NCBI GenBank assembly: GCA_030427245.1
Contig: JAUHXA010000003.1
Coordinates: 62,001 to 126,000, forward strand
Length of the DNA stretch: 64,000 nucleotides
DNA from: Bacteroidia bacterium
GTDB lineage: Bacteria > Bacteroidota > Bacteroidia > Chitinophagales > UBA2359
Direction of reading: 5' to 3'
In this document: piece after piece, positions 1 to 64,000 of the stretch
Position numbering within the stretch: position 1 is the stretch's first letter
Layout of the letters: each line of letters begins with the position of its first letter
Position numbers and translations under genes: made by a program
The notes under the pieces: model-generated
What the model was told of the DNA's origin: nothing
Databases searched by the model: none
What the model saw: the letters and a program-made list of their open reading frames with translations, nothing else

Positions 1-651
1 TGCAAAAGCCACTCTTGCATTTGCTACCTTTCCATTTCTTACTTCAATAGCTGCCGCACAACCAACTAAAGCAAAACGAGAGGCGGGCTGCGGAAATTTG
101 CGGTAAACCGAATTTCTATTGGCAGCAGATTTGGGAATATAAATAGCGGTAATCAGTTCATTCTCTTCCATATCGGTCGAAAACAGACCTTGAAAAAAAT
201 CATCCGCATCTACTTCTCGTGTGCCTTCTGCATTTTGGATGATGATTTTTGCATTGGCAGCTAAAAGCAATGTGGGCCAATCTGCAGCAGGGTCGGCATG
301 GGCAATGTTGCCACCAATTGTACCAAAATTACGCACTTGCACATCCCCTACTTTGTTGGTTGCTTGCTCCAACATTGGAGCATGTTTTTTGATGATATCA
401 CTGCGACCAATATCAGCGTGAGTTGCACAAGCACCAATAATAATAAAATTTTCGGTTTCAGTGATACCTGATAATTCTTCGATGCCTGAAATATCAATCA
501 AATTTTCGGGTTCTGCCAAACGCAGTTTCATCATCGGTACAAGACTATGACCACCCGCAATAATTTTACATTCATCTTCATATTTATTGAGCAATTCTAT
601 AGCTTCCGCCACGCTGTTTGCTTTGTGATAAGATACTTTATAAGGAACCAT
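1..651 (-). CDS. coxM: CO/xanthine dehydrogenase family FAD-binding subunit (CoxM-like), partial
   Basis: The 217 visible codons are the N-terminal part of the FAD-binding (medium) subunit of a molybdenum hydroxylase; the C-terminus lies beyond the left edge. It begins MVPYKVSYHKANS. The family's two FAD pyrophosphate-binding segments are visible: IIAGGHSLVPMMKLR near residue 33, and the TIGGNIAHADPAAD stretch near residue 112. In the family this subunit passes electrons from the 2Fe-2S subunit to FAD and then to the electron chain, in the cytoplasm or at the inner membrane face. It lies 72 bases downstream of coxL on the same strand, giving the transcription order coxS-coxL-coxM. The family is certain; the true substrate (CO or another small molecule) is not, because the large subunit is form II. 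Confidence 0.9.
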   Translation of the reverse strand, partial: MVPYKVSYHKANSVAEAIELLNKYEDECKIIAGGHSLVPMMKLRLAEPENLIDISGIEELSGITETENFIIIGACATHADIGRSDIIKKHAPMLEQATNKVGDVQVRNFGTIGGNIAHADPAADWPTLLLAANAKIIIQNAEGTREVDADDFFQGLFSTDMEENELITAIYIPKSAANRNSVYRKFPQPASRFALVGCAAAIEVRNGKVANARVAFA

Positions 652-723
652 TTTTTGTTTATTTTATTTATTTTTCCAATTCAAACTTTTGAAGTTTTGC
701 TTCAAAGATGAAACTTCAAAAGC

Positions 724-3090
724 CTAATTTCCATTGATAACATTCCAAACTTTCTGAGAAGTGACAGGCATTTCGATGTCGTGAATACCATAAGGTGTAA
801 GCGCATCCATAACCGCATTGACTACTGCTGGAGTTGCTCCAATACAGCCTGCCTCTCCTGCACCCTTCACTCCCAGAGGGTTGTGTGGACAAGGGGTAAC
901 AGTTCTATCCACCTCAAAATTGGGTAAATCGTCTGCACGAGGCATCACATAATCCATGTAGGATGCATTCAACAACTGCCCTGATTCGTCATAAATCGTT
1001 CCTTCAAAAAGTGCTTGCCCAATACCTTGTGCCACGCCTCCATGAATTTGACCATCGACAATCATCGGATTGATAACATTTCCAACATCATCCACTGCAA
1101 TGAAACGTTTGAGTGTGACTTTGCCTGTATCTTTGTCAACTTCGACAATGGCAATATGTGCTCCAAAAGGATAGGTAAAGTTAGTTGGGTCGTAAAAACT
1201 GGAAAAATCAAGCCCAGGTTCTACACCTGTGGGATAGTCGTGAGGTACATAAGCCGTCAGTGAAATATCTCCAAAACTAATGGACTTATCTGTTCCTTTT
1301 ACAGTCCATTTGCCGCCCGCATATTCGAGGTCTTCGGCCGAACATTCCAGTTTATGGGCTGCAATTTTCGCCCCTTTTTCTAACACCTTTTCTATGCTTT
1401 TGACAATCGCACTTCCGCCTACGGCAAGACTTCGAGAACCATATGTTCCCATACCAAAAGCCACCGATTCGGAATCTCCATGTACGATTTCCACATCCTC
1501 CAATGGAATTCCAAATTTATCGGCTACTACCTGAGCAAAAGTCGTTTCATGTCCTTGACCATGCGAATGTGCGCCTGTGAAAACGCTTACTTTGCCTGTC
1601 GGCTGAACTCGTACTTGTGCCGATTCGTACAAACCTGCTCTTGCGCCTAAAGAACCTACTACTGCAGATGGTGCAATGCCACAAGCTTCAATATAAGTTG
1701 AGAATCCAATCCCCAACAATTTGCCGTTTTCACGAGCCGCTTTTTGTTCAGCTCTGAAATCTTCATAGCCTACCATCTTCAATGCTTTGTGCAATACTTC
1801 ATGATAGTTTCCGCTATCGTATTGAAGGGCAACTTGTGTTTGGTAGCCTTCTTGAGTGACTCCATCAAAAGGTTGAATGAAATTTTTGAGTCGCAATTCG
1901 GCTGGGTCTGTACCCATTTCCAAAGCAGCTGTATCCAACAATCTTTCCAAAAGATAGGTTGCTTCTGGACGACCTGCTCCACGATAAGCATCTACTGCTG
2001 TGGTGTGGGTAAACACTGCTTCTAAATCTATGTGAATCAAAGGAGTTGTGTAAAGCCCTTGCAGTAAAGTTCCATGAAGCCATGTAGGAACGGCAGGAGC
2101 AAATGTAGAAAGATATGCACCTAAGTTGGCGTAAGTTTTGACCCGCAAGGCAGTGATTTTACCATCTTTGTCAAAGCCCATTTCGGCTTTTGTTACGTGA
2201 TCACGACCATGTGCATCTGTCACAAAACTTTCGCTGCGCTCGGCAGTCCATTTGATGGGGCGACCAATTTGTTTGGAAGCCCAAGTCACCAATGCTTCTT
2301 CGATGTAATGAAAAATTTTGCTTCCAAATCCTCCGCCTACGTCTGGTGAAACGACCCGTACTTTGTGTTCGGGAATCCCCAATACGAAAGCACACATCAA
2401 CAAACGGGTCAAATGTGGATTTTGTGAAGTTGTATATAAAGTATATCTATCGTTGTGTCCTTCAAAATGTCCGATTGCAGAACGGGGTTCGATGGCATTC
2501 GGAATAACTCTTTGGTTGATAAAGTCTAAAGTAGTGACATGATGTGAGCCTTCAATAGCAGCGTCCACTTCCGCTTTCGGATTACCCAATTCCCAATCAA
2601 AACATAGGTTGTTGGGTGCATCTTCGTGTACAAGTGGCGCACCTTCCTGTGTAGCAGCTTTGGCATTGACTACGGCAGGTAATACTTCGTAATCCACCAT
2701 GACACTTTCAGCAGCATCCTTAGCTTGTGCATAGGTTTCAGCGATTACCACGGCTACCGCATCACCTGCATGTCGCACTTTATCAGCAACCAAAAGAGGG
2801 TGAGGCGGCTCTTTCATGGTATCACCATTCTTGAAGTCGACTTGCCATCCACAAGGCACACCATTGATGCCTGATTCTGCAATGTCTTTTCCTGTATAGA
2901 TTTTGACTACACCATCCATCTCGGAGGCACTCGAAATATCTACGCTTTTGATATTGGCATGAGCATAAGGGCTTCTAACGAAATAAGCGAATGTCATCTG
3001 GGGCAATACAATGTCATCAGTATATCTACCTTTGCCCGTAATGAATCTTTTATCTTCGACACGTTTGACCGAAGTTCCAATGAGGGTCAT
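724..3090 (-). CDS. coxL: Form II CO-dehydrogenase-like molybdopterin-binding large subunit (CoxL)
   Basis: This 788-residue protein is the molybdenum-cofactor subunit of a xanthine/CO dehydrogenase-type hydroxylase. It opens with the family's TSVKRVEDKRFITGKGRYTD segment, has the molybdopterin-contact glycine loop PDVGGGFGSK near residue 250, and carries the active-site loop AYRGAGR near residue 367. It ends with the GVKGAGEAG segment that holds the catalytic glutamate near residue 743. In true CO-oxidising (form I) enzymes the active-site loop is AYxCSFR with a copper-binding cysteine. Here it is the form II version without that cysteine, so CO oxidation should not be assumed. Length and both ends fit the family. 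It lies between coxS (113 bases upstream) and coxM (72 bases downstream). Confidence 0.93.
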   Translation of the reverse strand: MTLIGTSVKRVEDKRFITGKGRYTDDIVLPQMTFAYFVRSPYAHANIKSVDISSASEMDGVVKIYTGKDIAESGINGVPCGWQVDFKNGDTMKEPPHPLLVADKVRHAGDAVAVVIAETYAQAKDAAESVMVDYEVLPAVVNAKAATQEGAPLVHEDAPNNLCFDWELGNPKAEVDAAIEGSHHVTTLDFINQRVIPNAIEPRSAIGHFEGHNDRYTLYTTSQNPHLTRLLMCAFVLGIPEHKVRVVSPDVGGGFGSKIFHYIEEALVTWASKQIGRPIKWTAERSESFVTDAHGRDHVTKAEMGFDKDGKITALRVKTYANLGAYLSTFAPAVPTWLHGTLLQGLYTTPLIHIDLEAVFTHTTAVDAYRGAGRPEATYLLERLLDTAALEMGTDPAELRLKNFIQPFDGVTQEGYQTQVALQYDSGNYHEVLHKALKMVGYEDFRAEQKAARENGKLLGIGFSTYIEACGIAPSAVVGSLGARAGLYESAQVRVQPTGKVSVFTGAHSHGQGHETTFAQVVADKFGIPLEDVEIVHGDSESVAFGMGTYGSRSLAVGGSAIVKSIEKVLEKGAKIAAHKLECSAEDLEYAGGKWTVKGTDKSISFGDISLTAYVPHDYPTGVEPGLDFSSFYDPTNFTYPFGAHIAIVEVDKDTGKVTLKRFIAVDDVGNVINPMIVDGQIHGGVAQGIGQALFEGTIYDESGQLLNASYMDYVMPRADDLPNFEVDRTVTPCPHNPLGVKGAGEAGCIGATPAVVNAVMDALTPYGIHDIEMPVTSQKVWNVINGN

Positions 3091-3203
3091 ATTTGTTTGT
3101 TTTATGAAGTTTAGAAAAAATGGTGTGATGGGAGGACTGTAGGAATAGCATCATAGTGTGATGGTAAAAGGCAAACAACCCGCACAATCTTACAATTGTT
3201 AGG

Positions 3204-3677
3204 TCAAGATGCTTGCATTTTGTTTGCAGCATATTGAACCGATTTCACGATGTTATGATAACCTGTGCATCTACAAAAATTACCTTCAAGAGCTTCTCGA
3301 ATTTCATGTTCGTTTGGAGAAGGATTGTGAGAAAGTAAATCGGCCGCAGTCATAATCATACCTGGCGTACAAAAACCACATTGAAGTCCATGTTCTTGGT
3401 GAAAGCCTTCTTGAAGTGGATGTAAAGCACCATTTTCAGCCATTCCTTCAATGGTTTTAACTGATTTTCCATTAGCTTGCACCGCAAGCATGGTGCAAGA
3501 CTTTAAGGCTTTACCATCCAGCAAAACAGTACATGCACCACAACTGCTTGTATCGCAGCCAATATGCGTACCGGTCAACCTGAGTTCGTCTCGAAGAAAT
3601 TGTACCAATAACATTCGAGGTTCTACATTTTGTTTGTAAAGTTTTCCATTTACGGTTAGAGAAACTTCTACCTGCAT
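3204..3677 (-). CDS. coxS: CO/xanthine dehydrogenase family 2Fe-2S subunit (CoxS)
   Basis: The 157-residue iron-sulfur subunit is full length for the family. The N-terminal plant-type ferredoxin cluster is seen as [16 protein letters not shown] followed by a fourth cysteine (KSC) near residue 62. The C-terminal helical cluster domain shows [10 protein letters not shown] and then the [12 protein letters not shown] motif. It carries electrons from the molybdenum centre to the FAD subunit. It is the first gene of the minus-strand operon coxS-coxL-coxM. The start [11 protein letters not shown] fits homologues, and there is no signal peptide, in keeping with a cytoplasmic enzyme. Confidence 0.94.
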
Positions 3678-4083
3678 ATAATTAAGAGTTTTAGGTTTGG
3701 TGAGAAAATTCGTCTAAATTTAGTTTTTTTTACTAAAAAAAACCAATTATTTTCTCTTAAAATTTAATAAAAAAACAAATCTGTCTTGAAAGAACTATTT
3801 GCACAAAAAAGAATTTTTATTTTCGATGCCTTTGGTACACTCTTCAAAACCAGTAACTTTTTCTCCATCTTCTTTTTTCAAATCATCTAACATTGTTTTC
3901 TTCTTTCAATGTCATCAAATCTTGCAGCAAAAACTTCAATTCATTATTTATTTCATTGTTTCAAGTGCAAGTTCCCCTTTTATTATAGCAGGGACATATG
4001 GAGGTGTAAACAGAGCAGAAGACTCTGTTGAGATTAGCTATCAAGTTGCATCCCCAAAAATTCCTACCTTGGGAGTTTTTTAC
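3678..4083. other. Intergenic region, no gene supported
   Basis: This 406-base stretch separates the coxS start from the stop of the 212-residue gene. The first 110 bases are very AT-rich and should hold the coxS promoter. A weak hairpin (ACAGAG/CTCTGT, 4010-4028) has no T-tract on either strand. A 110-codon plus-strand frame crosses the region and runs into the neighbouring gene, but nothing in it looks like protein. Confidence 0.5.
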
Positions 4084-4722
4084 CTAAGGCTTAGGCATCC
4101 AATCTTTATGCACAAAAAACTCTTGAAGTAGGGTTTGTTTGTCATTACTCAATTTGAAGTAATAACGACCTGGTGCCTGAATATTAGTATCCTGCAAGGT
4201 CAATGTGAAATCAATACTTGCTTCGGGAATGATGCTTGTCCAAACCACTTGTCTTTGATTGTTTTCGATTGCCAAAGAAAAGTCGGAAGAAATAGGTTCA
4301 CTGAAGGTCAGCACCATGTCTTCTACGGCCATATCCCATTCTTTTTCTGTGACAATCAAAGGAATATCGTTTCCTCTATGTGCGTGCGCTAATAAGGGTT
4401 CATAGGTAACAACAGGTCGAAACAAAGCCGCCAATTGCTCCAATGTATAATCTGCTTTATCAAAAAAGCCCTTCCAAAGGTTTTGAAGACCCTCCATTTT
4501 TTCTTCTTGCTGAATCGTTTTTTCTAAAGACTTCAATTCCTGCAAAACGGCCTTGTCACCAAAGTCCTCCAAGCCTACCATGAAATCTTCAAAATAGCCC
4601 ACCAATTCCTTGAAATCAGCATCTGTTTTCATAGATTTATCAAATATTGCTTGTTCTTCTTCGGTCAACTTTCCTGCAAAATGCCTTTCCAGTAATTCTA
4701 AATTATTATTCTCAGCAAACAT
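4084..4722 (-). CDS. Soluble protein paired with ECF sigma factor; candidate anti-sigma or sigma partner
   Basis: This 212-residue protein starts two bases after the stop of the ECF sigma gene, so the pair is almost certainly co-transcribed and translationally close. The N-terminal 75 residues are charged and helical (LERHFAGKLTEEEQAIFDKS), a pattern seen at the N-terminus of many Bacteroidota anti-sigma proteins. The C-terminal 110 residues look beta-rich (DMVLTFSEPISSDFSLAI, APGRYYFKLSND). No membrane segment, signal peptide or zinc-binding HxxxCxxC motif is visible, so it is not a standard membrane anti-sigma factor. I do not recognise the family. The anti-sigma or partner role is inferred from position and N-terminal composition only. 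Confidence 0.6.
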   Translation of the reverse strand: MFAENNNLELLERHFAGKLTEEEQAIFDKSMKTDADFKELVGYFEDFMVGLEDFGDKAVLQELKSLEKTIQQEEKMEGLQNLWKGFFDKADYTLEQLAALFRPVVTYEPLLAHAHRGNDIPLIVTEKEWDMAVEDMVLTFSEPISSDFSLAIENNQRQVVWTSIIPEASIDFTLTLQDTNIQAPGRYYFKLSNDKQTLLQEFFVHKDWMPKP

Positions 4723-4724
4723 CG

Positions 4725-5309
4725 TTATGCGGTTTTTATATGTTGATAAACCATTTTCTTAAGTGCTTCCATGCAGCGTCCTTTCATCGCTTTCACGACA
4801 TTCACGCTTTTGTAATTTAGTTTTTCTGCGACCTCTTTTAGCCTTAGATTTTCATAATAAAACGAAAATAGAATGCTCCTGCATGAAGGACGCATTTTAG
4901 ACAACAATTGAGAGACAAGTTGTTGCCTTTCAGACATTGAATCAAGGTTTGAAGGATTGACTATTAGCTCTTTTACCGGCAAATCTTCTATTTCCATAGC
5001 AGACGTTTTAACTTTGTGTTGTCGGTTTCGATACAACCATACTCGCTTGCCGATAGCAAACAAATAGGTTTTGATACCACTCTTCAAGTCGTCTAAACGT
5101 CCAGATTTCGCATTTTTGTAGAGAGCCAATACACTTTCCTGAAACACATCCAAAGCCATGTCTTGATTGCAGCTCGTTTGTTGAGTCAGCCAATTTACAA
5201 ACGGCTTGCGGTAAGCCCGATAAACCAATTCTAATGCCTTAGAATCTCCTGACTTTACCGCTTCAATCCATTGAGTCTTATTTTTTTCGAGTTGAATAGC
5301 GTAATCCAT
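4725..5309 (-). CDS. ECF-type RNA polymerase sigma factor
   Basis: A 194-residue sigma-70 family protein of the extracytoplasmic-function group. Region 2 is visible as LVYRAYRKPFVNWL and then MALDVFQESVLALYKN, the usual DxFQE-type helix. Region 4 is a helix-turn-helix around RSILFSFYYENLRLKEVAEKL near residues 140-170. Region 3 is absent, as in all ECF factors. The gene is the first of a two-gene unit with the 212-residue partner. Its own upstream region holds a GTTAAC-14-GGCAAC element closely similar in layout to the element in front of four secreted-protein genes just to the right, which suggests autoregulation and a local regulon. The start MDYAIQLEKNK gives a normal length. Confidence 0.9.
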   Translation of the reverse strand: MDYAIQLEKNKTQWIEAVKSGDSKALELVYRAYRKPFVNWLTQQTSCNQDMALDVFQESVLALYKNAKSGRLDDLKSGIKTYLFAIGKRVWLYRNRQHKVKTSAMEIEDLPVKELIVNPSNLDSMSERQQLVSQLLSKMRPSCRSILFSFYYENLRLKEVAEKLNYKSVNVVKAMKGRCMEALKKMVYQHIKTA

Positions 5310-5330
5310 ATACCATCGTCTAATTAATTA

Positions 5331-5356
5331 GTTGCCAAAATTACGAATAGGTTAAC
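5331..5356 (-). promoter_or_regulatory. Candidate ECF-type promoter of the sigma gene
   Basis: Read on the minus strand, GTTAACCT is followed, with 14 bases between the hexamers, by GGCAAC, which ends 21 bases before the sigma start codon. The four genes to the right have GYTARC-14-TGCAAT. The first hexamer and the spacing match exactly, and GCAA is shared in the second. It is weaker than the other four copies and could be chance, but the position fits a promoter. Confidence 0.45.
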
Positions 5357-5502
5357 TATTTAGAACAAAAAAAATGAAAAAGGTGACATTTTTCTATTCT
5401 CCCCAACCCACTCAACTCAACTCCACCTTCACCTCTCAATCCTCTGATAGTCAATTTGTCAAAAATATTTTTTTAAAAAAAGTGATTTTTTTCCTTCAAT
5501 CT

Positions 5503-5540
5503 GCTAGCCTTTTTTCCAAAACTGCAATAAAGGAGTGAAC
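5503..5540 (+). promoter_or_regulatory. Shared upstream element, copy 1 (long form)
   Basis: GCTAGC, 14 bases, TGCAATAAAGGAGTGAAC, ending 53 bases before the lectin start codon. An A-tract ending AGTGA sits about 20 bases upstream. The 38-base element matches three others at 7269, 11449 and 12601 with identical internal spacing. The layout fits an ECF-type -35/-10 pair rather than the standard Bacteroidota TTTG/TAnnTTTG promoter. Confidence 0.7.
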
Positions 5541-5593
5541 GCAATCAACACACTCAATTCACAATTTTAAATAACCTCAAAATCATTCAACAA

Positions 5594-7141
5594 ATGAAAA
5601 AGTACTCTTTACTCACCACCTTCATCTTTCTCTATTTCTTGCTATATCATCACACAATGTTAGCGCAAATAGACCCCAGCAAACACTATCAAATCGTCTT
5701 TGACACAGGCAAAGCACTCGATATAGGAGGCGCACCTGGGGTCAATACCCCCGTTGTTCAATGGGATGCAGACCCTACGGGCAACAATATCAATCAGCTT
5801 TGGAAATTTTCGGTAGTACCTGGTTCGGATGGATCCAACTTTTATATCCAATCTGTCAAAACAGAAAAATACCTCCAAGTACAAGACCTCGACCACGCAT
5901 CTTGGACAGAAAAGGGAAAGTACAAGCTCAAAGGTAAACCCTTCCAAAAAACAGCTTGGCAAATGAAAGTAGTAGAAAAAGGGACGGTAGTAGTCTTGGA
6001 CGAACGAGAAACCAATACCTTAAAAGCTACTGCCCAACAATGGAGATATGTGCAAGTTCCTGGAAATCCACAAAGACAATGCTTCCAAAACTTAGCAAGT
6101 GGGCAAGCACTAGAAGTAGCAGGTGGAGAAGCCAATAAAAATGGAGGTAGAATACAGCAATGGGACCTTAACTATGGAGTCACTCAAAGGCTTCAATTGA
6201 AAACAAAAATAATCATCCCCACTACTGCTCCTCCAACCGCTGAAAGCCCCAAAACAGAAACCTATTACTATCTCCAATTTCGCCACAGTGGAAAAGTATT
6301 GGACAATACAGGTCGCTTAGAAAACGGTGTAACTGCTATTCAATGGGGAATGGCTGGCAATCAAAACCAAGCATGGAAATTGGTGGGGTCGGGAGATGGA
6401 AGCTACTACTACATTCAAAGCCTCAGAAGCAATAAGATACTCGAAGTAAAAGACGGAGCTGTCCACAACGGAGCCGAAATCATACAAAATGACCGAAACA
6501 ATCAAGACCATCAAAAATGGGGACTGGCTCATACTGATAACAACTATTTTCAACTCATAAACAAAAAATCGGGAAAAGTTTTGGATGTAGCTGGCATCTC
6601 ACACAACGATGGTACTAAAATGACTCAATGGGAAGCGATTGCAGGAGGCGGAAATCAACAAGTCAAGTTCGTGCCACATCCAGCCAAAGCACCCGTTGAT
6701 GCTATAATGGGAGCTTGGTACTTCTTTCAGTTCAAGCACAGTGCAAAAGTAATGGACAATACTGGCAAGCTAGAAAACGGCGTAACCGCTATTCAATGGG
6801 GATTGGCTCCTGGAAACGAAAATCAAGCATGGCGAATGGTCAGCTTAAACCCAAATACTCCTTACTTCTATATCGAAAGCAAAAAGAGCGGAAAAGTATT
6901 GGAAGTGAAAGATGGTAGTATGGACGGTGCAGCAGAATTGGTGCAAAATCCATATACAGGAGCAGACCATCAGCTATGGCACATGCCTGCAATGGCACAG
7001 AATGGCTACGATAGAATCTACAACAAAAAAACAGGAAAATGCCTAGATGTATTTGAAATTTCTCACAATGATGGAGCCAAAATGATTCAATGGGAAGCAG
7101 CAGGTGACAACCAATTGATTCGATTTATTCCCTTTTATTAA
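5594..7141 (+). CDS. Secreted protein with three ricin-B-type lectin domains
   Basis: This 515-residue protein has an N-terminal signal peptide (MKKYSLLTTFIFLYFLLYHH...MLAQ, about 25 residues) and then three tandem ricin-type beta-trefoil domains, roughly residues 28-205, 220-365 and 372-515. The Q-x-W signature recurs (NQLWKF, NQAWKL, HQKWGL, NQAWRM, HQLWHM), and the second and third domains are close duplicates (both contain LENGVTAIQWG). Ricin-B domains bind galactose-type and other glycans. No catalytic domain and no T9SS tail are visible, so it is a pure lectin, exported at least to the periplasm. It has shared element copy 1 upstream and a 115-base hairpin repeat starting at its stop codon. 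Confidence 0.9.
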   Translation: MKKYSLLTTFIFLYFLLYHHTMLAQIDPSKHYQIVFDTGKALDIGGAPGVNTPVVQWDADPTGNNINQLWKFSVVPGSDGSNFYIQSVKTEKYLQVQDLDHASWTEKGKYKLKGKPFQKTAWQMKVVEKGTVVVLDERETNTLKATAQQWRYVQVPGNPQRQCFQNLASGQALEVAGGEANKNGGRIQQWDLNYGVTQRLQLKTKIIIPTTAPPTAESPKTETYYYLQFRHSGKVLDNTGRLENGVTAIQWGMAGNQNQAWKLVGSGDGSYYYIQSLRSNKILEVKDGAVHNGAEIIQNDRNNQDHQKWGLAHTDNNYFQLINKKSGKVLDVAGISHNDGTKMTQWEAIAGGGNQQVKFVPHPAKAPVDAIMGAWYFFQFKHSAKVMDNTGKLENGVTAIQWGLAPGNENQAWRMVSLNPNTPYFYIESKKSGKVLEVKDGSMDGAAELVQNPYTGADHQLWHMPAMAQNGYDRIYNKKTGKCLDVFEISHNDGAKMIQWEAAGDNQLIRFIPFY

Positions 7142-7254
7142 AAAAGAAAAAATAACTCCCCGACCAATATTCCCCTTTTGAAAAGCTTGTCCCGATTTCT
7201 CGGTGGGGGTTGGGGTATGTTAGCAAAAAAAGCGGGGAGCTATTTTTTTACCGT
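7139..7254 (-). repeat. Dispersed inverted-repeat element R1, copy 1 (diverged)
   Basis: This is the same element as at 34674-34796 and 44991-45113, in the opposite orientation and about 90% alike. The ends form arms (ATAACTCCCCG / CGGGGAGCTAT) that stay complementary although the bases differ from the other copies, so the hairpin is conserved rather than the sequence. It overlaps the lectin stop codon and may serve as its terminator. Confidence 0.75.
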
Positions 7255-7268
7255 TTTTTTTAAAAAAA

Positions 7269-7306
7269 GTTAACCTTTTCTTCAAACCTGCAATAAAGAA
7301 GTGAAC
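7269..7306 (+). promoter_or_regulatory. Shared upstream element, copy 2 (short form)
   Basis: GTTAAC, 14 bases, TGCAATAAAGAAGTGAAC, ending 44 bases before the tectonin start codon. Here the A-tract abuts the first hexamer directly (AAAAAAAGTTAAC). It is nearly identical to copy 3 at 11449. Confidence 0.7.
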
Positions 7307-7350
7307 ACCCAAAATTTCAAAATTCAATTAACCTTTAAAAAATAACAACA

Positions 7351-8190
7351 ATGAAGACTTTAACAACAACTTTTGCACTTGTATTTTTCTTCTTTTGTGC
7401 TTACAGCACTACTGCCTTTGCTCAAACCAATTGGACTAAAATTGGCGATAATGGAAAACAAATAGTCAGCGAAGATGGCTATATTTATTATGTCGATAAT
7501 AAAGACCATGCCGTTTGGATGTACGATGGTGAACCAGGCAAATGGATAAAACTGGGAGGCAAGGCACTCCAAATAGCTGCCGATGGAGATGTAGTATATT
7601 ACATTCATCAAGACACCAATGATATCTACATGTACGATGGTAGCAATTGGTCTAAAATTGGTGAAAAAGGACTTCACTTAACTGCTGATAATGGTGAGTT
7701 GTACCAAATCAGTTCTACCAACAATGATATTTTGAAATACAACGGAACTCCCAACAGTTGGAGTAAGATTGGTGCTCGTGGTCGTCAAATAGCCGCAGAT
7801 GGAGATAATGTATTCTGCATAAGTTCAGATTACACTATTTGGAAATATAGTGGCACTTCTGATATATGGCATAAAATTGGCGGAGACTGCCTTCAATTGG
7901 CAGCAGCAGGCAACAAATTATATTGTATGAGTTCAAATGCTGATGAAATATGGATGTACACTGGCAATGGAGGTACCTGGACTAAAATTGGCGAAAGAAG
8001 TGGTCAATTGGTTGCTGTTCCGAATCAACTTTACTGTATCGGAACAAGACACAGTGATATTTGGAAATACAACGGAACGCCTGAAAACTGGACTAAAATT
8101 GGAGGTGAGACAGCCCAAATTGCCATAGGCTTAGATAATTTATTGTCTATCAAAAAAAATGATGCCTCTATTTGGAGTATCACAGAGTAA
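7351..8190 (+). CDS. Secreted tectonin-type six-bladed beta-propeller lectin
   Basis: A 279-residue protein with a signal peptide (cut after STTAFAQ, about residue 25) and then only tectonin-type repeats of about 39 residues. Seven W-x-K-(I/L)-G motifs occur (NWTKIG, KWIKLGG, NWSKIG, SWSKIG, WHKIGG, TWTKIG, NWTKIGG), the last closing the ring, as expected for a six-bladed propeller. Each blade also has an I-W-K/M-Y strand (VWMYDG, ILKYNG, IWKYSG). Tectonins bind lipopolysaccharide or methylated glycans in other organisms. The protein is a paralogue of the gene at 11545 and carries the same upstream element. No enzyme domain is visible. Confidence 0.87.
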   Translation: MKTLTTTFALVFFFFCAYSTTAFAQTNWTKIGDNGKQIVSEDGYIYYVDNKDHAVWMYDGEPGKWIKLGGKALQIAADGDVVYYIHQDTNDIYMYDGSNWSKIGEKGLHLTADNGELYQISSTNNDILKYNGTPNSWSKIGARGRQIAADGDNVFCISSDYTIWKYSGTSDIWHKIGGDCLQLAAAGNKLYCMSSNADEIWMYTGNGGTWTKIGERSGQLVAVPNQLYCIGTRHSDIWKYNGTPENWTKIGGETAQIAIGLDNLLSIKKNDASIWSITE

Positions 8191-8233
8191 GAAAAGCGCA
8201 ATAGAACACTATTCGATTCTTCAATCTAATGAA

Positions 8234-8274
8234 ATGACGCTCTCTATCAATGAGAAGCGTCATTTTATTTTTTT
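8234..8274 (+). terminator. Rho-independent terminator after tectonin gene
   Basis: The stem ATGACGCT / AGCGTCAT with a short loop is followed by a T-rich run (TTTTATTTTTTT). It lies 43 bases after the tectonin stop and before the convergent CHAT gene. Confidence 0.75.
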
Positions 8275-8284
8275 ACTAAAAATC

Positions 8285-11200
8285 TCATCCTCCAATCAAC
8301 ACAAACCCACACCAACTTTTCACATCCACCTCCTTTTCCTTCAATAGCTTCAATTTTGCCAATCGCAAAGCAGAAGTGTAACTCAATCCCCCCAATACCC
8401 CTTCAAACAAATACTGCGTCAACAAACTACTCGGTCGGTCATACACCTTAAACAAAGTCGACACCACATTCTTCGCCCCTGCATACAAAAAACCCCGATT
8501 CACCGCCATCATCCCCTCGCCTTTCGCCAACTGTCCAATGCCACTTTCGCAACTACTCAGAACCACCAAGTCGGTTTTGGAGAGATTGAGGTGATAGGTT
8601 TCTTCCATGGAGAGGATACAATCTGTATTGGAAGTAGGAAGCAAGAAGCGAGAAGAAGGAGCTGAAGTATCCTTCGTTATATCTTGCTTCTTACTTCCTA
8701 CTTCTTGCTTCCCCTCAGGATAAAACACCAATCCTGACAATTTCGGCTGCTCATCATTCACCACACCATGCGCCGCCACCAACAAAAAACGACTGTTTTC
8801 TACTACTTTCTGAAACTGTTCCTTGGTCGCTTGTTCATGTAGAAAAGTCTTCGACTTCAAGCCCTTTTCACCAAACAAAGCGGCAATGTTTTGGGCTTCG
8901 GTTTTGGAGTGTGGAAGCGGATTCCAAGTGCCATCCGACCGCAAAGCCTCCGAGCGTGTTGCCCATTGCCCAACCGCTTTTGCAGCTTCATTCAAGTTTT
9001 CCAACAAAGTATCACTCTCTCCTTCCAGTTTCTCTCCTCCTACTTCTTGCCTCTTACTTCCTACTTCCGCTTCATAAACAGGTGCAAACCCCACAAAACT
9101 ATTTTCAATTGCAGCCCTTTCTCCAACTTGCTGCTGTTGTTTCAATAGATAATGCCACAAAGTAGCCGAATAGTGGTAAGAAACTTCACAGTGTAAAAGC
9201 AGGTAATCCAAATCGTGATAGCGATTAAGGGAATTTTCCTTTTCCTCTACCCTTAAAAAATCTTCCACAGGGCTGCAAAGCAAGGCTTCAAAAGGCACAT
9301 AGTTCAAAATACCATGCGGAACAATCAGCAGTTTTTTGGAGGCTTTGTTTTGTTCCGTCATTGAAGGTTCTGCAAAAAAGTCTATCAAGTGCATTTCCAA
9401 AGGTTGCAAGAGGAATTGATAGAGTTCGTAAGCTGTTTCAGCATACTTTTCAAATTGATGATTGTGAATAGATTGAAGGAAGTCATTCACCAATTTTTCA
9501 AAATCATCAGCTATTTCTACTTGATGTACTTCAAAACTATCACTTGAAACAAAGAAAATATAGAGGTATTTTTCGCCTACAAAGTAATTGACCATCATCT
9601 GATTTTCTGCCAAACCTTGCTGAATTACTCCAATCGAAACGGTTTGGGTTTCGTATTTGAGTTGGTAGTAGTCGGGATAATCTTGCTCGAATTGTTGGAT
9701 GAGTTGAAGGTATTCTTGGTGAAGGTCGAAGAATTGGGATTTCCATTGGAGGAGAATGTTTTCTCTTTGTTCTTTTCCTTTGGCTTCTTCTTTAGCGATT
9801 TGTTTTTCGAGGAAAGTGAGTTGGGATTTAAGATTTATTTCTTTATCAAGTAGTAAGGAAGGGATATTCGCAGAGGTTTTAGAGATGTTATCCTGTATTG
9901 CAGTAAGTAATGTATTTGCTTTTGCTTTCTCACAAAACAGATAAGCTTTTTGCCAGTCATTTGTCAGAGCAAAGATTTGCACCCCTAAATCAAAAATTTG
10001 GACAATCTCAGATTGTGAGGATAAGAACAATCTACTTTGTTGATTTCTAAAGCTTTTTTTAGCCTTATCAATAATTTCCAATCCTTTTTCAAGCGTTTTT
10101 TGAGCAACATTCAATAAATGGCTGTATTCGTTTTCTACTAAAAAAAATTCTAATAAACATTTAATTTTTTGGGAATAAATTCTGATAAGCTGAACACTAT
10201 CAAAATGTTCGGTGGATGTGGGATTCTCATAGAGAGTTGAATACTGAAAATTGGGAAAAAGAACAGTGAATGATTTTTGGACATAGGCTAATGATTTTTC
10301 AAAATCTTCTAATTCAAGATATAGTACACTACCTAAAAGCATATTACTCGAAACATCTGCACGAGATACAGTGTCAAATTTGGAGTAAATTTTTTCTGCT
10401 TTATTTAGAAAATCAATGGCTTTTTTATGGTCTTTTAAATACATTTTATACCGAGCTAACTCATGATAACATAAAGCAATATCGGGGTGAGTCTCAGGTA
10501 AGTATTTTAGCTGATGGTCAAGTACTTGTTCGGCAAGTACGTAAGCTTGAAAAAAATCACCTTGGTCTTTATGAATTTTTGACAAGGCTTTTTTAATATG
10601 AGCCTCTTTGTTGTTTTTTCCTTCAAACTCATTTTGGTGACACAATTGAAGGGCATGATTTAGATTTTGCAAGGCTTTGACTTCATCATTAAGTTCAGTG
10701 TAATATGCCCCTAAATTTGTATAGAAAATAATTTCATTATTAAGGTTTACAGTAAAATCTAAAGAAACATTCAAGCTATCCTCCATTTTTATTTGCCTTA
10801 AAGTAGAAATAGCTTTTTCGGCATAGATAGCAGCAGATACAAAATCATTGGTTAGTGTATGAACATACGCCAAGTTGCTATAATCCGATACAATATTAAC
10901 TTCATATTCTTTTTCATTAAGTTCTATAAGTATGTCCAATCCCTTTTTAAAATATTTTTGGGCTTGAAATGGGTTTTCCATAAATTGTGCATACCAAAAT
11001 CCCAGTCGGTTAGTTGCAGCATAGGTTTGGATATGTATTGCCCCTAACTTATTATTTGTCAATTGAAGTGTTTGGATAAGAGAACGTTCTACTTCCATAA
11101 AATCTGTATTTCCCTCAAGAAAAATCTTGCAGATACAAATGGTGTTTTTTGCTTCAAGGTATTCTTCCCATAGACTAAATCTCTCAAAAATTGAAGCCAC

Positions 11201-11320
11201 ATTCATAGCCAACTGTAAACTATCTTCAAACTTATGATTGTAAGATAGTTCTACTGACTTATCTAAATCTGCTTTTGCTTCTTTTAGTAAATCTTCTTTA
11301 CTTAAATCTGATTTATCCAT
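8285..11320 (-). CDS. TPR-CHAT caspase-like protease
   Basis: A 1011-residue cytoplasmic protein with no signal peptide. The first 480 or so residues are tetratricopeptide-like helical repeats (for example SNLAYVHTLTNDFVSAAIYA), followed by a coiled linker. The C-terminal 320 residues are a CHAT domain, a clan CD caspase-like peptidase. The catalytic dyad appears intact: His about 851 in LLVAAHGVVND and Cys about 924 in LVVLSSCESGIGQLAKGEG. The end (KSWCGFVLIGG) is typical. Two loops of the CHAT domain contain in-frame insertions made of a short inverted repeat (EVGSKKQ in one direction, RFLLPTSN in the other). The gene lies on the opposite strand between the two tectonin genes and lacks their upstream element. 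TPR-CHAT proteins act as signal-activated proteases in conflict systems, including Craspase. The target here is unknown. Confidence 0.92.
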   Translation of the reverse strand: MDKSDLSKEDLLKEAKADLDKSVELSYNHKFEDSLQLAMNVASIFERFSLWEEYLEAKNTICICKIFLEGNTDFMEVERSLIQTLQLTNNKLGAIHIQTYAATNRLGFWYAQFMENPFQAQKYFKKGLDILIELNEKEYEVNIVSDYSNLAYVHTLTNDFVSAAIYAEKAISTLRQIKMEDSLNVSLDFTVNLNNEIIFYTNLGAYYTELNDEVKALQNLNHALQLCHQNEFEGKNNKEAHIKKALSKIHKDQGDFFQAYVLAEQVLDHQLKYLPETHPDIALCYHELARYKMYLKDHKKAIDFLNKAEKIYSKFDTVSRADVSSNMLLGSVLYLELEDFEKSLAYVQKSFTVLFPNFQYSTLYENPTSTEHFDSVQLIRIYSQKIKCLLEFFLVENEYSHLLNVAQKTLEKGLEIIDKAKKSFRNQQSRLFLSSQSEIVQIFDLGVQIFALTNDWQKAYLFCEKAKANTLLTAIQDNISKTSANIPSLLLDKEINLKSQLTFLEKQIAKEEAKGKEQRENILLQWKSQFFDLHQEYLQLIQQFEQDYPDYYQLKYETQTVSIGVIQQGLAENQMMVNYFVGEKYLYIFFVSSDSFEVHQVEIADDFEKLVNDFLQSIHNHQFEKYAETAYELYQFLLQPLEMHLIDFFAEPSMTEQNKASKKLLIVPHGILNYVPFEALLCSPVEDFLRVEEKENSLNRYHDLDYLLLHCEVSYHYSATLWHYLLKQQQQVGERAAIENSFVGFAPVYEAEVGSKRQEVGGEKLEGESDTLLENLNEAAKAVGQWATRSEALRSDGTWNPLPHSKTEAQNIAALFGEKGLKSKTFLHEQATKEQFQKVVENSRFLLVAAHGVVNDEQPKLSGLVFYPEGKQEVGSKKQDITKDTSAPSSRFLLPTSNTDCILSMEETYHLNLSKTDLVVLSSCESGIGQLAKGEGMMAVNRGFLYAGAKNVVSTLFKVYDRPSSLLTQYLFEGVLGGLSYTSALRLAKLKLLKEKEVDVKSWCGFVLIGG
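8631..8712. repeat. Short inverted repeat inside the CHAT gene
   Basis: A GAAGTAGGAAGCAAGAAGCG stretch at 8631-8655 faces its near complement at 8683-8712. Both arms are translated in frame, as the peptides RFLLPTSN and EVGSKKQ. The segment lies in a CHAT surface loop between the His and Cys motifs. Confidence 0.7.
9036..9073. repeat. Second copy of the same short repeat in the CHAT gene
   Basis: The same TACTTCTTGC-CTCTTACTTCCTACTTC pattern recurs and encodes EAEVGSKRQEVGGEK in another loop, before the His motif. Together with the copy at 8631-8712 it points to repeat spread within the gene. Confidence 0.6.
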
Positions 11321-11369
11321 TGGGAACTATTTTAGTTCAGTATTCCATCCCAAAATAGCTTTTTTTCTC

Positions 11370-11420
11370 AACTTTTTAGCACTTCAAACCCATCAAACAT
11401 CATTTAAGTTATTTGTTTTT
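11370..11420. repeat. Upstream block duplicated at 12515-12562
   Basis: About 48 bases are alike in both places (both contain CATCAAAC, then CATTTAAG, then ATTTGTTT). Each precedes the shared GYTARC-14-TGCAAT element, at copies 3 and 4. The block may be part of a duplicated promoter or an activator site. Confidence 0.55.
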
Positions 11421-11448
11421 GTCATACAAAAAAAAATCTCCAAAAAAA

Positions 11449-11486
11449 GTTAACCTTTCTTCAAAACCTGCAATAAAGGAGTGAAC
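11449..11486 (+). promoter_or_regulatory. Shared upstream element, copy 3 (short form)
   Basis: AAAAAAAGTTAAC, 14 bases, TGCAATAAAGGAGTGAAC, ending 58 bases before the second tectonin start codon. Confidence 0.7.
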
Positions 11487-11544
11487 AATACTTCATAACC
11501 GTTCAGAAATTTAACATTTTCTAATTTTTCAAAAAATTTATAAC

Positions 11545-12378
11545 ATGAAAAACACAGTATATTTATTCATTCTTTCCCTTTTGAGTTTTGGTTTTTTAAA
11601 TGCACAACCCCAATGGACTCATATTGGTGGTGATGCAGGTCAAATTGTTAGTGAAGCAGGATTTACCTATTGTGTAAACAAAAACAATCATACAGTCTGG
11701 ATGTATAATGGAACTCCCCATAACTGGACTAAGATTGGAGATAATGCCCTTCAAATAGTTGCTACGGGAAGTGATTTATTTTGTATTAAGAAAAATGACA
11801 ATTCTGTTTGGAAGTACGAGCGAAGCGTCAATAAGTGGAATCAGATTGGTCATAATGCCCTCCAATTAGCTGCTGATAATGGTAAGTTGTACATGCTTAC
11901 ACGTTACAACCATATTCAGCAGTGGAATCGCTTTAACTATACTTGGACTTCAATTGGAGTTAATGCCCTTGAAATAGCTGTGGATGAAAATAATTTATAT
12001 CTTAAGTCACGAAATAATGCCATTTTTAAGTACAACGGTTCTCCTCAGCAATGGACTATGATTTCCAGCAGTTGTCCTGGTCAATTGACTGCCGTTGGTA
12101 ATAAATTATATTCTACGGCACCCAACAACACAATAGTGATGCATAATGGTAAACTCCATTATGGTTGGGTTAATATTTGTAGCGATTGCAATCGGTTAAC
12201 AGCAGTTGAGAATCAGCTTTATTGTATCCGTCCCAATGGTGGCATATTGAAATACAACGGTTTTCCTAATAGCTGGACTCAAATTGGTGGTGATGCTACA
12301 CAAATTGCAGGAAACTCAAATAATTTATTGTGTATCAATAAAAACAATGCCTCTATTTGGAGTATTTCAACAAAGTAG
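11545..12378 (+). CDS. Secreted tectonin-type beta-propeller lectin, paralogue of the gene at 7351
   Basis: A 277-residue protein with a signal peptide (cut after GFLNAQ, about residue 21) and six tectonin blades. The W-x-x-I-G positions are seen as QWTHIGG, NWTKIG, KWNQIG, TWTSIG, QWTMIS, GWVNIC and SWTQIGG. The fifth and sixth have lost the glycine and gained cysteines (SSSCPG, CSDCNRL), which may form a disulfide. The C-terminal NNASIWSIS matches the end of the paralogue. The same upstream element and the same strand as the other lectin genes suggest shared control. No catalytic motif is seen. Confidence 0.86.
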   Translation: MKNTVYLFILSLLSFGFLNAQPQWTHIGGDAGQIVSEAGFTYCVNKNNHTVWMYNGTPHNWTKIGDNALQIVATGSDLFCIKKNDNSVWKYERSVNKWNQIGHNALQLAADNGKLYMLTRYNHIQQWNRFNYTWTSIGVNALEIAVDENNLYLKSRNNAIFKYNGSPQQWTMISSSCPGQLTAVGNKLYSTAPNNTIVMHNGKLHYGWVNICSDCNRLTAVENQLYCIRPNGGILKYNGFPNSWTQIGGDATQIAGNSNNLLCINKNNASIWSISTK

Positions 12379-12432
12379 GAAAAGTGCAGTAGAATTCAAT
12401 TTCAATTTAGTATTTTTTATGTAAAAGCGCTC

Positions 12433-12475
12433 ATCCCTCGAAAGTTTAAGCAATCAAACTTTTGAGGGATTCTTT
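12433..12475 (+). terminator. Terminator after second tectonin gene
   Basis: Stem ATCCCTC-x-AAAGTTT / AAACTTT-x-GAGGGAT followed by TCTTTAATTC, about 55 bases after the stop codon. The rest of the 410-base gap to the next gene holds the duplicated block, shared element copy 4 and a 150-base leader with nothing else recognised. Confidence 0.7.
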
Positions 12476-12514
12476 AATTCTTTAGCAAGACCTCACAAAA
12501 TAATCCTGTTCCCC

Positions 12515-12562
12515 AACTTTTAACACTCCAAATTCATCAAACGTCATTTAAGGAATTTGTTT
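12515..12562. repeat. Second copy of the duplicated upstream block
   Basis: Matches 11370-11420 and again lies just upstream of a shared promoter-like element. Confidence 0.55.
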
Positions 12563-12600
12563 GAATCACTCGAAAAAAAGTAATTTTTTTTCTCCAATCT

Positions 12601-12639
12601 GCTAGCCTTTCTCCAAAAACTGCAATAAAAGAGTAGAAC
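12601..12639 (+). promoter_or_regulatory. Shared upstream element, copy 4 (long form)
   Basis: GCTAGC, 14 bases, TGCAATAAAAGAGTAGAAC. As in copy 1, an A-tract ending in AGT lies 19 bases upstream of the hexamer. It ends 149 bases before the start codon, much farther than in the other three, so the transcript would have a long leader. Confidence 0.65.
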
Positions 12640-12788
12640 ACCTAAACTCCGTAAAAGATAGGACACAAATAGAACTCACCACCACAGACGACTATTCTTG
12701 GCTTATCCCACAAGATGTATAGGTTTTCATCATTGAAGCAGAACAATCTTAATTCCTTATTTACATTTTCTAAAAAAAATATTTTATC

Positions 12789-13754
12789 ATGAAAAAAATC
12801 AATACTTCATTTTTTAAAACTTTGATAATCAAAAGTACACTGATATGCCTATTGGTATTGGGCATCTTTGGACAACTAGGCACACTACTTTATGCAGTAG
12901 ATTGTAACACTTCTGATATCACTTTAACTACTCAAACAGAAGTCAATACTTTTCAGGCTACATATGGTCCTTGTGATAGGGTAGCTGGACAATTGCGAAT
13001 TGATGATGACAACGACAGTAATGACAATATCACTGATTTAACTCCTTTAGCGGGACTTACAAGTATAGGTGGTAGTTTGATACTCGCAGAAAACAATAGC
13101 TTGGTTAGTCTGAATGGTTTGAACAATATTACCTCCACTGGCACTTTAGAATTTGCCGAGAACACCGCTTTGACAGATGTAAACCTATTGAGTTTGACGG
13201 TGGTTAACGGTCATTTTAGAGTGAAAGAAAATCCTCTTCTTCCCAATTTAGATGGTTTCAGCAATCTAACGAATATTCAAAAAGATATGGACATTTCAGA
13301 AAATAATGCCCTAGTGAATATAGATGGTTTGTCTTTTCTACAGTCAGTTGGAGGATTGGTACGACTCGAACAAAATCCTTTATTGCAAAACTTAAATGGA
13401 TTGTGCCAATTAAACAGTGTTAATGAAGACCTTACAGTAAACAACAATGCACAATTAACTGACTGTTGTGGAGTTTATCCCATTATCAATGCAGGTGGAA
13501 TAGGACAAAATATAAATATGAGTGGAAACAATGTAGCTGGAAATTGTAACAACAATGGAAATGATTTGAACGGAACAGATTGCGCCAGTGAATTTTGTAT
13601 TCCCATTCCTCCTACTCCTATTCCTACCCTTTCCCAATGGGGCTTAATTATCTTGGCTTTACTGCTGATGATTTGCGGTACACTTTATTTAATGCAGCCG
13701 AATTTTGCAGAAGAAGAAAATAAATTTAATAGAAAATACAAAACTAAATCGTGA
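12789..13754 (+). CDS. Exported leucine-rich-like repeat protein with IPTL-CTERM sorting tail
   Basis: A 321-residue protein with an N-terminal hydrophobic signal (LIIKSTLICLLVLGIFGQLG). Residues about 75-240 are leucine-rich/L-domain-like repeats of about 24 residues (LTPLAGLTSIGGSLILAENN, LVSLNGLNNITS, LPNLDGFSNLTNIQ). A short Asn/Gly-rich segment leads to PTPIPTLSQWGLIILALLLM and a basic end. This is an IPTL-CTERM tail: motif, membrane helix, positive charges. Such tails are handled by exosortase-type enzymes in other bacteria. A T9SS tail is absent, so this product leaves the cell differently from the giant adhesin. It has shared element copy 4 upstream. Confidence 0.85.
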   Translation: MKKINTSFFKTLIIKSTLICLLVLGIFGQLGTLLYAVDCNTSDITLTTQTEVNTFQATYGPCDRVAGQLRIDDDNDSNDNITDLTPLAGLTSIGGSLILAENNSLVSLNGLNNITSTGTLEFAENTALTDVNLLSLTVVNGHFRVKENPLLPNLDGFSNLTNIQKDMDISENNALVNIDGLSFLQSVGGLVRLEQNPLLQNLNGLCQLNSVNEDLTVNNNAQLTDCCGVYPIINAGGIGQNINMSGNNVAGNCNNNGNDLNGTDCASEFCIPIPPTPIPTLSQWGLIILALLLMICGTLYLMQPNFAEEENKFNRKYKTKS

Positions 13755-13786
13755 AACAATCAGATTGAAGTGCTTCTCAAAATACA

Positions 13787-13822
13787 CTCCCAAAATGGCT
13801 TCGGCTGTTTTGGGAGATTTTT
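13787..13822 (+). terminator. Terminator after the IPTL-CTERM gene
   Basis: Perfect stem CTCCCAAAA / TTTTGGGAG with a 12-base loop containing TTCG, followed by ATTTTT. Confidence 0.85.
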
Positions 13823-13931
13823 ATTATCCTTCAATTCAATTGTTCGATGAAAATTTATTTTTCACCAAAATTCCAAGATATAGTTTCTATTTCATCTAAG
13901 AAAATGATTTTTAATTCTAAAAAATTTTCAG

Positions 13932-15410
13932 ATGAAAAACCTTTTATTAATCCTTTGCTTCCTTCTCTTTATATCTTCGAGTTCAATTGAAGCACAGGTA
14001 AACAGCAACTACTACTATACGATTCAATCTAAAGTCAGTGGTCATTATTTAGATGTCAAAGGCAGTAGCAAAGACCCTAAGACACCCATTTGGCAGTACA
14101 AACAAAACAATACCGATGCCCAAAAATGGAAATTTATTGCAGCAGGAAGTGGCTATTACTACATCCAATCCAAAGTAAGTGGTTTGTATTTAGATGTCAA
14201 AGGCGGAAGCACAAGTTCTGGCGTAATTGTTTGGCAATACTCAAAAAATGGATCGAATGCTCAAAAATGGAGACTACAAAACGCAGGTGGCGGTTATTAC
14301 TACATTCAATCCAAGGTCAGCGGTCATTATTTAGATGTCAAAGGCAGCAGTCAATCAAGTGGAGCAACCGTTTGGCAATACAAGTTTAATGGATCGGATG
14401 CCCAAAAATGGCGGCTTAGAGTAGTAGCGACTTCTCCTCCTCCTCCAAGAACGGGCATCAAAGAAATCAACTATTTAGGCAACTACCCATCCGATAGAGA
14501 CAATAACTGGAGCGATAACCTTCAGGGGGTCACCCACGATTCCAACAACTGGTATTTCACTCAACTCACAAAATTGTGGAAGTTTCCCTTTAGCCACAAT
14601 CTCAACGAAGAGGTAAATGGCCCCAACTCCAGCAAACAAATCTTTCGTATCACAATTCCCTCTTTTTTAGCTCAACAAGGTTACAATCATTTTTGTGATT
14701 TGGATTATATGGATGGATACCTATTTGTTCCCATTGAAGGTAATAGCGAAACCTTAGTTCCCTACCTGTTGGTTTACAAAGCCTCTAATCTTCAATACAT
14801 TGGAGGAGTAAAACTTAGCCGACAAAAACAAGCTGGCTGGTGTGCGATTCACCCTATAACAAAGGTAATTTACAGCTCCAACAACCACATTGACCACAGC
14901 AATACTGGCAAAAAAATACACCGATATACCGTAGATTTCAATCGCCTGAAGAACAATGAAGTGGTCATTCTTTTCAAAGATTATTACAATCTCTACAACG
15001 AAACAGGTAGCCGTAAGCAAGACCTAAAAGAGTACATGCAAGGGGGTGATTTTTCAGAAGATGGGGATTTTTTATTTTTGGTCAATGGAAAGGAAAATGA
15101 CGAGACTCCTGCAAAAGATGGAGGCGTATGGGTTTTTCACAACGCTACGGGTAGAAAATTCACCAAATCTTTCAGTCAAACCTCTGACTTTGACGATCCT
15201 AATTATACCGAAACTTCGATTAATAGGAGATTTCGCTATGAATATCATCCTGGCGGGCTTACAGCAGAAGAACCTGAGGGTATTACAGTTGGCAATATAA
15301 CGGGCAAAGGAGCTCCCAATATTTCGGGGCAAGTGCATGTCATTATGCTTGACGTCGATTTAACAACAGATGACGAGATGTATTTCAAACATTATCAGAT
15401 TGTGAAGTAG
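13932..15410 (+). CDS. Secreted ricin-B lectin fused to a propeller-like domain
   Basis: A 492-residue protein with a signal peptide (cut after SSSIEAQ, about residue 22). Residues about 26-165 form a ricin-type trefoil made of three very similar 45-residue units (each with YYIQSKVSG-x-YLDVKG and NAQKW/DAQKW). A proline linker follows (SPPPP). Residues about 180-492 have many aromatic and glycine turns (GVTHDSNNWYFTQLTKLWKF, GWCAIHPITKVIYSSNNHID) and look like a beta-propeller; I do not recognise the family or an active site. It lacks the shared upstream element, although it is adjacent to the regulon and has a strong terminator. Confidence 0.85.
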   Translation: MKNLLLILCFLLFISSSSIEAQVNSNYYYTIQSKVSGHYLDVKGSSKDPKTPIWQYKQNNTDAQKWKFIAAGSGYYYIQSKVSGLYLDVKGGSTSSGVIVWQYSKNGSNAQKWRLQNAGGGYYYIQSKVSGHYLDVKGSSQSSGATVWQYKFNGSDAQKWRLRVVATSPPPPRTGIKEINYLGNYPSDRDNNWSDNLQGVTHDSNNWYFTQLTKLWKFPFSHNLNEEVNGPNSSKQIFRITIPSFLAQQGYNHFCDLDYMDGYLFVPIEGNSETLVPYLLVYKASNLQYIGGVKLSRQKQAGWCAIHPITKVIYSSNNHIDHSNTGKKIHRYTVDFNRLKNNEVVILFKDYYNLYNETGSRKQDLKEYMQGGDFSEDGDFLFLVNGKENDETPAKDGGVWVFHNATGRKFTKSFSQTSDFDDPNYTETSINRRFRYEYHPGGLTAEEPEGITVGNITGKGAPNISGQVHVIMLDVDLTTDDEMYFKHYQIVK

Positions 15411-15441
15411 ATCCTTCAAATCTTGATGATTTCAAAATAGA

Positions 15442-15477
15442 AAACTCCCCAAATAACCGTAGCTATTTGGGGAGTTT
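15442..15477 (+). terminator. Strong terminator after ricin-propeller gene
   Basis: A 14-base perfect stem (AAACTCCCCAAATA and its complement) with an 8-base loop, followed by TATTTTTATTT. Confidence 0.88.
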
Positions 15478-15537
15478 ATTTTTATTTCACCCAATCCTTT
15501 CGCACAAAAAACGCTCCCATTACCACTTCCCCATTCA

Positions 15538-15672
15538 TCACCAAATACTAATAATAACGACCTGAAAAATGTAGAAAGCCTTCAAGCGATTTCTAAAATG
15601 ATGATACAATACCCTAAACATTTGTTCTTCTCCTTTTTGCAAGCGTTCTAACCATTCTTGTCGGTTCGCCTC
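15538..15672 (-). pseudogene. Remnant of a sigma-70 (ECF) gene, region 2
   Basis: A 44-codon open stretch on the minus strand, without a start codon at its beginning, reads EWLERLQKGEEQMFRVLYHH and then FRNRLKAF before losing similarity and stopping. This is the typical opening of an ECF sigma factor (helix 1 of region 2). No region 4 is visible nearby. The rest of the 395-base gap between genes has no other content that I recognise. Confidence 0.5.
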
Positions 15673-15754
15673 TCAATCCTGTATGTTAGAAAAATTATGC
15701 ACTATCACGTTAAATACTTGATGTATATACGGCAAAAATGCGAATTTTGAACTT

Positions 15755-15762
15755 TAGCTTTG
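15755..15762 (+). promoter_or_regulatory. TAnnTTTG -7 box before the epimerase gene
   Basis: TAGCTTTG is an exact match to the Bacteroidota housekeeping -7 consensus, 43 bases before the start codon. No convincing -33 TTTG is seen. Confidence 0.4.
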
Positions 15763-15805
15763 TTTTTTGACTATTATTAATGCTCAAATTCAATACATCA
15801 AACAA

Positions 15806-16627
15806 ATGAACTCAACCATATCTATCATCGGCTGCGGTTGGCTTGGCCTCCCCTTAGCGGAATACCTTCAAAAAAAAGGCTTCTCTATCAAAGGTAGTAC
15901 CACGACTCCTTCCAAATTGGAGGAGTTGGCTGCAAAAGGAATCCAGCCTTTTCTCCTTCAATTGCAGGGCAAAGACTCCCAATCACCCGAACAAGATACA
16001 ATTCTAAGTAAATTATTGCAAGCAGACATTTTGATACTCAATATTCCACCAGGCCGAAAAAATCCAGATGTTGTGTCTTCATTTTTGACAAAAATCAAAA
16101 CACTCCTCCACGCCATTGCAACCTCCCCCATACAAAAGATAGTATTTGTCAGTGCCACTTCTGTCTACTCCCTTCAAAATAAAGTCGTCACCGAAGTTGA
16201 TGCTCAAAATCCCACCAAAACTTCGGGCAGGGCATTGCTTCAAGCCGAACAATTATTGCAGAACTGCCCAAATATCGAAACAACCATTCTGCGTTTGGCA
16301 GGTTTATATGGTCCTAATCGTCCCGCTGGACGTTTTTTGGCAGGAAAAAAAAATTTATCGAATGGAGAAGGGCGAGTCAACTTGGTGCATCAGTTGGATT
16401 GCATTGAAGTGATTTACCAAATCATTCGACAAGAGAAATGGAACAAAACCTTCAATGTCTGCTCAGACGACCATCCCACAAGACAAACATTTTACACAGA
16501 AGCCGCCCAAAAACTACGCTTGCCCCCTCCTACTTTTCTACTCGATAGTTCTGCCCAATATTGCATTGTGTCGAATGAAAAAGTAAAAACAGAGCTTGGA
16601 GTATTCTTTAGAAACCTAACTGACTAA
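15806..16627 (+). CDS. NAD(P)-dependent epimerase/dehydratase-like protein (YeeZ type)
   Basis: A 273-residue Rossmann-fold protein of the extended SDR group. The nucleotide-binding loop IIGCGWLGLPLAEYLQKKGF is at residues 7-26. KIVFVSATSVYS, near residue 105, is the family's strand with the catalytic-site Ser/Thr. LRLAGLYGPNRPAGR follows near residue 166, as in NAD-dependent epimerases. The ATG at 15806 is chosen over an upstream TTG because it places the nucleotide-binding strand at the normal distance from the N-terminus. The substrate is unknown. The stop lies inside a triplicated 8-base repeat (TAACTGAC, 16617-16640). Confidence 0.85.
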   Translation: MNSTISIIGCGWLGLPLAEYLQKKGFSIKGSTTTPSKLEELAAKGIQPFLLQLQGKDSQSPEQDTILSKLLQADILILNIPPGRKNPDVVSSFLTKIKTLLHAIATSPIQKIVFVSATSVYSLQNKVVTEVDAQNPTKTSGRALLQAEQLLQNCPNIETTILRLAGLYGPNRPAGRFLAGKKNLSNGEGRVNLVHQLDCIEVIYQIIRQEKWNKTFNVCSDDHPTRQTFYTEAAQKLRLPPPTFLLDSSAQYCIVSNEKVKTELGVFFRNLTD

Positions 16628-16797
16628 CTGACTAACTGACGGATACAAATACAATTCTGTTTCAAAGCAGCGAAAAACAAAGCTATTCGGTCTTTCAAAC
16701 TAAATGATAACGGTTAAACTTAGATACATTTTTATAAAAGGCTCATTTTAGCCATTGAGTTTACAAACAATCTGCTTTCTAAAGAACAAAATATCAG

Positions 16798-16805
16798 TAA
16801 CTTTG
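16798..16805 (+). promoter_or_regulatory. TAnnTTTG -7 box before the giant adhesin
   Basis: TAACTTTG is an exact consensus match, 53 bases before the ATG. Confidence 0.45.
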
Positions 16806-16858
16806 TACGAGCAACCAGCCATCTATTTTTTTGTGCATATTTTATCAAAACCCCAACT

Positions 16859-19800
16859 ATGTATATGTTCCAACGGTACTCTTGTATTTTATATGTATGT
16901 TTAGTCACTTCCTTCCTTACCTTATGGCATCCCCTTTCCCTTCAAGCGCAAGGACTCATGGTCAATGAAATATCGCAAGGTAACACAGGTCAAAAAGAAT
17001 TTGCAGAATTGGTGGTCGTAGGAGATCCCTGTACGACTGTCGACTTACGTGGATGGATTGTAGATGACAACAACGGCGATTTTACGGATTGTCCTGGACC
17101 TGATAATGGCGCTCTATCAGGAACAGGTATTGCCATGGGGCATATTCGTTTCAAATACGACCCTATATGGGAAGAAGTTCCTGTTGGAACTATCATCGTC
17201 TTATATGCTTACAACCCTTCCCTCCCTACCCAACAAGCAGACTTGGGTAGTCTAGACCCTACAATTCCTGATTACGATGATTCAAACTGTGATTTTCTAA
17301 GGCTTGTTCCTGTTAATGCTTCCAATACGTATATGGAGTATGACTCAACAACTCCTCATACCCCTACATCGGGTAATGGAGCGGACAATATTGTTTGTCC
17401 AAATGGAGCAAATGCCGCCGCAGAAGGTTCTCCTGCCTACACTCCTGCTAGCTATATTCCTCTTACAGATACTGGATTCACAGGCAACTTTGAATTTAGA
17501 AATGCTGGGGATGCGTGTCAAATCCGCCAACCAGATGGCAGTTACTTTCATGGTATTTCTTATGGTACCAGCGGTTCAGGTGCACCAGACATTATTGGAG
17601 GCCCAGACAATTTACACGTTTCAGCAGTAGGTGGTAGCAATAGAAACTATTTTTTCGACAATGGTGCCAGCGATGATTATACCAATGTTGCCAACTATAT
17701 TGCGGGAACTGCCTCTACCGACCAAACTCCAGGCTTTCCGAACTCCTGCCTCAATGCCCAATGGATAGAAAGCATGAGAACCGCACCTGATGATGAATTT
17801 CAAGGCGCAAGCTGCCCAAATATGGGAGCACCTGCGACTTTTTGTGCAGGAGACCAAATGACCTTCTCACTTACAGGGTGTGATTCAGACAGTTATCTTT
17901 GGACACTTGACAATGGAAATGCCACCATTGTCGGAGCCGATGATGGAAAATCAGTAGTAGTAGAAGGAGTTAGTGCCGGCAGTGCTATATTAACGGTCAC
18001 TGCTACCAATGCATACACCGACTTATTCACAAATTTGTCAGGTTGTTCGGCAAGTTCTCAAGATGATTTATATACATTTGTTTTGACCATCAATGCTCCT
18101 GCGACACCTGCTATCACAGGTAATGACATCTGTGGCAGTGGAAACAGCATCTTATCACTCAACAATACCTATACCCAATACACTTGGAGCAATGGAGGAA
18201 ACATGCTCACTACAAGTGTAAGTGCAGCAGGAACTTATACAGTAACGGTGACAGATGGCAATGGCTGTACTGCTACTGACGATATTACCATCAATGTAAA
18301 CACCCTTCCAGTTGTAGATATCGAAAACAATCCAGGAACCGATATACTAGAATTCTGTGAAGGGGATGCCACATTTTTAGGAGCTACTTTGTCTGGAAAT
18401 GGCCCTTATGGTTATAATTGGTCGAATGGACAAACCAACAACATCATCACTGTAAATAATGCCCCTCCAGGAACTCACACATTCACTGTCACTGTCACCG
18501 ATGGCGATGGGTGTACAGGAACAGACGATGTAGTGGTAGAAATTATTCCTATACCGACTTCTTCAAGCCTAACCATTGAATTATGCGAAGATACGCCGGG
18601 TTCAGGCATCGCCACAGGTGTAGACCTCACCGAATACAACCTTCTACTCAACGATACACCCAATGTGGAGTTTGACTGGTTCGATGGCGATTTGGTTACT
18701 TATGTGTACATTAGCAACCCAACAAATTTCGATTTCCCTCCTTCCAACAATGCCTTATCCGTAGACATTATAGATGATATTGCAGTAAGCGACTGTTATA
18801 TATCGCTTATAATTCCTTATACAATTTTTTCCTCTTCCGTCTTTAGCCCCATCGGCAATGACTTTTGTGAAGGAGAAACCACCACGCTTTCTGTTAGCGA
18901 AACCTTCAACAACTATGTATGGTCAAATGGAGTAACGGCACAAAGTATCACCGTCAGTACAGGAGGAACTTATACCGTCACCATTACGAATGACAACGAT
19001 TGTACTTCAACGGGTACCGTTTCCGTTATTGAAGTCAGCAATTCCATTCCAACTGTAAGCGGCAATGATTTTTGTGAAGGGGAAAATACCACACTTTCTG
19101 TTAGCGAAACCTACGATACCTACAACTGGTCCAATGGAGATGCAGGACAAAGCATCAGCGTCAATACGTCAGGAACCTACACTGTAACTGTTCAAAATAC
19201 GGCTGGCTGTACCAATACTGGAGAAGTCACCGTCAATGAACTCACCAACTTGGATCCTACTATCAATGGAAACAACTTTTGTGTAGGTTCAGATGTCGTT
19301 ATTTCTGTTGCAGAAACATACACAACTTACGACTGGTCAAATGGAGATACGGGACAAAGCATCAGCATCAATACAGCAGGAACTTACACCGTCACCGTTG
19401 AAGATTCAAACGGTTGTACAGGAACAGCACAAGTAAGTATCTCAGAATCTTCCATTTCTAGCCCGACCATCAACGGCAATGATTTTTGTGAGGGAACCAA
19501 TACACCTCTTTCTGTTATCGAAACTTACAGTATTTACAATTGGTCCAATGGAGACGCAGGTCAAAGCATCAATGTCAATACAGCAGGAACATACACCGTC
19601 ACCGTTGAAGACGCAAGCGGTTGCACAGGAACAGCACAAATCGCGATTAGTGAACTACCACCTTTGACACCAACTGTCAACGGCAGCGATTTTTGTGCAG
19701 ATACAAACACTGCGCTTTCTATTACCGAAGCTTATGATACCTACAGTTGGTCCAATGGAGACGCAGGTCAAAGCATCAATGTCAATACAGCAGGAACATA

Positions 19801-22800
19801 CACCGTCACCGTTGAAGACGCAAGCGGCTGTACAGGAACAGGAGAAATCGCCATCAATGAGTTACCTGATTTAGTCCCAACAGTCAATGGCAGCGATTTT
19901 TGTGCAGGTACAAACACGGGGCTTTCAGTCACCGAAACGTATAATACCTACAATTGGTCCAATGGAGATGCAGGTCAGAGCATCAACGTGGCTGCAACAG
20001 GCACTTATACCGTCACCGTCGAAGACGCAAGCGGCTGCACAGGAACAGGAGAAATCACCATCAATGAGCTACCTGATTTAGTCCCAACCGTCAATGGCAG
20101 CGATTTTTGTTTGGGCACAAATACTGCACTTTCAGTCACAGAGACTTATGACACTTACAATTGGTCCAATGGAGACGCAGGACAAAATATCAATGTGAAT
20201 ACAACAGGCACATACACAGTGACCGTTGAAGACGCAAGTGGATGTACAGGCACTGGTGAAGTCACCGTAAACGAACTTTCGGCACTAAATCCAACGGTTA
20301 ATGGAGATGACTTTTGTACAGGTTCTAGTACAACTCTTGCCGTCATAGAAACCTTCAATACTTATAATTGGTCTAATGGAGATTCGGGACAAAACATCAA
20401 TGTCAACACCGCAGGAACTTACACCGTCACCGTTGAAGATGCTATTGGTTGTACAGGAACAGGTGAAGTCACCGTCAATGAAACTTCGGTTTTAGCTCCC
20501 ACTGTCAATGGAAATGATTTTTGTGTCGGCTCAAGTACTTCTCTTTTCCTAACAGGAACTTACAGCAGTTATGATTGGTCAAATGGAGACGCAGGACAAA
20601 GCATCAGTGTCAATATTGGAGGCACTTATACCGTTACCGTTGAAGACGCAAGTGGGTGTACGGGTACAGGACAAACCACTGTCAATGTCAATCCAAACCC
20701 AACTCCTACGGTTGTCGGAACAGATTTTTGTGTTGGCTCAAATACAATTCTTTCCGTCATAGAAACCTACAACTCCTACAATTGGTCGAATGGAGACTCG
20801 GGACAAAACATCTTTGCCAGTACTGCTGGCACTTACACCGTCACTGTTGAAGATGCAAACGGCTGTACTGGTACAGGACAAACGACCATCAATACCAACC
20901 CGATTCCCACTCCTACTGTCAACGGAAATGATATTTGTCAAAATTCCACTTCTATACTTTCAGTCACCGAAACCTACAATTCTTACAATTGGTCAAATGG
21001 AGATTCCGGACAAATGATTACGGTTAGCCTTTGGGGAACTTATACAGTCACTGTTGAAGACTCAAATGGATGTACAGCTTCAGCCATTGTTAGCATCAAT
21101 GAGATTCCAGCTTTAGTACCAACTGTTAATGGAGACGATTTTTGTACAGGGTCAAACACCGTACTTTCTGTTTCCCAAACCTTCAATACCTACAACTGGT
21201 CAAATGGGGATTCAGGGCAAAACATCACGGTCAATACTTCTGGTACTTATACTGTTACTGTTGAAGATGCAAGCGGATGCACAGGAACAGGTGAAGTCAC
21301 CGTCAATGAAACCACAAGTTTGACTCCCGCAGTCAACGGAAATAATTTTTGTGTGGGAGGAAGCACGGATTTGTCTGTTCCAGGAACCTACACTTCCTAT
21401 GATTGGTCAAATGGTGACTCAGGGCAAAACATCACGGTCAATACTCCTGGCACTTACACTGTCACCGTTGAAGATGCAACAGGATGTATAGGAACAGGAG
21501 AAATCACCGTCAATCAGTTGCCAAATGCACTCGCCCCAACTCTCACAGGCAATGATTTTTGTGAAGGGTCAAATAGCACTCTTTCAGTTGTCGAAAACTA
21601 TACAAACTACAATTGGTCGAATGGAGACTCAGGACAAAACATCAATGTCAATACTTCTGGCACTTACACTGTCACCGTTGAAAATGCAGATGGATGTACC
21701 AATACTGGAGAAATTACCATCAACCAATCAGCAAATCTATCTCCTACTGTCAATGGCAATGACTTTTGTGCGGGTAGCTCTGCCTCCCTTACAGTCATCG
21801 AGAACTACACGAACTACAATTGGTCAAATGGAGATGCTGGACAAAATATCAGTGTCAATCTTGGAGGTACATATACTGTTACTGTTGAAGATGCAAGTGG
21901 ATGCACAGGCACAGGTGAGGTAACGGTAAATGTACTTCCAGCCTTATCTCCTACCGTCAATGGAGACGACTTTTGTGAGGGCAACACATCTACCCTTTCT
22001 GTCGCCGAAAGCTTCAATACTTACGATTGGTCCAATGGAGACGCTGGACAAAACATCAGCGTTGGCATTGCTGGCACTTACACCGTCACTGTTGAAGATG
22101 CAGCAGGATGTACAGGAACAGGAGAAGTTACCATTAATGAACTGCCCACCCTAACACCAACCGTCAATGGAGACAATTTTTGTGTAGGTTCTAACACAAA
22201 TCTTTCAGTTACCCAAACCTACAATTCTTACAACTGGTCGAATGGTGATTCGGGGCAAAATATTACCGTTGATATAGTAGGCACTTATACTGTCACTGTT
22301 CAAGACGCAACAGGATGCACAGGCACAGGTGAAGTCACCGTCAATGAAACCACAAGCTTGACTCCGACCGTCAATGGAAATGATTTTTGTATTGGCTCAA
22401 ACACGACTCTTTCTGTTCCAGGAACCTACCAATCTTACAACTGGTCGAATGGTGATGCCGGACAAAACATCAATGTCAATGTTTCTGGTACTTATACGGT
22501 TACCGTTGAAGATGCAACAGGATGTATGGGAACAGGAGAAATCACCATTAATGAATTGCCCAATGTTGCTACTCCTACCCTTTCAGGAGATGATTTTTGT
22601 GCAGGTTCTAGCACTACACTTTCAGTAGTCGAAACCTACAATTCCTACATTTGGTCGAATGGTGAGGTGACCCAAAATACGGATATAAACCTTGCAGGAA
22701 CTTATACTGTCACCGTCTCCAATACAGATGGTTGTACGGCAACTAATGAAATTACCATTCAAAACTTAGCCTCTCCAACACCTTCAATTGATGGAGAAGA

Positions 22801-25800
22801 TATTTGTTCAGGAACTGTTGCCACCTTATCTGTAACAGAAAGTTTTGAGACCTATCTTTGGTCTAATGGTGATGTGACCCAAAATATCACTGTTGGTATG
22901 ACAGGCACATACACCGTTACTGTCTCCAATACCGACGATTGCACTGCAACAGCAAATTTTACCGTCAACGAATTAACGTCTCCAGCCCCTGTTATCACAG
23001 GCAGCTTGGTATTTTGTGAAGGAGGAACTACGACCTTAACAGTGAGCGAAACTTTTGTTCAATATTACTGGTCGACAAACGAAAATAGTCAAGGAATCAC
23101 CGTTGATGCAGGAGGTATTTACGTTGTTACAGTTACAGCCAACAATGGTTGTACAAGCGAAACTGCAGTATCTGTTGCAGAAAAGCTCCTCCCAACAGCT
23201 ACCTTGACAACCAATAGCCCTACTTGTTCAGGGGATGATGTTAACTTGACTTTTGAATTGACAGGAACAGCCCCTTGGACTTTGGATTACTTTAATGGTT
23301 TTGGAAATGTAAGCGTAAATATTCCTTCTTCTCCTCACACCATTACCATCAATCCCAACCAAGGAATCATTATAAATTTAAACAATATCACAGATTCTTT
23401 TTGCAGCAATACTCTTTTTGAAAGCACAGAAATAATCGTAAACGAAGCACCTACGGTTTCCAATATTGAAGTGGTATGTGATAACACCAACACTACTTAT
23501 ACGGTCAGTTTTGACTTGTCAGGCGGAGATTCCAATAGCTATGATATTACAGGAGATGCTGGCAACTTGATAGACAACACCTTTACAAGTGAGCCCATCA
23601 CAAGCGGCGAAAGCTACAACTTTAGCGTGAACGACGACAACCAATGTGGTCCCGTGGTCGTGGATGGCACGCACAATTGCAACTGTGTAACCTTTGCAGG
23701 AACAATGCCACTTACGCCCATTGAAGTATGTGAGGGCGAACCCGTTAACCTCAACAATAATGGAAATGAAACCTTAGATGGAGACGACTTACTCGGTTAT
23801 ATTTTGCACAGCAATGTTGGTACTTCCGTAGGAACGATTTTTGCCCAAAACGACAATGGCAACTTTACTTTTGCAGATGCAAGTCCTCCGCTTAATTACA
23901 ATACCACTTACTATATTTCGGTCATTGCAGGAAGCAATGACGGTACAGGAAACATTGACCTAAATGATGATTGTCTTTCAGTCTCTTCAGGCACACCTGT
24001 TTCGTTTTTACAGAATCCCACACCAACTGCCGAAGGGGGCGGAACCACTTGCGGCAATACTTGGGATTTAGTAGCAATTCCGAGTGTTGGCACAGGAACT
24101 TGGACAGCAAATCCTGCTGTGGGTGTTTCTTTCGGAAATGTCAACAATGCCCTTACAACAGTGACGATTACCGACGCAGGCAACTATGTTTTTACATGGA
24201 CAGAAGACAACAATGGCTGTATTGCCTCCACTACCGTAGCCGTTACTTTCACTCAAAGCGTGGTAGTAGATGCAGGCAATGACGATGAAATCTGCAACGA
24301 CGAATACGATTTGGAAGCCGATAGTGAAGGGCAAGCAGGAATGTGGACAGCAGCCCCTGCTGCGGGTGTCAGTTTTACCAACGACACTGATCCTACGTCT
24401 CGTGTGACAGTAGCTAACCCAGGTACTTATACTTTCACTTGGACAGTGAACAATGGAGAATGTACTGTTAGTGATGCAGTAGAAATTACTTTCTACGATG
24501 GTATTGGAGTTACCAACCGCCAACATGAATGTATTGACAATGAATTTGTCGTGACCTTTGAAATCATTGGAGGAGATGGAAACTATTTGGTGGATGGCAG
24601 CACAGATGGCTTGGTCGGGAATGTATTTACGAGTCAACCCATTCCAAGTGGTGAGGAATATATGTTTACCATAACGGACGGCAGCCCTTGTTTTACATTC
24701 ATTCTAATTGACGATTTTTTCTGCAATTGTACCACCAATGCAGGTATTTTGCCCCTAGACCCGATTGAAAATTGCGGCTTTGATGCTACGGTTTCTGTTA
24801 CAGCAGGCAATCCAACTTTAGACGACAACGATATATTGGTCTATGTGCTTCACGATGGCACCATTCCTTTGAATATTTTGATGAGCAATACAGATGGTCA
24901 ATTCGCTTTTGACGATGCGATTTTGGATTACGAAACCACCTACTTCATCACCGCCTTGGCAGGAAACGATGACAATGGCGATGGTCTTCCCGACTCTGAA
25001 CATGCTTGTTATGAAACCTCTAATGATACACCAATCATCTTTTATGGTCAACCTATGGTGACAGTTTCGGCGGATTGTGGGTTAACTCAAAGCCTTACTG
25101 CTATGCTACAAACTTCAACAGGAACAGCGACTTGGAACAGTACAGGAACCTGGTCTTACACAACAACGAGCGGAGGCAGTGCAAGTTTTGAAGATGTGAA
25201 CAATCCAAATACAGATTTTACTGCAACAGCAGCAGGAGACTATACTTTTACTTGGACGGGCGCAGGAGGATGTGCAAGCAATGTCAGTACGACAATTATT
25301 GAGCCTCTGAGTGCTTCCTGGACTGCTACTTGTGCAGCAGATTTACTAACTTATACCGTTACCCTTACCATTGAAGGAGGCACAACGCCTTATATAGTGA
25401 ACAATGTTCCAATTGCAGGAACTGTTCATACCGAAACTTTCAATGCGGAGGATGGATTTTCATTTGACATTGAAGACAATGGCATTTGCGAAAGCATCAA
25501 TATTGCAGGTTCTTGGGATTGTAATTGTCCAAGTCCTGCCGACCCAACACCTCTTGCAGCAGCGCAAAGTTATTGTGAAGGTGAAGCCGTTCCAAACTTG
25601 GAGGTAATGGACAATGGTGTCGACATTTATTCTTGGTACAACGACCCCAATGATGTCAATCCTATTTTTGAAGGAGCTGTTTTCAGTCCTACAAGTGGCA
25701 CAGCAACTTATTGGGTACAGGCCGTTTCGCCCGATGGATGTGTGAGCAATTTTGTTTCAATTGAATTGATTGAAAACGCTTCTCCCAACAATCCTGTCGG

Positions 25801-28537
25801 CAATGACGAAAGTTATTGTGCGGGAGATGTGATTCCTGCTTTGACGGTAACAGACAATGGCGTAGATACTTATTCTTGGTTTGCAGACACCACTGCAATT
25901 GCTATCGCCAATGGAACAAGTTTCACACCTTCAATGGCTGGAGTATACTGGGTACAAGCAGTATCTACAAACAATTGTGTGAGTGAATTTACAGAAATTG
26001 AATTGATAGAGTTGGATGCCCCTCCAACACCGATTGTAACCGATGTGACGGTTTGTGAGGGAACATTGATACCCAACCCTATTGTGGCAAGCACAGCGGG
26101 AGGTACTTTAAACTGGTCTGCTGATACAGGTGCTTCTAATACAGGCAGTTTTGATGGTAGTGGATTTGCGATTGGAGAACACACAATTACAATTTTTGAA
26201 GAAAGTACGGATGCTTGTGAAAGTCCATCGGTCAGTTTTGTATTGACTGTGGAAGATTGCAACCAAAATTGTCCTACGGTGACAAGTTCACCTACGAGTA
26301 GTTTTGAAAATTGTGGTACGGAGAATTATACGCTTGAAATTGCTCTGAATGATCCCGACAATACTTTAGACCGTATCGAATGGGTTTCAAATGGTAGTAT
26401 TGTAGCATCAGATGTGACTACGTTTGATGTCAATGCAATTCCTGTAGGTTGTGATCCGACTGTTCTGGTTTATACCGTCAATATTTATTGCAGTCTTAAC
26501 CCGAATGTACCTATTTTGGCGGGAACTTTTGACATTACGGCTTATCCTTTAGCCGATGCCACAATCACGATAGTAAATGGCGGATGTACCATTCAAGCAC
26601 AACCAACTTGTCCTAATTTCAGCATTGTAGGCGATGATACAGTGACTACTACAACGGATGGCGACAACAGCACAGTCGTCTTTACTGTTCAAAACGACGA
26701 TACAAATTTGGGCAATAATTGTATGACGACCCTTAATGCCAACTTCGATTGTGTTATTACAGATTGTCCAACGATTACGAGTATCAACGCAGGCAATTCG
26801 ATATGTGTAGGAGAAGATATTTTGCTGACGGCTACTCTCAACGACCCCAATGGAAAATTAGACCGAATAGAATGGATAAACGATTCGGGTACGGTTATCA
26901 GCAACGATTTGAGTTTTGTTCACTCTGAAAATGTGACAGGTTGTGATGCACAAACCTTCAACTATACCTTGCAGATTTACTGCGATGATGATCCCAATAC
27001 ACCAACGGCTAGTAATACGGTAACTTGGACGGTTTATCCCGTTCCTGAAAATATTGTGGAAGTAGGTGGATGTAGTTTGGAAGTGATGGATGTGGATTGT
27101 GGTGGAAATTTGACCATTGTGTATTCTAGTGACAATGGTACTACTTGGCTACCTTCGCCCAACGATACGCCTATTGATGGTGAAACTTGGCTGTGGGAAG
27201 CTTCGATAACTGGTGCGCCTGATGGCTGCAATTTGAGTGGCGAAGTGATGGCTGTGTGTGACTGTTCGCCTCCTCAAACACCAATTGCAGTATCAAGTCA
27301 GTTGATTGAGATTTGTGAAAATGAATCAATACCTACTTTTGAAGTGATGCTTATAGATGGTGATTTTGTTTCGTGGTATGATGTAGCTACGGGCGGTGAA
27401 GCCATTGCTCAAGGCGTAACTTTTACTCCTATTGAAGCGGGCATTTATTATGCCGAAGTAGGCAATGACAACGATGACTGTGTAAGTGAAAGGGTAATGT
27501 TTGAATTAACAATCAACCCATTGGATGATGCCGACTTTAGTTATGCAAACACTTCTTTCTGTTTGGGAGATATATCTGTGGCTTTACCAGATTTGGTGGC
27601 GACTACAGGCGGAACGTTCTCGGCAGACAATGGATTAACGATTGATGCCAATACGGGTGCTTTCGATTTGAGCAGTATCTCACAGACAGGAACTTTCACG
27701 ATTACCTATACAACTCCCGAACCTTGCAGCAATAGTCAAAACGTTGAAATTCAAGTAGCTGCCAACGATTTGGTTTTGGATGCAGGAGAAGACATAGAAG
27801 TATGTGAAGGGGAAAATATTTCGCTCAATGCGGAATTGCAGGGCATAGCAGACCTTCAATGGTCAGCGAATGGTTTGTCGGAAAATTTCAGCGATCCATT
27901 GAGTCTGATTACCAGTTTTATCACTCCTGATACAGGCTTATTCACGCTTTACCTAACGGCTGCCAACGAATGTGGAGACGATGTACTGGATTCTCTGTTG
28001 GTCAGTGTCCTTCCTTTGGTATCTATTGACATTGAAGGAAATACCAACATTACAGAAGGAGAAAGCACGACTTTGGAGGCAATCAGTGAAGGAACGACCG
28101 ATTTTATTTGGTTTTCAGATGTGGGAGTCAGCAGCTTAAGTTGTACGGATTGCCCAAATCCAGTAGCAACCCCAATCGTCAATACCACTTATTTTGTGAC
28201 TTCGAATGAGTTGTGTGCAGACACTGCCAGCATAACCATTCAAGTCAGAGATGTGGAAACACTTACCGTTGTAGTTGAAAATGCCTTTAGTCCAAATGGA
28301 GATGGTGTGAACGACGAATTCATCGTAGCAGCAGATGGAAATTTGACTGAATTCAACATTATGATTTTCAATCGTTGGGGCGAAAAAGTCTATGAAAGCA
28401 ACAGTGTCAATGAATACTGGAATGGAGTTTACAAGGACGAAATTCAACCCATTGGAGTGTATGCTTATCTTATTCGCTACCAATTTGAAGGAGAGAACAC
28501 TAAAACAAAGGCTGGAAACGTTACGATAATTAGATAA
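16859..28537 (+). CDS. Giant repeat adhesin with T9SS type-B C-terminal domain
   Basis: A 3892-residue cell-surface protein. It has a signal peptide (cut after LSLQAQG, about residue 31) and then a lamin-tail-like domain at about 33-200 (LMVNEISQGNTGQKEFAELV, DLRGWIVDDNNGDF). From about residue 415 to 2110 come some 23 Ig-like repeats of about 69 residues, each with NDFCxGS, TYNSYNWSNGDSGQ, GTYTVTV and GCTGTGE. From about 2110 to 3800 more diverse Cys-containing Ig-like modules follow. The C-terminal 85 residues (NAFSPNGDGVNDEF, IMIFNRWGEKVYES, YAYLIRYQ) are the gliding-motility/T9SS type-B sorting domain. The family works in adhesion or gliding. Neighbouring repeat units are nearly identical at the DNA level, so copy number is probably variable. 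It is followed by a hairpin and a PA14-OmpA gene. Confidence 0.93.
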   Translation: MYMFQRYSCILYVCLVTSFLTLWHPLSLQAQGLMVNEISQGNTGQKEFAELVVVGDPCTTVDLRGWIVDDNNGDFTDCPGPDNGALSGTGIAMGHIRFKYDPIWEEVPVGTIIVLYAYNPSLPTQQADLGSLDPTIPDYDDSNCDFLRLVPVNASNTYMEYDSTTPHTPTSGNGADNIVCPNGANAAAEGSPAYTPASYIPLTDTGFTGNFEFRNAGDACQIRQPDGSYFHGISYGTSGSGAPDIIGGPDNLHVSAVGGSNRNYFFDNGASDDYTNVANYIAGTASTDQTPGFPNSCLNAQWIESMRTAPDDEFQGASCPNMGAPATFCAGDQMTFSLTGCDSDSYLWTLDNGNATIVGADDGKSVVVEGVSAGSAILTVTATNAYTDLFTNLSGCSASSQDDLYTFVLTINAPATPAITGNDICGSGNSILSLNNTYTQYTWSNGGNMLTTSVSAAGTYTVTVTDGNGCTATDDITINVNTLPVVDIENNPGTDILEFCEGDATFLGATLSGNGPYGYNWSNGQTNNIITVNNAPPGTHTFTVTVTDGDGCTGTDDVVVEIIPIPTSSSLTIELCEDTPGSGIATGVDLTEYNLLLNDTPNVEFDWFDGDLVTYVYISNPTNFDFPPSNNALSVDIIDDIAVSDCYISLIIPYTIFSSSVFSPIGNDFCEGETTTLSVSETFNNYVWSNGVTAQSITVSTGGTYTVTITNDNDCTSTGTVSVIEVSNSIPTVSGNDFCEGENTTLSVSETYDTYNWSNGDAGQSISVNTSGTYTVTVQNTAGCTNTGEVTVNELTNLDPTINGNNFCVGSDVVISVAETYTTYDWSNGDTGQSISINTAGTYTVTVEDSNGCTGTAQVSISESSISSPTINGNDFCEGTNTPLSVIETYSIYNWSNGDAGQSINVNTAGTYTVTVEDASGCTGTAQIAISELPPLTPTVNGSDFCADTNTALSITEAYDTYSWSNGDAGQSINVNTAGTYTVTVEDASGCTGTGEIAINELPDLVPTVNGSDFCAGTNTGLSVTETYNTYNWSNGDAGQSINVAATGTYTVTVEDASGCTGTGEITINELPDLVPTVNGSDFCLGTNTALSVTETYDTYNWSNGDAGQNINVNTTGTYTVTVEDASGCTGTGEVTVNELSALNPTVNGDDFCTGSSTTLAVIETFNTYNWSNGDSGQNINVNTAGTYTVTVEDAIGCTGTGEVTVNETSVLAPTVNGNDFCVGSSTSLFLTGTYSSYDWSNGDAGQSISVNIGGTYTVTVEDASGCTGTGQTTVNVNPNPTPTVVGTDFCVGSNTILSVIETYNSYNWSNGDSGQNIFASTAGTYTVTVEDANGCTGTGQTTINTNPIPTPTVNGNDICQNSTSILSVTETYNSYNWSNGDSGQMITVSLWGTYTVTVEDSNGCTASAIVSINEIPALVPTVNGDDFCTGSNTVLSVSQTFNTYNWSNGDSGQNITVNTSGTYTVTVEDASGCTGTGEVTVNETTSLTPAVNGNNFCVGGSTDLSVPGTYTSYDWSNGDSGQNITVNTPGTYTVTVEDATGCIGTGEITVNQLPNALAPTLTGNDFCEGSNSTLSVVENYTNYNWSNGDSGQNINVNTSGTYTVTVENADGCTNTGEITINQSANLSPTVNGNDFCAGSSASLTVIENYTNYNWSNGDAGQNISVNLGGTYTVTVEDASGCTGTGEVTVNVLPALSPTVNGDDFCEGNTSTLSVAESFNTYDWSNGDAGQNISVGIAGTYTVTVEDAAGCTGTGEVTINELPTLTPTVNGDNFCVGSNTNLSVTQTYNSYNWSNGDSGQNITVDIVGTYTVTVQDATGCTGTGEVTVNETTSLTPTVNGNDFCIGSNTTLSVPGTYQSYNWSNGDAGQNINVNVSGTYTVTVEDATGCMGTGEITINELPNVATPTLSGDDFCAGSSTTLSVVETYNSYIWSNGEVTQNTDINLAGTYTVTVSNTDGCTATNEITIQNLASPTPSIDGEDICSGTVATLSVTESFETYLWSNGDVTQNITVGMTGTYTVTVSNTDDCTATANFTVNELTSPAPVITGSLVFCEGGTTTLTVSETFVQYYWSTNENSQGITVDAGGIYVVTVTANNGCTSETAVSVAEKLLPTATLTTNSPTCSGDDVNLTFELTGTAPWTLDYFNGFGNVSVNIPSSPHTITINPNQGIIINLNNITDSFCSNTLFESTEIIVNEAPTVSNIEVVCDNTNTTYTVSFDLSGGDSNSYDITGDAGNLIDNTFTSEPITSGESYNFSVNDDNQCGPVVVDGTHNCNCVTFAGTMPLTPIEVCEGEPVNLNNNGNETLDGDDLLGYILHSNVGTSVGTIFAQNDNGNFTFADASPPLNYNTTYYISVIAGSNDGTGNIDLNDDCLSVSSGTPVSFLQNPTPTAEGGGTTCGNTWDLVAIPSVGTGTWTANPAVGVSFGNVNNALTTVTITDAGNYVFTWTEDNNGCIASTTVAVTFTQSVVVDAGNDDEICNDEYDLEADSEGQAGMWTAAPAAGVSFTNDTDPTSRVTVANPGTYTFTWTVNNGECTVSDAVEITFYDGIGVTNRQHECIDNEFVVTFEIIGGDGNYLVDGSTDGLVGNVFTSQPIPSGEEYMFTITDGSPCFTFILIDDFFCNCTTNAGILPLDPIENCGFDATVSVTAGNPTLDDNDILVYVLHDGTIPLNILMSNTDGQFAFDDAILDYETTYFITALAGNDDNGDGLPDSEHACYETSNDTPIIFYGQPMVTVSADCGLTQSLTAMLQTSTGTATWNSTGTWSYTTTSGGSASFEDVNNPNTDFTATAAGDYTFTWTGAGGCASNVSTTIIEPLSASWTATCAADLLTYTVTLTIEGGTTPYIVNNVPIAGTVHTETFNAEDGFSFDIEDNGICESINIAGSWDCNCPSPADPTPLAAAQSYCEGEAVPNLEVMDNGVDIYSWYNDPNDVNPIFEGAVFSPTSGTATYWVQAVSPDGCVSNFVSIELIENASPNNPVGNDESYCAGDVIPALTVTDNGVDTYSWFADTTAIAIANGTSFTPSMAGVYWVQAVSTNNCVSEFTEIELIELDAPPTPIVTDVTVCEGTLIPNPIVASTAGGTLNWSADTGASNTGSFDGSGFAIGEHTITIFEESTDACESPSVSFVLTVEDCNQNCPTVTSSPTSSFENCGTENYTLEIALNDPDNTLDRIEWVSNGSIVASDVTTFDVNAIPVGCDPTVLVYTVNIYCSLNPNVPILAGTFDITAYPLADATITIVNGGCTIQAQPTCPNFSIVGDDTVTTTTDGDNSTVVFTVQNDDTNLGNNCMTTLNANFDCVITDCPTITSINAGNSICVGEDILLTATLNDPNGKLDRIEWINDSGTVISNDLSFVHSENVTGCDAQTFNYTLQIYCDDDPNTPTASNTVTWTVYPVPENIVEVGGCSLEVMDVDCGGNLTIVYSSDNGTTWLPSPNDTPIDGETWLWEASITGAPDGCNLSGEVMAVCDCSPPQTPIAVSSQLIEICENESIPTFEVMLIDGDFVSWYDVATGGEAIAQGVTFTPIEAGIYYAEVGNDNDDCVSERVMFELTINPLDDADFSYANTSFCLGDISVALPDLVATTGGTFSADNGLTIDANTGAFDLSSISQTGTFTITYTTPEPCSNSQNVEIQVAANDLVLDAGEDIEVCEGENISLNAELQGIADLQWSANGLSENFSDPLSLITSFITPDTGLFTLYLTAANECGDDVLDSLLVSVLPLVSIDIEGNTNITEGESTTLEAISEGTTDFIWFSDVGVSSLSCTDCPNPVATPIVNTTYFVTSNELCADTASITIQVRDVETLTVVVENAFSPNGDGVNDEFIVAADGNLTEFNIMIFNRWGEKVYESNSVNEYWNGVYKDEIQPIGVYAYLIRYQFEGENTKTKAGNVTIIR
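18841..23180 (+). repeat. Tandem coding repeats of about 207 bases
   Basis: About 20 well-conserved units of 69 codons lie inside the adhesin gene. An 81-base block at 19540-19620 recurs without a mismatch at 19747-19827, exactly 207 bases later. This indicates recent duplication or gene conversion. Confidence 0.88.
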
Positions 28538-28549
28538 AACGGTTCAAAA

Positions 28550-28590
28550 GGCTTTGGAGGCTATTATTGACAAACCTCCAAAGCCTCATT
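28550..28590 (+). terminator. Hairpin between adhesin and PA14-OmpA genes
   Basis: An 11-base perfect stem (GGCTTTGGAGG and its complement) with a 14-base loop, followed by TCATTTTA. The T-tract is weak, so it may be a leaky terminator letting some transcription into the next gene, or an mRNA-end stabiliser. Confidence 0.6.
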
Positions 28591-28609
28591 TTACTATATT
28601 TCTGTTTTC

Positions 28610-30040
28610 ATGAAAAGACTACTATTACTTGCAACTTGCTTGCTCATCAGCGGGGCAACTGCTAATGCCCAAGATTCTTATATTCAAAAAGCATACAAAT
28701 ATTTCTTTGGCTCTTGTCCAAGTTTTAGTGGCACAGCTTTCGATATACATAAAAAATCTGGAGATGGCCTGAATGCTACTTATTACAATGGTTCGAGTTT
28801 TGACCATGAGATATTGAGGCGAACAGATCCCGAAATTTATTTTTATTACAGCGGCACCAGCCCTGCCTTCGAGGTCAATGTTTACCAATTTTCGGTCGTA
28901 TGGTCAGGCTATTTGTATGCGCCCGTCAGTGGTGAATATATGATTACTTTCAAAGCAGACGATGGCGTAAGATTGTGGCTCAACGGTAAGACCTTGATCA
29001 ATGAATGGCATGGAAAAGAAGCATCGGAATATACCGAACGGGCTAAACTGACGGGCGGAGAGGCTTATGAAATTCGGATAGAATACTACCAAGCCAACAA
29101 GGAGGCAAGGGCAGAACTGTATTGGGAATATCCAGGTCAAAACAAGCGAGTCGTCCCACAAAAATACCTGTTTACCAACCTTGAAGAACCTCAAGAGCCA
29201 CTTGTTTTGTTGGGGCCTTCATTCATGACAGTTGATACACAGAAAAAATTCGCCCAACCAGAAACTCCTACTCCGCCTTCAAGACCCGATTATGATAACG
29301 CACTTGCTTCAACAAACCAAACCAATTCCAACGCTAAAAAAACTCAACCTACAGTCGTAGCTATAAATAATCCCACGCCGAATCGTCAAAAAGATGTAGA
29401 ATCTCCTGTTGTTGCTCAAGTAAATCCATCCGTAACAAATACGAGAATAACACAACGAAACAATAACAGCATAAACGCCAATACAAATGTAGGTGAAAAT
29501 ACTCTGACAACTCCAAGCGCTCAGACAAGTACTATAGATTCGGAAAATTCAGACCAAATCATTTCGGAGTCACTATCTATGCAGTCAAACGTAAATATAG
29601 AAAGTCACAATCCTTCCCTCCTAAAAATGGCGATTGGAAAAACCAAACCCAAAACAAAAGTGAGTTTACGACCTCGTAGAAGTGGCCCTATTATATTGAA
29701 GAACATTCTGTTTGACAAAGATAGATATCGCCTCAAACCTTCATCTTATGATGAACTAAATGCTTTGGTGGATACGCTTAAAAAGAATCTAAGTTTGAGT
29801 GTGCTAATTGCAGGACATACTGATTTTGCAGGGGATCCGATTCCCAACCAAAACTTATCGGAGTCTCGGGCAAGGGCAGTTGCAGTTTATTTAATTCGTC
29901 ATGGCATTAATTCTATGCGTATTCAAACAAAAGGTTATGGCGGGACTAAACCACTCTCTCGTGCGCCTTTGGGTACGGAAGACAGGCGTAAAAACAAAAG
30001 GGTAGAATATATTTTGATTGAAGAAGGAGCGAAACCCTAA
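28610..30040 (+). CDS. PA14 domain - OmpA C-terminal domain envelope protein
   Basis: A 476-residue protein with a signal peptide (cut after SGATANAQ, about residue 21). Residues about 45-190 form a PA14 beta-barrel (LNATYYNGSSFDHEILRRTD, FKADDGVRLWLNGKTLINEW), a carbohydrate-binding fold. A 160-residue Thr/Asn/Pro-rich linker follows. Residues about 360-476 are an OmpA-like peptidoglycan-binding domain (ILFDKDRYRLKPSSYDEL, IAGHTDFAGDP, NLSESRARAVAVYL, DRRKNKRVEY). It starts 72 bases after the giant adhesin on the same strand, so it may help anchor or display that adhesin. No outer-membrane barrel is present, so it is probably a periplasmic or surface tether. Confidence 0.9.
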   Translation: MKRLLLLATCLLISGATANAQDSYIQKAYKYFFGSCPSFSGTAFDIHKKSGDGLNATYYNGSSFDHEILRRTDPEIYFYYSGTSPAFEVNVYQFSVVWSGYLYAPVSGEYMITFKADDGVRLWLNGKTLINEWHGKEASEYTERAKLTGGEAYEIRIEYYQANKEARAELYWEYPGQNKRVVPQKYLFTNLEEPQEPLVLLGPSFMTVDTQKKFAQPETPTPPSRPDYDNALASTNQTNSNAKKTQPTVVAINNPTPNRQKDVESPVVAQVNPSVTNTRITQRNNNSINANTNVGENTLTTPSAQTSTIDSENSDQIISESLSMQSNVNIESHNPSLLKMAIGKTKPKTKVSLRPRRSGPIILKNILFDKDRYRLKPSSYDELNALVDTLKKNLSLSVLIAGHTDFAGDPIPNQNLSESRARAVAVYLIRHGINSMRIQTKGYGGTKPLSRAPLGTEDRRKNKRVEYILIEEGAKP

Positions 30041-30049
30041 GAAAATTTC

Positions 30050-30087
30050 AAAGCTCAAATTCAAATAAGTATTTGAATTTGAGCTTT
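30050..30087. terminator. Bidirectional terminator between convergent genes
   Basis: Perfect 18-base arms AAAGCTCAAATTCAAATA and complement, loop of 2 bases, between the PA14-OmpA stop and the glutathione peroxidase stop. Confidence 0.85.
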
Positions 30088-30091
30088 GTAT

Positions 30092-30580
30092 CTACAACAA
30101 TTCTTCAATCTTCTTGATTACTTTTTCTGCAATTGGGGAAGTAGTACTGTAGTAAAAATCTACCAATTTACCCTCTTTATCCACAAGATATTTGTGAAAG
30201 TTCCATTTTGGAGTGCTGGTCAATACGCCGTTTAACTTTTTTCTACTCAAAAACTGGAACAAATCAGAAGCTTCTTTTCCTTTTACTTCTGTTTTTTCGA
30301 ATACAGGAAAATTCACTCCATAGTTTTTTTGACAAAACGCTCCAATTTCTTCTCCTTCAAGAGGTTCTTGCTCTCCAAATTGATTCGATGGAAATGCCAA
30401 TACTTCAAATCCTTGGTCTTTGAAGTGCTGATAAAGTTCTTCCAATTCTCCTAATTGTGGAGTTAAACCACATTCAGAAGCGGTATTTACAATCATTACG
30501 ACTTTTCCAGCATAGTCTTTTAAGTTAACTTCTTCGCCCGCAAGATTGTGGACGGTGAATTGGTGAATCGATTGTGACAT
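30092..30580 (-). CDS. Glutathione peroxidase-family thiol peroxidase
   Basis: A 162-residue cytoplasmic peroxidase, full length for the family. The peroxidatic residue is a cysteine rather than selenocysteine (NTASECGLTPQLGELEELYQ, near residue 36). The family's FPSNQFGEQEP motif (catalytic Gln) and the WNFHKYLVDKEG motif (catalytic Trp/Asn) are both present. A further cysteine in IGAFCQKNYGVNFP is typical of the thioredoxin-dependent bacterial and plant type. It reduces hydroperoxides. Upstream lies a 228-base inverted-repeat element that probably displaces or contains its promoter. Confidence 0.93.
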   Translation of the reverse strand: MSQSIHQFTVHNLAGEEVNLKDYAGKVVMIVNTASECGLTPQLGELEELYQHFKDQGFEVLAFPSNQFGEQEPLEGEEIGAFCQKNYGVNFPVFEKTEVKGKEASDLFQFLSRKKLNGVLTSTPKWNFHKYLVDKEGKLVDFYYSTTSPIAEKVIKKIEELL

Positions 30581-30608
30581 ATTTATTCTGATGTTTTATT
30601 TTGTTATT

Positions 30609-30836
30609 TAGTGCTTGAACGGAAACTCTTAACTAATTGAGTGTTAAAACATAACTAAACACTTAAACAGACGAACTTTTTAAAGTTTCCCCATATATCA
30701 ATACCTTCAATAAATTCCTAATAAATTAACATCAAGTTGCTATAAGAATATAAAAATTGAAGGAAAAAGTTCGTTTGTTTTAACCATTAGTTATGTTTTG
30801 ATAGACAGACAATTATCTCTTTCCGTTCAGGCACTA
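30609..30836. mobile_element. MITE-like inverted-repeat element R3, non-coding
   Basis: The 228-base element begins TAGTGCTTGAACGGAAA and ends with the near complement (16 of 17 bases). Two further matched blocks lie at identical offsets in both arms: AAAACATAACTAA at offset 37 and ACGAACTTTTT at offset 62. The arms are about 75 bases and the centre about 80. No reading frame is present. The structure fits a miniature transposable element or a large structured RNA. It fills most of the 359-base gap between the peroxidase and hydrolase genes. Confidence 0.65.
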
Positions 30837-30939
30837 TTTAAATCATTGTGAGTTCCATCTGACCTTCAAAAAACGAAAATAAACAGATGAAATGGATTAA
30901 CACCACCACAGCTCAATGGTTCAGAATGACCAATAGATA

Positions 30940-31848
30940 CTACAAGTCTTCAATAAATTTTGCGATTTTCCGAATCGCTTTTCTGCTTTCAGGCATATAA
31001 TCCGCAAAAAATTGCCAAACGTGCAGCATATTTTCCCATATTTCTAAAGTGACTTCAACCCCATCTTCTTTTGCTTTTTCTGCCAATTTGAGAGAGTCGT
31101 CTAAGAGTACTTCATGCGTCCCAACTTGAATCAAAAGGGGCGGCAAGCCCGTTAAATCAGCATAAAGAGGTGAAATGAGAGGATGTCTTGGGGAGGTGTT
31201 TTTGAAGTAATCTTTGGAGTAGCGGTGAATGTCGCTTACTGCAATGATGAGGTCTTTTCGAGCATTGGTCTGATAACTTTCATTTTCTCCGTCCAAGTCC
31301 ACCCAAGGAGACAACAAAACGGCTGCTTTGGGTTGGGGCAGCTGCAATTCTTTCATTTTGAGCAAACTGGCAGTACTGAGTCCTCCTCCTGCGGAGTCAC
31401 CCATGATAATGATCTGAGAAGCACTATAAGTTTGTAAAAGGTATTGGTAAACTTCTATCGAATCTTCAATGGCGGCGGGATAAGGATGTTCGGGAGCCAA
31501 TCGGTAATCTATTGCCAATACTTTTGCATGGCAGGCTTTGGCGATATGAGCAATTAGACGTTTGTGGGTGTTGACCGAACAAATAGAGTATCCTCCTCCG
31601 TGTAGATAGTAAATAATATGAGGGGCGAGTGATTTTGAAGTAGTAGAGTTGGGAATGAACCAAGTAGAAGGGATACCTTTTATGTTGGTTTGAGTCATCT
31701 CCACTTTTAGATTTTTGACAGGCGGAAATTTTCGAGATTGCTGTTCAAAGTATCTTCGTATTACCTCAATCGGATAGTATTTCCCCCCTCTTTTATGCCT
31801 TTGCCACTTGAAGAAGACTTTGATAGCAATACTTTGGAGGCTTTGCAT
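30940..31848 (-). CDS. Alpha/beta hydrolase of the hormone-sensitive lipase (HSL) group
   Basis: A 302-residue esterase-type protein. The HSL oxyanion motif is seen as YYLHGGGYSICS near residue 82, the nucleophile elbow as IIMGDSAGGGLS near residue 150, and the acid and histidine in the C-terminal part (HEVLLDDS, ENMLHVWQ). No signal peptide is evident, so it is probably cytoplasmic. The substrate is unknown; small acyl esters are typical of the family. The start lies 57 bases after the neighbouring dismutase stop region, on the opposite side of the peroxidase, and all three genes are on the minus strand. Confidence 0.9.
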   Translation of the reverse strand: MQSLQSIAIKVFFKWQRHKRGGKYYPIEVIRRYFEQQSRKFPPVKNLKVEMTQTNIKGIPSTWFIPNSTTSKSLAPHIIYYLHGGGYSICSVNTHKRLIAHIAKACHAKVLAIDYRLAPEHPYPAAIEDSIEVYQYLLQTYSASQIIIMGDSAGGGLSTASLLKMKELQLPQPKAAVLLSPWVDLDGENESYQTNARKDLIIAVSDIHRYSKDYFKNTSPRHPLISPLYADLTGLPPLLIQVGTHEVLLDDSLKLAEKAKEDGVEVTLEIWENMLHVWQFFADYMPESRKAIRKIAKFIEDL

Positions 31849-31904
31849 TTTGTTTAGTGATTTGTAGTCAGAGTTGATTATCTTTGATATCCCTCACTCA
31901 CCCA

Positions 31905-32660
31905 TTAAGCCAAGGCTGCAAATCGCTCGCTGACATTGTTCCAATCCACAACATTGTAAAAATTGGAAATATAGTCACCCCGACGGTTTTGGTAATTAAG
32001 ATAGTAAGCGTGTTCCCAAACGTCAATGCCGAGGATAGGCGTTCCTGTTTGTTCTACTAAACTTGCCATCAATGGATTATCTTGATTTGGAGTAGTAGTA
32101 ATAAATAATTTTTTGTCTGCCCCAACACATAGCCAGGCCCAGCCCGAACCAAAAACAGAACTTGAAGCAGTTGAAAAGGCTTCTTTAAACTTGTCGACAT
32201 CTCCAAAAGCCGCATTGATGGCATCTGCCAATTGCCCTTCAGGTTGACCACTTGCTTCGGCAGGTCCAATGACCGACCAAAAAAGGCTGTGATTGAAGTG
32301 CCCACCACCATTGTTTCGCACAGCCGTATCTGAATCTTTATCAGAAACACTTTTGATAATTTCCTCCAAAGTCTTACCTTCAAAAGCAGTTCCTTTTACA
32401 GCAGCATTGAGTTTTTTGACATAGCCTGCATGATGTTTGTCGTGGTGAATTTCCATAGTTTGAGCATCAATATTCGGAGCTAAGGCATCAAAACTATATG
32501 CCAAAGCAGGTAGGGTGAAGCCTCCTGTAGAAGTTTCAGCAGCCTGATTTTTATTATCATTTGCCGTTTTATCGGGTGTTTGTTGGCATCCTACCATTGG
32601 ATTGATGATGATTCCTGCAGTTGTTATTGCAGTAGCTTTGAGAAATGTTCGTTTATCCAT
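31905..32660 (-). CDS. Exported Fe/Mn superoxide dismutase, putative lipoprotein
   Basis: A 251-residue protein. The N-terminus MDKRTFLKATAITTAGIIIN ends in a lipobox-like MVGC, so it is probably a lipoprotein exported to the envelope, unlike most dismutases. The catalytic domain runs from about 48 to 250. Metal ligands and signatures are in EIHHDKHHAGYVKKLN, GGHFNHSLFW and DVWEHAYYLNYQNRRGDYI, the last being the classic DVWEHAYY motif. It converts superoxide to peroxide and oxygen. It is divergent from the M61 peptidase gene, with 109 bases between the starts. Confidence 0.94.
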   Translation of the reverse strand: MDKRTFLKATAITTAGIIINPMVGCQQTPDKTANDNKNQAAETSTGGFTLPALAYSFDALAPNIDAQTMEIHHDKHHAGYVKKLNAAVKGTAFEGKTLEEIIKSVSDKDSDTAVRNNGGGHFNHSLFWSVIGPAEASGQPEGQLADAINAAFGDVDKFKEAFSTASSSVFGSGWAWLCVGADKKLFITTTPNQDNPLMASLVEQTGTPILGIDVWEHAYYLNYQNRRGDYISNFYNVVDWNNVSERFAALA

Positions 32661-32708
32661 AGTCTAACTTTTATTACGCAAATTAAAAATACTTTTGCAG
32701 TTTTGGTG

Positions 32709-32716
32709 TAATTTTG
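32709..32716 (+). promoter_or_regulatory. TAnnTTTG -7 box before the M61 peptidase
   Basis: TAATTTTG is an exact consensus match, 53 bases before the start. Another match (TACTTTTG) lies at 32690-32697. Confidence 0.35.
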
Positions 32717-32769
32717 GTTATTAATTGAAGGAAAAACCCGTTTTGTTGCAAATAAACCTCGTTACTATT

Positions 32770-34665
32770 ATGAAAGATAATCTCTTATGGGTATATTTAT
32801 TGTTATTCCCTGTTACCATCTTTGCTCAATCTGATTTCAATGTTTCCATTCCGAGCACACATTATCAAGTGACTTTTCCCAATGCAATCCATCATGAAGC
32901 CGAAATCAGCATCGTTTATAAGCACTTGCCAGATACTCCTCTAACCGTAACAATGAGTTCTTCTTCACCTGGGCGCTATGCGATTCATCATTTTGGAAAA
33001 AATGTCTATAATGTAAAAGCCTTCAATGGAGAGAACGAACCTTTGAACATCACTCGAATTGAACCAGAGTCTTGGCAAATAACAAAACACGAAGGCACTG
33101 TAAAAGTTCAGTACACCTTGTTTGCGAATCGGGCAGACGGGACTTATGCCAAAATTGACGACACTCATGCACACCTCAACATACCTGCTACCTTTATGTG
33201 GGCAAAGGGACTGGAGCAATTTCCGATTACTATTCAATTTGAAGCACCTACTAATAGTCAATGGAAAGTAGCGACTCAACTGAAAGCCACCTCTCATCCC
33301 TTTATTTTTAAAGCTCCTAACCTCGCTTATTTTATGGACAGCCCTATCAAATTGAGCGATTACAGCTTGAGGGAGTGGTCGGTCCAAAACCCAGATGGTA
33401 AAAAGCTGAACTTGAGGTTGGCTGTCACTCACAATACATCTGAGAAAATTATTGACAATTTTGCAAAGGCGGTCAAGAAAGTAGTGTTAGAACAACAGGC
33501 TATTTATGGTGAGTTACCAAACTATGACTTTGACAGTTATACATTTATATGTGATTACAGAACAGGAATTCATGGAGATGGAATGGAGCATAGAAACTCT
33601 ACTATGCTTACTTCAGGTGACAATTTAACCTACAATATGGCTTTTCTGATGGGAACTGTTTCGCATGAGTTTTTTCACTGTTGGAATGTAGAACGACTTC
33701 GACCAGCTTCGTTAGAACCTTTTGATTTTGAAGGAGCTAATATGTGCAATGAATTGTGGTTTGCAGAAGGATTCACTTCTTACTACGATGATTTGGTGCT
33801 GTGCAGGGCGGGAATTCACACTTTGGATGATTATACTGCGAAGTTAACTACCGAACTCAACTATGTATTGAATCAACCTGCCACAGGTTTGTATTCGGCA
33901 GTCGACATGAGTCAGCGTGCTCTTTTTGTAGATGCGGCTAGTTTTATGGATGAAACAAACTTTCAAAATTGCCATACGTCCTATTATCCGTTTGGCAGTG
34001 TGATTGGATTGGCTCTTGATTTGCAGCTTAGAAGCACTTTCAACAATGTCACTTTGGACGACTATATGCATATTCTTTGGCAAAAATATGGCAAAAAAGA
34101 AATCCCTTTTACAAGCCAAGACTTAGAGAATGTGCTAGCGGAGTTGACCAAAGAGAAAGGTTTTGCAGAATCTTTTTTTGATAGTTATATTTATGGCACT
34201 GCGGTTAATGATTACAAAACTCTTCTCGGAAATGTGGGTCTGTTGTTACAGAAAAAATATCCCAATCAGCCTTACTTAAATCGCTGTGTACTTTCTTTCA
34301 AAAAAGAACAAGGTTTTGAAATCACGTCTGGAACAGTCAAAGGAAGTCCGTTATACAATGCGGGTTTGGACATAGGTGACATTGTTACTTCAATAGATGG
34401 AGTGCCATTGAAGGAGGTTCAATCCCTTCAAAAAATATTAAAATCACATGAAGTAGGAGATAATATTGAAGTAAGCTATTTGCATCACGGCATTTCCTAT
34501 AAGGCAAATGTTGAATTAGCAGAAGATTATCATTTGGAGGTGACTACGTATGAGCAGGCAGGACAACAGCTAAGCAATAAAATCAAAAAAATGAGGACTG
34601 ATTGGTTGTCTTCAAAAATAAGTGCAGCTCAAAAAGAATCACTATTGTTGGATGAAAATCGATAA
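32770..34665 (+). CDS. M61-family (glycyl) aminopeptidase with PDZ domain
   Basis: A 631-residue zinc peptidase. The ATG at 32770 gives a clean signal peptide (MKDNLLWVYLLLFPVTIFAQ). The N-terminal beta domain covers about 20-190. The catalytic domain has the zinc motif SHEFFHCWNVERLRP near residue 298 and the downstream LWFAEGFTSYYDDL with the third ligand. A PDZ domain lies at about 520-590 (GSPLYNAGLDIGDIVTSIDG). Family members cleave N-terminal Gly/Ala from peptides. The signal peptide places it in the periplasm or outside. A TTG codon 45 bases upstream would spoil the signal peptide and was not used. Confidence 0.92.
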   Translation: MKDNLLWVYLLLFPVTIFAQSDFNVSIPSTHYQVTFPNAIHHEAEISIVYKHLPDTPLTVTMSSSSPGRYAIHHFGKNVYNVKAFNGENEPLNITRIEPESWQITKHEGTVKVQYTLFANRADGTYAKIDDTHAHLNIPATFMWAKGLEQFPITIQFEAPTNSQWKVATQLKATSHPFIFKAPNLAYFMDSPIKLSDYSLREWSVQNPDGKKLNLRLAVTHNTSEKIIDNFAKAVKKVVLEQQAIYGELPNYDFDSYTFICDYRTGIHGDGMEHRNSTMLTSGDNLTYNMAFLMGTVSHEFFHCWNVERLRPASLEPFDFEGANMCNELWFAEGFTSYYDDLVLCRAGIHTLDDYTAKLTTELNYVLNQPATGLYSAVDMSQRALFVDAASFMDETNFQNCHTSYYPFGSVIGLALDLQLRSTFNNVTLDDYMHILWQKYGKKEIPFTSQDLENVLAELTKEKGFAESFFDSYIYGTAVNDYKTLLGNVGLLLQKKYPNQPYLNRCVLSFKKEQGFEITSGTVKGSPLYNAGLDIGDIVTSIDGVPLKEVQSLQKILKSHEVGDNIEVSYLHHGISYKANVELAEDYHLEVTTYEQAGQQLSNKIKKMRTDWLSSKISAAQKESLLLDENR

Positions 34666-34673
34666 TTGTTTTA

Positions 34674-34796
34674 AGTAAGGGTAAAAAAATAACTCCTCGT
34701 TTTCTTTTGCTAACATACCCCATCCCCCACCGAGAAATCGGGGCAGGCTTTTCAAAAGGGGAATATTGGTCGATGAGTTATTTTTTCTTTTTTACT
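34674..34796 (+). repeat. Dispersed inverted-repeat element R1, copy 2
   Basis: 123 bases, differing from the copy at 44991-45113 at one position only. The 16-base arms AAAAAATAACTCCTCG (34684) and CGATGAGTTATTTTTT (34771) pair with one mismatch. Inside is a small CCGA-GAAA-TCGG hairpin (34730). It begins 9 bases after the M61 peptidase stop. Confidence 0.82.
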
Positions 34797-34833
34797 AACG
34801 AGAAGCAAGATTTTAATTTATTGAAGAAAAAGG

Positions 34834-34861
34834 AAAACCACTGACAAAAATCAGTGGTTTT
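34834..34861. terminator. Bidirectional terminator
   Basis: Stem AAAACCACTGA / TCAGTGGTTTT, loop CAAAAA, T-rich on both strands, between the convergent M61 peptidase and second sigma gene. With repeat R1 copy 2 it fills most of the 314-base gap. Confidence 0.8.
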
Positions 34862-34979
34862 CTTGCTTAAACTTATTACTCAATTGGTCTACCGAATGTT
34901 AAGACTTAAATTGGTCTCACAGCTTAATCGTGATAGCCCTTAGACTATTTATAAATGTGTGTGTGCATGTGTATAGGTT

Positions 34980-35555
34980 TCACCTAACAAACTCTTTGTC
35001 GTACAGGTGAGCGATTTTTCTTTTTGCTCTTAAAAGGCGCATTTTGATAGCGCTTTCAGCCAAGCCATATTTGTCCATGAGTTCTTTTAAAGAATAACCT
35101 TGAAGATATTTCAATTCAAGCATTTCTCTGGTTTCTCCTGTAAAACGACTCAATAATTTTTGGACACGTTGAAAACGCAGATAATCTTCATCTTTGTATT
35201 CTTCGTAGGCTAGTTGTTTGGCTGTTTCCATTTGGGTTTCCAAAGAGACCTCTGCTCTCTTTTTCTTACTTCTCACATAATCCACACAACTGTTGTAAGT
35301 AATGCGATATAACCAACTCGAAAAAGCAGATTTGCTTTGAAAGGTAGATACTTTGCGGAGAGCCTTTACCAAAATATCTTGTGTCAAATCAAAAGCTTTG
35401 TCTTTATCTTTTGTGAATGTCAAGCACTTATGATAAACTTTTCGATAATAACGGCTGTAAATTACTGCAAGGCACTCGTCGCTTTTAGTTGTTTTGTAAG
35501 TTGATAATAGCTCTTCGTCAGAAAGTTTCTCTAATTCCAAAGTTGAGTTGGGCAT
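34980..35555 (-). CDS. ECF-type RNA polymerase sigma factor (second in window)
   Basis: A 191-residue sigma-70 family protein with the ECF layout. Region 2 is seen as VIYSRYYRKVYHKCLTF and DKAFDLTQDILVKALRKV, then SAFSSWLYRITYNSCVDYVR (the -10 recognition helix). Region 4 has LSRFTGETREMLELKYLQG and SLKELMDKYGLAESAIKMRL, the helix-turn-helix. It is about as different from the sigma factor at 4725 as any two ECF families. No anti-sigma gene adjoins it. The start MPNSTLELEK fits homologues. A good -7 box lies about 100 bases upstream. Confidence 0.92.
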   Translation of the reverse strand: MPNSTLELEKLSDEELLSTYKTTKSDECLAVIYSRYYRKVYHKCLTFTKDKDKAFDLTQDILVKALRKVSTFQSKSAFSSWLYRITYNSCVDYVRSKKKRAEVSLETQMETAKQLAYEEYKDEDYLRFQRVQKLLSRFTGETREMLELKYLQGYSLKELMDKYGLAESAIKMRLLRAKRKIAHLYDKEFVR

Positions 35556-36103
35556 ATAATAGATTTATGGTTAGTGAAAAGTTTAATAAGTTACTGTTTT
35601 TAATATATAAAAAGAGTAGTGAGTATCTATATTTGTTTTGACTTTTTTTTGTACTGCAAAGTTAAGGCGAAACAAAAGGGCAGGAAACAGCAAAAAAACG
35701 TATTTTTCAAAAACGGTAAAACCCCTAGAAAGTAGGCATTTTACCTATCCTCCTTGTTTGTCAAAAAAAGGACAAGCTAAAAAGAAAACACTCATCCAAA
35801 ATGGTAGTAGTTTCGTAGATTCATAGATAATAAAAAATAGGAGGCAGGAAGTTTTACTTTATTGAGGGGAAGAAGTTTTCCAACACTACATCATTAAAGT
35901 AGCGCCTAACTATCAGAAGGCTATGGTCCACATTCCTCCTAACAATCCTCTTACTAAAAGTCCAACATATTCAAGTTTTTTTCTTTTTTGAAGCTTTAAC
36001 TCAATATGGAATCGTTTTTGTATTATAGGGTGCGTAACCGAAAGGAAACTATTCAACTTCACAAATTTTGATTAATTTAATTAAAACTCAAATCCAATAA
36101 GCT
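35556..36103. other. Divergent intergenic region between sigma factor and peptide gene
   Basis: A 548-base region that must hold the promoters of the minus-strand sigma gene and the plus-strand double-glycine peptide. A -7 box for the former lies at 35657-35664. A short plus-strand frame (35638-35826) has no protein-like features. No other structure is recognised. Confidence 0.5.
35657..35664 (-). promoter_or_regulatory. TAnnTTTG -7 box for the second sigma gene
   Basis: On the minus strand TAACTTTG is an exact consensus match, predicting transcription start near 35650 and a leader of about 95 bases. Confidence 0.45.
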
Positions 36104-36274
36104 ATGAAAAACATTAAACTTTCTGAATTAAAGCAACTAAATAGTGTAAAAGAGGTATCAAATTCCAAAATGACCGATCTGAAAGGCGGTAGCTGCCACA
36201 AACCTCCAGTAATAAAACTTATATGGGGTATTATTCAGAATGGCTTAGGTTTTATTCCTCCTCCAGGCATTTAA
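36104..36274 (+). CDS. Double-glycine leader peptide (bacteriocin- or pheromone-like precursor)
   Basis: A 56-codon gene, short enough to be missed by standard gene calling. It begins MKNIKLSELKQLNSVKE. The leader ends ...SKMTDLKGG at residue 29, with hydrophobic residues at -4 (Leu), -7 (Met), -12 (Val) and -15 (Val) before the GG site. This is the canonical pattern recognised by C39-peptidase ABC exporters. The predicted 27-residue product begins SCHKPPVIKLIWG and ends GFIPPPGI; it has one cysteine and is hydrophobic and proline-rich. A strong terminator follows at 36356, so it is its own transcription unit. No exporter or modifying enzyme lies in the window. The next gene is a sensor kinase. 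Role (bacteriocin, signal or modified peptide) unknown. Confidence 0.72.
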   Translation: MKNIKLSELKQLNSVKEVSNSKMTDLKGGSCHKPPVIKLIWGIIQNGLGFIPPPGI

Positions 36275-36355
36275 AAGGCAATACATCATTGCTATTACAT
36301 TGTCATGAGATTAATTCTTGGTCATACGAATAATTGACGTAAAGTAAACCATCTT

Positions 36356-36402
36356 AAATGCCAACTATCATGTGATTCTAACCTGAAGTTGGCATTTTTT
36401 TT
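36356..36402 (+). terminator. Rho-independent terminator after the peptide gene
   Basis: Stem AAATGCCAACT / AGTTGGCATTT, 20-base loop, then a run of T (TTTTTTTTG). It isolates the peptide gene from the downstream kinase. Confidence 0.85.
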
Positions 36403-36476
36403 GTTTATAACTAAATATATCGATTGCTATGAATCAATGAATTCCATATAAATACCCATATGTTCCAATTTATTTT

Positions 36477-38549
36477 ATGAAAAGTTTTAAGTCATACATA
36501 TACATCCTATTCTGCTTCTTTTTAACTTCCTGTCTATTCGCTGATACCCCTTCAATAGACAGCCTATCAACTGCTTTGATAGCTGTTGGAGAAAATGAGA
36601 AAGACGAATTTCTAACTATTTTTGAAGAAATTAAACAACTAAAACTTAAGAAAGAAGAATTATTGGAAGTCGAAACAAGCCTTCAAAATGCGATTCTGAC
36701 GGCCCAAAAATTTGAAAATTTTTCTAAATCAAGTAAACTCCACGCTCTCCTATCTAATATTCATATACTACTCAATGCCAATGAAAAAGCCTACCAATCT
36801 CTTCAAAAGTCCATTCAAATAGGTAAGAATATACTATCTAAAAAAGAACAGATTTCTATTTTGAAGCGCATTGCAGAATTATCATTGACAATGGGCAAAT
36901 ACGAAGAAGCTTATACCTATCGCCTTCAAGTCTTGAAGATGTATGAAGAATTGAACGACAAAACAGGAGTCTATTCTACCCTTTACAATATTGGTTCAAT
37001 TTTCTTCTACCAAGAAAACCTCCATCAAGCCTTATCATATTATCAACAATCCCAACAACTGGCAGTTTTAGCCAAAGACAGTGCTTTTTTGTACCGCAAT
37101 TTGGCTGCAATTGGTAGCGTCTATGGAGAAATAGGAGACAATGATAAGTCTCTGAATTACAATTTGAAGTCTTTGGAAATGGCCGAAAATATGAACTTTG
37201 ATATGGGAATAGCATATGCAGCCCACAATGTAGGTTTGAATTATGAAATCCTCGACTTGCCAGAAAAAGCTCTTGGGTACTTCAAACAGTCCCTTCAATT
37301 GATGCGTAAAATGGGTGACAAATTTGGAGAAGCCAACTGTTTGCAGGCCATCAGTGCGATTCATTCTCACAAGCAGGAATACCAAGAAGCAATCGAATAC
37401 TTAAATAAATCCCTTCACATCCTTCACCAATTGGGAGACCGCTCCCGAATCCGAGAAATATATTTGGATATGTCTCGAACCTACTTCAATGCTGGAAATG
37501 CAGTCAAGGCTTACGAGGTACAAAAAGGATACATTGAACTTCGAGATTCCTTGATTCAAGAAGAAGCCATGCAGCAAATGGCGAACTTGAAGCAAACCTA
37601 CGAATTGGAGAAAAAAGAGAGCGAAAAACAAATCGCTATTATGGAAGCAGAACAGCAGATGGAGCAGGTCTATCGTTATGCTTTTTTGGTGGGATTGAGC
37701 TTTCTATTGTTGGTCGCTTGGCTATTTTACAGCCGCTACCAAGAACAAACTTCGATGAACAAACTTTTGGCGCAAAAAAACGAAGAAATTCAACTCCAAA
37801 ACAACAAATTGGCTACCTCCAACCGAGAACTCGAACAGTTTGCCTACATTGCTTCCCACGATTTGAAGGAACCCCTACGAAACATTGGCGGTTTTACCAG
37901 CTTGCTCGAAAGACGCTATCTCAATGAGGAAGACGAAGATGCCAAAGATTTCATGAACTTTATTTCTTCTTCCGTCACACACATGCACAAACTCCTCACC
38001 GATTTGTTGATGTACTCCAGAATTGGGATGCAAAACGAGGAACACGAAGAAGAATATTTGCCTCTAAACGAAGTCGTTCAACAAGTTTGCAGCAATTACC
38101 AAACGAGCCTTAAAGAAAATGAGGCTAAAATAATTATTGACGATTTGCCTACTATCTATGGCAATCGCATACAGATGATACAGTTGTTTCAAAATCTGAT
38201 AGGCAATGCCATCAAATTTAGAGGAGAAGATAAGCCCGAAATCCACATTCACAGTGCCGAAAACTCCAAAGAATTTATTCTTTCGGTCAAAGACAATGGC
38301 ATCGGAATGGAACAGGAATACACCGACAAAATATTTGTGATTTTCCAAAGACTTCACAACCGAACCAAATATGAAGGTACAGGTATTGGTTTGGCTATCT
38401 GCAAAAAAATCGTAGAACAACACGAAGGGCGTATATGGGTAGAATCTCAATCGGGTAAAGGCAGCACTTTCTACTTTGCCATTCCCAAAGAAAAGAAAAC
38501 AGATCCCTTTTCGTTAAAAACGGCTCGTAAAGCAACGATTGAAGCTTAA
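36477..38549 (+). CDS. TPR-containing sensor histidine kinase (orphan)
   Basis: A 690-residue membrane kinase. A signal peptide or lipobox-like start (FFLTSCLFADTP) is followed by about seven tetratricopeptide repeats at 55-370 that would lie in the periplasm (for example LYNIGSIFFYQENLHQALSY). A membrane helix spans about 400-420 (YAFLVGLSFLLLVAWLF), with a coiled coil on either side. The kinase core has the H-box ASHDLKEPLRNIGG (His about 461), N-box QLFQNLIGNAIKFRG, G1 VKDNGIGM and G2 GTGIGLAICKKIVEQHEG. No receiver domain or neighbouring response regulator is present. Periplasmic TPRs suggest sensing of a protein or peptide ligand; the adjacent double-glycine peptide is a possible but unproven ligand. 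Confidence 0.92.
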   Translation: MKSFKSYIYILFCFFLTSCLFADTPSIDSLSTALIAVGENEKDEFLTIFEEIKQLKLKKEELLEVETSLQNAILTAQKFENFSKSSKLHALLSNIHILLNANEKAYQSLQKSIQIGKNILSKKEQISILKRIAELSLTMGKYEEAYTYRLQVLKMYEELNDKTGVYSTLYNIGSIFFYQENLHQALSYYQQSQQLAVLAKDSAFLYRNLAAIGSVYGEIGDNDKSLNYNLKSLEMAENMNFDMGIAYAAHNVGLNYEILDLPEKALGYFKQSLQLMRKMGDKFGEANCLQAISAIHSHKQEYQEAIEYLNKSLHILHQLGDRSRIREIYLDMSRTYFNAGNAVKAYEVQKGYIELRDSLIQEEAMQQMANLKQTYELEKKESEKQIAIMEAEQQMEQVYRYAFLVGLSFLLLVAWLFYSRYQEQTSMNKLLAQKNEEIQLQNNKLATSNRELEQFAYIASHDLKEPLRNIGGFTSLLERRYLNEEDEDAKDFMNFISSSVTHMHKLLTDLLMYSRIGMQNEEHEEEYLPLNEVVQQVCSNYQTSLKENEAKIIIDDLPTIYGNRIQMIQLFQNLIGNAIKFRGEDKPEIHIHSAENSKEFILSVKDNGIGMEQEYTDKIFVIFQRLHNRTKYEGTGIGLAICKKIVEQHEGRIWVESQSGKGSTFYFAIPKEKKTDPFSLKTARKATIEA

Positions 38550-38585
38550 AACAAATTAAGAATGTAATTCATAATTTGAAGTTCT

Positions 38586-39572
38586 TCATTGCTTCAATAT
38601 CTCCTTCAATTCCTCCTCCAACACCATCAATAAGCCCGAATCTATCAAACGAGGAGTCAAAATTTTCCAGTTTTCGTTTTTGGCAAACACTTCCTTAAAA
38701 ATCGGTAAGGCCTCCTTCAATCGGTCATTGTTTACCAAAGTAACCGCATGCCAATACTTCATCTCCTCATTATCAGGAAACATCTCCTCTGCCGACATAT
38801 ATTCCTTCATTGCCAAATCCATGTCACCATGTTCCACTGCCAAATCTCCCTTATTCATGTGTTCATACGCTCGATGAACCTTCAACACCCGCTTGATTTC
38901 TGTAATCGGATCCGCATGATCTTCCACTCTCAAGTCCACCAAACGGTCTTTCCAAACCTTGCCTGTTGATTCGCCTCGAACCACCAAAATGGCCGCCGAC
39001 TGTTTGCCACGAATGTCCCCTCCCACCGATTCTGCAGCTTCCAAAGCCGCCAACATACGCTCTGCCAAAGGTGCTTCGGTTTCTTCAAAAGCCGTTGCCA
39101 TCGCTCCCCAAACAGTTTCGTTGAGCATCATATTGGCCTGAACCGAATAGTGTTTCCCCTCAATATGCCCTGCCGCTTGAATGCAGTTTTTGCCTGTATG
39201 AGCAGCCACTTCTCCCCTATTATTCAACAATGCCACTTGCCGAACCGCTTGCCCTTCGTCTGCCGCCAACATGCTTTCCAGAGCTTGTTTGGGCGACAAT
39301 CCCACTTTCATCAGCGCCAAACCCTGTGGCCCAAAATCAGGGTTCACAAAAGACTGTGTAGCCACTACGCCCACACCTGCCTCGCCCCAAGTCACCAAAG
39401 TTCCAACCGAAAACCAATGCGATTGAACCGCCACTCCCATTTCGCCCGTTTTTTCGTCATATGCTACAATCGAATATGTATGCGCCAAGGGTTGAGAACC
39501 ATAGAAGGTTTGTGATTTTGTAGTAGTCATGGTGATGGTTAGCAATAAAAGAGTGATGGAAAAATATTTCAT
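38586..39572 (-). CDS. DUF1028 (Ntn-hydrolase-like) exported protein with TPR tail
   Basis: A 328-residue protein. The ATG at 39572 gives a signal peptide (MKYFSITLLLLTITMTTTKS); an upstream TTG does not. Residues about 27-225 are the DUF1028 domain (HTYSIVAYDEKTGEMGVAVQ, GEAGVGVVATQSFVNPDFG, RGKQSAAILVV), a fold related to N-terminal-nucleophile hydrolases. A TPR-like helical segment closes the protein (AYEHMNKGDLAVEHGDMDLA). The biochemical function of the family is not established. It is divergent from the CoA-transferase gene. Confidence 0.88.
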   Translation of the reverse strand: MKYFSITLLLLTITMTTTKSQTFYGSQPLAHTYSIVAYDEKTGEMGVAVQSHWFSVGTLVTWGEAGVGVVATQSFVNPDFGPQGLALMKVGLSPKQALESMLAADEGQAVRQVALLNNRGEVAAHTGKNCIQAAGHIEGKHYSVQANMMLNETVWGAMATAFEETEAPLAERMLAALEAAESVGGDIRGKQSAAILVVRGESTGKVWKDRLVDLRVEDHADPITEIKRVLKVHRAYEHMNKGDLAVEHGDMDLAMKEYMSAEEMFPDNEEMKYWHAVTLVNNDRLKEALPIFKEVFAKNENWKILTPRLIDSGLLMVLEEELKEILKQ

Positions 39573-39703
39573 GTTGAATTGTTTATTTTGCAAAATTATT
39601 CACAAAATAAACAATTCTTCCAAAAAGTACACTTTACGAAGCCTCAATCTAATGTGAACTTTAGTTGAAGTAACATTCATTTTACATTTACAAAACAACA
39701 ATA

Positions 39704-40789
39704 ATGGGACCACTCAAAGGAATTAAAATCATAGAAATGGGCGGACTAGGCCCAGGACCATTTGCAGGTATGATGCTTGCGGATATGGGCGCAGAAATCA
39801 TCTTGGTAGAAAGAAAAACCGACCCCAGAAAAAATAGATTTCCCGACTGCAATCGCAGAGGAAAACGTTCTATAGCCCTGAACCTCAAAGACCCCAAAGG
39901 TATAGAAACGCTCCTTCAATTGGTCGAAAAAGCAGATGTACTATTCGAAGGATTTCGTCCAGGAGTCATGGAGCGATTGGGCATTGGGCCAGAAGTCTGT
40001 ATGGCCAGAAACCCAAAACTAATCTATGGACGCATGACCGGCTGGGGACAGACAGGGCCACTTGCCCATGCAGCAGGACACGACATCAACTACATATCCT
40101 TGACAGGAGCTTTGGGAGCTATCGGGCCTAAAAATGGAAAACCCGTACCTCCTCTAAATTTAGTTGGTGACTATGGCGGAGGTGCCATGTTTTTGGTGAC
40201 TGGTATTTTGGCAGCTTTATTGGAATCGCAAAAATCGGGTAAAGGGCAGGTAATAGATGTAGCCATGACCGACGGTTCGGCGGTATTGATGTCCATCTTC
40301 AATTCGCTGCACGCTATGGGAATATGGAAACCAAGTCGTGGCTCAAATTGGTTGGATTCAGGAACACATTACTACGATACCTACCAAACCAAGGATGGCA
40401 AATACATTTCCATTGGCTCTATTGAACCCCAATTTTATCAGCTACTTTTGGAGACCTTGGGACTGGATGCCAAAGAATTTGCAGCCCAAAACAATCCCAA
40501 AAAATGGGAGGAATACAAGGCAAAATTTGAAGCAATTTTCAAAACCAAAACAAGAAATGAATGGTGCGACATTATGGAAGGAACAGATATATGTTTTGCC
40601 CCCGTTTTGGACTTTTTGGAAGCTCAACAGCATCCTCACAATGTAGAACGCAAAACTTATATCAAGATAGATAACATCGTTCAACCTGCTCCTGCTCCCA
40701 GATTTAGTCGCACCATTTCGGAAATACAATCGGGTTCCCCTGCTGCAGGAGAGCATACAGAGGAAATACTAAAGGATTGGCTTAGATAG
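39704..40789 (+). CDS. Class III CoA-transferase / alpha-methylacyl-CoA racemase family protein
   Basis: A 361-residue CaiB/BaiF family protein. The N-terminal LKGIKIIEMGGLGPGPFAGM and MGAEIILVER, followed by NRRGKRSIALNLKDPKG, are the standard CoA-binding segments. GHDINYISLTGALGAIG follows near residue 127, and the catalytic aspartate is expected in VGDYGGGAMFLVTG, near residue 151. The overall order is that of alpha-methylacyl-CoA racemases, which epimerise 2-methyl-branched acyl-CoA, but CoA-transferase activity cannot be excluded from sequence. It ends 5 bases before the convergent PL6 gene stop, so no terminator space exists between them. Confidence 0.9.
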   Translation: MGPLKGIKIIEMGGLGPGPFAGMMLADMGAEIILVERKTDPRKNRFPDCNRRGKRSIALNLKDPKGIETLLQLVEKADVLFEGFRPGVMERLGIGPEVCMARNPKLIYGRMTGWGQTGPLAHAAGHDINYISLTGALGAIGPKNGKPVPPLNLVGDYGGGAMFLVTGILAALLESQKSGKGQVIDVAMTDGSAVLMSIFNSLHAMGIWKPSRGSNWLDSGTHYYDTYQTKDGKYISIGSIEPQFYQLLLETLGLDAKEFAAQNNPKKWEEYKAKFEAIFKTKTRNEWCDIMEGTDICFAPVLDFLEAQQHPHNVERKTYIKIDNIVQPAPAPRFSRTISEIQSGSPAAGEHTEEILKDWLR

Positions 40790-40794
40790 AACTT

Positions 40795-43257
40795 CTATCT
40801 CAAAACAATCACCTTAGAAAACATCCTTTTCTGTTCGCCATACAGCTCCAAAATCATGGAAGAAGTGGTTGGTTTCAATCCTTCAAGGTTGATTTCGTTT
40901 CCCTGCAATTCGCCAGTGCCTACCAGCATCCCCTGCAAATTGTAGAGTCGGAAATGCGAATATCCAAGAGGTAAGTTTTTGATATACAAATTTTTGTCAG
41001 CAGGCAAAGGATACAAAACAAGATTCTCTTCGATAGCCAAACCTTCAATGTCGACCAATTCACCAAAACCCCAAACCTCTATTTCGGTGATACTGTTCCA
41101 GTCACTTCCTCCTGTATTCCCAAAACCCGTCAATCGAACATATCGAGTATCTATATCTTCAAAATCAATGATTTCAAAATCATCTGTCAAACCTGCACTC
41201 AATGTTCGAGGAACTACATTGGTGAAATTAACATTGTCTGTCGAAACATCTATTTGGTAGTGCGTAGAACGTTCATCTCCGTTGTAGAAGGCCACCTTCA
41301 AGTAACTCACCGTATAAAGTCCGCCCAAATCCAAGGTGATGAACTGCTCTCCCTCTGCCGACCATCGAGTAGAAAAATCTTCATCCAGTACGTTCTCTTT
41401 ACCATTGTCGTGCGTTGCATCCACTTGCTCTGCGCTTGCAGTCACCTCCACCACAGGAAGTTTTTCGCCTCCTAAATCTTTTGGTTCTTGGAATATCTGA
41501 ATTTGACGATTTACAGATTCTCCTATGATAATAACCGTTCCCTGACGCAAAGCAACTTCCGTATTGGCTTCGACATTCACCAAAATGTTTGCACTTCCAG
41601 AGCCTGTTTCCACATCAAAAGAAATCCAATCCATGTCCGCTTCTATTGACCAATCCATATTGCTGTTCAACTCAAATACCTGAGAACCACCATTCGCTTC
41701 AAAAGTCATTTCCGAAACCGATGTAGTGATGTAACCTATACCCGTTTCACCATCATAGTCGGGATGATACGAATATGGCCCGACATCTTCTGCTGTCAAA
41801 GGCGCATATCTGATGGATTCCATGCTGAAATTATCCGCCCCTACCGAACTGCTTTCGCCTCTCTCTTGACCATGTATATCTTCGTCAATAGCTCCTGTAA
41901 GAATGTCATCGGCTGCCAAAACTGGAGTACTTTCGGTAGACCTCCAAGTATTGGTCGCTTCGTCAAAGACCAAATTGGGATTGGTGAGATTGATTTCAGA
42001 TTCAGCAAAAGTTCTTCCATCACTTGACAAAGTCGCTTCTCCCATCGGAAACATTACATTGTTTCGCCAAGTCATATTATCGGGTTCATTGTAGAATTTG
42101 ACGAGGCTGTTTTGAGAACCTTGTACCAAGTTGTAGGCCATGATCACATCTCTTGGAGGTTTGGAGTAGTTGCCATTGTTGTCCATTCCTATCTCGATGT
42201 TGTGGTCGTTGTTGACCAATGTATTGTAGACAATGATGGCTCTTTCGATGCGAAAATGTTTGCTAAGAGAAGAATTTCCAGACTCCGCATCTCCTTCTGT
42301 CAAAGTAATCGGCGCATCCCATCTCTCTCCCTTCAATCCTTCAAAATAGTTGTTAATCACTACATGATCTTCGCCGTAAAGCCGCACTCCCCCCGTACAG
42401 TAAGTGCCATTGTCATCAGAAGAACATTCCGCTCCTCCTCCGAAAAAATAGTTCCCTTCAACGCGGTTTCGGTTGCCATGTCTAAGCGAAATCGTTCCTT
42501 CGCTTTTTGAGATGGTATTGTGGCGAACTACATTGTCACAGCTTTTGACCGAAATGATTTCGGGGTCACCATTACATTCTTCAAAGTAGTTGAATTCAAT
42601 AACTGTATAACCACTTGATTCTGACATCTCACTCCAACCCACTCGAATCGATTCTTTTTCATTCGTAATTCTGGGTTGATTGTCTCTGAACAAGTTGTGG
42701 TCAATCAAATCAAACTGCGACTGTATCGTTTCGCCCGATCCATCAATCGTGATGTAATGCCCTGCTTCTTTTTTCCCTTCAAAGGTATTGTGATCAATTC
42801 GGTTGTGATGGCTCAAAGAGGTCGTTGGCTCATTCCATACCCCTCCAATATAGACCCATTTAGTCGAACTCGTTTCATTCAGTCGGAAGGTATTTCGAGT
42901 AATGCGAATGTTATTGCAGCCCTCTAATTTGACGGCAGTACCATTGTTTTCAAAAACAATTCCTTGAATAATCACATACTCTGAGGTTCGCAATACAAAT
43001 TTGGTTCCATCAACAAAGGTCACCCCTCCAATGCTTTCCGCCCTGATAGTAATGGGAGCTTCCGCAGTCCCTTTTGCAGTAATCGTCATACTGTTTCCAT
43101 CGTATGTGCCGTCTTTGATTTCGATTATGTCTCCTGGAGAGGCTTCATTCACCGTTGATTTCAAGTCGTCTATATCTGTTACAACGACTGTCTGTGCTTG
43201 TGTTAGATTGATCGCAAAGAATAAGAAAAAAAAGCAGATAGTAGTTAAAGTCTTCAT
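40795..43257 (-). CDS. PL6-family polysaccharide lyase (alginate lyase/chondroitinase B-like), secreted by T9SS
   Basis: An 820-residue secreted enzyme. A signal peptide (cut after NLTQAQ, about residue 22) is followed by a right-handed beta-helix at about 25-400 typical of PL6 (VNEASPGDIIEIKDGTYDG, FVLRTSEYVIIQGIVFENNG). The catalytic lysine and arginine of the family fit EIISVKSCDNVVRHNT and GTISLRHGNRNRVEGN. A BACON domain follows (about 505-595, ANGGSQVFELNSNMDWSI), then a discoidin F5/8C carbohydrate-binding domain (about 610-735, DEDFSTRWSAEGEQFITLDL), and a T9SS type-A tail (last 75 residues, LVLYPLPADKNLYI). It cleaves uronic-acid polysaccharides, probably alginate or a chondroitin-like polymer. 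No SusC/D pair adjoins it, so it is not in a classical utilisation locus. Confidence 0.92.
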   Translation of the reverse strand: MKTLTTICFFFLFFAINLTQAQTVVVTDIDDLKSTVNEASPGDIIEIKDGTYDGNSMTITAKGTAEAPITIRAESIGGVTFVDGTKFVLRTSEYVIIQGIVFENNGTAVKLEGCNNIRITRNTFRLNETSSTKWVYIGGVWNEPTTSLSHHNRIDHNTFEGKKEAGHYITIDGSGETIQSQFDLIDHNLFRDNQPRITNEKESIRVGWSEMSESSGYTVIEFNYFEECNGDPEIISVKSCDNVVRHNTISKSEGTISLRHGNRNRVEGNYFFGGGAECSSDDNGTYCTGGVRLYGEDHVVINNYFEGLKGERWDAPITLTEGDAESGNSSLSKHFRIERAIIVYNTLVNNDHNIEIGMDNNGNYSKPPRDVIMAYNLVQGSQNSLVKFYNEPDNMTWRNNVMFPMGEATLSSDGRTFAESEINLTNPNLVFDEATNTWRSTESTPVLAADDILTGAIDEDIHGQERGESSSVGADNFSMESIRYAPLTAEDVGPYSYHPDYDGETGIGYITTSVSEMTFEANGGSQVFELNSNMDWSIEADMDWISFDVETGSGSANILVNVEANTEVALRQGTVIIIGESVNRQIQIFQEPKDLGGEKLPVVEVTASAEQVDATHDNGKENVLDEDFSTRWSAEGEQFITLDLGGLYTVSYLKVAFYNGDERSTHYQIDVSTDNVNFTNVVPRTLSAGLTDDFEIIDFEDIDTRYVRLTGFGNTGGSDWNSITEIEVWGFGELVDIEGLAIEENLVLYPLPADKNLYIKNLPLGYSHFRLYNLQGMLVGTGELQGNEINLEGLKPTTSSMILELYGEQKRMFSKVIVLR

Positions 43258-43474
43258 AGGATAAAAGGAGTTATTTTTAACAAATCAAATTGGTCTACCA
43301 ATTTTTGGTTTGCCAAAAATAAGAAAAAAATGACACGGAGGTAATTTTTCGGAAACTTTCTTTATAGTAAAACAGAAAAGATAGCCTCTGCAATCACCTG
43401 ACTTAAGTAAATGACATTACATTTCCCTCCTTATTATTCTTAACATTACCGACGAGTATATAGTATGAGTTATC

Positions 43475-44791
43475 CTATATAAACCTTCCCACCAAATACT
43501 CCTTAAACGTTTCAAAATCCACTTCTAACCATCCTGCCACTTTCTCCTTGTCCTTCAATGCTGCCAAATCAGCAGGAATCTCTACAGAAGTACCGATAGT
43601 TTCCTCTACAATATCAATGAATTTTGAAGGATGAGCCGTAGCCAAAAAGATGCCATTAACTTGTTTTTCCAAACCATTTGTTCGTAAATATTCCATCAGC
43701 CCTCGATAAGCAATCGCTGTATGCGGACACATGACATAGCCGTATTCATTATAGACTTCCTTCAGAGTTTCCAAGGTTTCGGCATCTGTATAGCTATAAG
43801 CAGAAATGTCTTGACGAATAGATTCGATATCTCCGTCATAAAGGTCTATAATCCGTTGAAAATTACTTGGATTCCCTACATCCATCGCATTTGAGTAAGT
43901 TGCAATCGAAGGGCTAATGGGGTGGTAATTTTCCGTTTTGAGGTATTCTGGAAAAACTTTGTTGGCATTAGTTGCTGCGATAAATTTGGCAATCGGCAAA
44001 CCCATTCGCTTGGCAATTAGACCTGCTGTAATGTTGCCAAAATTTCCGCTTGGCACACAAACAATCATCGGTTTACTCTTGTCCTTCAATTGTTGATAGG
44101 CTCGGAAATAGTAAAACATTTGGGGAATCAAACGTGCCAAACTGATGGAATTGGCGGAAGCCAAACGCATTTTTTGGTTCAGTTCTTCGTCATTGAAGGC
44201 GGTCTTCACCAAAGCCTGACAATCATCAAAAGTACCGTTCACTTCAAGGGCAGAAATATTGTGTCCAAGCGTGGTCAATTGTTTTTCTTGAAGGTCACTG
44301 ACCTTGCCACTTGGATACAAAATAATCACTTCAATATTCGGAACTTGAAAGAAACCTCTTGCCACAGCTCCTCCTGTATCACCCGAAGTAGCTACCAAAA
44401 CATACTGTTTTTCTTGGCTCTCTTTCACAAAATGTCCCATCAATCGAGCCATAAACTGCGCTCCAAAATCTTTGAAGGCTAAGGTCGGTCCATGAAACAA
44501 TTCCAAACAAGCAATGTCATCGTGAACAGACTGCAAAGGCGCATCAAATTGAAGGGCATCCCACACAATCTTTTTCAAAGCCTCCTTATCAATACTGTCT
44601 TCCAACAAACAGTGTGCTACTTCAAAAGCCATTTCTGCAAAAGTCAAATCTTTGATTCCTTCAAAAAAAGAAGCGGGAAGTGGGGTAATGACTTCGGGCA
44701 TATACAAGCCCTTGTCGGAAGGCTGCGATTTCATGACTGCCTCCTCTAAATCTACATTCGGAGATATGTGTTTTGTGCTGTAAAACTGCAT
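43475..44791 (-). CDS. thrC: Threonine synthase
   Basis: A 438-residue PLP enzyme converting O-phosphohomoserine to threonine in the cytoplasm. The short N-terminal domain (MQFYSTKHISPNVDLEEAVM, GLYMPEVITPLP) and the PLP-lysine motif HGPTLAFKDFGAQFM near residue 107 are diagnostic. The phosphate-binding VATSGDTGGAVARGF and VCVPSGNFGNITAGL segments are also present. Length fits the bacterial family. It stands alone; thrA and thrB are not adjacent in the window. A likely promoter lies about 40-70 bases upstream. Confidence 0.96.
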   Translation of the reverse strand: MQFYSTKHISPNVDLEEAVMKSQPSDKGLYMPEVITPLPASFFEGIKDLTFAEMAFEVAHCLLEDSIDKEALKKIVWDALQFDAPLQSVHDDIACLELFHGPTLAFKDFGAQFMARLMGHFVKESQEKQYVLVATSGDTGGAVARGFFQVPNIEVIILYPSGKVSDLQEKQLTTLGHNISALEVNGTFDDCQALVKTAFNDEELNQKMRLASANSISLARLIPQMFYYFRAYQQLKDKSKPMIVCVPSGNFGNITAGLIAKRMGLPIAKFIAATNANKVFPEYLKTENYHPISPSIATYSNAMDVGNPSNFQRIIDLYDGDIESIRQDISAYSYTDAETLETLKEVYNEYGYVMCPHTAIAYRGLMEYLRTNGLEKQVNGIFLATAHPSKFIDIVEETIGTSVEIPADLAALKDKEKVAGWLEVDFETFKEYLVGRFI

Positions 44792-44829
44792 TTAAGTGAA
44801 ATTGGTTTTTTGTTTGTGTTTAGACGCTG

Positions 44830-44861
44830 CAAGATAGTAATTCCATTATTAGGACAAAAAA
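44830..44861 (-). promoter_or_regulatory. Candidate thrC promoter
   Basis: On the minus strand TTTTTTG (44855-44861) and TATCTTG (44830-44836), 18 bases apart, resemble the Bacteroidota -33 and -7 boxes with one deviation in the latter, 38 bases before the thrC start. Confidence 0.4.
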
Positions 44862-44979
44862 CAAGATAAGATATTTGAGTTTTAGATTTTTACTTATATT
44901 TATGCCCCTTTATTCCTTCAATGCCATTTCCTCCAAAACTATATTTCGTTGAAACGAGAATTAACAATGTAAGCATCAA

Positions 44980-44987
44980 TATCTTTG
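44980..44987 (+). promoter_or_regulatory. TAnnTTTG -7 box before the permease, abutting repeat R1
   Basis: TATCTTTG is an exact consensus match. Repeat R1 copy 3 starts 3 bases later, so a transcript from here would carry the whole hairpin in its leader. Confidence 0.4.
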
Positions 44988-44990
44988 ATT

Positions 44991-45113
44991 AGTAAGGGTA
45001 AAAAAATAACTCCTCGTTTTCTTTTGCTAACATACCCCATCCCCCACCGAGAAATCGGGGCAGGCTTTTCAAAAGAGGAATATTGGTCGATGAGTTATTT
45101 TTTCTTTTTTACT
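44991..45113 (+). repeat. Dispersed inverted-repeat element R1, copy 3
   Basis: 123 bases with a single difference from copy 2 (AAAAGAGGAAT in place of AAAAGGGGAAT). It fills much of the 353-base thrC-permease gap and ends 31 bases before the permease start codon. Confidence 0.82.
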
Positions 45114-45144
45114 TAACACAGTTCAATAAAAAAACTTCTCCACT

Positions 45145-47373
45145 ATGAACGACACAATCGACGAACAGTCATTTCACGAAGAAGAATTAAGTCGAGATTT
45201 GGGGCTAACCACCGCATTGGCCATTGGAGTCGGTACGATGATTGCCGCAGGTATATTCACCCTCTCGGGCTTGGCAATCAGAAATGTAGGCTCGGCGGCT
45301 ATTCTTTCGTTTTTGTTGGCAGCATTGGTCGCTTTGTTCACTGCCTTGACCTACTGCGAGTTTGTATCCATTTATCCTCGTTCTGGAGAAGGGTATTTGT
45401 ACGCCCGAAAAACCTATCCTGCCCCACTTGCGTATTTTGTCGGTTGGGCTTTGTTTTTGGGATACGCCTCCTCTTGCGCTTTTTACATCGCCAGTTTGTC
45501 GAGTTACTTCAATGAATTTTTGTGGCACAGTCCTATCGAACAACTTTCGGGCATTGTAGCACTGATAGCGCTAACCATGCTGAACATCAAGGGAACGAAA
45601 GAAAGCGGAAGTTTTCAGGTCATTGTCACAGTGGTCAAAGTGCTGTTGTTGCTGTGGTTCGTTATTGGCGGTTTGAGTTATGTCAATCCCGAAGAAGTAA
45701 TCGCAAAATTCAGTACAGATGTCGTCCAAATTGTCAGCACTTCGGCCTTGGTTTTCATCACCTTTTTTGGTTTTTCTGCCATTGCAGCCTCGGCAGGAGA
45801 AGTGAAAGACCCTGTGAAAAACATTCCAAGAGCCATCTTTTTATCAATGGGAATTGTGACGGTTTTATACACATTGGTCGTTTTAGTGATTTTGGCTGCA
45901 AACCTCACCGAATACAATGAAGCTGCAATGGGCGTAGCTGCCAAAATGTTCTTAGGTGGTGTCGGTGGAATGGTCATTATTGCAGGAGGTTTATTTTCGA
46001 TGATTTCTGCCTCCAATGCCTCGATTATGGCAGGTTCGAGAGTCGCTTTGGCGATGAGTCAATTGGGGCATTTCCCGAAAGAGTTTGGTACTATCAACCC
46101 CAAAACTCGCACCCCCATTATTTCAACTTTCTTGGTGGCAGGAAGCATTTTGATTTTCGTCTTGTTATTGCCTTTGGAGGATTTGGCGCATTTTGCAGAT
46201 ACAGTGCTTTTGTTGGTGTTGATATTGGTCAATGCTGCCTTGATTATACACCGCAAGAAATTTCCCAATATAGAACGTCCCTTCAAAGTACCTTTGGTGC
46301 CAATTTTGCCGGGATTAGGCATCCTTTTTAACCTCTACTTGTTGAGTCAAATTTTCCATCACCCGTTACCCGTAGCCTTAGCATTTGGCGCATTGGCATT
46401 GGGTATGGTGGGTTTTTTGATGTGGAAAGGCACTCAGTCCGAAGCCGAAGCATTGCCGGGAGAGGCTTCAAGAGTAGCAGCAGGGCGTTACAGTCTTTCG
46501 GCAGACGAAAAAGAAACTTTTAGGGTCTTAGTGCCAATAGCGAATCCTGCTACTTTGGACAATTTGATGAAGTTGGCTGCTGCCATTGCCAAAGAAAAAG
46601 GTGGTGAGGTTGTGGCTTTGCGAGTCGTAAATGTACCCGAACAAACGCCTGTGCGTGGAAATCACCGACGATTGGTGGAAGCAGAACAAGAACTTTTGGA
46701 CAGAGCAGACCAAAGCGGAGAAAACTATGGTGTGCCTGTGACTTCTTTGGTCTGTATCTCCCACAGTACTGCAAGGGCAATTTTGGAAATCAGTCGCCGA
46801 CGTGCTTGTGATCTGATTGTGATGGGCTGGAAAGGCTATTCTACAAGAGGAGAGAAAATGCTGGGAGAAATCACCGATGCTGTTGTGACCCATGCCCGAA
46901 CCGACCTTATGCTCGTCAAAATCCCGAATACGGGGCTTCAACTCCAAAACATCCTACTGCCAACAGCTGGAGGCGAGCATGCTCGTGCTGCCGAGCAATA
47001 TGCAGCTTCAATCGGGCGAACCTTCGAAAATGGCAGTGTCACCGTTTGTAGTGTGCAAGCCAAAGACACCAATGCTGAAAGAATCAAAGAGATTACGATG
47101 CAATTGGGCGAGGCAGTTTTGCGGGTCAGCACCAAAAATGGGGTACAAGTCACCAGTAAAATCATTGAACATTCCGACATCACCAAAGGTGTAATCGAGG
47201 AGGGCAAAAACTACGATGCCATCATGGTCGGAGCGACTCGTGACAGTATTTACCCCCAAATCCTCTTTGGCAGCATCCCCGAAAACATTGCTAAGGGTTC
47301 TGAAAACACAGTCATTATGGTAAAACATTACCACCCTGTGAAGGCATTGCTGGGTAGGGTGATTGGGGAGTAA
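45145..47373 (+). CDS. APC-family amino acid permease with two C-terminal Usp domains
   Basis: A 742-residue inner-membrane transporter. Residues about 15-440 contain twelve membrane segments and the APC signatures (LGLTTALAIGVGTMIAAGIF at helix 1, FFGFSAIAASAGEVKDPVKN at helix 6). Residues about 455-590 and 600-735 are tandem universal-stress (UspA) domains (RVLVPIANPATLDNLMKLAA, ACDLIVMGWKGYSTRG; NILLPTAGGEHARAAEQYAA, IMVGATRDS). The family is thought to move amino acids or other cations; the Usp domains may bind ATP and regulate transport. Substrate unknown. Confidence 0.92.
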   Translation: MNDTIDEQSFHEEELSRDLGLTTALAIGVGTMIAAGIFTLSGLAIRNVGSAAILSFLLAALVALFTALTYCEFVSIYPRSGEGYLYARKTYPAPLAYFVGWALFLGYASSCAFYIASLSSYFNEFLWHSPIEQLSGIVALIALTMLNIKGTKESGSFQVIVTVVKVLLLLWFVIGGLSYVNPEEVIAKFSTDVVQIVSTSALVFITFFGFSAIAASAGEVKDPVKNIPRAIFLSMGIVTVLYTLVVLVILAANLTEYNEAAMGVAAKMFLGGVGGMVIIAGGLFSMISASNASIMAGSRVALAMSQLGHFPKEFGTINPKTRTPIISTFLVAGSILIFVLLLPLEDLAHFADTVLLLVLILVNAALIIHRKKFPNIERPFKVPLVPILPGLGILFNLYLLSQIFHHPLPVALAFGALALGMVGFLMWKGTQSEAEALPGEASRVAAGRYSLSADEKETFRVLVPIANPATLDNLMKLAAAIAKEKGGEVVALRVVNVPEQTPVRGNHRRLVEAEQELLDRADQSGENYGVPVTSLVCISHSTARAILEISRRRACDLIVMGWKGYSTRGEKMLGEITDAVVTHARTDLMLVKIPNTGLQLQNILLPTAGGEHARAAEQYAASIGRTFENGSVTVCSVQAKDTNAERIKEITMQLGEAVLRVSTKNGVQVTSKIIEHSDITKGVIEEGKNYDAIMVGATRDSIYPQILFGSIPENIAKGSENTVIMVKHYHPVKALLGRVIGE

Positions 47374-47402
47374 GACAACTTAAATACACTGTTTCAAAAT
47401 GA

Positions 47403-47426
47403 CTAATTTAATATTTTAGTTTGCCT
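47403..47426. repeat. 24-base repeat, copy 1
   Basis: Identical to 61897-61920. It contains AATTTAATATTTTAGTTTGC, and lies 78 bases upstream of the MgtE start. Confidence 0.7.
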
Positions 47427-47503
47427 AAATTTCCAGTTTGACTTCTTCAAAGTTATCATACTACGACAATCACAATTTAGTATTACTTAAAAAAATTCAA
47501 AGG

Positions 47504-48871
47504 ATGCAAACCAAGTCCGAATATATTCAAAGTACCATTGCGGAACTCATCAAAGAAGGGAATACGGATGCTTTGATTCAACAAATCGAAATGCTCAGTT
47601 CCAAAGAAGTGGTCCACCTAATTGGTCATTTGAACATAGAAGAGCAGATGAAACTGTTAACTATTCTGCCACCAGAGGAAGCTGCCGAAGTGATGGAAGA
47701 TATTCCAGAAGCACAAGCAGTGGATATTTTTGAAGAGTTGGATGCCAAAGATGCTGCTGCGATTCTGAACGAAATGGAAAGCAATGAGCAAGCAGACATC
47801 ATCATGGAATTTGACCAAAAGGAAGCACAGGCTATATTGGCAGAAATGGCTCCAGAAGAGGCGGCTCACGTCAGAATGCTCATTGAATATGACTCCGATA
47901 TTGCAGGTGGCTTGATGCGTACCGAATATTTTTCTTTTGATGAAAATCAAACGGTGGCGGAGATTACGGAAGACCTTCGAGCCTATTCAGAACGATACAA
48001 GTACTACAGACTCAAATATATTTTTGTTACCCGTTCAACAGGACAATTGCAGGGGGTTCTGCAAATGCAGGACCTCTTATTGGCAAAACCAACGACTTAT
48101 TTGTCCGAAATAATTTTACCCGAAGTATTATTTGTAAAGGATACTGCAACCTTAGATGAATTGATTGATTTTTTTGATACTTACGATTTTTTGGGCGTTC
48201 CTGTAGTGGATAAGGAACATCACTTAGTAGGGGTTATTTTGCGGGGCGACATTTTGGAAGCAGAAACAGAAAGGGTCACTCAAGAGCATTTGGAAAGTCA
48301 AGGGATTGTGGGGGGAGACGAATTGCGAACCATGCCTGTCTTGATTCGAGCAAAGCGGCGTTTGTCTTGGTTATCTGTCAATATTTTATTGAATCTAATT
48401 GCAGCGAGTGTGATTGCTTATCACCAAGATGTATTGCAATCTGTGATTGCATTAGCCGTCTTTCTGCCGATTATTTCGGACATGAGTGGCTGTTCTGGGA
48501 ATCAAGCGGTGGCAGTCAGTATGCGAGAGCTTTCTCTAGGGGTGGTCAATCCAGGAGAGGTATTGCGGGTATGGTGGCAGGAAGTTTCGGTAGGCCTCAT
48601 CAATGGTTTGGTGTTGGGTTTGTTGATAGGAATTGTTGCTTGGGTGTGGAAAGCCAATATTTTCTTTGGGTTAGTGGTTGGAGGTGCTTTGTGTGTCAAT
48701 ACTTTGGTGGCCGTTTCTCTTGGCGGAACCATACCGCTGCTTCTCAAAGGAATGAAAGTAGATCCTGCGCTGGCTTCAGGACCGATTTTGACAACTGTAA
48801 CCGACATGGTGGGTTTCTTTCTAACCCTGACTTTTGCGTCGCTACTTTTGAGTCAGATTGGGGGGCTTTGA
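47504..48871 (+). CDS. mgtE: MgtE magnesium transporter
   Basis: A 455-residue Mg2+ channel/transporter. The cytoplasmic N domain of helical MgtE repeats (EEAAEVMEDIPEAQAVDIFE, KDAAAILNEMESNEQADIIM) spans about 20-120. Two CBS domains follow at about 125-255 (YIFVTRSTGQLQGVLQMQDL, FDTYDFLGVPVVDKEHHLVG). The five-helix pore is C-terminal, with ISDMSGCSGNQAVAVSMREL and ASGPILTTVTDMVGF, which carry the selectivity and Mg2+ residues. The ATG at 47504 is chosen over an upstream TTG because it gives the family's normal N-terminus. Confidence 0.94.
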   Translation: MQTKSEYIQSTIAELIKEGNTDALIQQIEMLSSKEVVHLIGHLNIEEQMKLLTILPPEEAAEVMEDIPEAQAVDIFEELDAKDAAAILNEMESNEQADIIMEFDQKEAQAILAEMAPEEAAHVRMLIEYDSDIAGGLMRTEYFSFDENQTVAEITEDLRAYSERYKYYRLKYIFVTRSTGQLQGVLQMQDLLLAKPTTYLSEIILPEVLFVKDTATLDELIDFFDTYDFLGVPVVDKEHHLVGVILRGDILEAETERVTQEHLESQGIVGGDELRTMPVLIRAKRRLSWLSVNILLNLIAASVIAYHQDVLQSVIALAVFLPIISDMSGCSGNQAVAVSMRELSLGVVNPGEVLRVWWQEVSVGLINGLVLGLLIGIVAWVWKANIFFGLVVGGALCVNTLVAVSLGGTIPLLLKGMKVDPALASGPILTTVTDMVGFFLTLTFASLLLSQIGGL

Positions 48872-48932
48872 GAGAGGGGTTGTGTTGTTTAACAGCATTT
48901 TAGACAAATAGAGCCAATTGCTTTTTTATCAA

Positions 48933-49073
48933 ATGCTGCAATCTCAAAACTTTCCTCAAAATGGGCTGACAATTTCGGGAACTTTGACTGCTGCCGATAT
49001 TGAAAACAACAAAATCAAAATCCGACAAGATGGGAAAAACGATTGGCTTCTATCTCTGCTTCAACGAAAATGA
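48933..49073 (+). CDS. Small ORF, 46 residues, uncertain
   Basis: MLQSQNFPQNGLTISGTLTA... contains TLTAADIENNKIKIRQDGKN and looks like a piece of a longer folded protein rather than random translation. It overlaps the next small frame by four bases (ATGA). I do not recognise the family. It may be the relic of a decayed gene between mgtE and the restriction operon. Confidence 0.3.
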   Translation: MLQSQNFPQNGLTISGTLTAADIENNKIKIRQDGKNDWLLSLLQRK

Positions 49074-49177
49074 TTAAAAAAGTGATTCGTTTTTATTTGG
49101 GAGAGTGGGTCACGATTCAATTGGGTAAAGATGGTTTGGGAGGAGTGTATTTGAAAAGTATTGGTAAAGCTATTTGA
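49070..49177 (+). CDS. Small ORF, 35 residues, uncertain
   Basis: MIKKVIRFYLGEWVTIQLGK... overlaps the preceding small ORF by ATGA and ends 18 bases before the hsdS stop. No known family. Together they fill the 323-base gap; either a small coupled pair or fragments. Confidence 0.25.
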   Translation: MIKKVIRFYLGEWVTIQLGKDGLGGVYLKSIGKAI

Positions 49178-49194
49178 GCCAAACCTCATCCCAC

Positions 49195-50589
49195 CTATTT
49201 CCCAAATGCTTCCTGCAAAACCGCCTGCATCAGCACCTCCGCATCCACCTGACTTTGCCCCACTTGCTTCGATAAGTTTTCACACAACCCCAACAAAGAT
49301 TCTACTTTGGCAACAATTCGGTGTTGTTCGGAGAGTGGAGGGAGGGGGATTACTGTTAATTCAATATCTGTTAATCTGAAGGAGTTTTTTATTCCTCTTT
49401 GTACAGCATTAAATTGTGTTTGACATACAGGAGAAAGGAGAAGAAAACCCCAAAAATGATTTCTTATCTCGTTGATTAATCTAATCATTCCTGTATGCTG
49501 GTTAATATATGCATCTCCAAAATCTTTTGGTATCAAACCCAACATTCCTACATCCCCTGTAATTGACATTAAATAATCATATTCCTGTAATTTGGCTCTT
49601 GCCTCAATTTTTCCAACTGGTAGATTGACATATTGAATATTTGTCAATCGAAGCTCAAGACTTCCTTTTGACAAATTCCCCATTCTAATAAATTTTGCAC
49701 CTTTCTTTGAATAATATTTTGCCCACCCTCTTGAACCACTTGTAATTAGTTCACATATTTCCCCCAATCGACACCAAACCCATCCTTTCGGCAATTCAAA
49801 AGGAATTTCATCTGCTTCAATCGGTGGCAAGGGTTTTTCTTTTTTGATTTTCTTGGCTTTCACCAATGCCGCTTTTTCCGCTTTGATGCGTTGAAGAAGT
49901 TCAGAAGCGGGTTCATCATCGGGGTTTTGTGGAAGAAGTTTTCCTTGAACGGCTTCTTGTAGGATGGCTTGTTGGAGTTGGGAAATTAAGAGCTGTTGAG
50001 TTTTGATGTTATTTGATAAATGAATCCAATTTTTTTCAAAAAAAATGGTTTTTTGAAGTCTATATTTTTCAACTAATTTTTTTTCAATATTATCATTTTC
50101 AATTCCATTCAGCATTTTACCTATTTCAAGCTGAATATTTTTAGAAACAATTGGAATTTGAACATTAGAAATTCTGGATTTACTTATAACAGGTTGCAGG
50201 GAGTTATTAGCATATTTATTTAACTTACAATAATTTAAATAGTGTATTAAGAAATCCAAGTCAAATCTATCATCAATTTTTTTTGCATACAAGGCATTAT
50301 CTGTCACCCAAGAAAAAGGATTAATTTTAAAGGTACATCCACATCTTGCGCCAACTCTTCCAATTCCTAATGTCTGAAAATCAATATTAAAAACATTGTG
50401 AGTTTTATCTGTTTCTCCTCCTCCTCCATAAACCATGTATTTTCCTTCCTCCATTTTTGATTTCGGTAAATTTTTACCGCTTGTCAATTCTATAATATTG
50501 TGAATATCTACCTGTTTTGAAGTATCCAATTTTTGAAAGACCTCTTTGTAGGCTAATTCTAAAACATAATTGGTAAAATATTTTTTCAT
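49195..50589 (-). CDS. hsdS: Type I restriction-modification specificity subunit
   Basis: A 464-residue HsdS. Two target-recognition domains (about 1-170 and 265-425) are separated by conserved helical spacers. Each domain ends in the usual IP motif region (NVQIPIVSKNIQLEIGKML; VIPLPPLSEQHRIVAKVESL). The central helix reads QQAILQEAVQGKLLPQNPDD and its mirror at the C-terminus reads LMQAVLQEAFGK, a typical internal repeat. The first recognition domain is more AT-rich and Lys/Asn-rich than the rest, suggesting domain exchange. Third gene of the hsdR-hsdM-hsdS operon, 18 bases after hsdM. Confidence 0.93.
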   Translation of the reverse strand: MKKYFTNYVLELAYKEVFQKLDTSKQVDIHNIIELTSGKNLPKSKMEEGKYMVYGGGGETDKTHNVFNIDFQTLGIGRVGARCGCTFKINPFSWVTDNALYAKKIDDRFDLDFLIHYLNYCKLNKYANNSLQPVISKSRISNVQIPIVSKNIQLEIGKMLNGIENDNIEKKLVEKYRLQKTIFFEKNWIHLSNNIKTQQLLISQLQQAILQEAVQGKLLPQNPDDEPASELLQRIKAEKAALVKAKKIKKEKPLPPIEADEIPFELPKGWVWCRLGEICELITSGSRGWAKYYSKKGAKFIRMGNLSKGSLELRLTNIQYVNLPVGKIEARAKLQEYDYLMSITGDVGMLGLIPKDFGDAYINQHTGMIRLINEIRNHFWGFLLLSPVCQTQFNAVQRGIKNSFRLTDIELTVIPLPPLSEQHRIVAKVESLLGLCENLSKQVGQSQVDAEVLMQAVLQEAFGK

Positions 50590-50607
50590 GAAATTTCTTA
50601 TATTTAT

Positions 50608-52029
50608 TTACTTCAAAGCCCCTTCAATCTCCGCCAATAAACCTTGACTTTCTGCAAACGATTTTTTCAAACGCTTCAAAACCTCCGCACTACTCGGCAA
50701 TTCCTCCTCCTTCGCCTCATTCGGATTTTTAATATCCAAATCCCATCCCCGTTTTTGAATCACTTCAATCGGCACCTTCCAAGCCTGTTCATTTTCCACC
50801 CGTTTGTTCCACCATTTTTTGAGACCATCAAATTCCTGCACCCGTATTGGTCGGGTTTTGGAGTAAGATTTTTGACCTTTGGGCAGTTGATGTTCGTAGT
50901 ACCAAATCTCTTTGGTAGGCTTGCCTTTGGTGAAAAAAAGCAAATTGGTAGCTACCGTTGCATAGGGTTTAAAAACCGAATTGGGTAAGCGGACAATGGT
51001 GTGCAAATTGCAGTCCGTCAGCCACTTTTCACGAATCCGAGCTTTCACCCCTTCGCCCGTCAGCGAGCCATCAGGCAGCACAATCGCCGCACGACCACCC
51101 GTTTTCAAGTAGCGAATGATGTAGAGCAGAAAAAGATCAGCCGTCTCCCTCGTTTGGTACTTGGCGTTCACCTTCGGCGCATTCGGCAACACGCCCCCAA
51201 AAGGTGGATTGGCGAGAATGATGTCGACCTGTTGTGCTTTTTTGATGTCGGTCAGTTGAGTCGCCAAGGTATCGTGTTCGAGAATGTTGGGTTCATCAAT
51301 GCCATGCAGCAGCAAATTCACCGCACAAAGCGTCAGCGGCAAAGGTTTCACTTCAAAACCTCGCACATTTTCCGCCACCTGTTCGATGTCCTCCACCTTT
51401 TTGCGTTGGGTTTTCATGGCTTCAATCACTGCCGTTAAAAAACCACCTGTCCCACAAGCGGGATCCAACATGGTTTCACCCAATTTAGGCGCAATGATGT
51501 CGCACATAAATTGAGTCACTCCACGAGGCGTATAAAATTCGCCCGACTTGCCCGCACTTTGCAGTTCCTTCAACAAACCTTCGTAGATATTGCCAAACAA
51601 ATGTTTGTCTTTCGTACTGTTGAAGCCAATCTCGTGCACCTTGGTCAGCACCTTCCGCATGATTGTTCCCGACTTCATGTAGTTGTTGTTGCCCAAAAAC
51701 GTTTCTCGAATCAAAAACGCCATTCGGCTGCCGTCCACAGGAATTTCCAGTGTTTGGAGTTCTGGAAACAAAGTATTGTTCACAAAATCCAAGAGCGCAT
51801 CGCCCGTAATTCCCTCTGCATCTGCCGCCCAGTTTTTCCATTTGAGGTGCTCGGGAATCGGCGATTGGTAGTTTTCCTCCTCCAATTCCATGATTTCCTC
51901 CCGACTGTCGAATATCTTCAAAAACAACATCCACCCCAACTGCTCCAAACGCTGGGCATCTCCATTGAGTCCCCTGTCGTTCCGCATAAAGTTTCGGATG
52001 GATTTGATTACGCCTGAAATATTGCTCAT
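50608..52029 (-). CDS. hsdM: Type I restriction-modification DNA methyltransferase subunit
   Basis: A 473-residue N6-adenine methyltransferase. The N-terminal helical domain (MRNDRGLNGDAQRLEQLGWM) is followed by SGEFYTPRGVTQFMCDIIAP. AdoMet motif I is seen as MLDPACGTGGFLTAV near residue 190, and catalytic motif IV as IILANPPFGGVLP near residue 270. AIVLPDGSLTGEGVKARIRE follows. Full length. It methylates host DNA and forms the complex with HsdS and HsdR. It starts 11 bases after hsdR ends. Confidence 0.95.
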   Translation of the reverse strand: MSNISGVIKSIRNFMRNDRGLNGDAQRLEQLGWMLFLKIFDSREEIMELEEENYQSPIPEHLKWKNWAADAEGITGDALLDFVNNTLFPELQTLEIPVDGSRMAFLIRETFLGNNNYMKSGTIMRKVLTKVHEIGFNSTKDKHLFGNIYEGLLKELQSAGKSGEFYTPRGVTQFMCDIIAPKLGETMLDPACGTGGFLTAVIEAMKTQRKKVEDIEQVAENVRGFEVKPLPLTLCAVNLLLHGIDEPNILEHDTLATQLTDIKKAQQVDIILANPPFGGVLPNAPKVNAKYQTRETADLFLLYIIRYLKTGGRAAIVLPDGSLTGEGVKARIREKWLTDCNLHTIVRLPNSVFKPYATVATNLLFFTKGKPTKEIWYYEHQLPKGQKSYSKTRPIRVQEFDGLKKWWNKRVENEQAWKVPIEVIQKRGWDLDIKNPNEAKEEELPSSAEVLKRLKKSFAESQGLLAEIEGALK

Positions 52030-52040
52030 TTGATTTTTTT

Positions 52041-54533
52041 TTAAGCCGTCCTATAAATCTCCGCCTCCAATTCCTTCACCGCCTTGAAATAATTCTCCTT
52101 CCCTCCAAAAATGCCATTCACAATTTCGGGTAAAGTACCGATTTCATTGAAGGGCTTCAAACGGAGAATCTTCGTACTCTCCATGTTTTCAATCCCTTCA
52201 TCCGCATACTTCTCCAAGAGGTTCTCCAAAACCTTTCGAGCCTGTTCGCCATATTTGGTAAAATAGTTGCGTTTTTTGACATTGTTCGCCCGTTCTTTTC
52301 GGGTCAAAGGTGGCATATCATAGGCAACATGACAAATCAAATCGAAAATATCTACATTTTTATCCACCGCACTCTGCAATTCCTTTACCAAAACCCCTTC
52401 CTTTTTGAGTTCTTCCACAAGTGCCAATTTCCGTTTGCTTGAAGTCCATTTGTTCAAAAAATCCTGCAAAGAAGCATATTTTTCTTTGATAAGTTCCTCA
52501 GTATAAACTTTGAGGCTTTTGGTCACGAGTTTTCCTTGATGGTCAAATTGCAGCTCTCGCTCCACCAAAACGGTGACATCAATGCCGTTCACATAGATTT
52601 TTTGTCGAGTGTTCTCAATTTCTCCTGCATTGGGCAGTTTGGGTTTTTCATATTCAGGCGCATCAGAGTCAGAGACATTTCCAGTATGGTTTTCCTCTTC
52701 ATTTCCATTTTCTGTTCCATCCTCGTTTCCTCCAATGTCTTCGCCCCCTTCGTCTTCTGCCGTACTGAGGTCGGTATCTTCCGTAGCCACTTTAATCATC
52801 ACAGGCTCATCGTCAAATTTTGGGTCGGCAAAGAGGTCTGTGACATTCCGAAAATCCAAAATAGTGAAGTAAAACTTGTCGTATTCTTCATCAATCCGAG
52901 TGCCTCGCCCAATGATTTGTTTGAATTCGGTCATGGATTGAATGTTGCTGTCCAAGACAATCAGCTTGCAGGTTTTGGCATCAATGCCTGTGGTGAGCAG
53001 CTTTGAAGTCGTTACAATCACGGGGTATTTTTCTTCGGGATTGGTGAAATTATCCAACTCCAATTTGCCTTCCGCATTGTCGCCCGTAATCTGCATGATG
53101 TAGTGGGCGTTCTTTCTGTAAAGGTCGGTATTGCAGTTGATGAGTTCCTTTCTCATTCGCTCAGCATGGTTAATATCGACACAAAAAACAATGGTTTTGT
53201 TGAAACGACCTGCTCCCTTCAAAAACTCCGTCACCTTTTTGGCAACAATCTTTGTGCGTTCTTCAATCACCAAATTTTTATCGTAATCTTTGGTATTGTA
53301 CTTTCGGTCTGTCACCAAATTTCCGTATTTGTCCTTTTTGTTTCGTTCAGGTCGCCAACCCTCCAAATCCACATTCAAGCCCACCCGAATGACCTTGTAA
53401 GGAGCGAGAAAACCATCGTCAATACCTTGTTTGAGTGAATAGGTATAGAGCGAATCGCCAAAATATTCGATGTTGGAAACCTCTTTGGTTTCTTTGGGCG
53501 TAGCCGTCAGACCAATGTGGGTAGCCGATGAAAAGTAGGTCAAAATTTTTCGCCATTCGCTGTCTTCTCTCGCACTTCCTCGGTGACATTCATCAATGAT
53601 GACCAAATCAAAAAAGTCTTCCGAAAAATCTTCGTAGGGATTTTCCATTCCTTCTTGACCGACCAAACCCTGATACAATCCCAAGAAAATTTCATAGGCT
53701 TTGTCGGCACTGTCAATACCCCGTTTGTTGTTGGAAACCAAGCGTTCCGAACGAACTCCCTCTTCACTTTCATAGGTAACAACCTTCTTTTTGATGACGG
53801 TCATTTTATCACCAAAATGTCTAAAATCGCCTCTACGAGTTTGGTCAATCAAAGCCGTGCGATCTGCCAAAAACAGGATGCGTTTTTTCGTTCCGCTTTT
53901 CCAAAGTCGGTAAATGATGTTGAAAGCCGTATAAGTTTTGCCTGTTCCCGTTGCCATCGTCAGCAAAATGCGCTGTTGCCCTTGTGCAATTGCTTCAATG
54001 GTTTTATTGATGGCAATTTGTTGGTAGTAGCGAGGAGTTCTTCCGCCACGGGTCACAAAATAATCTTGCAGAACAATTGCAGTATCTTCATCCCCAATGT
54101 TTTTGAAGCGTTTGTAGTACCTCCACAAAGTATCGGGAGAGGGAAATTCATCGGGAGACAATTCTCTTTCAATGGGTTCGCCTTGTTCCGCAGCTTTGTT
54201 GTGAAACACAAAACCATCGCCATTGCTGCTAAACACAAACAAAATGTCCAATGCTTTTGCATAAGCCAAAGCCTGCTGCATACCTGAACCAATACTGTGG
54301 TTGTTGTCTTTTGCTTCAACAACTGCAATCGGAATATTGGGCTTCAAGTAGAGGATATAATCGGCTCGTTTTCTCTTCCCCCTTGCATGTATCCTTCCTT
54401 TGACGATGATTTTACCATCCGTAAAAAACACCTCTCGCCCAATTTGAGCTTCTTTCCAACCTGCTTTGAGTATGTCAGGCGTAATGAATTTGGCGCGAAT
54501 ATCTGCTTCGGAAAGTTGTTTTTTCGACTGCAT
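52041..54533 (-). CDS. hsdR: Type I restriction endonuclease subunit R
   Basis: An 830-residue motor-nuclease when started at the ATG MQSKKQLSEADIRAKF (54533); another ATG is adjacent at 54536, and a more distant TTG at 54611 is unlikely. The N-terminal PD-(D/E)xK nuclease is seen as KRKRADYILYLKPNIPIAVV followed by EAKDNNHSIGSGMQQA. The SF2 motor has Walker A TMATGTGKTYTAFNI near residue 195, the DECH box VIIDECHRGSAREDSEWRKI, the SAT-like GLTATPKETKE and the QIIGRGTRIDEEYDK motif VI. An acidic linker rich in Glu, Asp, Gly and Asn sits near residues 600-650. All motifs are intact, so the operon looks functional. It is the first gene of the unit. Confidence 0.95.
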   Translation of the reverse strand: MQSKKQLSEADIRAKFITPDILKAGWKEAQIGREVFFTDGKIIVKGRIHARGKRKRADYILYLKPNIPIAVVEAKDNNHSIGSGMQQALAYAKALDILFVFSSNGDGFVFHNKAAEQGEPIERELSPDEFPSPDTLWRYYKRFKNIGDEDTAIVLQDYFVTRGGRTPRYYQQIAINKTIEAIAQGQQRILLTMATGTGKTYTAFNIIYRLWKSGTKKRILFLADRTALIDQTRRGDFRHFGDKMTVIKKKVVTYESEEGVRSERLVSNNKRGIDSADKAYEIFLGLYQGLVGQEGMENPYEDFSEDFFDLVIIDECHRGSAREDSEWRKILTYFSSATHIGLTATPKETKEVSNIEYFGDSLYTYSLKQGIDDGFLAPYKVIRVGLNVDLEGWRPERNKKDKYGNLVTDRKYNTKDYDKNLVIEERTKIVAKKVTEFLKGAGRFNKTIVFCVDINHAERMRKELINCNTDLYRKNAHYIMQITGDNAEGKLELDNFTNPEEKYPVIVTTSKLLTTGIDAKTCKLIVLDSNIQSMTEFKQIIGRGTRIDEEYDKFYFTILDFRNVTDLFADPKFDDEPVMIKVATEDTDLSTAEDEGGEDIGGNEDGTENGNEEENHTGNVSDSDAPEYEKPKLPNAGEIENTRQKIYVNGIDVTVLVERELQFDHQGKLVTKSLKVYTEELIKEKYASLQDFLNKWTSSKRKLALVEELKKEGVLVKELQSAVDKNVDIFDLICHVAYDMPPLTRKERANNVKKRNYFTKYGEQARKVLENLLEKYADEGIENMESTKILRLKPFNEIGTLPEIVNGIFGGKENYFKAVKELEAEIYRTA

Positions 54534-54774
54534 CATGGGTTCTGTACTGACTAATGGATTGTTAGGATGGAATGTTTTACGACTAACGTATAAACAAACG
54601 CAATGATGCAAATATACAAATTGATTTTATCTATCATCTCCTTTATTATTTGTATTTCTACAAAAATCTTAACAGTAAAAAATACCCCTTATGAAAAGTC
54701 TTATTGACGTTTTTTGAAAATAACAAACAAAATAATTAGCACAAAAAACCAAACCCCATTCCCCTCCAAATCCC

Positions 54775-54782
54775 TATCTTTG
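54775..54782 (+). promoter_or_regulatory. TAnnTTTG -7 box before the BNR gene
   Basis: TATCTTTG is an exact consensus match, 32 bases before the ATG. Confidence 0.45.
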
Positions 54783-54814
54783 GCCTCATTTTCCAAAACA
54801 AGCAAATACAAACT

Positions 54815-57800
54815 ATGCGATTCACCTTTTACACAACCCTATTTCTAATACTAATCATCTTCAATCTCGATGCTCAAGCCCAAAAAATTGACATCAAAAA
54901 ACAATTGAAGGGCATGAAAATGAGAAGCATCGGTCCCGCAGGAATGAGCGGACGAGTCACCTCCATAGATGTCGACCTCAACAATCCAAGCACCATTTTT
55001 ATCGGAACAGCATCAGGTGGCGTTTGGAAATCAGTAAGCGGTGGCATTGAATGGAAACCCGTTTTTGACGACCAGCCTATGCAGTCCATTGGCGCAGTAG
55101 CCATTGACCAAACCAATACAGGCATCGTCTGGGCAGGCGCAGGAGAAGGAAATCCCCGAAATTCGCTCAACAGTGGAAACGGTATCTACAAAAGTCTGGA
55201 TGGCGGCAAAAGCTGGAAACATCTCGGCTTAGAAAAAACAAAACTCATTCACCGAATCCTCATCGACCCCAACAATTCCGACATCGTATATGTAGCAGCA
55301 TTGGGTTCGGCTTGGGGCGAAAATCCTGAAAGAGGTGTGTATAAAACCACCGATGGCGGCAAAACTTGGGACAAAATCTTGTATGTCAACACCAAAACAG
55401 GTTGTGCCGATTTGGTCATTGACCCCTCCAATCCCAACAAAATCATTGCAGCCATGTGGGAATATGGTCGCAAACCTTGGACCTTCAATTCGGGTGGCGA
55501 AGGTTCTGGAATGTACATCACCCACGATGGCGGCAAAACTTGGAAGCAACGCACCGACAAAGACGGTTTGCCCAAAGGAAATTTGGGAAGAATGGGTTTG
55601 GCTTTCGCTCCCTCCAATCCCAAAATCATCTATGCACTCGTTGAAGCCAAGAAAAACGCTTTATACAAAAGCACAGACGGAGGCTTCAAATGGAAGGAAG
55701 TGGGCAGTAAAAATGCAGGAAATCGCCCATTTTACTATGCCGACATCTTTGTCGACCCCCAAAACGAAAACCGCATTTACAGCCTTCACTCAGTCGTCAC
55801 CAAAAGCGAAGATGGCGGAAAGACTTTTGAGACTATGATTCCCTACTACGATGTGCATCCCGATTACCACGCTTTTTGGGTCAATCCTACCAACCCACAT
55901 CACCTAATGATTGGCAACGATGGCGGAATGGCCATCTCACAAGACCGAGGCGAAAACTGGCGATTTGTTGAAAATTTACCACTTGCCCAATTTTACCACA
56001 TCAACTACGACATGGACATTCCCTACAATATTTATGGAGGAATGCAAGACAACGGCTCATGGGTCGGTCCCGCTTATGTTTGGAAACAAGGTGGAATCCG
56101 CAACACAGATTGGAGAGAATTGGTATTTGGCGATGGCTTTGATGTCGTGCCAAGACCTGACAACAGCCGATACGGATACGCCATGTATCAAGGCGGAAAC
56201 GTCTATTACTACGACCGAGAAACAGGCTTCAATACCTACGTCCAACCCAATCACCCCGAAGGCAAAGAACTGCGCTTCAATTGGAATGCAGCTATCGCCC
56301 AAAATCCCTTCCACGATTGCGGTATATACTTTGGAAGTCAACACCTCCACAAAAGCTTGGACTGCGGCAAAACCTGGGAACTCCTTTCTCCCGATTTGAC
56401 CACCAACGACACCACCAAACAACAACAAGCCAAAAGTGGCGGTTTGACGATTGACGCTACCCGTGCCGAAAACTTCACCACCATTATTTCCATCGCTCCA
56501 AGTCCTGTGGACGAAAAAGTGATTTGGGTCGGTACAGACGATGGCAACCTTCAATTGACCAAAGATGGCGGCAAAAACTGGACAAACTTGGCGAGCCGTC
56601 TATCGGGTCTGCCCAAAGGTAGCTGGATGGCACAGATTGAAGTATCGAAAAAGAATGCGGGTGAAGCCTTTGTTGTAGCCAACGATTACCGCCGAAACAA
56701 TTGGAAACCTTATGTTTACCACACCACTGATTACGGCAATTCTTGGAGACGTATTGCAGACGAGAACAAAGTGGAAGGTCATGCGATGTCAATTGTCCAA
56801 GACCCTATTGAGTCCAAATTGTTGTTTTTGGGAACAGACTATGGCTTGTATGTCACCATTGATGGCGGCACCAACTGGAACAAATGGATGCACAATTATC
56901 CTTCGGTCACAACGGCTGACATGAAAATTCACCCAAGAGAACACGACCTCATCATTGGTACATTTGGACGAGCTGCCTACATCTTGGACGACATTCGACC
57001 GCTTCGAGAATTGGCACAAAACCGAGCCAACATCTTCCAAAAAGACTTTCATGTTTTTGAAGCACCCGACGCTTATTTGGTGAGTTACCGTTCGGTAGAT
57101 GGTGTGCGTTTTGGGGCAGATGCCCACTTCAAAGGACAAAACAGAGGGTATGGGGCGATGCTTAGTTTTTGGGCGAATGTGAAAGAAGAACCCAAGAAAA
57201 AAGAAAGCGAAAGTGATAAAAAAGACAGCAAATCAAATGCTAAAAAAGGCAAGAAAAAAACCAAGACTTCTACTGTGATAGAGAAAACAGCGGAAATGGA
57301 AGAGGGCGCAAAAAAAGACGACAAAGCTGCAAAAGCAAAGAAAAAGAAGGACGATAAGAAGGTTTACATTGCAGTTTTTGACGAAAAAGGAGACACGGTT
57401 CGCAATTATGCTGCAAAAATCGACACAGGCTTCAATCGCATCTATTGGAATCTAAGCGAAAACGGTGTACGTTTTCCTTCCAGAAACGATCCAAAACCAG
57501 ATGCCAATCCACCAAGTGGAGGGCAGGTTTTGCCGGGTTCTTATAAGATTGTTATGGAATGGAAGGGGCACAAAGATTCTACTTCGGTGCAAGTAAAATT
57601 AGACCCAAGAGGTACAACGACTTTGGAACAGGTGAAAGCTCAAAAAGCAGCAACAGAGACATTCATTCCCTGGATTGAGAAGGCAACCAAAGGTTTTGAC
57701 CAATTGAAGCAAGCGGAAAAAACGATGGATGTAATTGCCAAACAATTGAAGTTTGCGGAAGTGGAAGATACCCTTCAAAAAAAGGTTGCAGACAAAGCAA

Positions 57801-58114
57801 AGGTTGTAAAAGACAGCATTGCGAATATGATGAAGGTCTATATGTTGCCGAAAGGACTGAAGGGAATTCATGGCGCTACACCTACGCTGAATGGTACTTT
57901 GTATCGAGCGATTTCGTTTATTGGTGATGCCAATGGTGCGCCTCAATCGAATGCAATCTATGCTGTGGATAAAGCGAAAAAAGAAATTACCGCCATCATC
58001 GAACGCATCAATGCTTTCTTTGGAGAGTCGGGCTTGTGGCAAGAATATCAAGCGGAAGTGGATAAGGTGGAGTATAGTTTGTTTAAGGAGGTGAAGGAGA
58101 TTGAGTTGGAGTAA
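54815..58114 (+). CDS. Large BNR/sortilin-type repeat exoprotein
   Basis: A 1099-residue secreted protein with a signal peptide (cut after NLDAQAQ, about residue 22). From about 35 to 760 it is a double beta-propeller of VPS10/BNR repeats with recurring Asp-box motifs (KSVSGGIEWKPV, KSLDGGKSWKHL, KTTDGGKTWDKI, THDGGKTWKQ, STDGGFKWKEV). A Lys/Glu-rich low-complexity insert at about 790-850 is followed by a C-terminal domain (KVYIAVFDEKGDTVRNYAAK) and a helical end. Such proteins are often labelled glycosyl hydrolases, but no catalytic residues can be named here. It has no T9SS tail. Confidence 0.87.
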   Translation: MRFTFYTTLFLILIIFNLDAQAQKIDIKKQLKGMKMRSIGPAGMSGRVTSIDVDLNNPSTIFIGTASGGVWKSVSGGIEWKPVFDDQPMQSIGAVAIDQTNTGIVWAGAGEGNPRNSLNSGNGIYKSLDGGKSWKHLGLEKTKLIHRILIDPNNSDIVYVAALGSAWGENPERGVYKTTDGGKTWDKILYVNTKTGCADLVIDPSNPNKIIAAMWEYGRKPWTFNSGGEGSGMYITHDGGKTWKQRTDKDGLPKGNLGRMGLAFAPSNPKIIYALVEAKKNALYKSTDGGFKWKEVGSKNAGNRPFYYADIFVDPQNENRIYSLHSVVTKSEDGGKTFETMIPYYDVHPDYHAFWVNPTNPHHLMIGNDGGMAISQDRGENWRFVENLPLAQFYHINYDMDIPYNIYGGMQDNGSWVGPAYVWKQGGIRNTDWRELVFGDGFDVVPRPDNSRYGYAMYQGGNVYYYDRETGFNTYVQPNHPEGKELRFNWNAAIAQNPFHDCGIYFGSQHLHKSLDCGKTWELLSPDLTTNDTTKQQQAKSGGLTIDATRAENFTTIISIAPSPVDEKVIWVGTDDGNLQLTKDGGKNWTNLASRLSGLPKGSWMAQIEVSKKNAGEAFVVANDYRRNNWKPYVYHTTDYGNSWRRIADENKVEGHAMSIVQDPIESKLLFLGTDYGLYVTIDGGTNWNKWMHNYPSVTTADMKIHPREHDLIIGTFGRAAYILDDIRPLRELAQNRANIFQKDFHVFEAPDAYLVSYRSVDGVRFGADAHFKGQNRGYGAMLSFWANVKEEPKKKESESDKKDSKSNAKKGKKKTKTSTVIEKTAEMEEGAKKDDKAAKAKKKKDDKKVYIAVFDEKGDTVRNYAAKIDTGFNRIYWNLSENGVRFPSRNDPKPDANPPSGGQVLPGSYKIVMEWKGHKDSTSVQVKLDPRGTTTLEQVKAQKAATETFIPWIEKATKGFDQLKQAEKTMDVIAKQLKFAEVEDTLQKKVADKAKVVKDSIANMMKVYMLPKGLKGIHGATPTLNGTLYRAISFIGDANGAPQSNAIYAVDKAKKEITAIIERINAFFGESGLWQEYQAEVDKVEYSLFKEVKEIELE

Positions 58115-58235
58115 TGAACGGCTGGCGATGGACGGTCGCTTCGCTGTGATTTCTAATTTTATTTTTATAAAATATTTATACTATACATAAAAACACATTG
58201 CTTTCAATACAGTGTAACAGAAGTTTCTTTAGATA

Positions 58236-58278
58236 GTGAGGTGTAATCTTCGGAAGAATGGAGAAGATTACATCTCAC
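58236..58278. other. Long hairpin in intergenic region
   Basis: 16-base arms (GTGAGGTGTAATCTTC and a near complement; the single deviation is a G-U wobble) with an 11-base loop. It lies between the BNR gene stop and the convergent FG-GAP gene stop. There is no T-tract, so it may be a 3' end barrier or a remnant of an element. Confidence 0.5.
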
Positions 58279-58346
58279 TGTCGATCTTGAGAGCCTGCCT
58301 CGAAACCTTATATTATTTTTGTTTTCTATTTGTATTCATCTTATTT

Positions 58347-61300
58347 TCACTTCAAAGCCACCCCACCATTCCCCTTCAACCGAAACAACTGCAATTCTCC
58401 ATTATTATTCGTCACCAAAATCCCCATTTCCTTCTTCGTCCCCAAACGAATTAAAGCCACATCTTTCACATCCTTAGGTGCGAAAAATCCACTCTCCAAG
58501 ACGTTCAAAGGATTGAAATTGCCCTTCCCATCGCCCAAAAGCACCAAACCATTACCCGCATCGTATCTCGGCGTTTCGACCTCCGCTTGATACATATTTC
58601 CAGCCACTATCAAGTCTTGATTACCGTCCTTGTTTACATCTGCCACCACAATCCCATTAATTGGAGCAATTTGTGCCTCGTTTGGAAGAGGTTTTGCAGT
58701 GTATTTTTGATTGCCTTCATTGATGAATATCATCGAATGAAAATCATTGACCTGTAAGTGCAAGGAAGCATCCAGTTTTTGTTCACCGTAAATTTCCTCC
58801 AAATTGGCGTGAGCAAAATCATTGTAGGTCGGGAATTTTTCGGCAACAAAAGGCATTTGTTGAGAAGAACATTCTCGCCCACGAACAGGCACTAACTGTC
58901 CTTTGTATTCCTTGCTCAATACAATGTCGAAAGACCCCGTGCCATCAAAATCATTGGCATACACATGTAGTGGTTTTTTGGGAGAAGGATTGAATTTATT
59001 GTTCAAGCCCACATTTCCTGCAATCAAATCCTCGTCGCCATCCCCATCAATGTCCGCCACTTCAATGCTGTACCACCAGCCCGTATAGTCTGCAAAACCA
59101 TATTCTGTGGTCACATTTTTGAATTTGCCGTCCACGTTTTGATAAAAACTTACAGGCATCCACTCCCCTACCACAATCAAATCTACTTGACCATCTTTAT
59201 TGAAGTCTGTCCATTTGAAGTCAGTAATCATGCCCGCTTCTTGCAGTTCAGGAGCGAGTTCAGCCGTTACATCGTTGAATTTTTTGTTATCGTTTCGGAG
59301 TAAGTAAGAACGAGAAGGGAAAGGATATTTACCAGGTGAGGTACGCCCTCCTACAAAAATATCCATGTCACCATCACCATCAAAATCAGCCGCTTGCGCT
59401 TTCATGCCACTGCTTTGCATATCGGGTAATCCCTTAACTTGAGCAAAGCCCTTCTCTCCAAAATTCACATACAATCGGTCTTGAAGCAATGATTCATTTC
59501 CTAAAAATTCACCACCGCCACCACTCACAATGTAGAGGTCTTCAGAGCCATTATTATCCGCATCAAAAAACAAAGGATACATGTCTTCCGAAGTTGCACT
59601 TGCAGCCCACGGTTGTTGCTCGGCAGCTTGAAAATTCCCTTCTGCTGTTTGAAGGTATAATACACCACTCTGACCTACTGCACCTCCTACATAGAAATCT
59701 TCCAAACCGTCCTCGTTCACATCCGAAACGCCCACAAAAGGCCCCAACATAGATTGTTTGTGCGGCAACAGGATTTCGGTTTTGAAGTCGTCGTAAATGT
59801 TTTCGGTGTGCTTAAAGTCCACGCCCATTTTTTGAAGGTTTGCTTCCACAAAAAGCCCTTCTACTTTTGGTTTATGGATTTGTGACCCCGCTTTTGCATC
59901 TTTTTTATCTACCACCAATAGCTGATTTGCAGCTACATTTTTCAAAATTTGTTCCTTTCCGTCCAGCCATTTCACTTCAATTTTGTCCACCTTATCAACT
60001 TTACCCAAACCAAAATGCACAAACTCCTCCACAGCTGATTGATAACCACGAGTATAAGTCAATTCTTGGTGTTGGATCTGGTCGCCATGATGTATGGTAA
60101 TTTTGGCATTCAGCGTGTTTGCTTTTTTACCGTTGTCCAACAATTGAAGTCTTAGGTAATTGTTTCCTGTCAATTCGTTGGCATTGTTTCGATAGATAAA
60201 AGCTTCTGTATCTGTATTGTTCATCACAAAATCAAGGTCGCCATCGCCATCAAAATCTGCATAAGCCGCCCCTGTTGTGTATGAAGGCTGTGCGATGTCC
60301 CAAGCTGTAGCTTTGTCGGTGAAGGTCAGGTCACCATTGTTGCGATACATCATATTAGAGAGGGGAACTTCGGGCATCATTTTCCACAATTCAGGACGTT
60401 TTTCGTTGGGAACACTTCCTCCACCTTCTTGACGTGCCTTTTCCATGGCGATTCTGAAGTCATTATCCAGCGCATATCGCCGCATCCCATTCGTGACGAG
60501 GTAATCTTTCCAGCCGTCGTTGTCGACATCCATAAGAAGTGCTGCCCAACTCCAATCGGTTTTCGCTACACCTGCCATATTTGCGATTTCGCTGAATGTG
60601 CCATTACCATTATTCAGTTGGAAAGCATTGAACATGAATTGATATTGTTGGTCTAGTTGATTGACCAAGGCCCAAAACAATTCCACATCCATTGAAGCCA
60701 TCAAAGTTTTACCTCTGATGTGGTCAGCGGCTGCCATATCTACGGCTGCAATATCTAAATATCCGTCGTTATTGAAGTCCGACACATCTGCCCCCATCCC
60801 AAACCACGCAACGTGCTTGGTGCGAGATTTTTGTTCATCCACAAATTTCCCATTGCCTTGATTGATGTACATTCGGTCGGGAACTGAGTAATCGTTTGCT
60901 TGATAAATGTCTGGGAATCCATCATCGTTGATGTCTGCAATGACCAAGCCCAAGCCATAACTATGATTCACCAAACCCGCTTCTTTGGTCACATCTTTGA
61001 ATTTACCACCATCGTTTCGGTACATTTTACTCGACATTTTGTAGAGAATTTCAGGATTCTCCAAATCCTTGAAAACCTTATTCAAAGGAACTCTAAAATA
61101 GGTCGAGTGATTGGAGATAAACAAATCCAAGTCACCATCTTTGTCGTAATCAAAGAAGGCAGATTGGACAGACCAATCACCATTGTTTATACCGTATTCT
61201 GCTGCACTTTCTTCAAAGTTTCCATCTCCTTTGTTGATATACAGTTCGTTGGCTTTGGATTCGGCATCGGAGTAAGGGCCTGCATTGTTTACATAAATAT

Positions 61301-61784
61301 CTAACAAACCATCGTTGTTGACATCTGCCATCGTTGCGCCTGTTGTGAACCGCTTGCTGCCGACTCCTGCTTTTTCGGTGATGTCTTCAAACTTAAAATT
61401 GCCCTTATTGAGATACAATCGGTTGGCTTCGTTGTTGCCGCAAAAGAAAATGTCCGCTAAACCATCGTTGTTGATGTCGCCCACTGCCAAGCCTGCGCCC
61501 ATATAGTAGTATTCATAGGACAGCACATTGTTGATGCTGTAAATATCTTCTTGCAGATAGTTGCCAAATGTCACGCCCGTTTCAGAAGAAGGAAGTAAAC
61601 TAAACAAAGGAGATTTGTATTCTACGTCCGTTTCTTTTGCAGCGGTTTTCAATGTTGAATTACTTGGGGAACTTTTTGAAGTACTTTCGGGTTGAGTACA
61701 AGCTGTTTGGAGTAAAAAAATCATCACTATAAAAGATGCTAAAAAGCGGCTTAGATTGATGATTTTGAATGGATAAGAAAACAT
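58347..61784 (-). CDS. FG-GAP/VCBS repeat lipoprotein with ASPIC/UnbV domain
   Basis: A 1145-residue envelope protein. The start MFSYPFKIINLSRFLASFIV leads to a lipobox LLQTAC at about residue 29, so it is a predicted lipoprotein. Then come at least ten FG-GAP repeats with Ca2+-binding DxNxDGxxD loops (DINNDGLADIFFCGNNE, DVNNDGLLDIYVNNAGP, DYDKDGDLDLFISNHS) forming a beta-propeller. A central ASPIC/UnbV domain is at about 555-640 (FVHFGLGKVDKVDKIEVKW), and a second set of repeats runs to the end. The family is common in marine Bacteroidota and is linked to surface polymer handling, but no activity is proven. Confidence 0.9.
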   Translation of the reverse strand: MFSYPFKIINLSRFLASFIVMIFLLQTACTQPESTSKSSPSNSTLKTAAKETDVEYKSPLFSLLPSSETGVTFGNYLQEDIYSINNVLSYEYYYMGAGLAVGDINNDGLADIFFCGNNEANRLYLNKGNFKFEDITEKAGVGSKRFTTGATMADVNNDGLLDIYVNNAGPYSDAESKANELYINKGDGNFEESAAEYGINNGDWSVQSAFFDYDKDGDLDLFISNHSTYFRVPLNKVFKDLENPEILYKMSSKMYRNDGGKFKDVTKEAGLVNHSYGLGLVIADINDDGFPDIYQANDYSVPDRMYINQGNGKFVDEQKSRTKHVAWFGMGADVSDFNNDGYLDIAAVDMAAADHIRGKTLMASMDVELFWALVNQLDQQYQFMFNAFQLNNGNGTFSEIANMAGVAKTDWSWAALLMDVDNDGWKDYLVTNGMRRYALDNDFRIAMEKARQEGGGSVPNEKRPELWKMMPEVPLSNMMYRNNGDLTFTDKATAWDIAQPSYTTGAAYADFDGDGDLDFVMNNTDTEAFIYRNNANELTGNNYLRLQLLDNGKKANTLNAKITIHHGDQIQHQELTYTRGYQSAVEEFVHFGLGKVDKVDKIEVKWLDGKEQILKNVAANQLLVVDKKDAKAGSQIHKPKVEGLFVEANLQKMGVDFKHTENIYDDFKTEILLPHKQSMLGPFVGVSDVNEDGLEDFYVGGAVGQSGVLYLQTAEGNFQAAEQQPWAASATSEDMYPLFFDADNNGSEDLYIVSGGGGEFLGNESLLQDRLYVNFGEKGFAQVKGLPDMQSSGMKAQAADFDGDGDMDIFVGGRTSPGKYPFPSRSYLLRNDNKKFNDVTAELAPELQEAGMITDFKWTDFNKDGQVDLIVVGEWMPVSFYQNVDGKFKNVTTEYGFADYTGWWYSIEVADIDGDGDEDLIAGNVGLNNKFNPSPKKPLHVYANDFDGTGSFDIVLSKEYKGQLVPVRGRECSSQQMPFVAEKFPTYNDFAHANLEEIYGEQKLDASLHLQVNDFHSMIFINEGNQKYTAKPLPNEAQIAPINGIVVADVNKDGNQDLIVAGNMYQAEVETPRYDAGNGLVLLGDGKGNFNPLNVLESGFFAPKDVKDVALIRLGTKKEMGILVTNNNGELQLFRLKGNGGVALK

Positions 61785-61896
61785 AGTGTTCTTTTTTTAT
61801 TTTTTTGTACCTATATCTTAGGCAAATTCAAATTAAAAACTCAAATGCAAATTCAAACAATACTTTGTAAGCGAGCAAAGTAAATTGCAGAAATGC

Positions 61897-61920
61897 CTAA
61901 TTTAATATTTTAGTTTGCCT
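61897..61920. repeat. 24-base repeat, copy 2
   Basis: Identical to 47403-47426, 14 kb away. It lies two bases before the hairpin at 61923. Confidence 0.7.
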
Positions 61921-61922
61921 TA

Positions 61923-61962
61923 CTATTCGTAGCCCATGAATTAATTTATGGGCTACGAATAG
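61923..61962. other. Perfect 15-base hairpin
   Basis: CTATTCGTAGCCCAT and its exact complement, loop GAATTAATTT. No T-tract on the plus strand. It could be a terminal structure of an RNA, a protein site or an element end. Confidence 0.55.
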
Positions 61963-62240
61963 GAGCTTGAACAAAAATAAGAAAAAACCCTTAACTTAGT
62001 ATATTCTTTTAACGGGCGAGTCGTATGCGGTCTGATACCCCCGAGGTGACACCAACATTTTGGTTGGTCTTCATTTCGGTTTGCGGCTAATTTATTGGTC
62101 GCATTAAGTTGCAGTCTGCCATAACAATCAGATTACAACTTCGGATTCCTTTTCTCACTACTTGCATCATCGGACTGGCTGGCTCGCTTTTTTTAAATTT
62201 TCAAAGAATCAAAATAAATAGATAAAAGAGAATACCACAA

Positions 62241-63011
62241 TTAAGTTCTAAAAACTAATTCTTCGTATTCTACTCTATCAGAAACACTTGGTATATTTCC
62301 CAAATAATTTTTACCCCTCAACTTGTTGACTGTATGTGCCTCTAATTCACTTTCAGGAAAAGATACCATCAGTTCTTGAATCGCTTTTTTGTCCAATTCA
62401 TCTCCAATAGATTGAAGCCATTTGTCCTCCCATTCTTGCGGCAAAATAAGCGGCATTCGAGGTTCGGGGAGTTTGGGATTGTTGTGGATTTTTGCCATTA
62501 GAGGATTGGCTTTCGTGGTGACGATTGCGAAAGTGTTCAGGATTTCTCCCGTTTGTCTGTCCACCCATTCACTCCACAAACCCGCTAAGGACAAGGGTTG
62601 GTGTTGATGATGGTGAATGAAGAAAGGATAGGTTTTGCCATTGAAGTGATGATGTTCGTAGAATCCATCTACTTGGATAATGCAGCGTTTGTTTTGAGCC
62701 GAATCCCGAAAAGAAGGCTTTTCAAAGATGGTTTCACTTCTCGCATTGAGGGTGCTGTTCCAAATTTTTCGGGATTGGGTTTTGTCTTTCACCCAATGTG
62801 GAATGAGCCCCCAAGTCGAAACACTCGGCATATCAGGTGACTGATTGGTGTAAATCAACAGTTTGGGATGGCTAAAACCTGTAGCATGGTGGAGAGGTAA
62901 ATGGGTTTGAGGTAGACGATTTTGACGCATTTCTTCAAAAATAGCAGCTTCCATTTGTCGTCTTGCTCTTTGGAACTGAGCAGTTGGAGTCGCTTTGATG
63001 TCGTAGCACAT
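62241..63011 (-). CDS. SRAP-domain protein (YedK/HMCES family)
   Basis: A 256-residue protein of the SOS-response-associated peptidase family, which crosslinks to abasic sites in single-stranded DNA and protects them. The essential cysteine is residue 2 (MCYDIKATP) and is exposed once Met is removed. The other active-site residues are seen in WNSTLNARSETIFEKPSF (Asn/Arg), CIIQVDGFYEHHHFNG (Glu) and KLPEPRMPLILPQE, which stands in place of the usual HxRMP. The His of that last motif is replaced here, and nearby HNNPKLPEPRMP may supply it. Length is normal. It is monocistronic. Confidence 0.92.
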   Translation of the reverse strand: MCYDIKATPTAQFQRARRQMEAAIFEEMRQNRLPQTHLPLHHATGFSHPKLLIYTNQSPDMPSVSTWGLIPHWVKDKTQSRKIWNSTLNARSETIFEKPSFRDSAQNKRCIIQVDGFYEHHHFNGKTYPFFIHHHQHQPLSLAGLWSEWVDRQTGEILNTFAIVTTKANPLMAKIHNNPKLPEPRMPLILPQEWEDKWLQSIGDELDKKAIQELMVSFPESELEAHTVNKLRGKNYLGNIPSVSDRVEYEELVFRT

Positions 63012-63109
63012 GATTTATTATTTTACATACAAATAAAATTATTCGTAATATTATCGCAATCAAATTTTTAACTATCAATACAGTTTTAGGATACTCTCAG
63101 TCTTACTTT

Positions 63110-63688
63110 CTAATCTAAATACAACTGCTTGCCTACCACCTTATCAATCGCTTCAAAAAAACGTTGGGGCTTCAATGACCTCCACTTGACCTGATTCAGA
63201 AAACCGCCAAATGACATATAATACTGTAGATTTGCCGATTGCATTTCTTCAACGACATGAGGCCGCATATTTAAAATAGTAATCCAACCTTCTTCATCTT
63301 TCACTTCTTCGTACCATTCTTCGTAATAACAATCATCGTCACTGTGAAAATTGAGCACATTTTCGGCTATCAGTACAAACTTGTGAATGCCTTTGCGGAG
63401 TAGTTTGTCAATGATGTTGCGTTTGAATGACATGATATCGTTGTCAATACAGTCGTTCCACTCTCCCATCAACTCAATGATGGCAAAACCTTTGGCATAG
63501 TCTGCAAACAAGATTTTGATGTACAAAGTATTGGAACCAATCTCGTCCCATTGCGGATGAATGTAGTAGTTGTAAATACTATTGGAGTATTCAAATTCGC
63601 TGTATTCCCTACCGAAAAAGGGAGAATTTTCGTCTTCTTCAGCAATGTATGTATTGCGCCATCTATAAAAAGGCTCTATGTTTTGCAT
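63110..63688 (-). CDS. Hypothetical protein
   Basis: A 192-residue acidic, aromatic-rich cytoplasmic protein starting MQNIEPFYRWRNTYIAEEDE at an ATG; an upstream TTG is unlikely. It has segments such as YIKILFADYAKGFAIIELMG, KGIHKFVLIAENVLNFHSDD and a C-terminal LKPQRFFEAIDKVV. The alternation of strands and helices suggests a small alpha/beta fold. No membrane segment or motif known to me. A TAnnTTTG box (TATTTTTG, minus strand, 63708-63715) lies 20 bases upstream. Confidence 0.7.
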   Translation of the reverse strand: MQNIEPFYRWRNTYIAEEDENSPFFGREYSEFEYSNSIYNYYIHPQWDEIGSNTLYIKILFADYAKGFAIIELMGEWNDCIDNDIMSFKRNIIDKLLRKGIHKFVLIAENVLNFHSDDDCYYEEWYEEVKDEEGWITILNMRPHVVEEMQSANLQYYMSFGGFLNQVKWRSLKPQRFFEAIDKVVGKQLYLD

Positions 63689-63707
63689 GTTTTTTGTTAT
63701 TTTAGTG

Positions 63708-63715
63708 CAAAAATA
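63708..63715 (-). promoter_or_regulatory. TAnnTTTG -7 box for the hypothetical gene
   Basis: On the minus strand TATTTTTG is an exact consensus match, 20 bases upstream of the start codon. Confidence 0.4.
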
Positions 63716-63882
63716 CACGGAATATTAGGCTAATCCCATTCAATGAAGTCGTTTTTATGAGAACTAAATGACAATTTCATAAGCATCGTCAAACTGAGTT
63801 TATCCGTATATTATGGTAACATTCTGAATGTGGTATTTTGAATTTGGAGTTTAACTCATCATCGTTTATTACAATTCGTTCC

Positions 63883-64000
63883 ATGAAAAAACTTTTGACT
63901 ACCTCTCTATTTTTTGTTTTTTTAGGCTGCCTTGAAGTGCTTTCTCAAACGTCAGCTATCACATCTTCTTTTCAACAATCTGGCTTGATAAACGTTCAGG
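63883..64000 (+). CDS. N-terminus of an exported protein, partial
   Basis: An ATG opens MKKLLTTSLFFVFLGCLEVL and then SQTSAITSSFQQSG, running off the right edge after 39 codons. This is a clear signal peptide, probably cut after VLSQ. Nothing of the mature domain is visible, so the function cannot be given. Confidence 0.65.
   Translation, partial: MKKLLTTSLFFVFLGCLEVLSQTSAITSSFQQSGLINVQ

Follow-up and report, generated by a model that had tools for sequence, protein, structure and literature searches.

Can a TPR-CHAT protease control a sigma factor where there is no CRISPR? Craspase is the best-studied case of such control. In CASP the protease Csx29 cleaves Csx30, the inhibitor of CASP-sigma (PMC10028731). 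The question is raised anew by a locus of a Bacteroidia bacterium (GCA_030427245.1 JAUHXA010000003.1:62001-126000; the whole 64,000-nucleotide stretch analysed is the window), in which genes for an ECF sigma factor, a small partner protein, a TPR-CHAT protein and several secreted binding proteins lie together. We conclude that the locus belongs to a CRISPR-free sigma/anti-sigma/TPR-CHAT module that occurs in multiple copies and whose regulons of secreted proteins are private to the cassette. With a probability of about 0.6, the window holds one such cassette, in which a soluble anti-sigma factor would hold the ECF sigma factor until proteolysis by the TPR-CHAT protein frees it for a private regulon.

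Pfam and TIGR matches together with gene calls recovered every gene named in the original prediction in the same place, and the absence of CRISPR was borne out, with no CRISPR-like array in window positions 1-20000. A known anti-phage defence system was rejected, as 0 of 8 proteins matched PADLOC models, and an Rfam RNA in the region was likewise considered and rejected after a search. The features are as follows.

4084-4722 (-): gene for a probable soluble anti-sigma factor (the partner, PAR), 212 aa, 2 bp after SIG
4375-4377 (-): codon of partner Arg116 in the interdomain linker, candidate cleavage site from the homologue alignment
4725-5309 (-): ECF sigma factor gene (SIG), 194 aa; TIGR02937 sigma70-ECF 2.3e-15, PF07638 over cut-off
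5332-5356 (-): promoter-like element before the sigma gene, GTTAACCTATTCGTAATTTTGGCAA; boxes and spacing as at the four target genes
5503-5536 (+): promoter-like element of the ricin-type lectin gene (pattern searches)
5594-7141 (+): secreted ricin-type lectin, 515 aa; PF14200 2.3e-77, 7 stretches
7269-7302 (+): promoter-like element of tectonin 1 (pattern searches)
7351-8190 (+): secreted tectonin-type propeller (tectonin 1), 279 aa; PF19193 8.8e-15
8285-11320 (-): TPR-CHAT (caspase/separase-like) protein, 1011 aa; PF12770 4.2e-50 and TPR_12
8549-8551 (-): codon of the predicted catalytic Cys924 of TPR-CHAT, invariant in 11 TPR-CHAT paralogs
8768-8770 (-): codon of the predicted catalytic His851 of TPR-CHAT, invariant in 11 TPR-CHAT paralogs
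11449-11482 (+): promoter-like element of tectonin 2 (pattern searches)
11545-12378 (+): secreted tectonin-like propeller 2, 277 aa; 43% identity to tectonin 1 (E 4e-58), no match in the Pfam search
12601-12634 (+): promoter-like element of the IPTL-CTERM gene (pattern searches)
12789-13754 (+): secreted IPTL-CTERM protein, 321 aa; PF18203 2.1e-7, TIGR04174; the LRR-like reading given to it earlier is backed by no Pfam match
13932-15410 (+): neighbouring secreted ricin-domain protein, without the element; PF14200 3e-49

The sigma factor exceeds the TIGR02937 cut-off over residues 25-185, which correspond to a protein with sigma-70 regions 2 and 4, and the genome has 24 further matches. Partner genes stood directly downstream of the SIG gene in all cases at the loci examined (21/21), with gaps across these 21 family members of -4 to 516 bp. 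By hydropathy, the window partner has neither a signal peptide nor a transmembrane segment, unlike some members of its family, in which a transmembrane segment is present (membrane-type partners occur in cassettes C13, C23:126464 and C79). Its AF2 model (pLDDT 84) comprises a helical N-terminal half (residues 3-117) and a beta-sandwich C-terminal domain (121-205), the latter a structural match to the DUF3244 Ig-like entry 4g5a. HxxxCxxC is the motif of zinc-binding anti-sigma factors, and it is found in the N-terminal part of ten partner family members, including those from KSB1 and Calditrichaceae; the window partner lacks it and matched no annotated anti-sigma family in Pfam and TIGR searches. 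The earlier suggestion that the partner is an anti-sigma factor thus fits both its position and the zinc motif of its relatives, and from these sequence features we regard it as a probable soluble anti-sigma factor. Homology of the partner to Csx30 was rejected on sequence comparison with PDB chains, a partner profile having found no credible match among PDB sequences and no Csx30 chain up to E 5. The window partner protein used singly to scan the named genomes returned zero relatives.

Partner residue Arg116, in the predicted linker, is Arg in 47 of 59 aligned homologues, with variable flanking positions and usually S, G or A next. Clan CD peptidases, separase for example, cut after Arg, which makes this conserved linker residue a candidate cleavage site at which the CHAT protein may cut the partner. 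The window CHAT protein is itself predicted to be catalytic, as it carries the His/Cys dyad of clan CD CHAT peptidases, and both residues (His851 and Cys924) are unchanged in all 11 TPR-CHAT paralogs. Fold matches of its AF2 model (pLDDT 77, with low-confidence stretches near the active site, 925-935) were separase, Csx29 in several Craspase structures (8eey, 7xsq and 8d9g) and DdvA, the last of which is also weakly matched at the sequence level (E 0.06). By PF12770 and TPR matches, dyad and fold, the protein is a Csx29-like TPR-CHAT protein, a similarity of class that does not imply orthology.

The original prediction also held that the four secreted genes share one promoter-like element. The pattern CTTT-N5-AAA-N-CTGCAATAAA-N-RAGT, with up to two mismatches allowed, indeed has 4 matches in the 7.58-Mb genome, all of them upstream of these four genes, and its reversed control has 0, a uniqueness that is partly by design because the element patterns were built from the window's own sites. 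The weaker version claimed for the sigma gene was found as well: GYTARCCTWTY-N10-GCAA, a two-box pattern, matches the window exactly five times and has 0 matches in 100 shuffles, and one of the five, upstream of the sigma gene at 5332-5356 (-), retains both boxes and their spacing within flanks that differ from those of the target genes. Genome-wide, this looser pattern has seven matches and hence two beyond the window, one starting 72 bp upstream of a secreted IPTL-CTERM gene on contig C143, in trans, and one on C156 with no clear gene beside it. Neither the strict nor the two-box pattern occurs at the ricin gene 13932-15410, whose membership in the regulon is therefore not supported. A generic test for 30-mers shared between the regions upstream of sigma genes and their neighbours gave mixed results, in which the window cassette was not significant (fraction 0.078) and several significant cassettes were palindromes; we therefore relied on cassette-specific elements. 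The sigma gene is preceded by a promoter-like element of its own, as in ECF pairs, and we infer that the window sigma factor reads this element and its counterparts. This sigma factor probably turns on a private group of secreted proteins, most of them carbohydrate-binding-like.

The co-occurrence on which the original prediction staked its case was found well above chance. Of the roughly 25 partner genes in the genome, 14 have a CHAT gene at a distance of 8 kb or less, where 2.2 are expected (binomial p 3e-9, a value to be taken as a guide because random placement is assumed and contig ends and paralogy are ignored), and in six relatives the count is 15 of 27 against 0.73 expected on the same assumptions. 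A scan of named genomes that started from the CHAT alignment yielded 29 loci, several of those without SIG or PAR ending at contig ends; SIG and/or PAR stood beside CHAT in 16 of the 29, and both did in 12. KSB1 and Calditrichaceae records are among the loci with both, some loci lie outside Bacteroidota, and a Desulfobacteraceae record has a SIG homologue only beside CHAT. These results support a conserved association of sigma factor, partner and CHAT, which in this genome and in related ones goes far beyond what chance would give and which is met again in other phyla. CHAT and the pair need not occur together, since many of the genome's 45 CHAT matches are remote from every SIG/PAR pair, and for 11 of the 25 PAR genes here there is no CHAT gene within 8 kb.

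Taken together, these observations are consistent with the following mechanism. In the cytoplasm, the product of the gene 2 bp downstream, a soluble anti-sigma factor, would keep the ECF sigma factor inactive; the helical N-terminal part of this inhibitor would bind sigma, and its C-terminal part is the Ig-like domain. An activating signal, perhaps sensed via the TPR repeats of the cytoplasmic TPR-CHAT protein, would lead this protein to cleave the anti-sigma factor; a plausible cut would be in the interdomain linker, after Arg116. Freed sigma would then transcribe its own operon (autoregulation) and its private regulon from a GTTAACCTTT-N-TGCAA(T/C)(A/T)AA promoter; the regulon would comprise the ricin lectin, the two tectonins and the IPTL-CTERM protein of the window, and a second IPTL-CTERM protein, encoded in trans, is a probable further member.

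Because not every SIG/PAR pair has a CHAT gene nearby, the strongest alternative is that the pair is an ordinary ECF/anti-sigma pair, run by a ligand on the PAR Ig-like domain or by another protease, with the TPR-CHAT protein a co-inherited separate effector, such as a conflict protein, that leaves PAR uncut. The PAR genes here that lack a CHAT neighbour agree with this explanation, as does the position of most CHAT genes away from any SIG/PAR pair, and in the element pattern searches no regulon element was found before the window CHAT gene. Yet CHAT closely adjoins PAR in many genomes of more than one phylum, its dyad is intact, the linker Arg is conserved amid an otherwise variable stretch, and Csx29, Csx30 and CASP-sigma provide a precedent for cleavage (PMC10028731), so that we consider an uncut partner unlikely, if still a serious competitor.

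The promoter evidence could also be read differently, as a recent duplication of promoter regions served by the housekeeping or some other sigma factor. Similarity between the elements does reach past the two boxes, and neighbouring upstream DNA is partly alike (for example 31/34 for the genes at 5594 and 12789). However, the boxes also occur at fixed spacing before the sigma gene, where the flanks are different, and before the unlinked IPTL-CTERM gene on another contig, and the sigma genes of cassettes C35 and C169 are likewise preceded by elements, which differ from this one; duplication is accordingly a rather improbable source of the pattern. That the genes accumulated in an accessory island with no functional linkage would suit a large genome rich in paralogous accessory families, of which the 45 CHAT matches are an example, but is hard to credit given that sigma and partner genes keep their order in every case and that CHAT linkage in other genomes greatly exceeds chance.

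Release of sigma by TPR-CHAT proteolysis, the reading we prefer, has relatives among known systems. RpoE-RseA-DegS is the classical ECF/anti-sigma pair with regulated proteolysis, and the window resembles it in the sigma-inhibitor gene pair, in autoregulation and in proteolytic release as the proposed switch; it differs in that inhibitor and protease are without membrane segments, here and in most cassettes, and in that the proposed protease is a TPR-CHAT protein. With type III-E CASP (PMC10028731) it shares the joint encoding of an ECF sigma factor, an inhibitor associated with sigma and a TPR-CHAT protein, and predicted sigma binding sites inside the locus. It departs from type III-E CASP in that the window region is without Cas7-11, the partner has 212 aa and an Ig-like domain, the output is a set of secreted binding proteins, and many copies occur per genome; RAMP-family matches, sought for Cas7-11 (gRAMP), were confined to short, separate frames of C163 and C70, and none was found on the window contig. 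The parallel with Craspase drawn in the original prediction holds for the protease, whose model matches Csx29, and does not extend by sequence to the partner, which is not a detectable Csx30 homologue. We file the module as following the CASP principle (Csx29-Csx30-CASP-sigma) outside type III-E membership; the cassette looks like the Craspase signalling arm minus CRISPR.

DdvA offers a second link between CHAT and anti-sigma factors, since the deposited structures of this Myxococcus protein (PDB 8rot, 8rw5) describe it both as a 'CHAT domain-containing protein' and as a transmembrane anti-sigma factor. As proposed for the window, it ties a CHAT fold to an anti-sigma factor that acts on an ECF sigma factor (PMC4374960; PDB descriptions). 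DdvA combines anti-sigma function, a transmembrane segment and the CHAT fold in one membrane polypeptide, whereas the window encodes separate soluble proteins in separate genes, and its partner has no transmembrane segment. In the portion of their description available to us (PMC8195603), the EACC2/caspase/TRADD-N conflict systems include ECF sigma factor and TPR genes and resemble the module in that an ECF sigma factor is predicted to be coupled to a caspase-type peptidase; the constant proteins named there (EACC2, caspase and a DUF1822 TPR protein) are absent from the window by Pfam, and that portion describes no private secreted regulon. The searchable literature, which leaves out most subscription journals and is thus weak evidence, yielded no description of a CRISPR-free module of the same composition; it covers the CRISPR-linked version (PMC10028731) and, in the portion available, predicted caspase/ECF couplings in conflict systems (PMC8195603).

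We tentatively raise a broader possibility, to which we lean somewhat less than to its opposite: that a CRISPR-independent module, in which a cytoplasmic TPR-CHAT protease cleaves a soluble anti-sigma factor, is widespread, with more than ten parallel, mutually insulated copies in a single genome that each use a separate promoter code and secreted set, and that type III-E recruited its protease arm from such modules. If common, the CRISPR-free sigma/anti-sigma/CHAT module would be a plausible source of the Craspase arm, a question that could then be tested in laboratory strains. It would also help explain the dozens of CHAT proteins in the genome, and private promoter codes would give potentially orthogonal sigma/anti-sigma/protease switches.

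Regulatory elements do differ from cassette to cassette. In C35, the genome's six exact occurrences of TTACAAATC-N13-CGTCTAAC fall inside a span of 14 kb, where they precede the C35 sigma gene and secreted genes (IPTL-CTERM, ricin-domain and discoidin-type); with two mismatches the pattern has three further matches elsewhere, and the reversed control two. In C169, a 29-nt element is common to the sigma gene and an IPTL-CTERM gene. Pairwise alignments revealed shared boxes in C79 and C29, where the secreted genes encode EGF-like, FG-GAP, metalloprotease and T9SS-tail proteins and the C79 sigma gene itself has no box. Fixed-spacing patterns for C29, C79, C19 and C172 matched nothing, and these four cassettes therefore rest on alignments. 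Lectins would be an output in the window, as had been proposed, and 'lectin system' is too narrow a label for the module, since the secreted genes of its other cassettes code for proteins of EGF-repeat, FG-GAP, discoidin and metalloprotease type. A class-wide minus-35-like box, T[AC]AC[CGA]TTT, is enriched before sigma genes (7/26 vs 7/356, p 7e-6, for an expression picked post hoc), and a similar shared-upstream test in the named relatives gave only suggestive pairs, at L102 and L112. No regulon is claimed for C173, because the sole upstream sequence shared there is a palindrome; a PLAT/fascin-type protein adjoins this cassette.

A second, longer class of sigma factors (340–371 aa) was found in the genome on contigs C35 (locus L012), C19 (L014), C173 (L036), C75 (L042), and C81 (L023). 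In the two members scanned against Pfam, region 2 was matched, while region 4 returned no match. In most cases, the longer sigma gene is followed by a partner (probable anti-sigma factor) that either belongs to the zinc-motif type or is degenerate. The elements of the C35 and C19 cassettes end in CGTCTA. In the cassette at C79:15963-21481 (L009), the partner contains probable membrane segments, as does the CHAT protein, and the topology of these two proteins may therefore covary.

CHAT matches numbered 45 within this single genome, with part of them tightly grouped (C35, C19, and C172). In a 354-aa frame at C148:29442-30506 (L043), an N-terminus resembling sigma region 2 is fused to the final half of a CHAT domain, probably as the result of a deletion between adjacent sigma and CHAT genes. 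RAMP-family matches were located at C163:3858-6095 and C70:69352, and probably correspond to a type III CRISPR system of the ordinary kind in another part of the genome.

The two-box promoter-like element of the window regulon also occurs as a perfect copy at C156:3708 (L123), where no clear downstream gene was found. Within the window, a secreted protein with ricin-type repeats (13932-15410) lies inside the cluster but without the regulon element. Directly past the cassette, positions 16859-28537 encode a secreted 3892-aa protein built from numerous similar repeats.

Follow-up and report, generated by a model that had tools for sequence, protein, structure and literature searches.

Across Bacteroidota we find, by sequence comparison, a recurring module made up of an ECF sigma factor, a partner whose N-terminus is anti-sigma-like, and a TPR-CHAT protein, accompanied by promoters of one and the same architecture, and this module is a larger find than the promoter element itself. 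Cultured relatives that carry it include Roseivirga, Winogradskyella and Dokdonia. The explanation that we favour as a whole, with a probability of about 0.75 that is weighted to its promoter part, is an autoregulated ECF regulon whose trigger is likely to be CHAT cleavage. In the window (the whole 64-kb stretch of DNA analysed here), the ECF sigma factor (194 aa; 4725..5309, minus strand; TIGR02937 at 56.6 bits, cut-off 42.9; PF07638 at 22.3, cut-off 21.1) would drive its own gene from a site at 5356-5328 and, from four further sites, genes close by whose exported products are lectin-like or sorted, as a local and private regulon. The module points to a little-studied signalling system in a large bacterial phylum and offers a concrete promoter code for a Bacteroidota ECF family, with which the regulons of many modules could be listed from sequence.

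Five promoter sites in the window

The sequence-only reading had described a GYTARC hexamer, followed after 14 bases by a second conserved block, in front of four genes. The pattern GYTARC-N14-TGCAAT indeed has four plus-strand matches in the window, at 5503, 7269, 11449 and 12601, against a mean of 0.08 in shuffled controls, none of 100 shuffles reaching four. All four sites run on into TGCAATAAA, followed at 5503, 7269, 11449 and 12601 by GGAGTGAAC, GAAGTGAAC, GGAGTGAAC or AGAGTAGAAC, and their conservation extends beyond the -10 into AGTGAAC. The minus-strand GTTAAC-N14-GGCAAC that had been reported before the ECF sigma gene is likewise present at 5356-5331; taken as a 29-mer (5356-5328) it shows three mismatches to the consensus, and its end lies 18 bases upstream of the sigma ATG.

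The -10 of the window sites is better read as AATAAA or AACTAA; a distance of 17 bases then separates it from the -35, and TGC becomes part of the spacer. The predicted promoter of the sigma gene (5328..5356, minus strand) then consists of -35 GTTAAC (5356-5351) and -10 AACTAA (5333-5328), an architecture shared with the upstream regions of homologous sigma genes. On the plus strand, the candidate promoters all have AATAAA as the -10 and comprise those of the RicinB-lectin gene (5503..5531; -35 GCTAGC at 5503-5508, -10 at 5526-5531), of the first and second tectonin-like genes (7269..7297 and 11449..11477, both with -35 GTTAAC) and of the IPTL-CTERM gene (12601..12629; -35 GCTAGC), whose ATG lies 159 bases on.

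The four plus-strand sites are not four independent draws, because the genes behind 7269 and 11449 are paralogues (42% identity, 274 aa) and the upstream flanks of 5503 and 12601 are alike (0.83 identity across 30 bases). Since the genes downstream of this second pair are unrelated, the promoter segment was probably copied between the two places; the original remark that three of the genes are not paralogues of one another holds, but one of the promoter pairs looks like a copied segment. These same relationships could be taken to mean that all four copies are recent duplications of a single segment under no constraint, an origin that we find scarcely credible, given that the paralogues at 42% identity retain an element 0.86 identical although the flanks upstream of it are at 0.30-0.37, and that other bacteria of the phylum show the architecture too. 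Among all pairs of the four sites the 29-base element is 0.72-0.90 identical, and most flanks are not so conserved. The four sites also resemble one another in the sequence of the 14-base spacer, and from the window by itself one cannot conclude that spacing alone matters; loci elsewhere, with different spacers, show that it is the spacing rather than the spacer sequence that counts.

The element had also been called unlike the TAnnTTTG promoter of Bacteroidota. No such box occurs in the 180-300 bases before each of the four targets; upstream of the sigma gene the box is found twice, once inside the promoter site as TAATTTTG. This internal copy is possibly the -7 box of a basal housekeeping promoter.

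In the whole 7.58-Mb assembly, GYTARC-N14-TGCAAT has six matches, namely the four window sites and two others whose spacers are dissimilar to those of the window, and a 38-base consensus with three mismatches allowed matches only three of the four window sites, 12601 failing this longer form. The genome-wide scan that had been proposed as a check gives a local cluster; a regulon scattered over the genome was rejected, as neither the pattern nor the consensus search of the assembly showed one.

Promoter architecture of homologous sigma genes

The pattern GTTNA[CG]-N14-NNNNAYWAA was fixed on close relatives and then tested on a separate Bacteroidota-wide set, covering the upstream regions of 75 homologous sigma genes and spacers from 9 to 19. 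It was found in 27 of the 75 held-out genes at spacer 14 and in 9 at spacer 13, with 0-1 at each of the other spacers and 0.2-0.4 in shuffled controls. With relatives collapsed at 50% identity, 18 of 51 clusters carry it at spacer 14, four at 13 and 0-2 at every other spacer, while in a third set, of 28 homologues that are more distant, there were two matches at 14, three at 13 and one at 16. The spacing and alignment counts left out sigma matches weaker than 1e-40 or beginning past profile position 15, and rows L060-L062, which by their length and gene positions are on the same contigs as L048, L051 and L050, were excluded before counting. A spacing test whose matrix came from the window sites alone gave no sharp result, with 10 of 25 at the correct spacing and 5 displaced by one base, because GGTACTAAA aligns in two registers, and the pattern test was used instead.

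The pattern precedes 37 of 102 homologous sigma genes and none of 31 other ECF sigma genes; by this comparison the promoter class is tied to one sigma family. Read as hexamers, it consists of -35 GTTTAC, 17 bases and -10 TAYWAA, in support of the ECF -35/-10 pair suggested for the window at the outset. Among the homologous sigma genes the strict form is limited to roughly one third to one half, and the GCTAGC promoters, two of the four in the window, lie outside strict GTTNA[CG] and below the threshold of the sigma-promoter matrix. The best-supported reading of the element is nevertheless that of an ECF-type -35/-10 promoter of the adjacent sigma factor, and we consider it very probable.

A different reading would make the sites operators of a dedicated activator or repressor, with the palindromic GTTAAC or GCTAGC as half-site, instead of sigma promoters, and both the self-complementarity of the two window hexamers and the conserved stretch that passes the -10 into AGTGAAC would suit it. 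Outside the window, however, the first hexamer is mostly GTTTAC or GTTCAC, which are non-palindromic and together dominant, the geometry of the sites is -35/-10-like with 17 bases, and the sites track one sigma family. The self-complementarity pointed out in the sequence-only reading is hence true in the window but incidental, and a palindrome-binding regulator, which we hold to be very unlikely, was discarded, since the palindromes are a local variation.

Of the 46 sigma genes that have the pattern, 20 show a -10 directly next to their start codon or overlapping it, which means that either the transcripts are leaderless or the predicted start codons are wrong; leaderless mRNAs make up only 5.5% in Flavobacterium psychrophilum (PMC9723704). 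The SM6 motif of this species resembles the element described here in being an ECF promoter class of the same phylum, which governs surface and secretion genes, but its -10 region contains a CGT box, whereas the window-type element has TAYWAA or AATAAA (PMC9723704).

Location and targets of the sites

A matrix built from sigma promoters alone was applied to the non-sigma upstream regions around each sigma gene. Within 600 bp, 12 of 83 regions contain a match; for the distances 0.6-2 kb, 2-5 kb and 5-8 kb the figures are 4 of 112, 6 of 228 and 2 of 235, and beyond 8 kb none of 180 regions has one (0/162 at 8-20 kb and 0/18 farther out), with shuffled means of 0.0-0.6. The 32 matches counted as "non-sigma" comprise 7 sigma genes whose start was called too late, identified by hand, 4 partner genes and 21 other genes. 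Among 733 non-divergent upstream regions, 12 matches lie on the same strand and 5 on the opposite one, an imperfect preference.

Signal peptides and transmembrane segments were called by simple hydrophobicity rules, according to which 21 of 23 targets look exported, the two GCTAGC targets of the window having been added by hand; for the remaining genes of these loci the figure is 112 of 241. These data point to regulons that are local and private and serve mostly exported proteins. In the window the targets, all on the plus strand, would be an exported RicinB-lectin repeat protein (515 aa; 5594..7141), an exported tectonin-like protein (279 aa; 7351..8190), its exported paralogue at 42% identity (277 aa; 11545..12378) and an exported protein with an IPTL-CTERM sorting motif (321 aa; 12789..13754). 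Another sigma locus in this genome uses a motif of its own, GTTCACAAACTCCAATAAA..TACTAA, which occurs in two places in 7.58 Mb, both inside that locus and before unrelated genes.

With the sigma query the genome yields 23 matches, of which 8 exceed 100 bits, and the promoters share a common architecture, so it could be argued that another ECF paralogue, or several with overlapping specificity, reads them and that the adjacent factor is not the main reader. We consider this unlikely, as the sites cluster around each sigma gene and two loci of this genome each have their own motif, whose full form is found nowhere else in it. The sigma factor encoded at 4725..5309 is the presumed reader of the five promoters.

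The partner, the TPR-CHAT protein and a candidate proteolytic switch

Adjoining the sigma gene on its downstream side is the gene of a soluble anti-sigma-like partner (212 aa; 4084..4722, minus strand), with N-terminal helices, a linker containing the conserved Arg116 and a C-terminal Ig-like domain. Over its first ~75 residues it matches proteins whose genes adjoin ECF sigma genes at other places in the order; the anti-sigma families of Pfam and NCBIfam gave no match to it, and at the window locus hydrophobicity rules detect no transmembrane segment. The linker arginine is found in 56 of 60 partners of the broad set, the next residue being Gly, Ser, Asp or Ala in 56 of 56, and is aligned in only 30 of 47 partners of a wider close set.

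The TPR-CHAT peptidase-like protein (1011 aa; 8285..11320, minus strand; PF12770 at 171 bits) carries the dyad His851/Cys924, which is intact in 81 of 83 such proteins, and has a predicted Csx29-like fold. Its CHAT model aligns with Csx29 (7y9x; Z 27.5, rmsd 10.5, 572 aligned), separase (5fc3; Z 21.5, rmsd 3.7, 321 aligned) and the anti-sigma factor DdvA (8rw5; Z 21.2, rmsd 11.2, 597 aligned), with active-site loops at pLDDT below 50; its direct PDB sequence matches are, among those listed, TPR proteins.

In the mechanism that we infer, a signal would lead the TPR-CHAT protein to cut the partner, which presumably keeps the sigma factor inactive through anti-sigma activity, and the released sigma factor would bind the promoters; cleavage would take place in the cytosol for the window form and in the periplasm for the membrane form. 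That sigma release occurs by this route, in analogy with Csx29/Csx30/CASP-sigma and without CRISPR, we judge an even chance. The promoters may also be real while the TPR-CHAT protein serves as an effector, or is a neighbour with no functional tie, and another signal brings about release, a reading only somewhat less probable. Cleavage of the partner by CHAT is a step that we infer, no promoter was found before a CHAT gene among the loci scanned, 6 of the 15 partner genes of this genome have no CHAT gene within 10 kb, and the genome contains 45 CHAT domains. Against this, the other 9 of the 15 do have a CHAT gene in that range (binomial chance 7e-6), CHAT genes are near most broad-set sigma genes, the dyad is kept, and Csx29/Csx30 provide a precedent (PMC10028731). 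Furthermore, the TPR-CHAT protein is soluble at the window locus and membrane-bound elsewhere, and its topology agrees with that of the partner in 65 of 68 loci, counting one hydrophobic CHAT segment as membrane form; the two change topology together, in a match that rests mostly on one evolutionary split.

Beyond release by CHAT cleavage, we tentatively propose a CRISPR-free caspase-like switch distributed through Bacteroidota, in which TPR-CHAT cuts the anti-sigma factor in the linker that follows the N-terminal domain, perhaps after the conserved arginine, and the freed ECF sigma factor fires private promoters of exported proteins; periplasmic and cytosolic versions would have arisen with protease and substrate moving compartment jointly, and the switch would have multiplied into parallel, insulated copies per genome. 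The arginine as cut site is weakened because Craspase orthologs cut nonconserved sites (A|S, L|D and M|K; PMC11106740). The arrangement links an ECF family to TPR-CHAT proteins outside CRISPR and suggests a wider non-CRISPR relative of Csx29/Csx30/CASP-sigma, making substrate, cut region and read-out testable for many uncharacterised TPR-CHAT proteins.

In the DegS/RseA/RpoE system an ECF sigma factor is set free when a protease cleaves its anti-sigma factor, as in the proposed switch, but the protease family is not known to be related to TPR-CHAT, and the window's soluble form would act in the cytosol. This envelope stress switch is named in PMC10028731, which describes the type III-E CASP system (Csx29, Csx30, CASP-sigma). 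The latter resembles the module in its TPR-CHAT fold, its separate anti-sigma partner and its ECF sigma factor, for which the locus itself contains several binding motifs (PMC10028731). In contrast, the window module has no Cas family among the nine proteins of 4084-16627 that were scanned, a membrane form exists and the targets are exported. No Csx30 relation of the partner was detected, either as a family match or among the fold matches listed, all filled by the Ig-like domain. As regards CRISPR arrays, no 23-mer occurs in the window at least three times at 45-90 spacing, and no short-spaced repeats were seen. Membership in a defence system was rejected, PADLOC giving no match for five proteins.

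CalpL/CalpT/CalpS likewise joins a protease, an anti-sigma factor and an ECF sigma factor in one cascade, but the protease is a Lon with SAVED, triggered by cyclic oligoadenylate, and no CHAT is described (PMC11417357). Our full-text literature search found no paper on the module, which may be listed in the main ECF reclassification (NAR 2021), outside that search, and none on the structure of DdvA. In this transmembrane anti-sigma factor (PDB 8rw5, 8rot), whose fold aligns with the TPR and CHAT parts of the window protein, TPR-CHAT-like and anti-sigma parts seem to meet as well; DdvA is a single protein with an anti-sigma name and a TPR-CHAT-like fold, whereas the window has two genes and a soluble partner.

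The promoter element in the window and its genome

An ECF sigma factor, assigned by family matches, is encoded on the minus strand at 4725-5309, together with its 212-residue partner (4084-4722) and a TPR-CHAT protein (8285-11320), both on the same strand. On the plus strand, genes for a RicinB-lectin protein, two tectonin-like proteins and an IPTL-CTERM protein are each preceded by one copy of GYTARC-N14-TGCAAT (5503, 7269, 11449 and 12601). The four sites lie where the sequence-only reading had placed them, against an expectation of 0.08 matches for the window, and the observation of a shared element is real. The minus-strand site of the sigma gene, which that reading had grouped with them (GTTAAC-N14-GGCAAC, 5356-5331), is related to the four, at three mismatches. 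The genome-wide scan that it proposed returned, from the whole assembly, only these four sites and two unlike matches. The four fall into two pairs, 7269/11449 before the paralogous tectonin-like genes and 5503/12601 before unrelated genes that have a common upstream flank; element identity across all pairs is 0.72-0.90. No element was found in the 177-180 bases upstream of the second RicinB gene (13932) and of the CHAT gene.

An AGTGAAC-like block stands right past the -10 in all four promoters (5532-5541, 7298-7307, 11478-11487 and 12630-12640) and is absent from the sigma promoter of the window. Also in the window are a second, distant ECF sigma-like ORF (35052-35525, minus strand, profile E 5e-07) and a 3892-residue ORF (16859-28537) whose translation contains numerous similar repeats, each of roughly 80 residues.

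Promoters of the sigma genes and of their neighbors

The pattern GTTNA[CG]-N14-NNNNAYWAA is present at 10 of 25 sigma genes in the loci of close relatives, a count that is not independent because the pattern was read by eye from those loci. Using a broad Bacteroidota-wide set, whose upstream regions had not been inspected before the pattern was applied, we obtained 27/75 matches at spacer 14, 9/75 at 13 and no more than one at any of the other nine spacers between 9 and 19; shuffles averaged 0.2-0.4. When the sigma proteins from the two sets were collapsed at 50% identity, 18 of 51 clusters matched at spacer 14, 4 at 13 and 0-2 elsewhere. None of 31 other ECF sigma genes from these loci showed the pattern at spacer 14. 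Among 28 more distant homologues, which formed a third set, two matched at spacer 14, three at 13 and one at 16; the signal therefore weakens with distance. The logo, GTTTAC-C/A-TTTT... TAYWAA, corresponds to two hexamers with 17 bases between them. The earlier interpretation of the element as a promoter is thus supported, and sequence comparison establishes its class, its spacing and its link to this sigma family. The -10 abuts or overlaps the start codon in 20 of the 46 pattern-bearing sigma genes (e.g. loci L044, 10179-10207, L089 and L110), an arrangement that would leave the autoregulated sigma mRNA without a leader.

We scanned all loci with a matrix built exclusively from 37 promoters of sigma genes. 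Sites upstream of non-sigma genes were detected in 12/83 regions lying 600 bp or less from the sigma gene and, in growing distance bins beyond, in 4/112, 6/228, 2/235, 0/162 and 0/18 (shuffled means 0.0-0.6), a local spread that we likewise regard as established. Removal of mis-started sigma genes and partner genes left 21 targets, including two genes of the window. Once the two window genes with GCTAGC are counted as well, 21 of 23 targets look exported by a crude hydrophobicity rule, versus 112 of 241 other genes of those loci. Pfam comparison of nine of the targets showed outer-membrane barrels, a hemopexin-repeat protein, FG-GAP proteins and a protein with a type IX secretion tail among them; three had no match. 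The partner gene itself carries a site in four loci, an arrangement that would yield negative feedback. The second sigma locus of the same genome (L041) has its own promoter version before two unrelated genes, at only two places in the genome (L041 7315-7343 and 11315-11343); the flanks upstream of these sites are similar over about 40 bases.

A protease-linked sigma module

The finding is of value beyond the promoter itself, since it opens the way to a protease-linked sigma module. Sigma homologues are present in 37 of 40 genomes searched, with several same-family copies per genome. In the first 20 loci, to which 37 were added later, the partner was detected 3' of nearly every close sigma gene, often with a TPR-CHAT gene nearby. 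The broad set (80 loci from a separate scan of 84,980 species genomes, three being contigs already among the earlier loci) mostly shows the sigma gene followed by a protein matching the partner profile over its first 60-80 residues, with a TPR-CHAT gene usually a few kb away or less. In the window's own genome, CHAT lies within 10 kb of 9 of 15 partner genes (binomial chance 7e-6). This 7.58-Mb assembly holds 45 CHAT domains, several clustered (contigs C35, C79 and C172).

Partners of the window family are without a transmembrane segment in 25/25 close cases; broad-set partners have one in 54/65, three of the 65 being repeated contigs. TPR-CHAT varies in parallel, being soluble in the window family and carrying a signal peptide and C-terminal anchor elsewhere. 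Pairing the two proteins in the 68 loci where both genes are present gave, in the close set, 26 soluble/soluble pairs, one soluble partner with a CHAT protein of one hydrophobic segment, and one membrane/membrane pair (L174, within the window family). In the broad set, membrane partners accompany doubly anchored (31), one-segment (7) or no-segment (1) CHAT proteins, and one soluble partner accompanies an anchored CHAT protein. These counts are not independent, since they mostly reflect one evolutionary split, but L174 provides a membrane pair within the window family. The module and its matched topology are shown by sequence.

The His/Cys dyad is found in 81 of 83 CHAT proteins. In the proposed mechanism, TPR-CHAT would cut the partner in response to a signal, the partner would inhibit the sigma factor, and the latter would read the promoters. 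Among tested systems, Csx29/Csx30/CASP-sigma is the closest: there a TPR-CHAT protease cleaves a protein that inhibits an ECF sigma factor, and motifs for this sigma factor lie within the locus itself (PMC10028731). CalpL/T/S is the Lon analogue (PMC11417357). The predicted model of the window TPR-CHAT protein aligns with Csx29 and separase, and also with a PDB entry titled as the anti-sigma factor DdvA.

The C-terminal domains of the partners are unlike, Ig-like in the window and TPR in the membrane form. Between the N- and C-terminal domains, both forms retain an aromatic-Pro stretch as well as an arginine that precedes a small residue, a linker motif that is a candidate protease site. In the window partner (4084-4722), Arg116 is the near-invariant arginine of this short motif, common to soluble and membrane partners.
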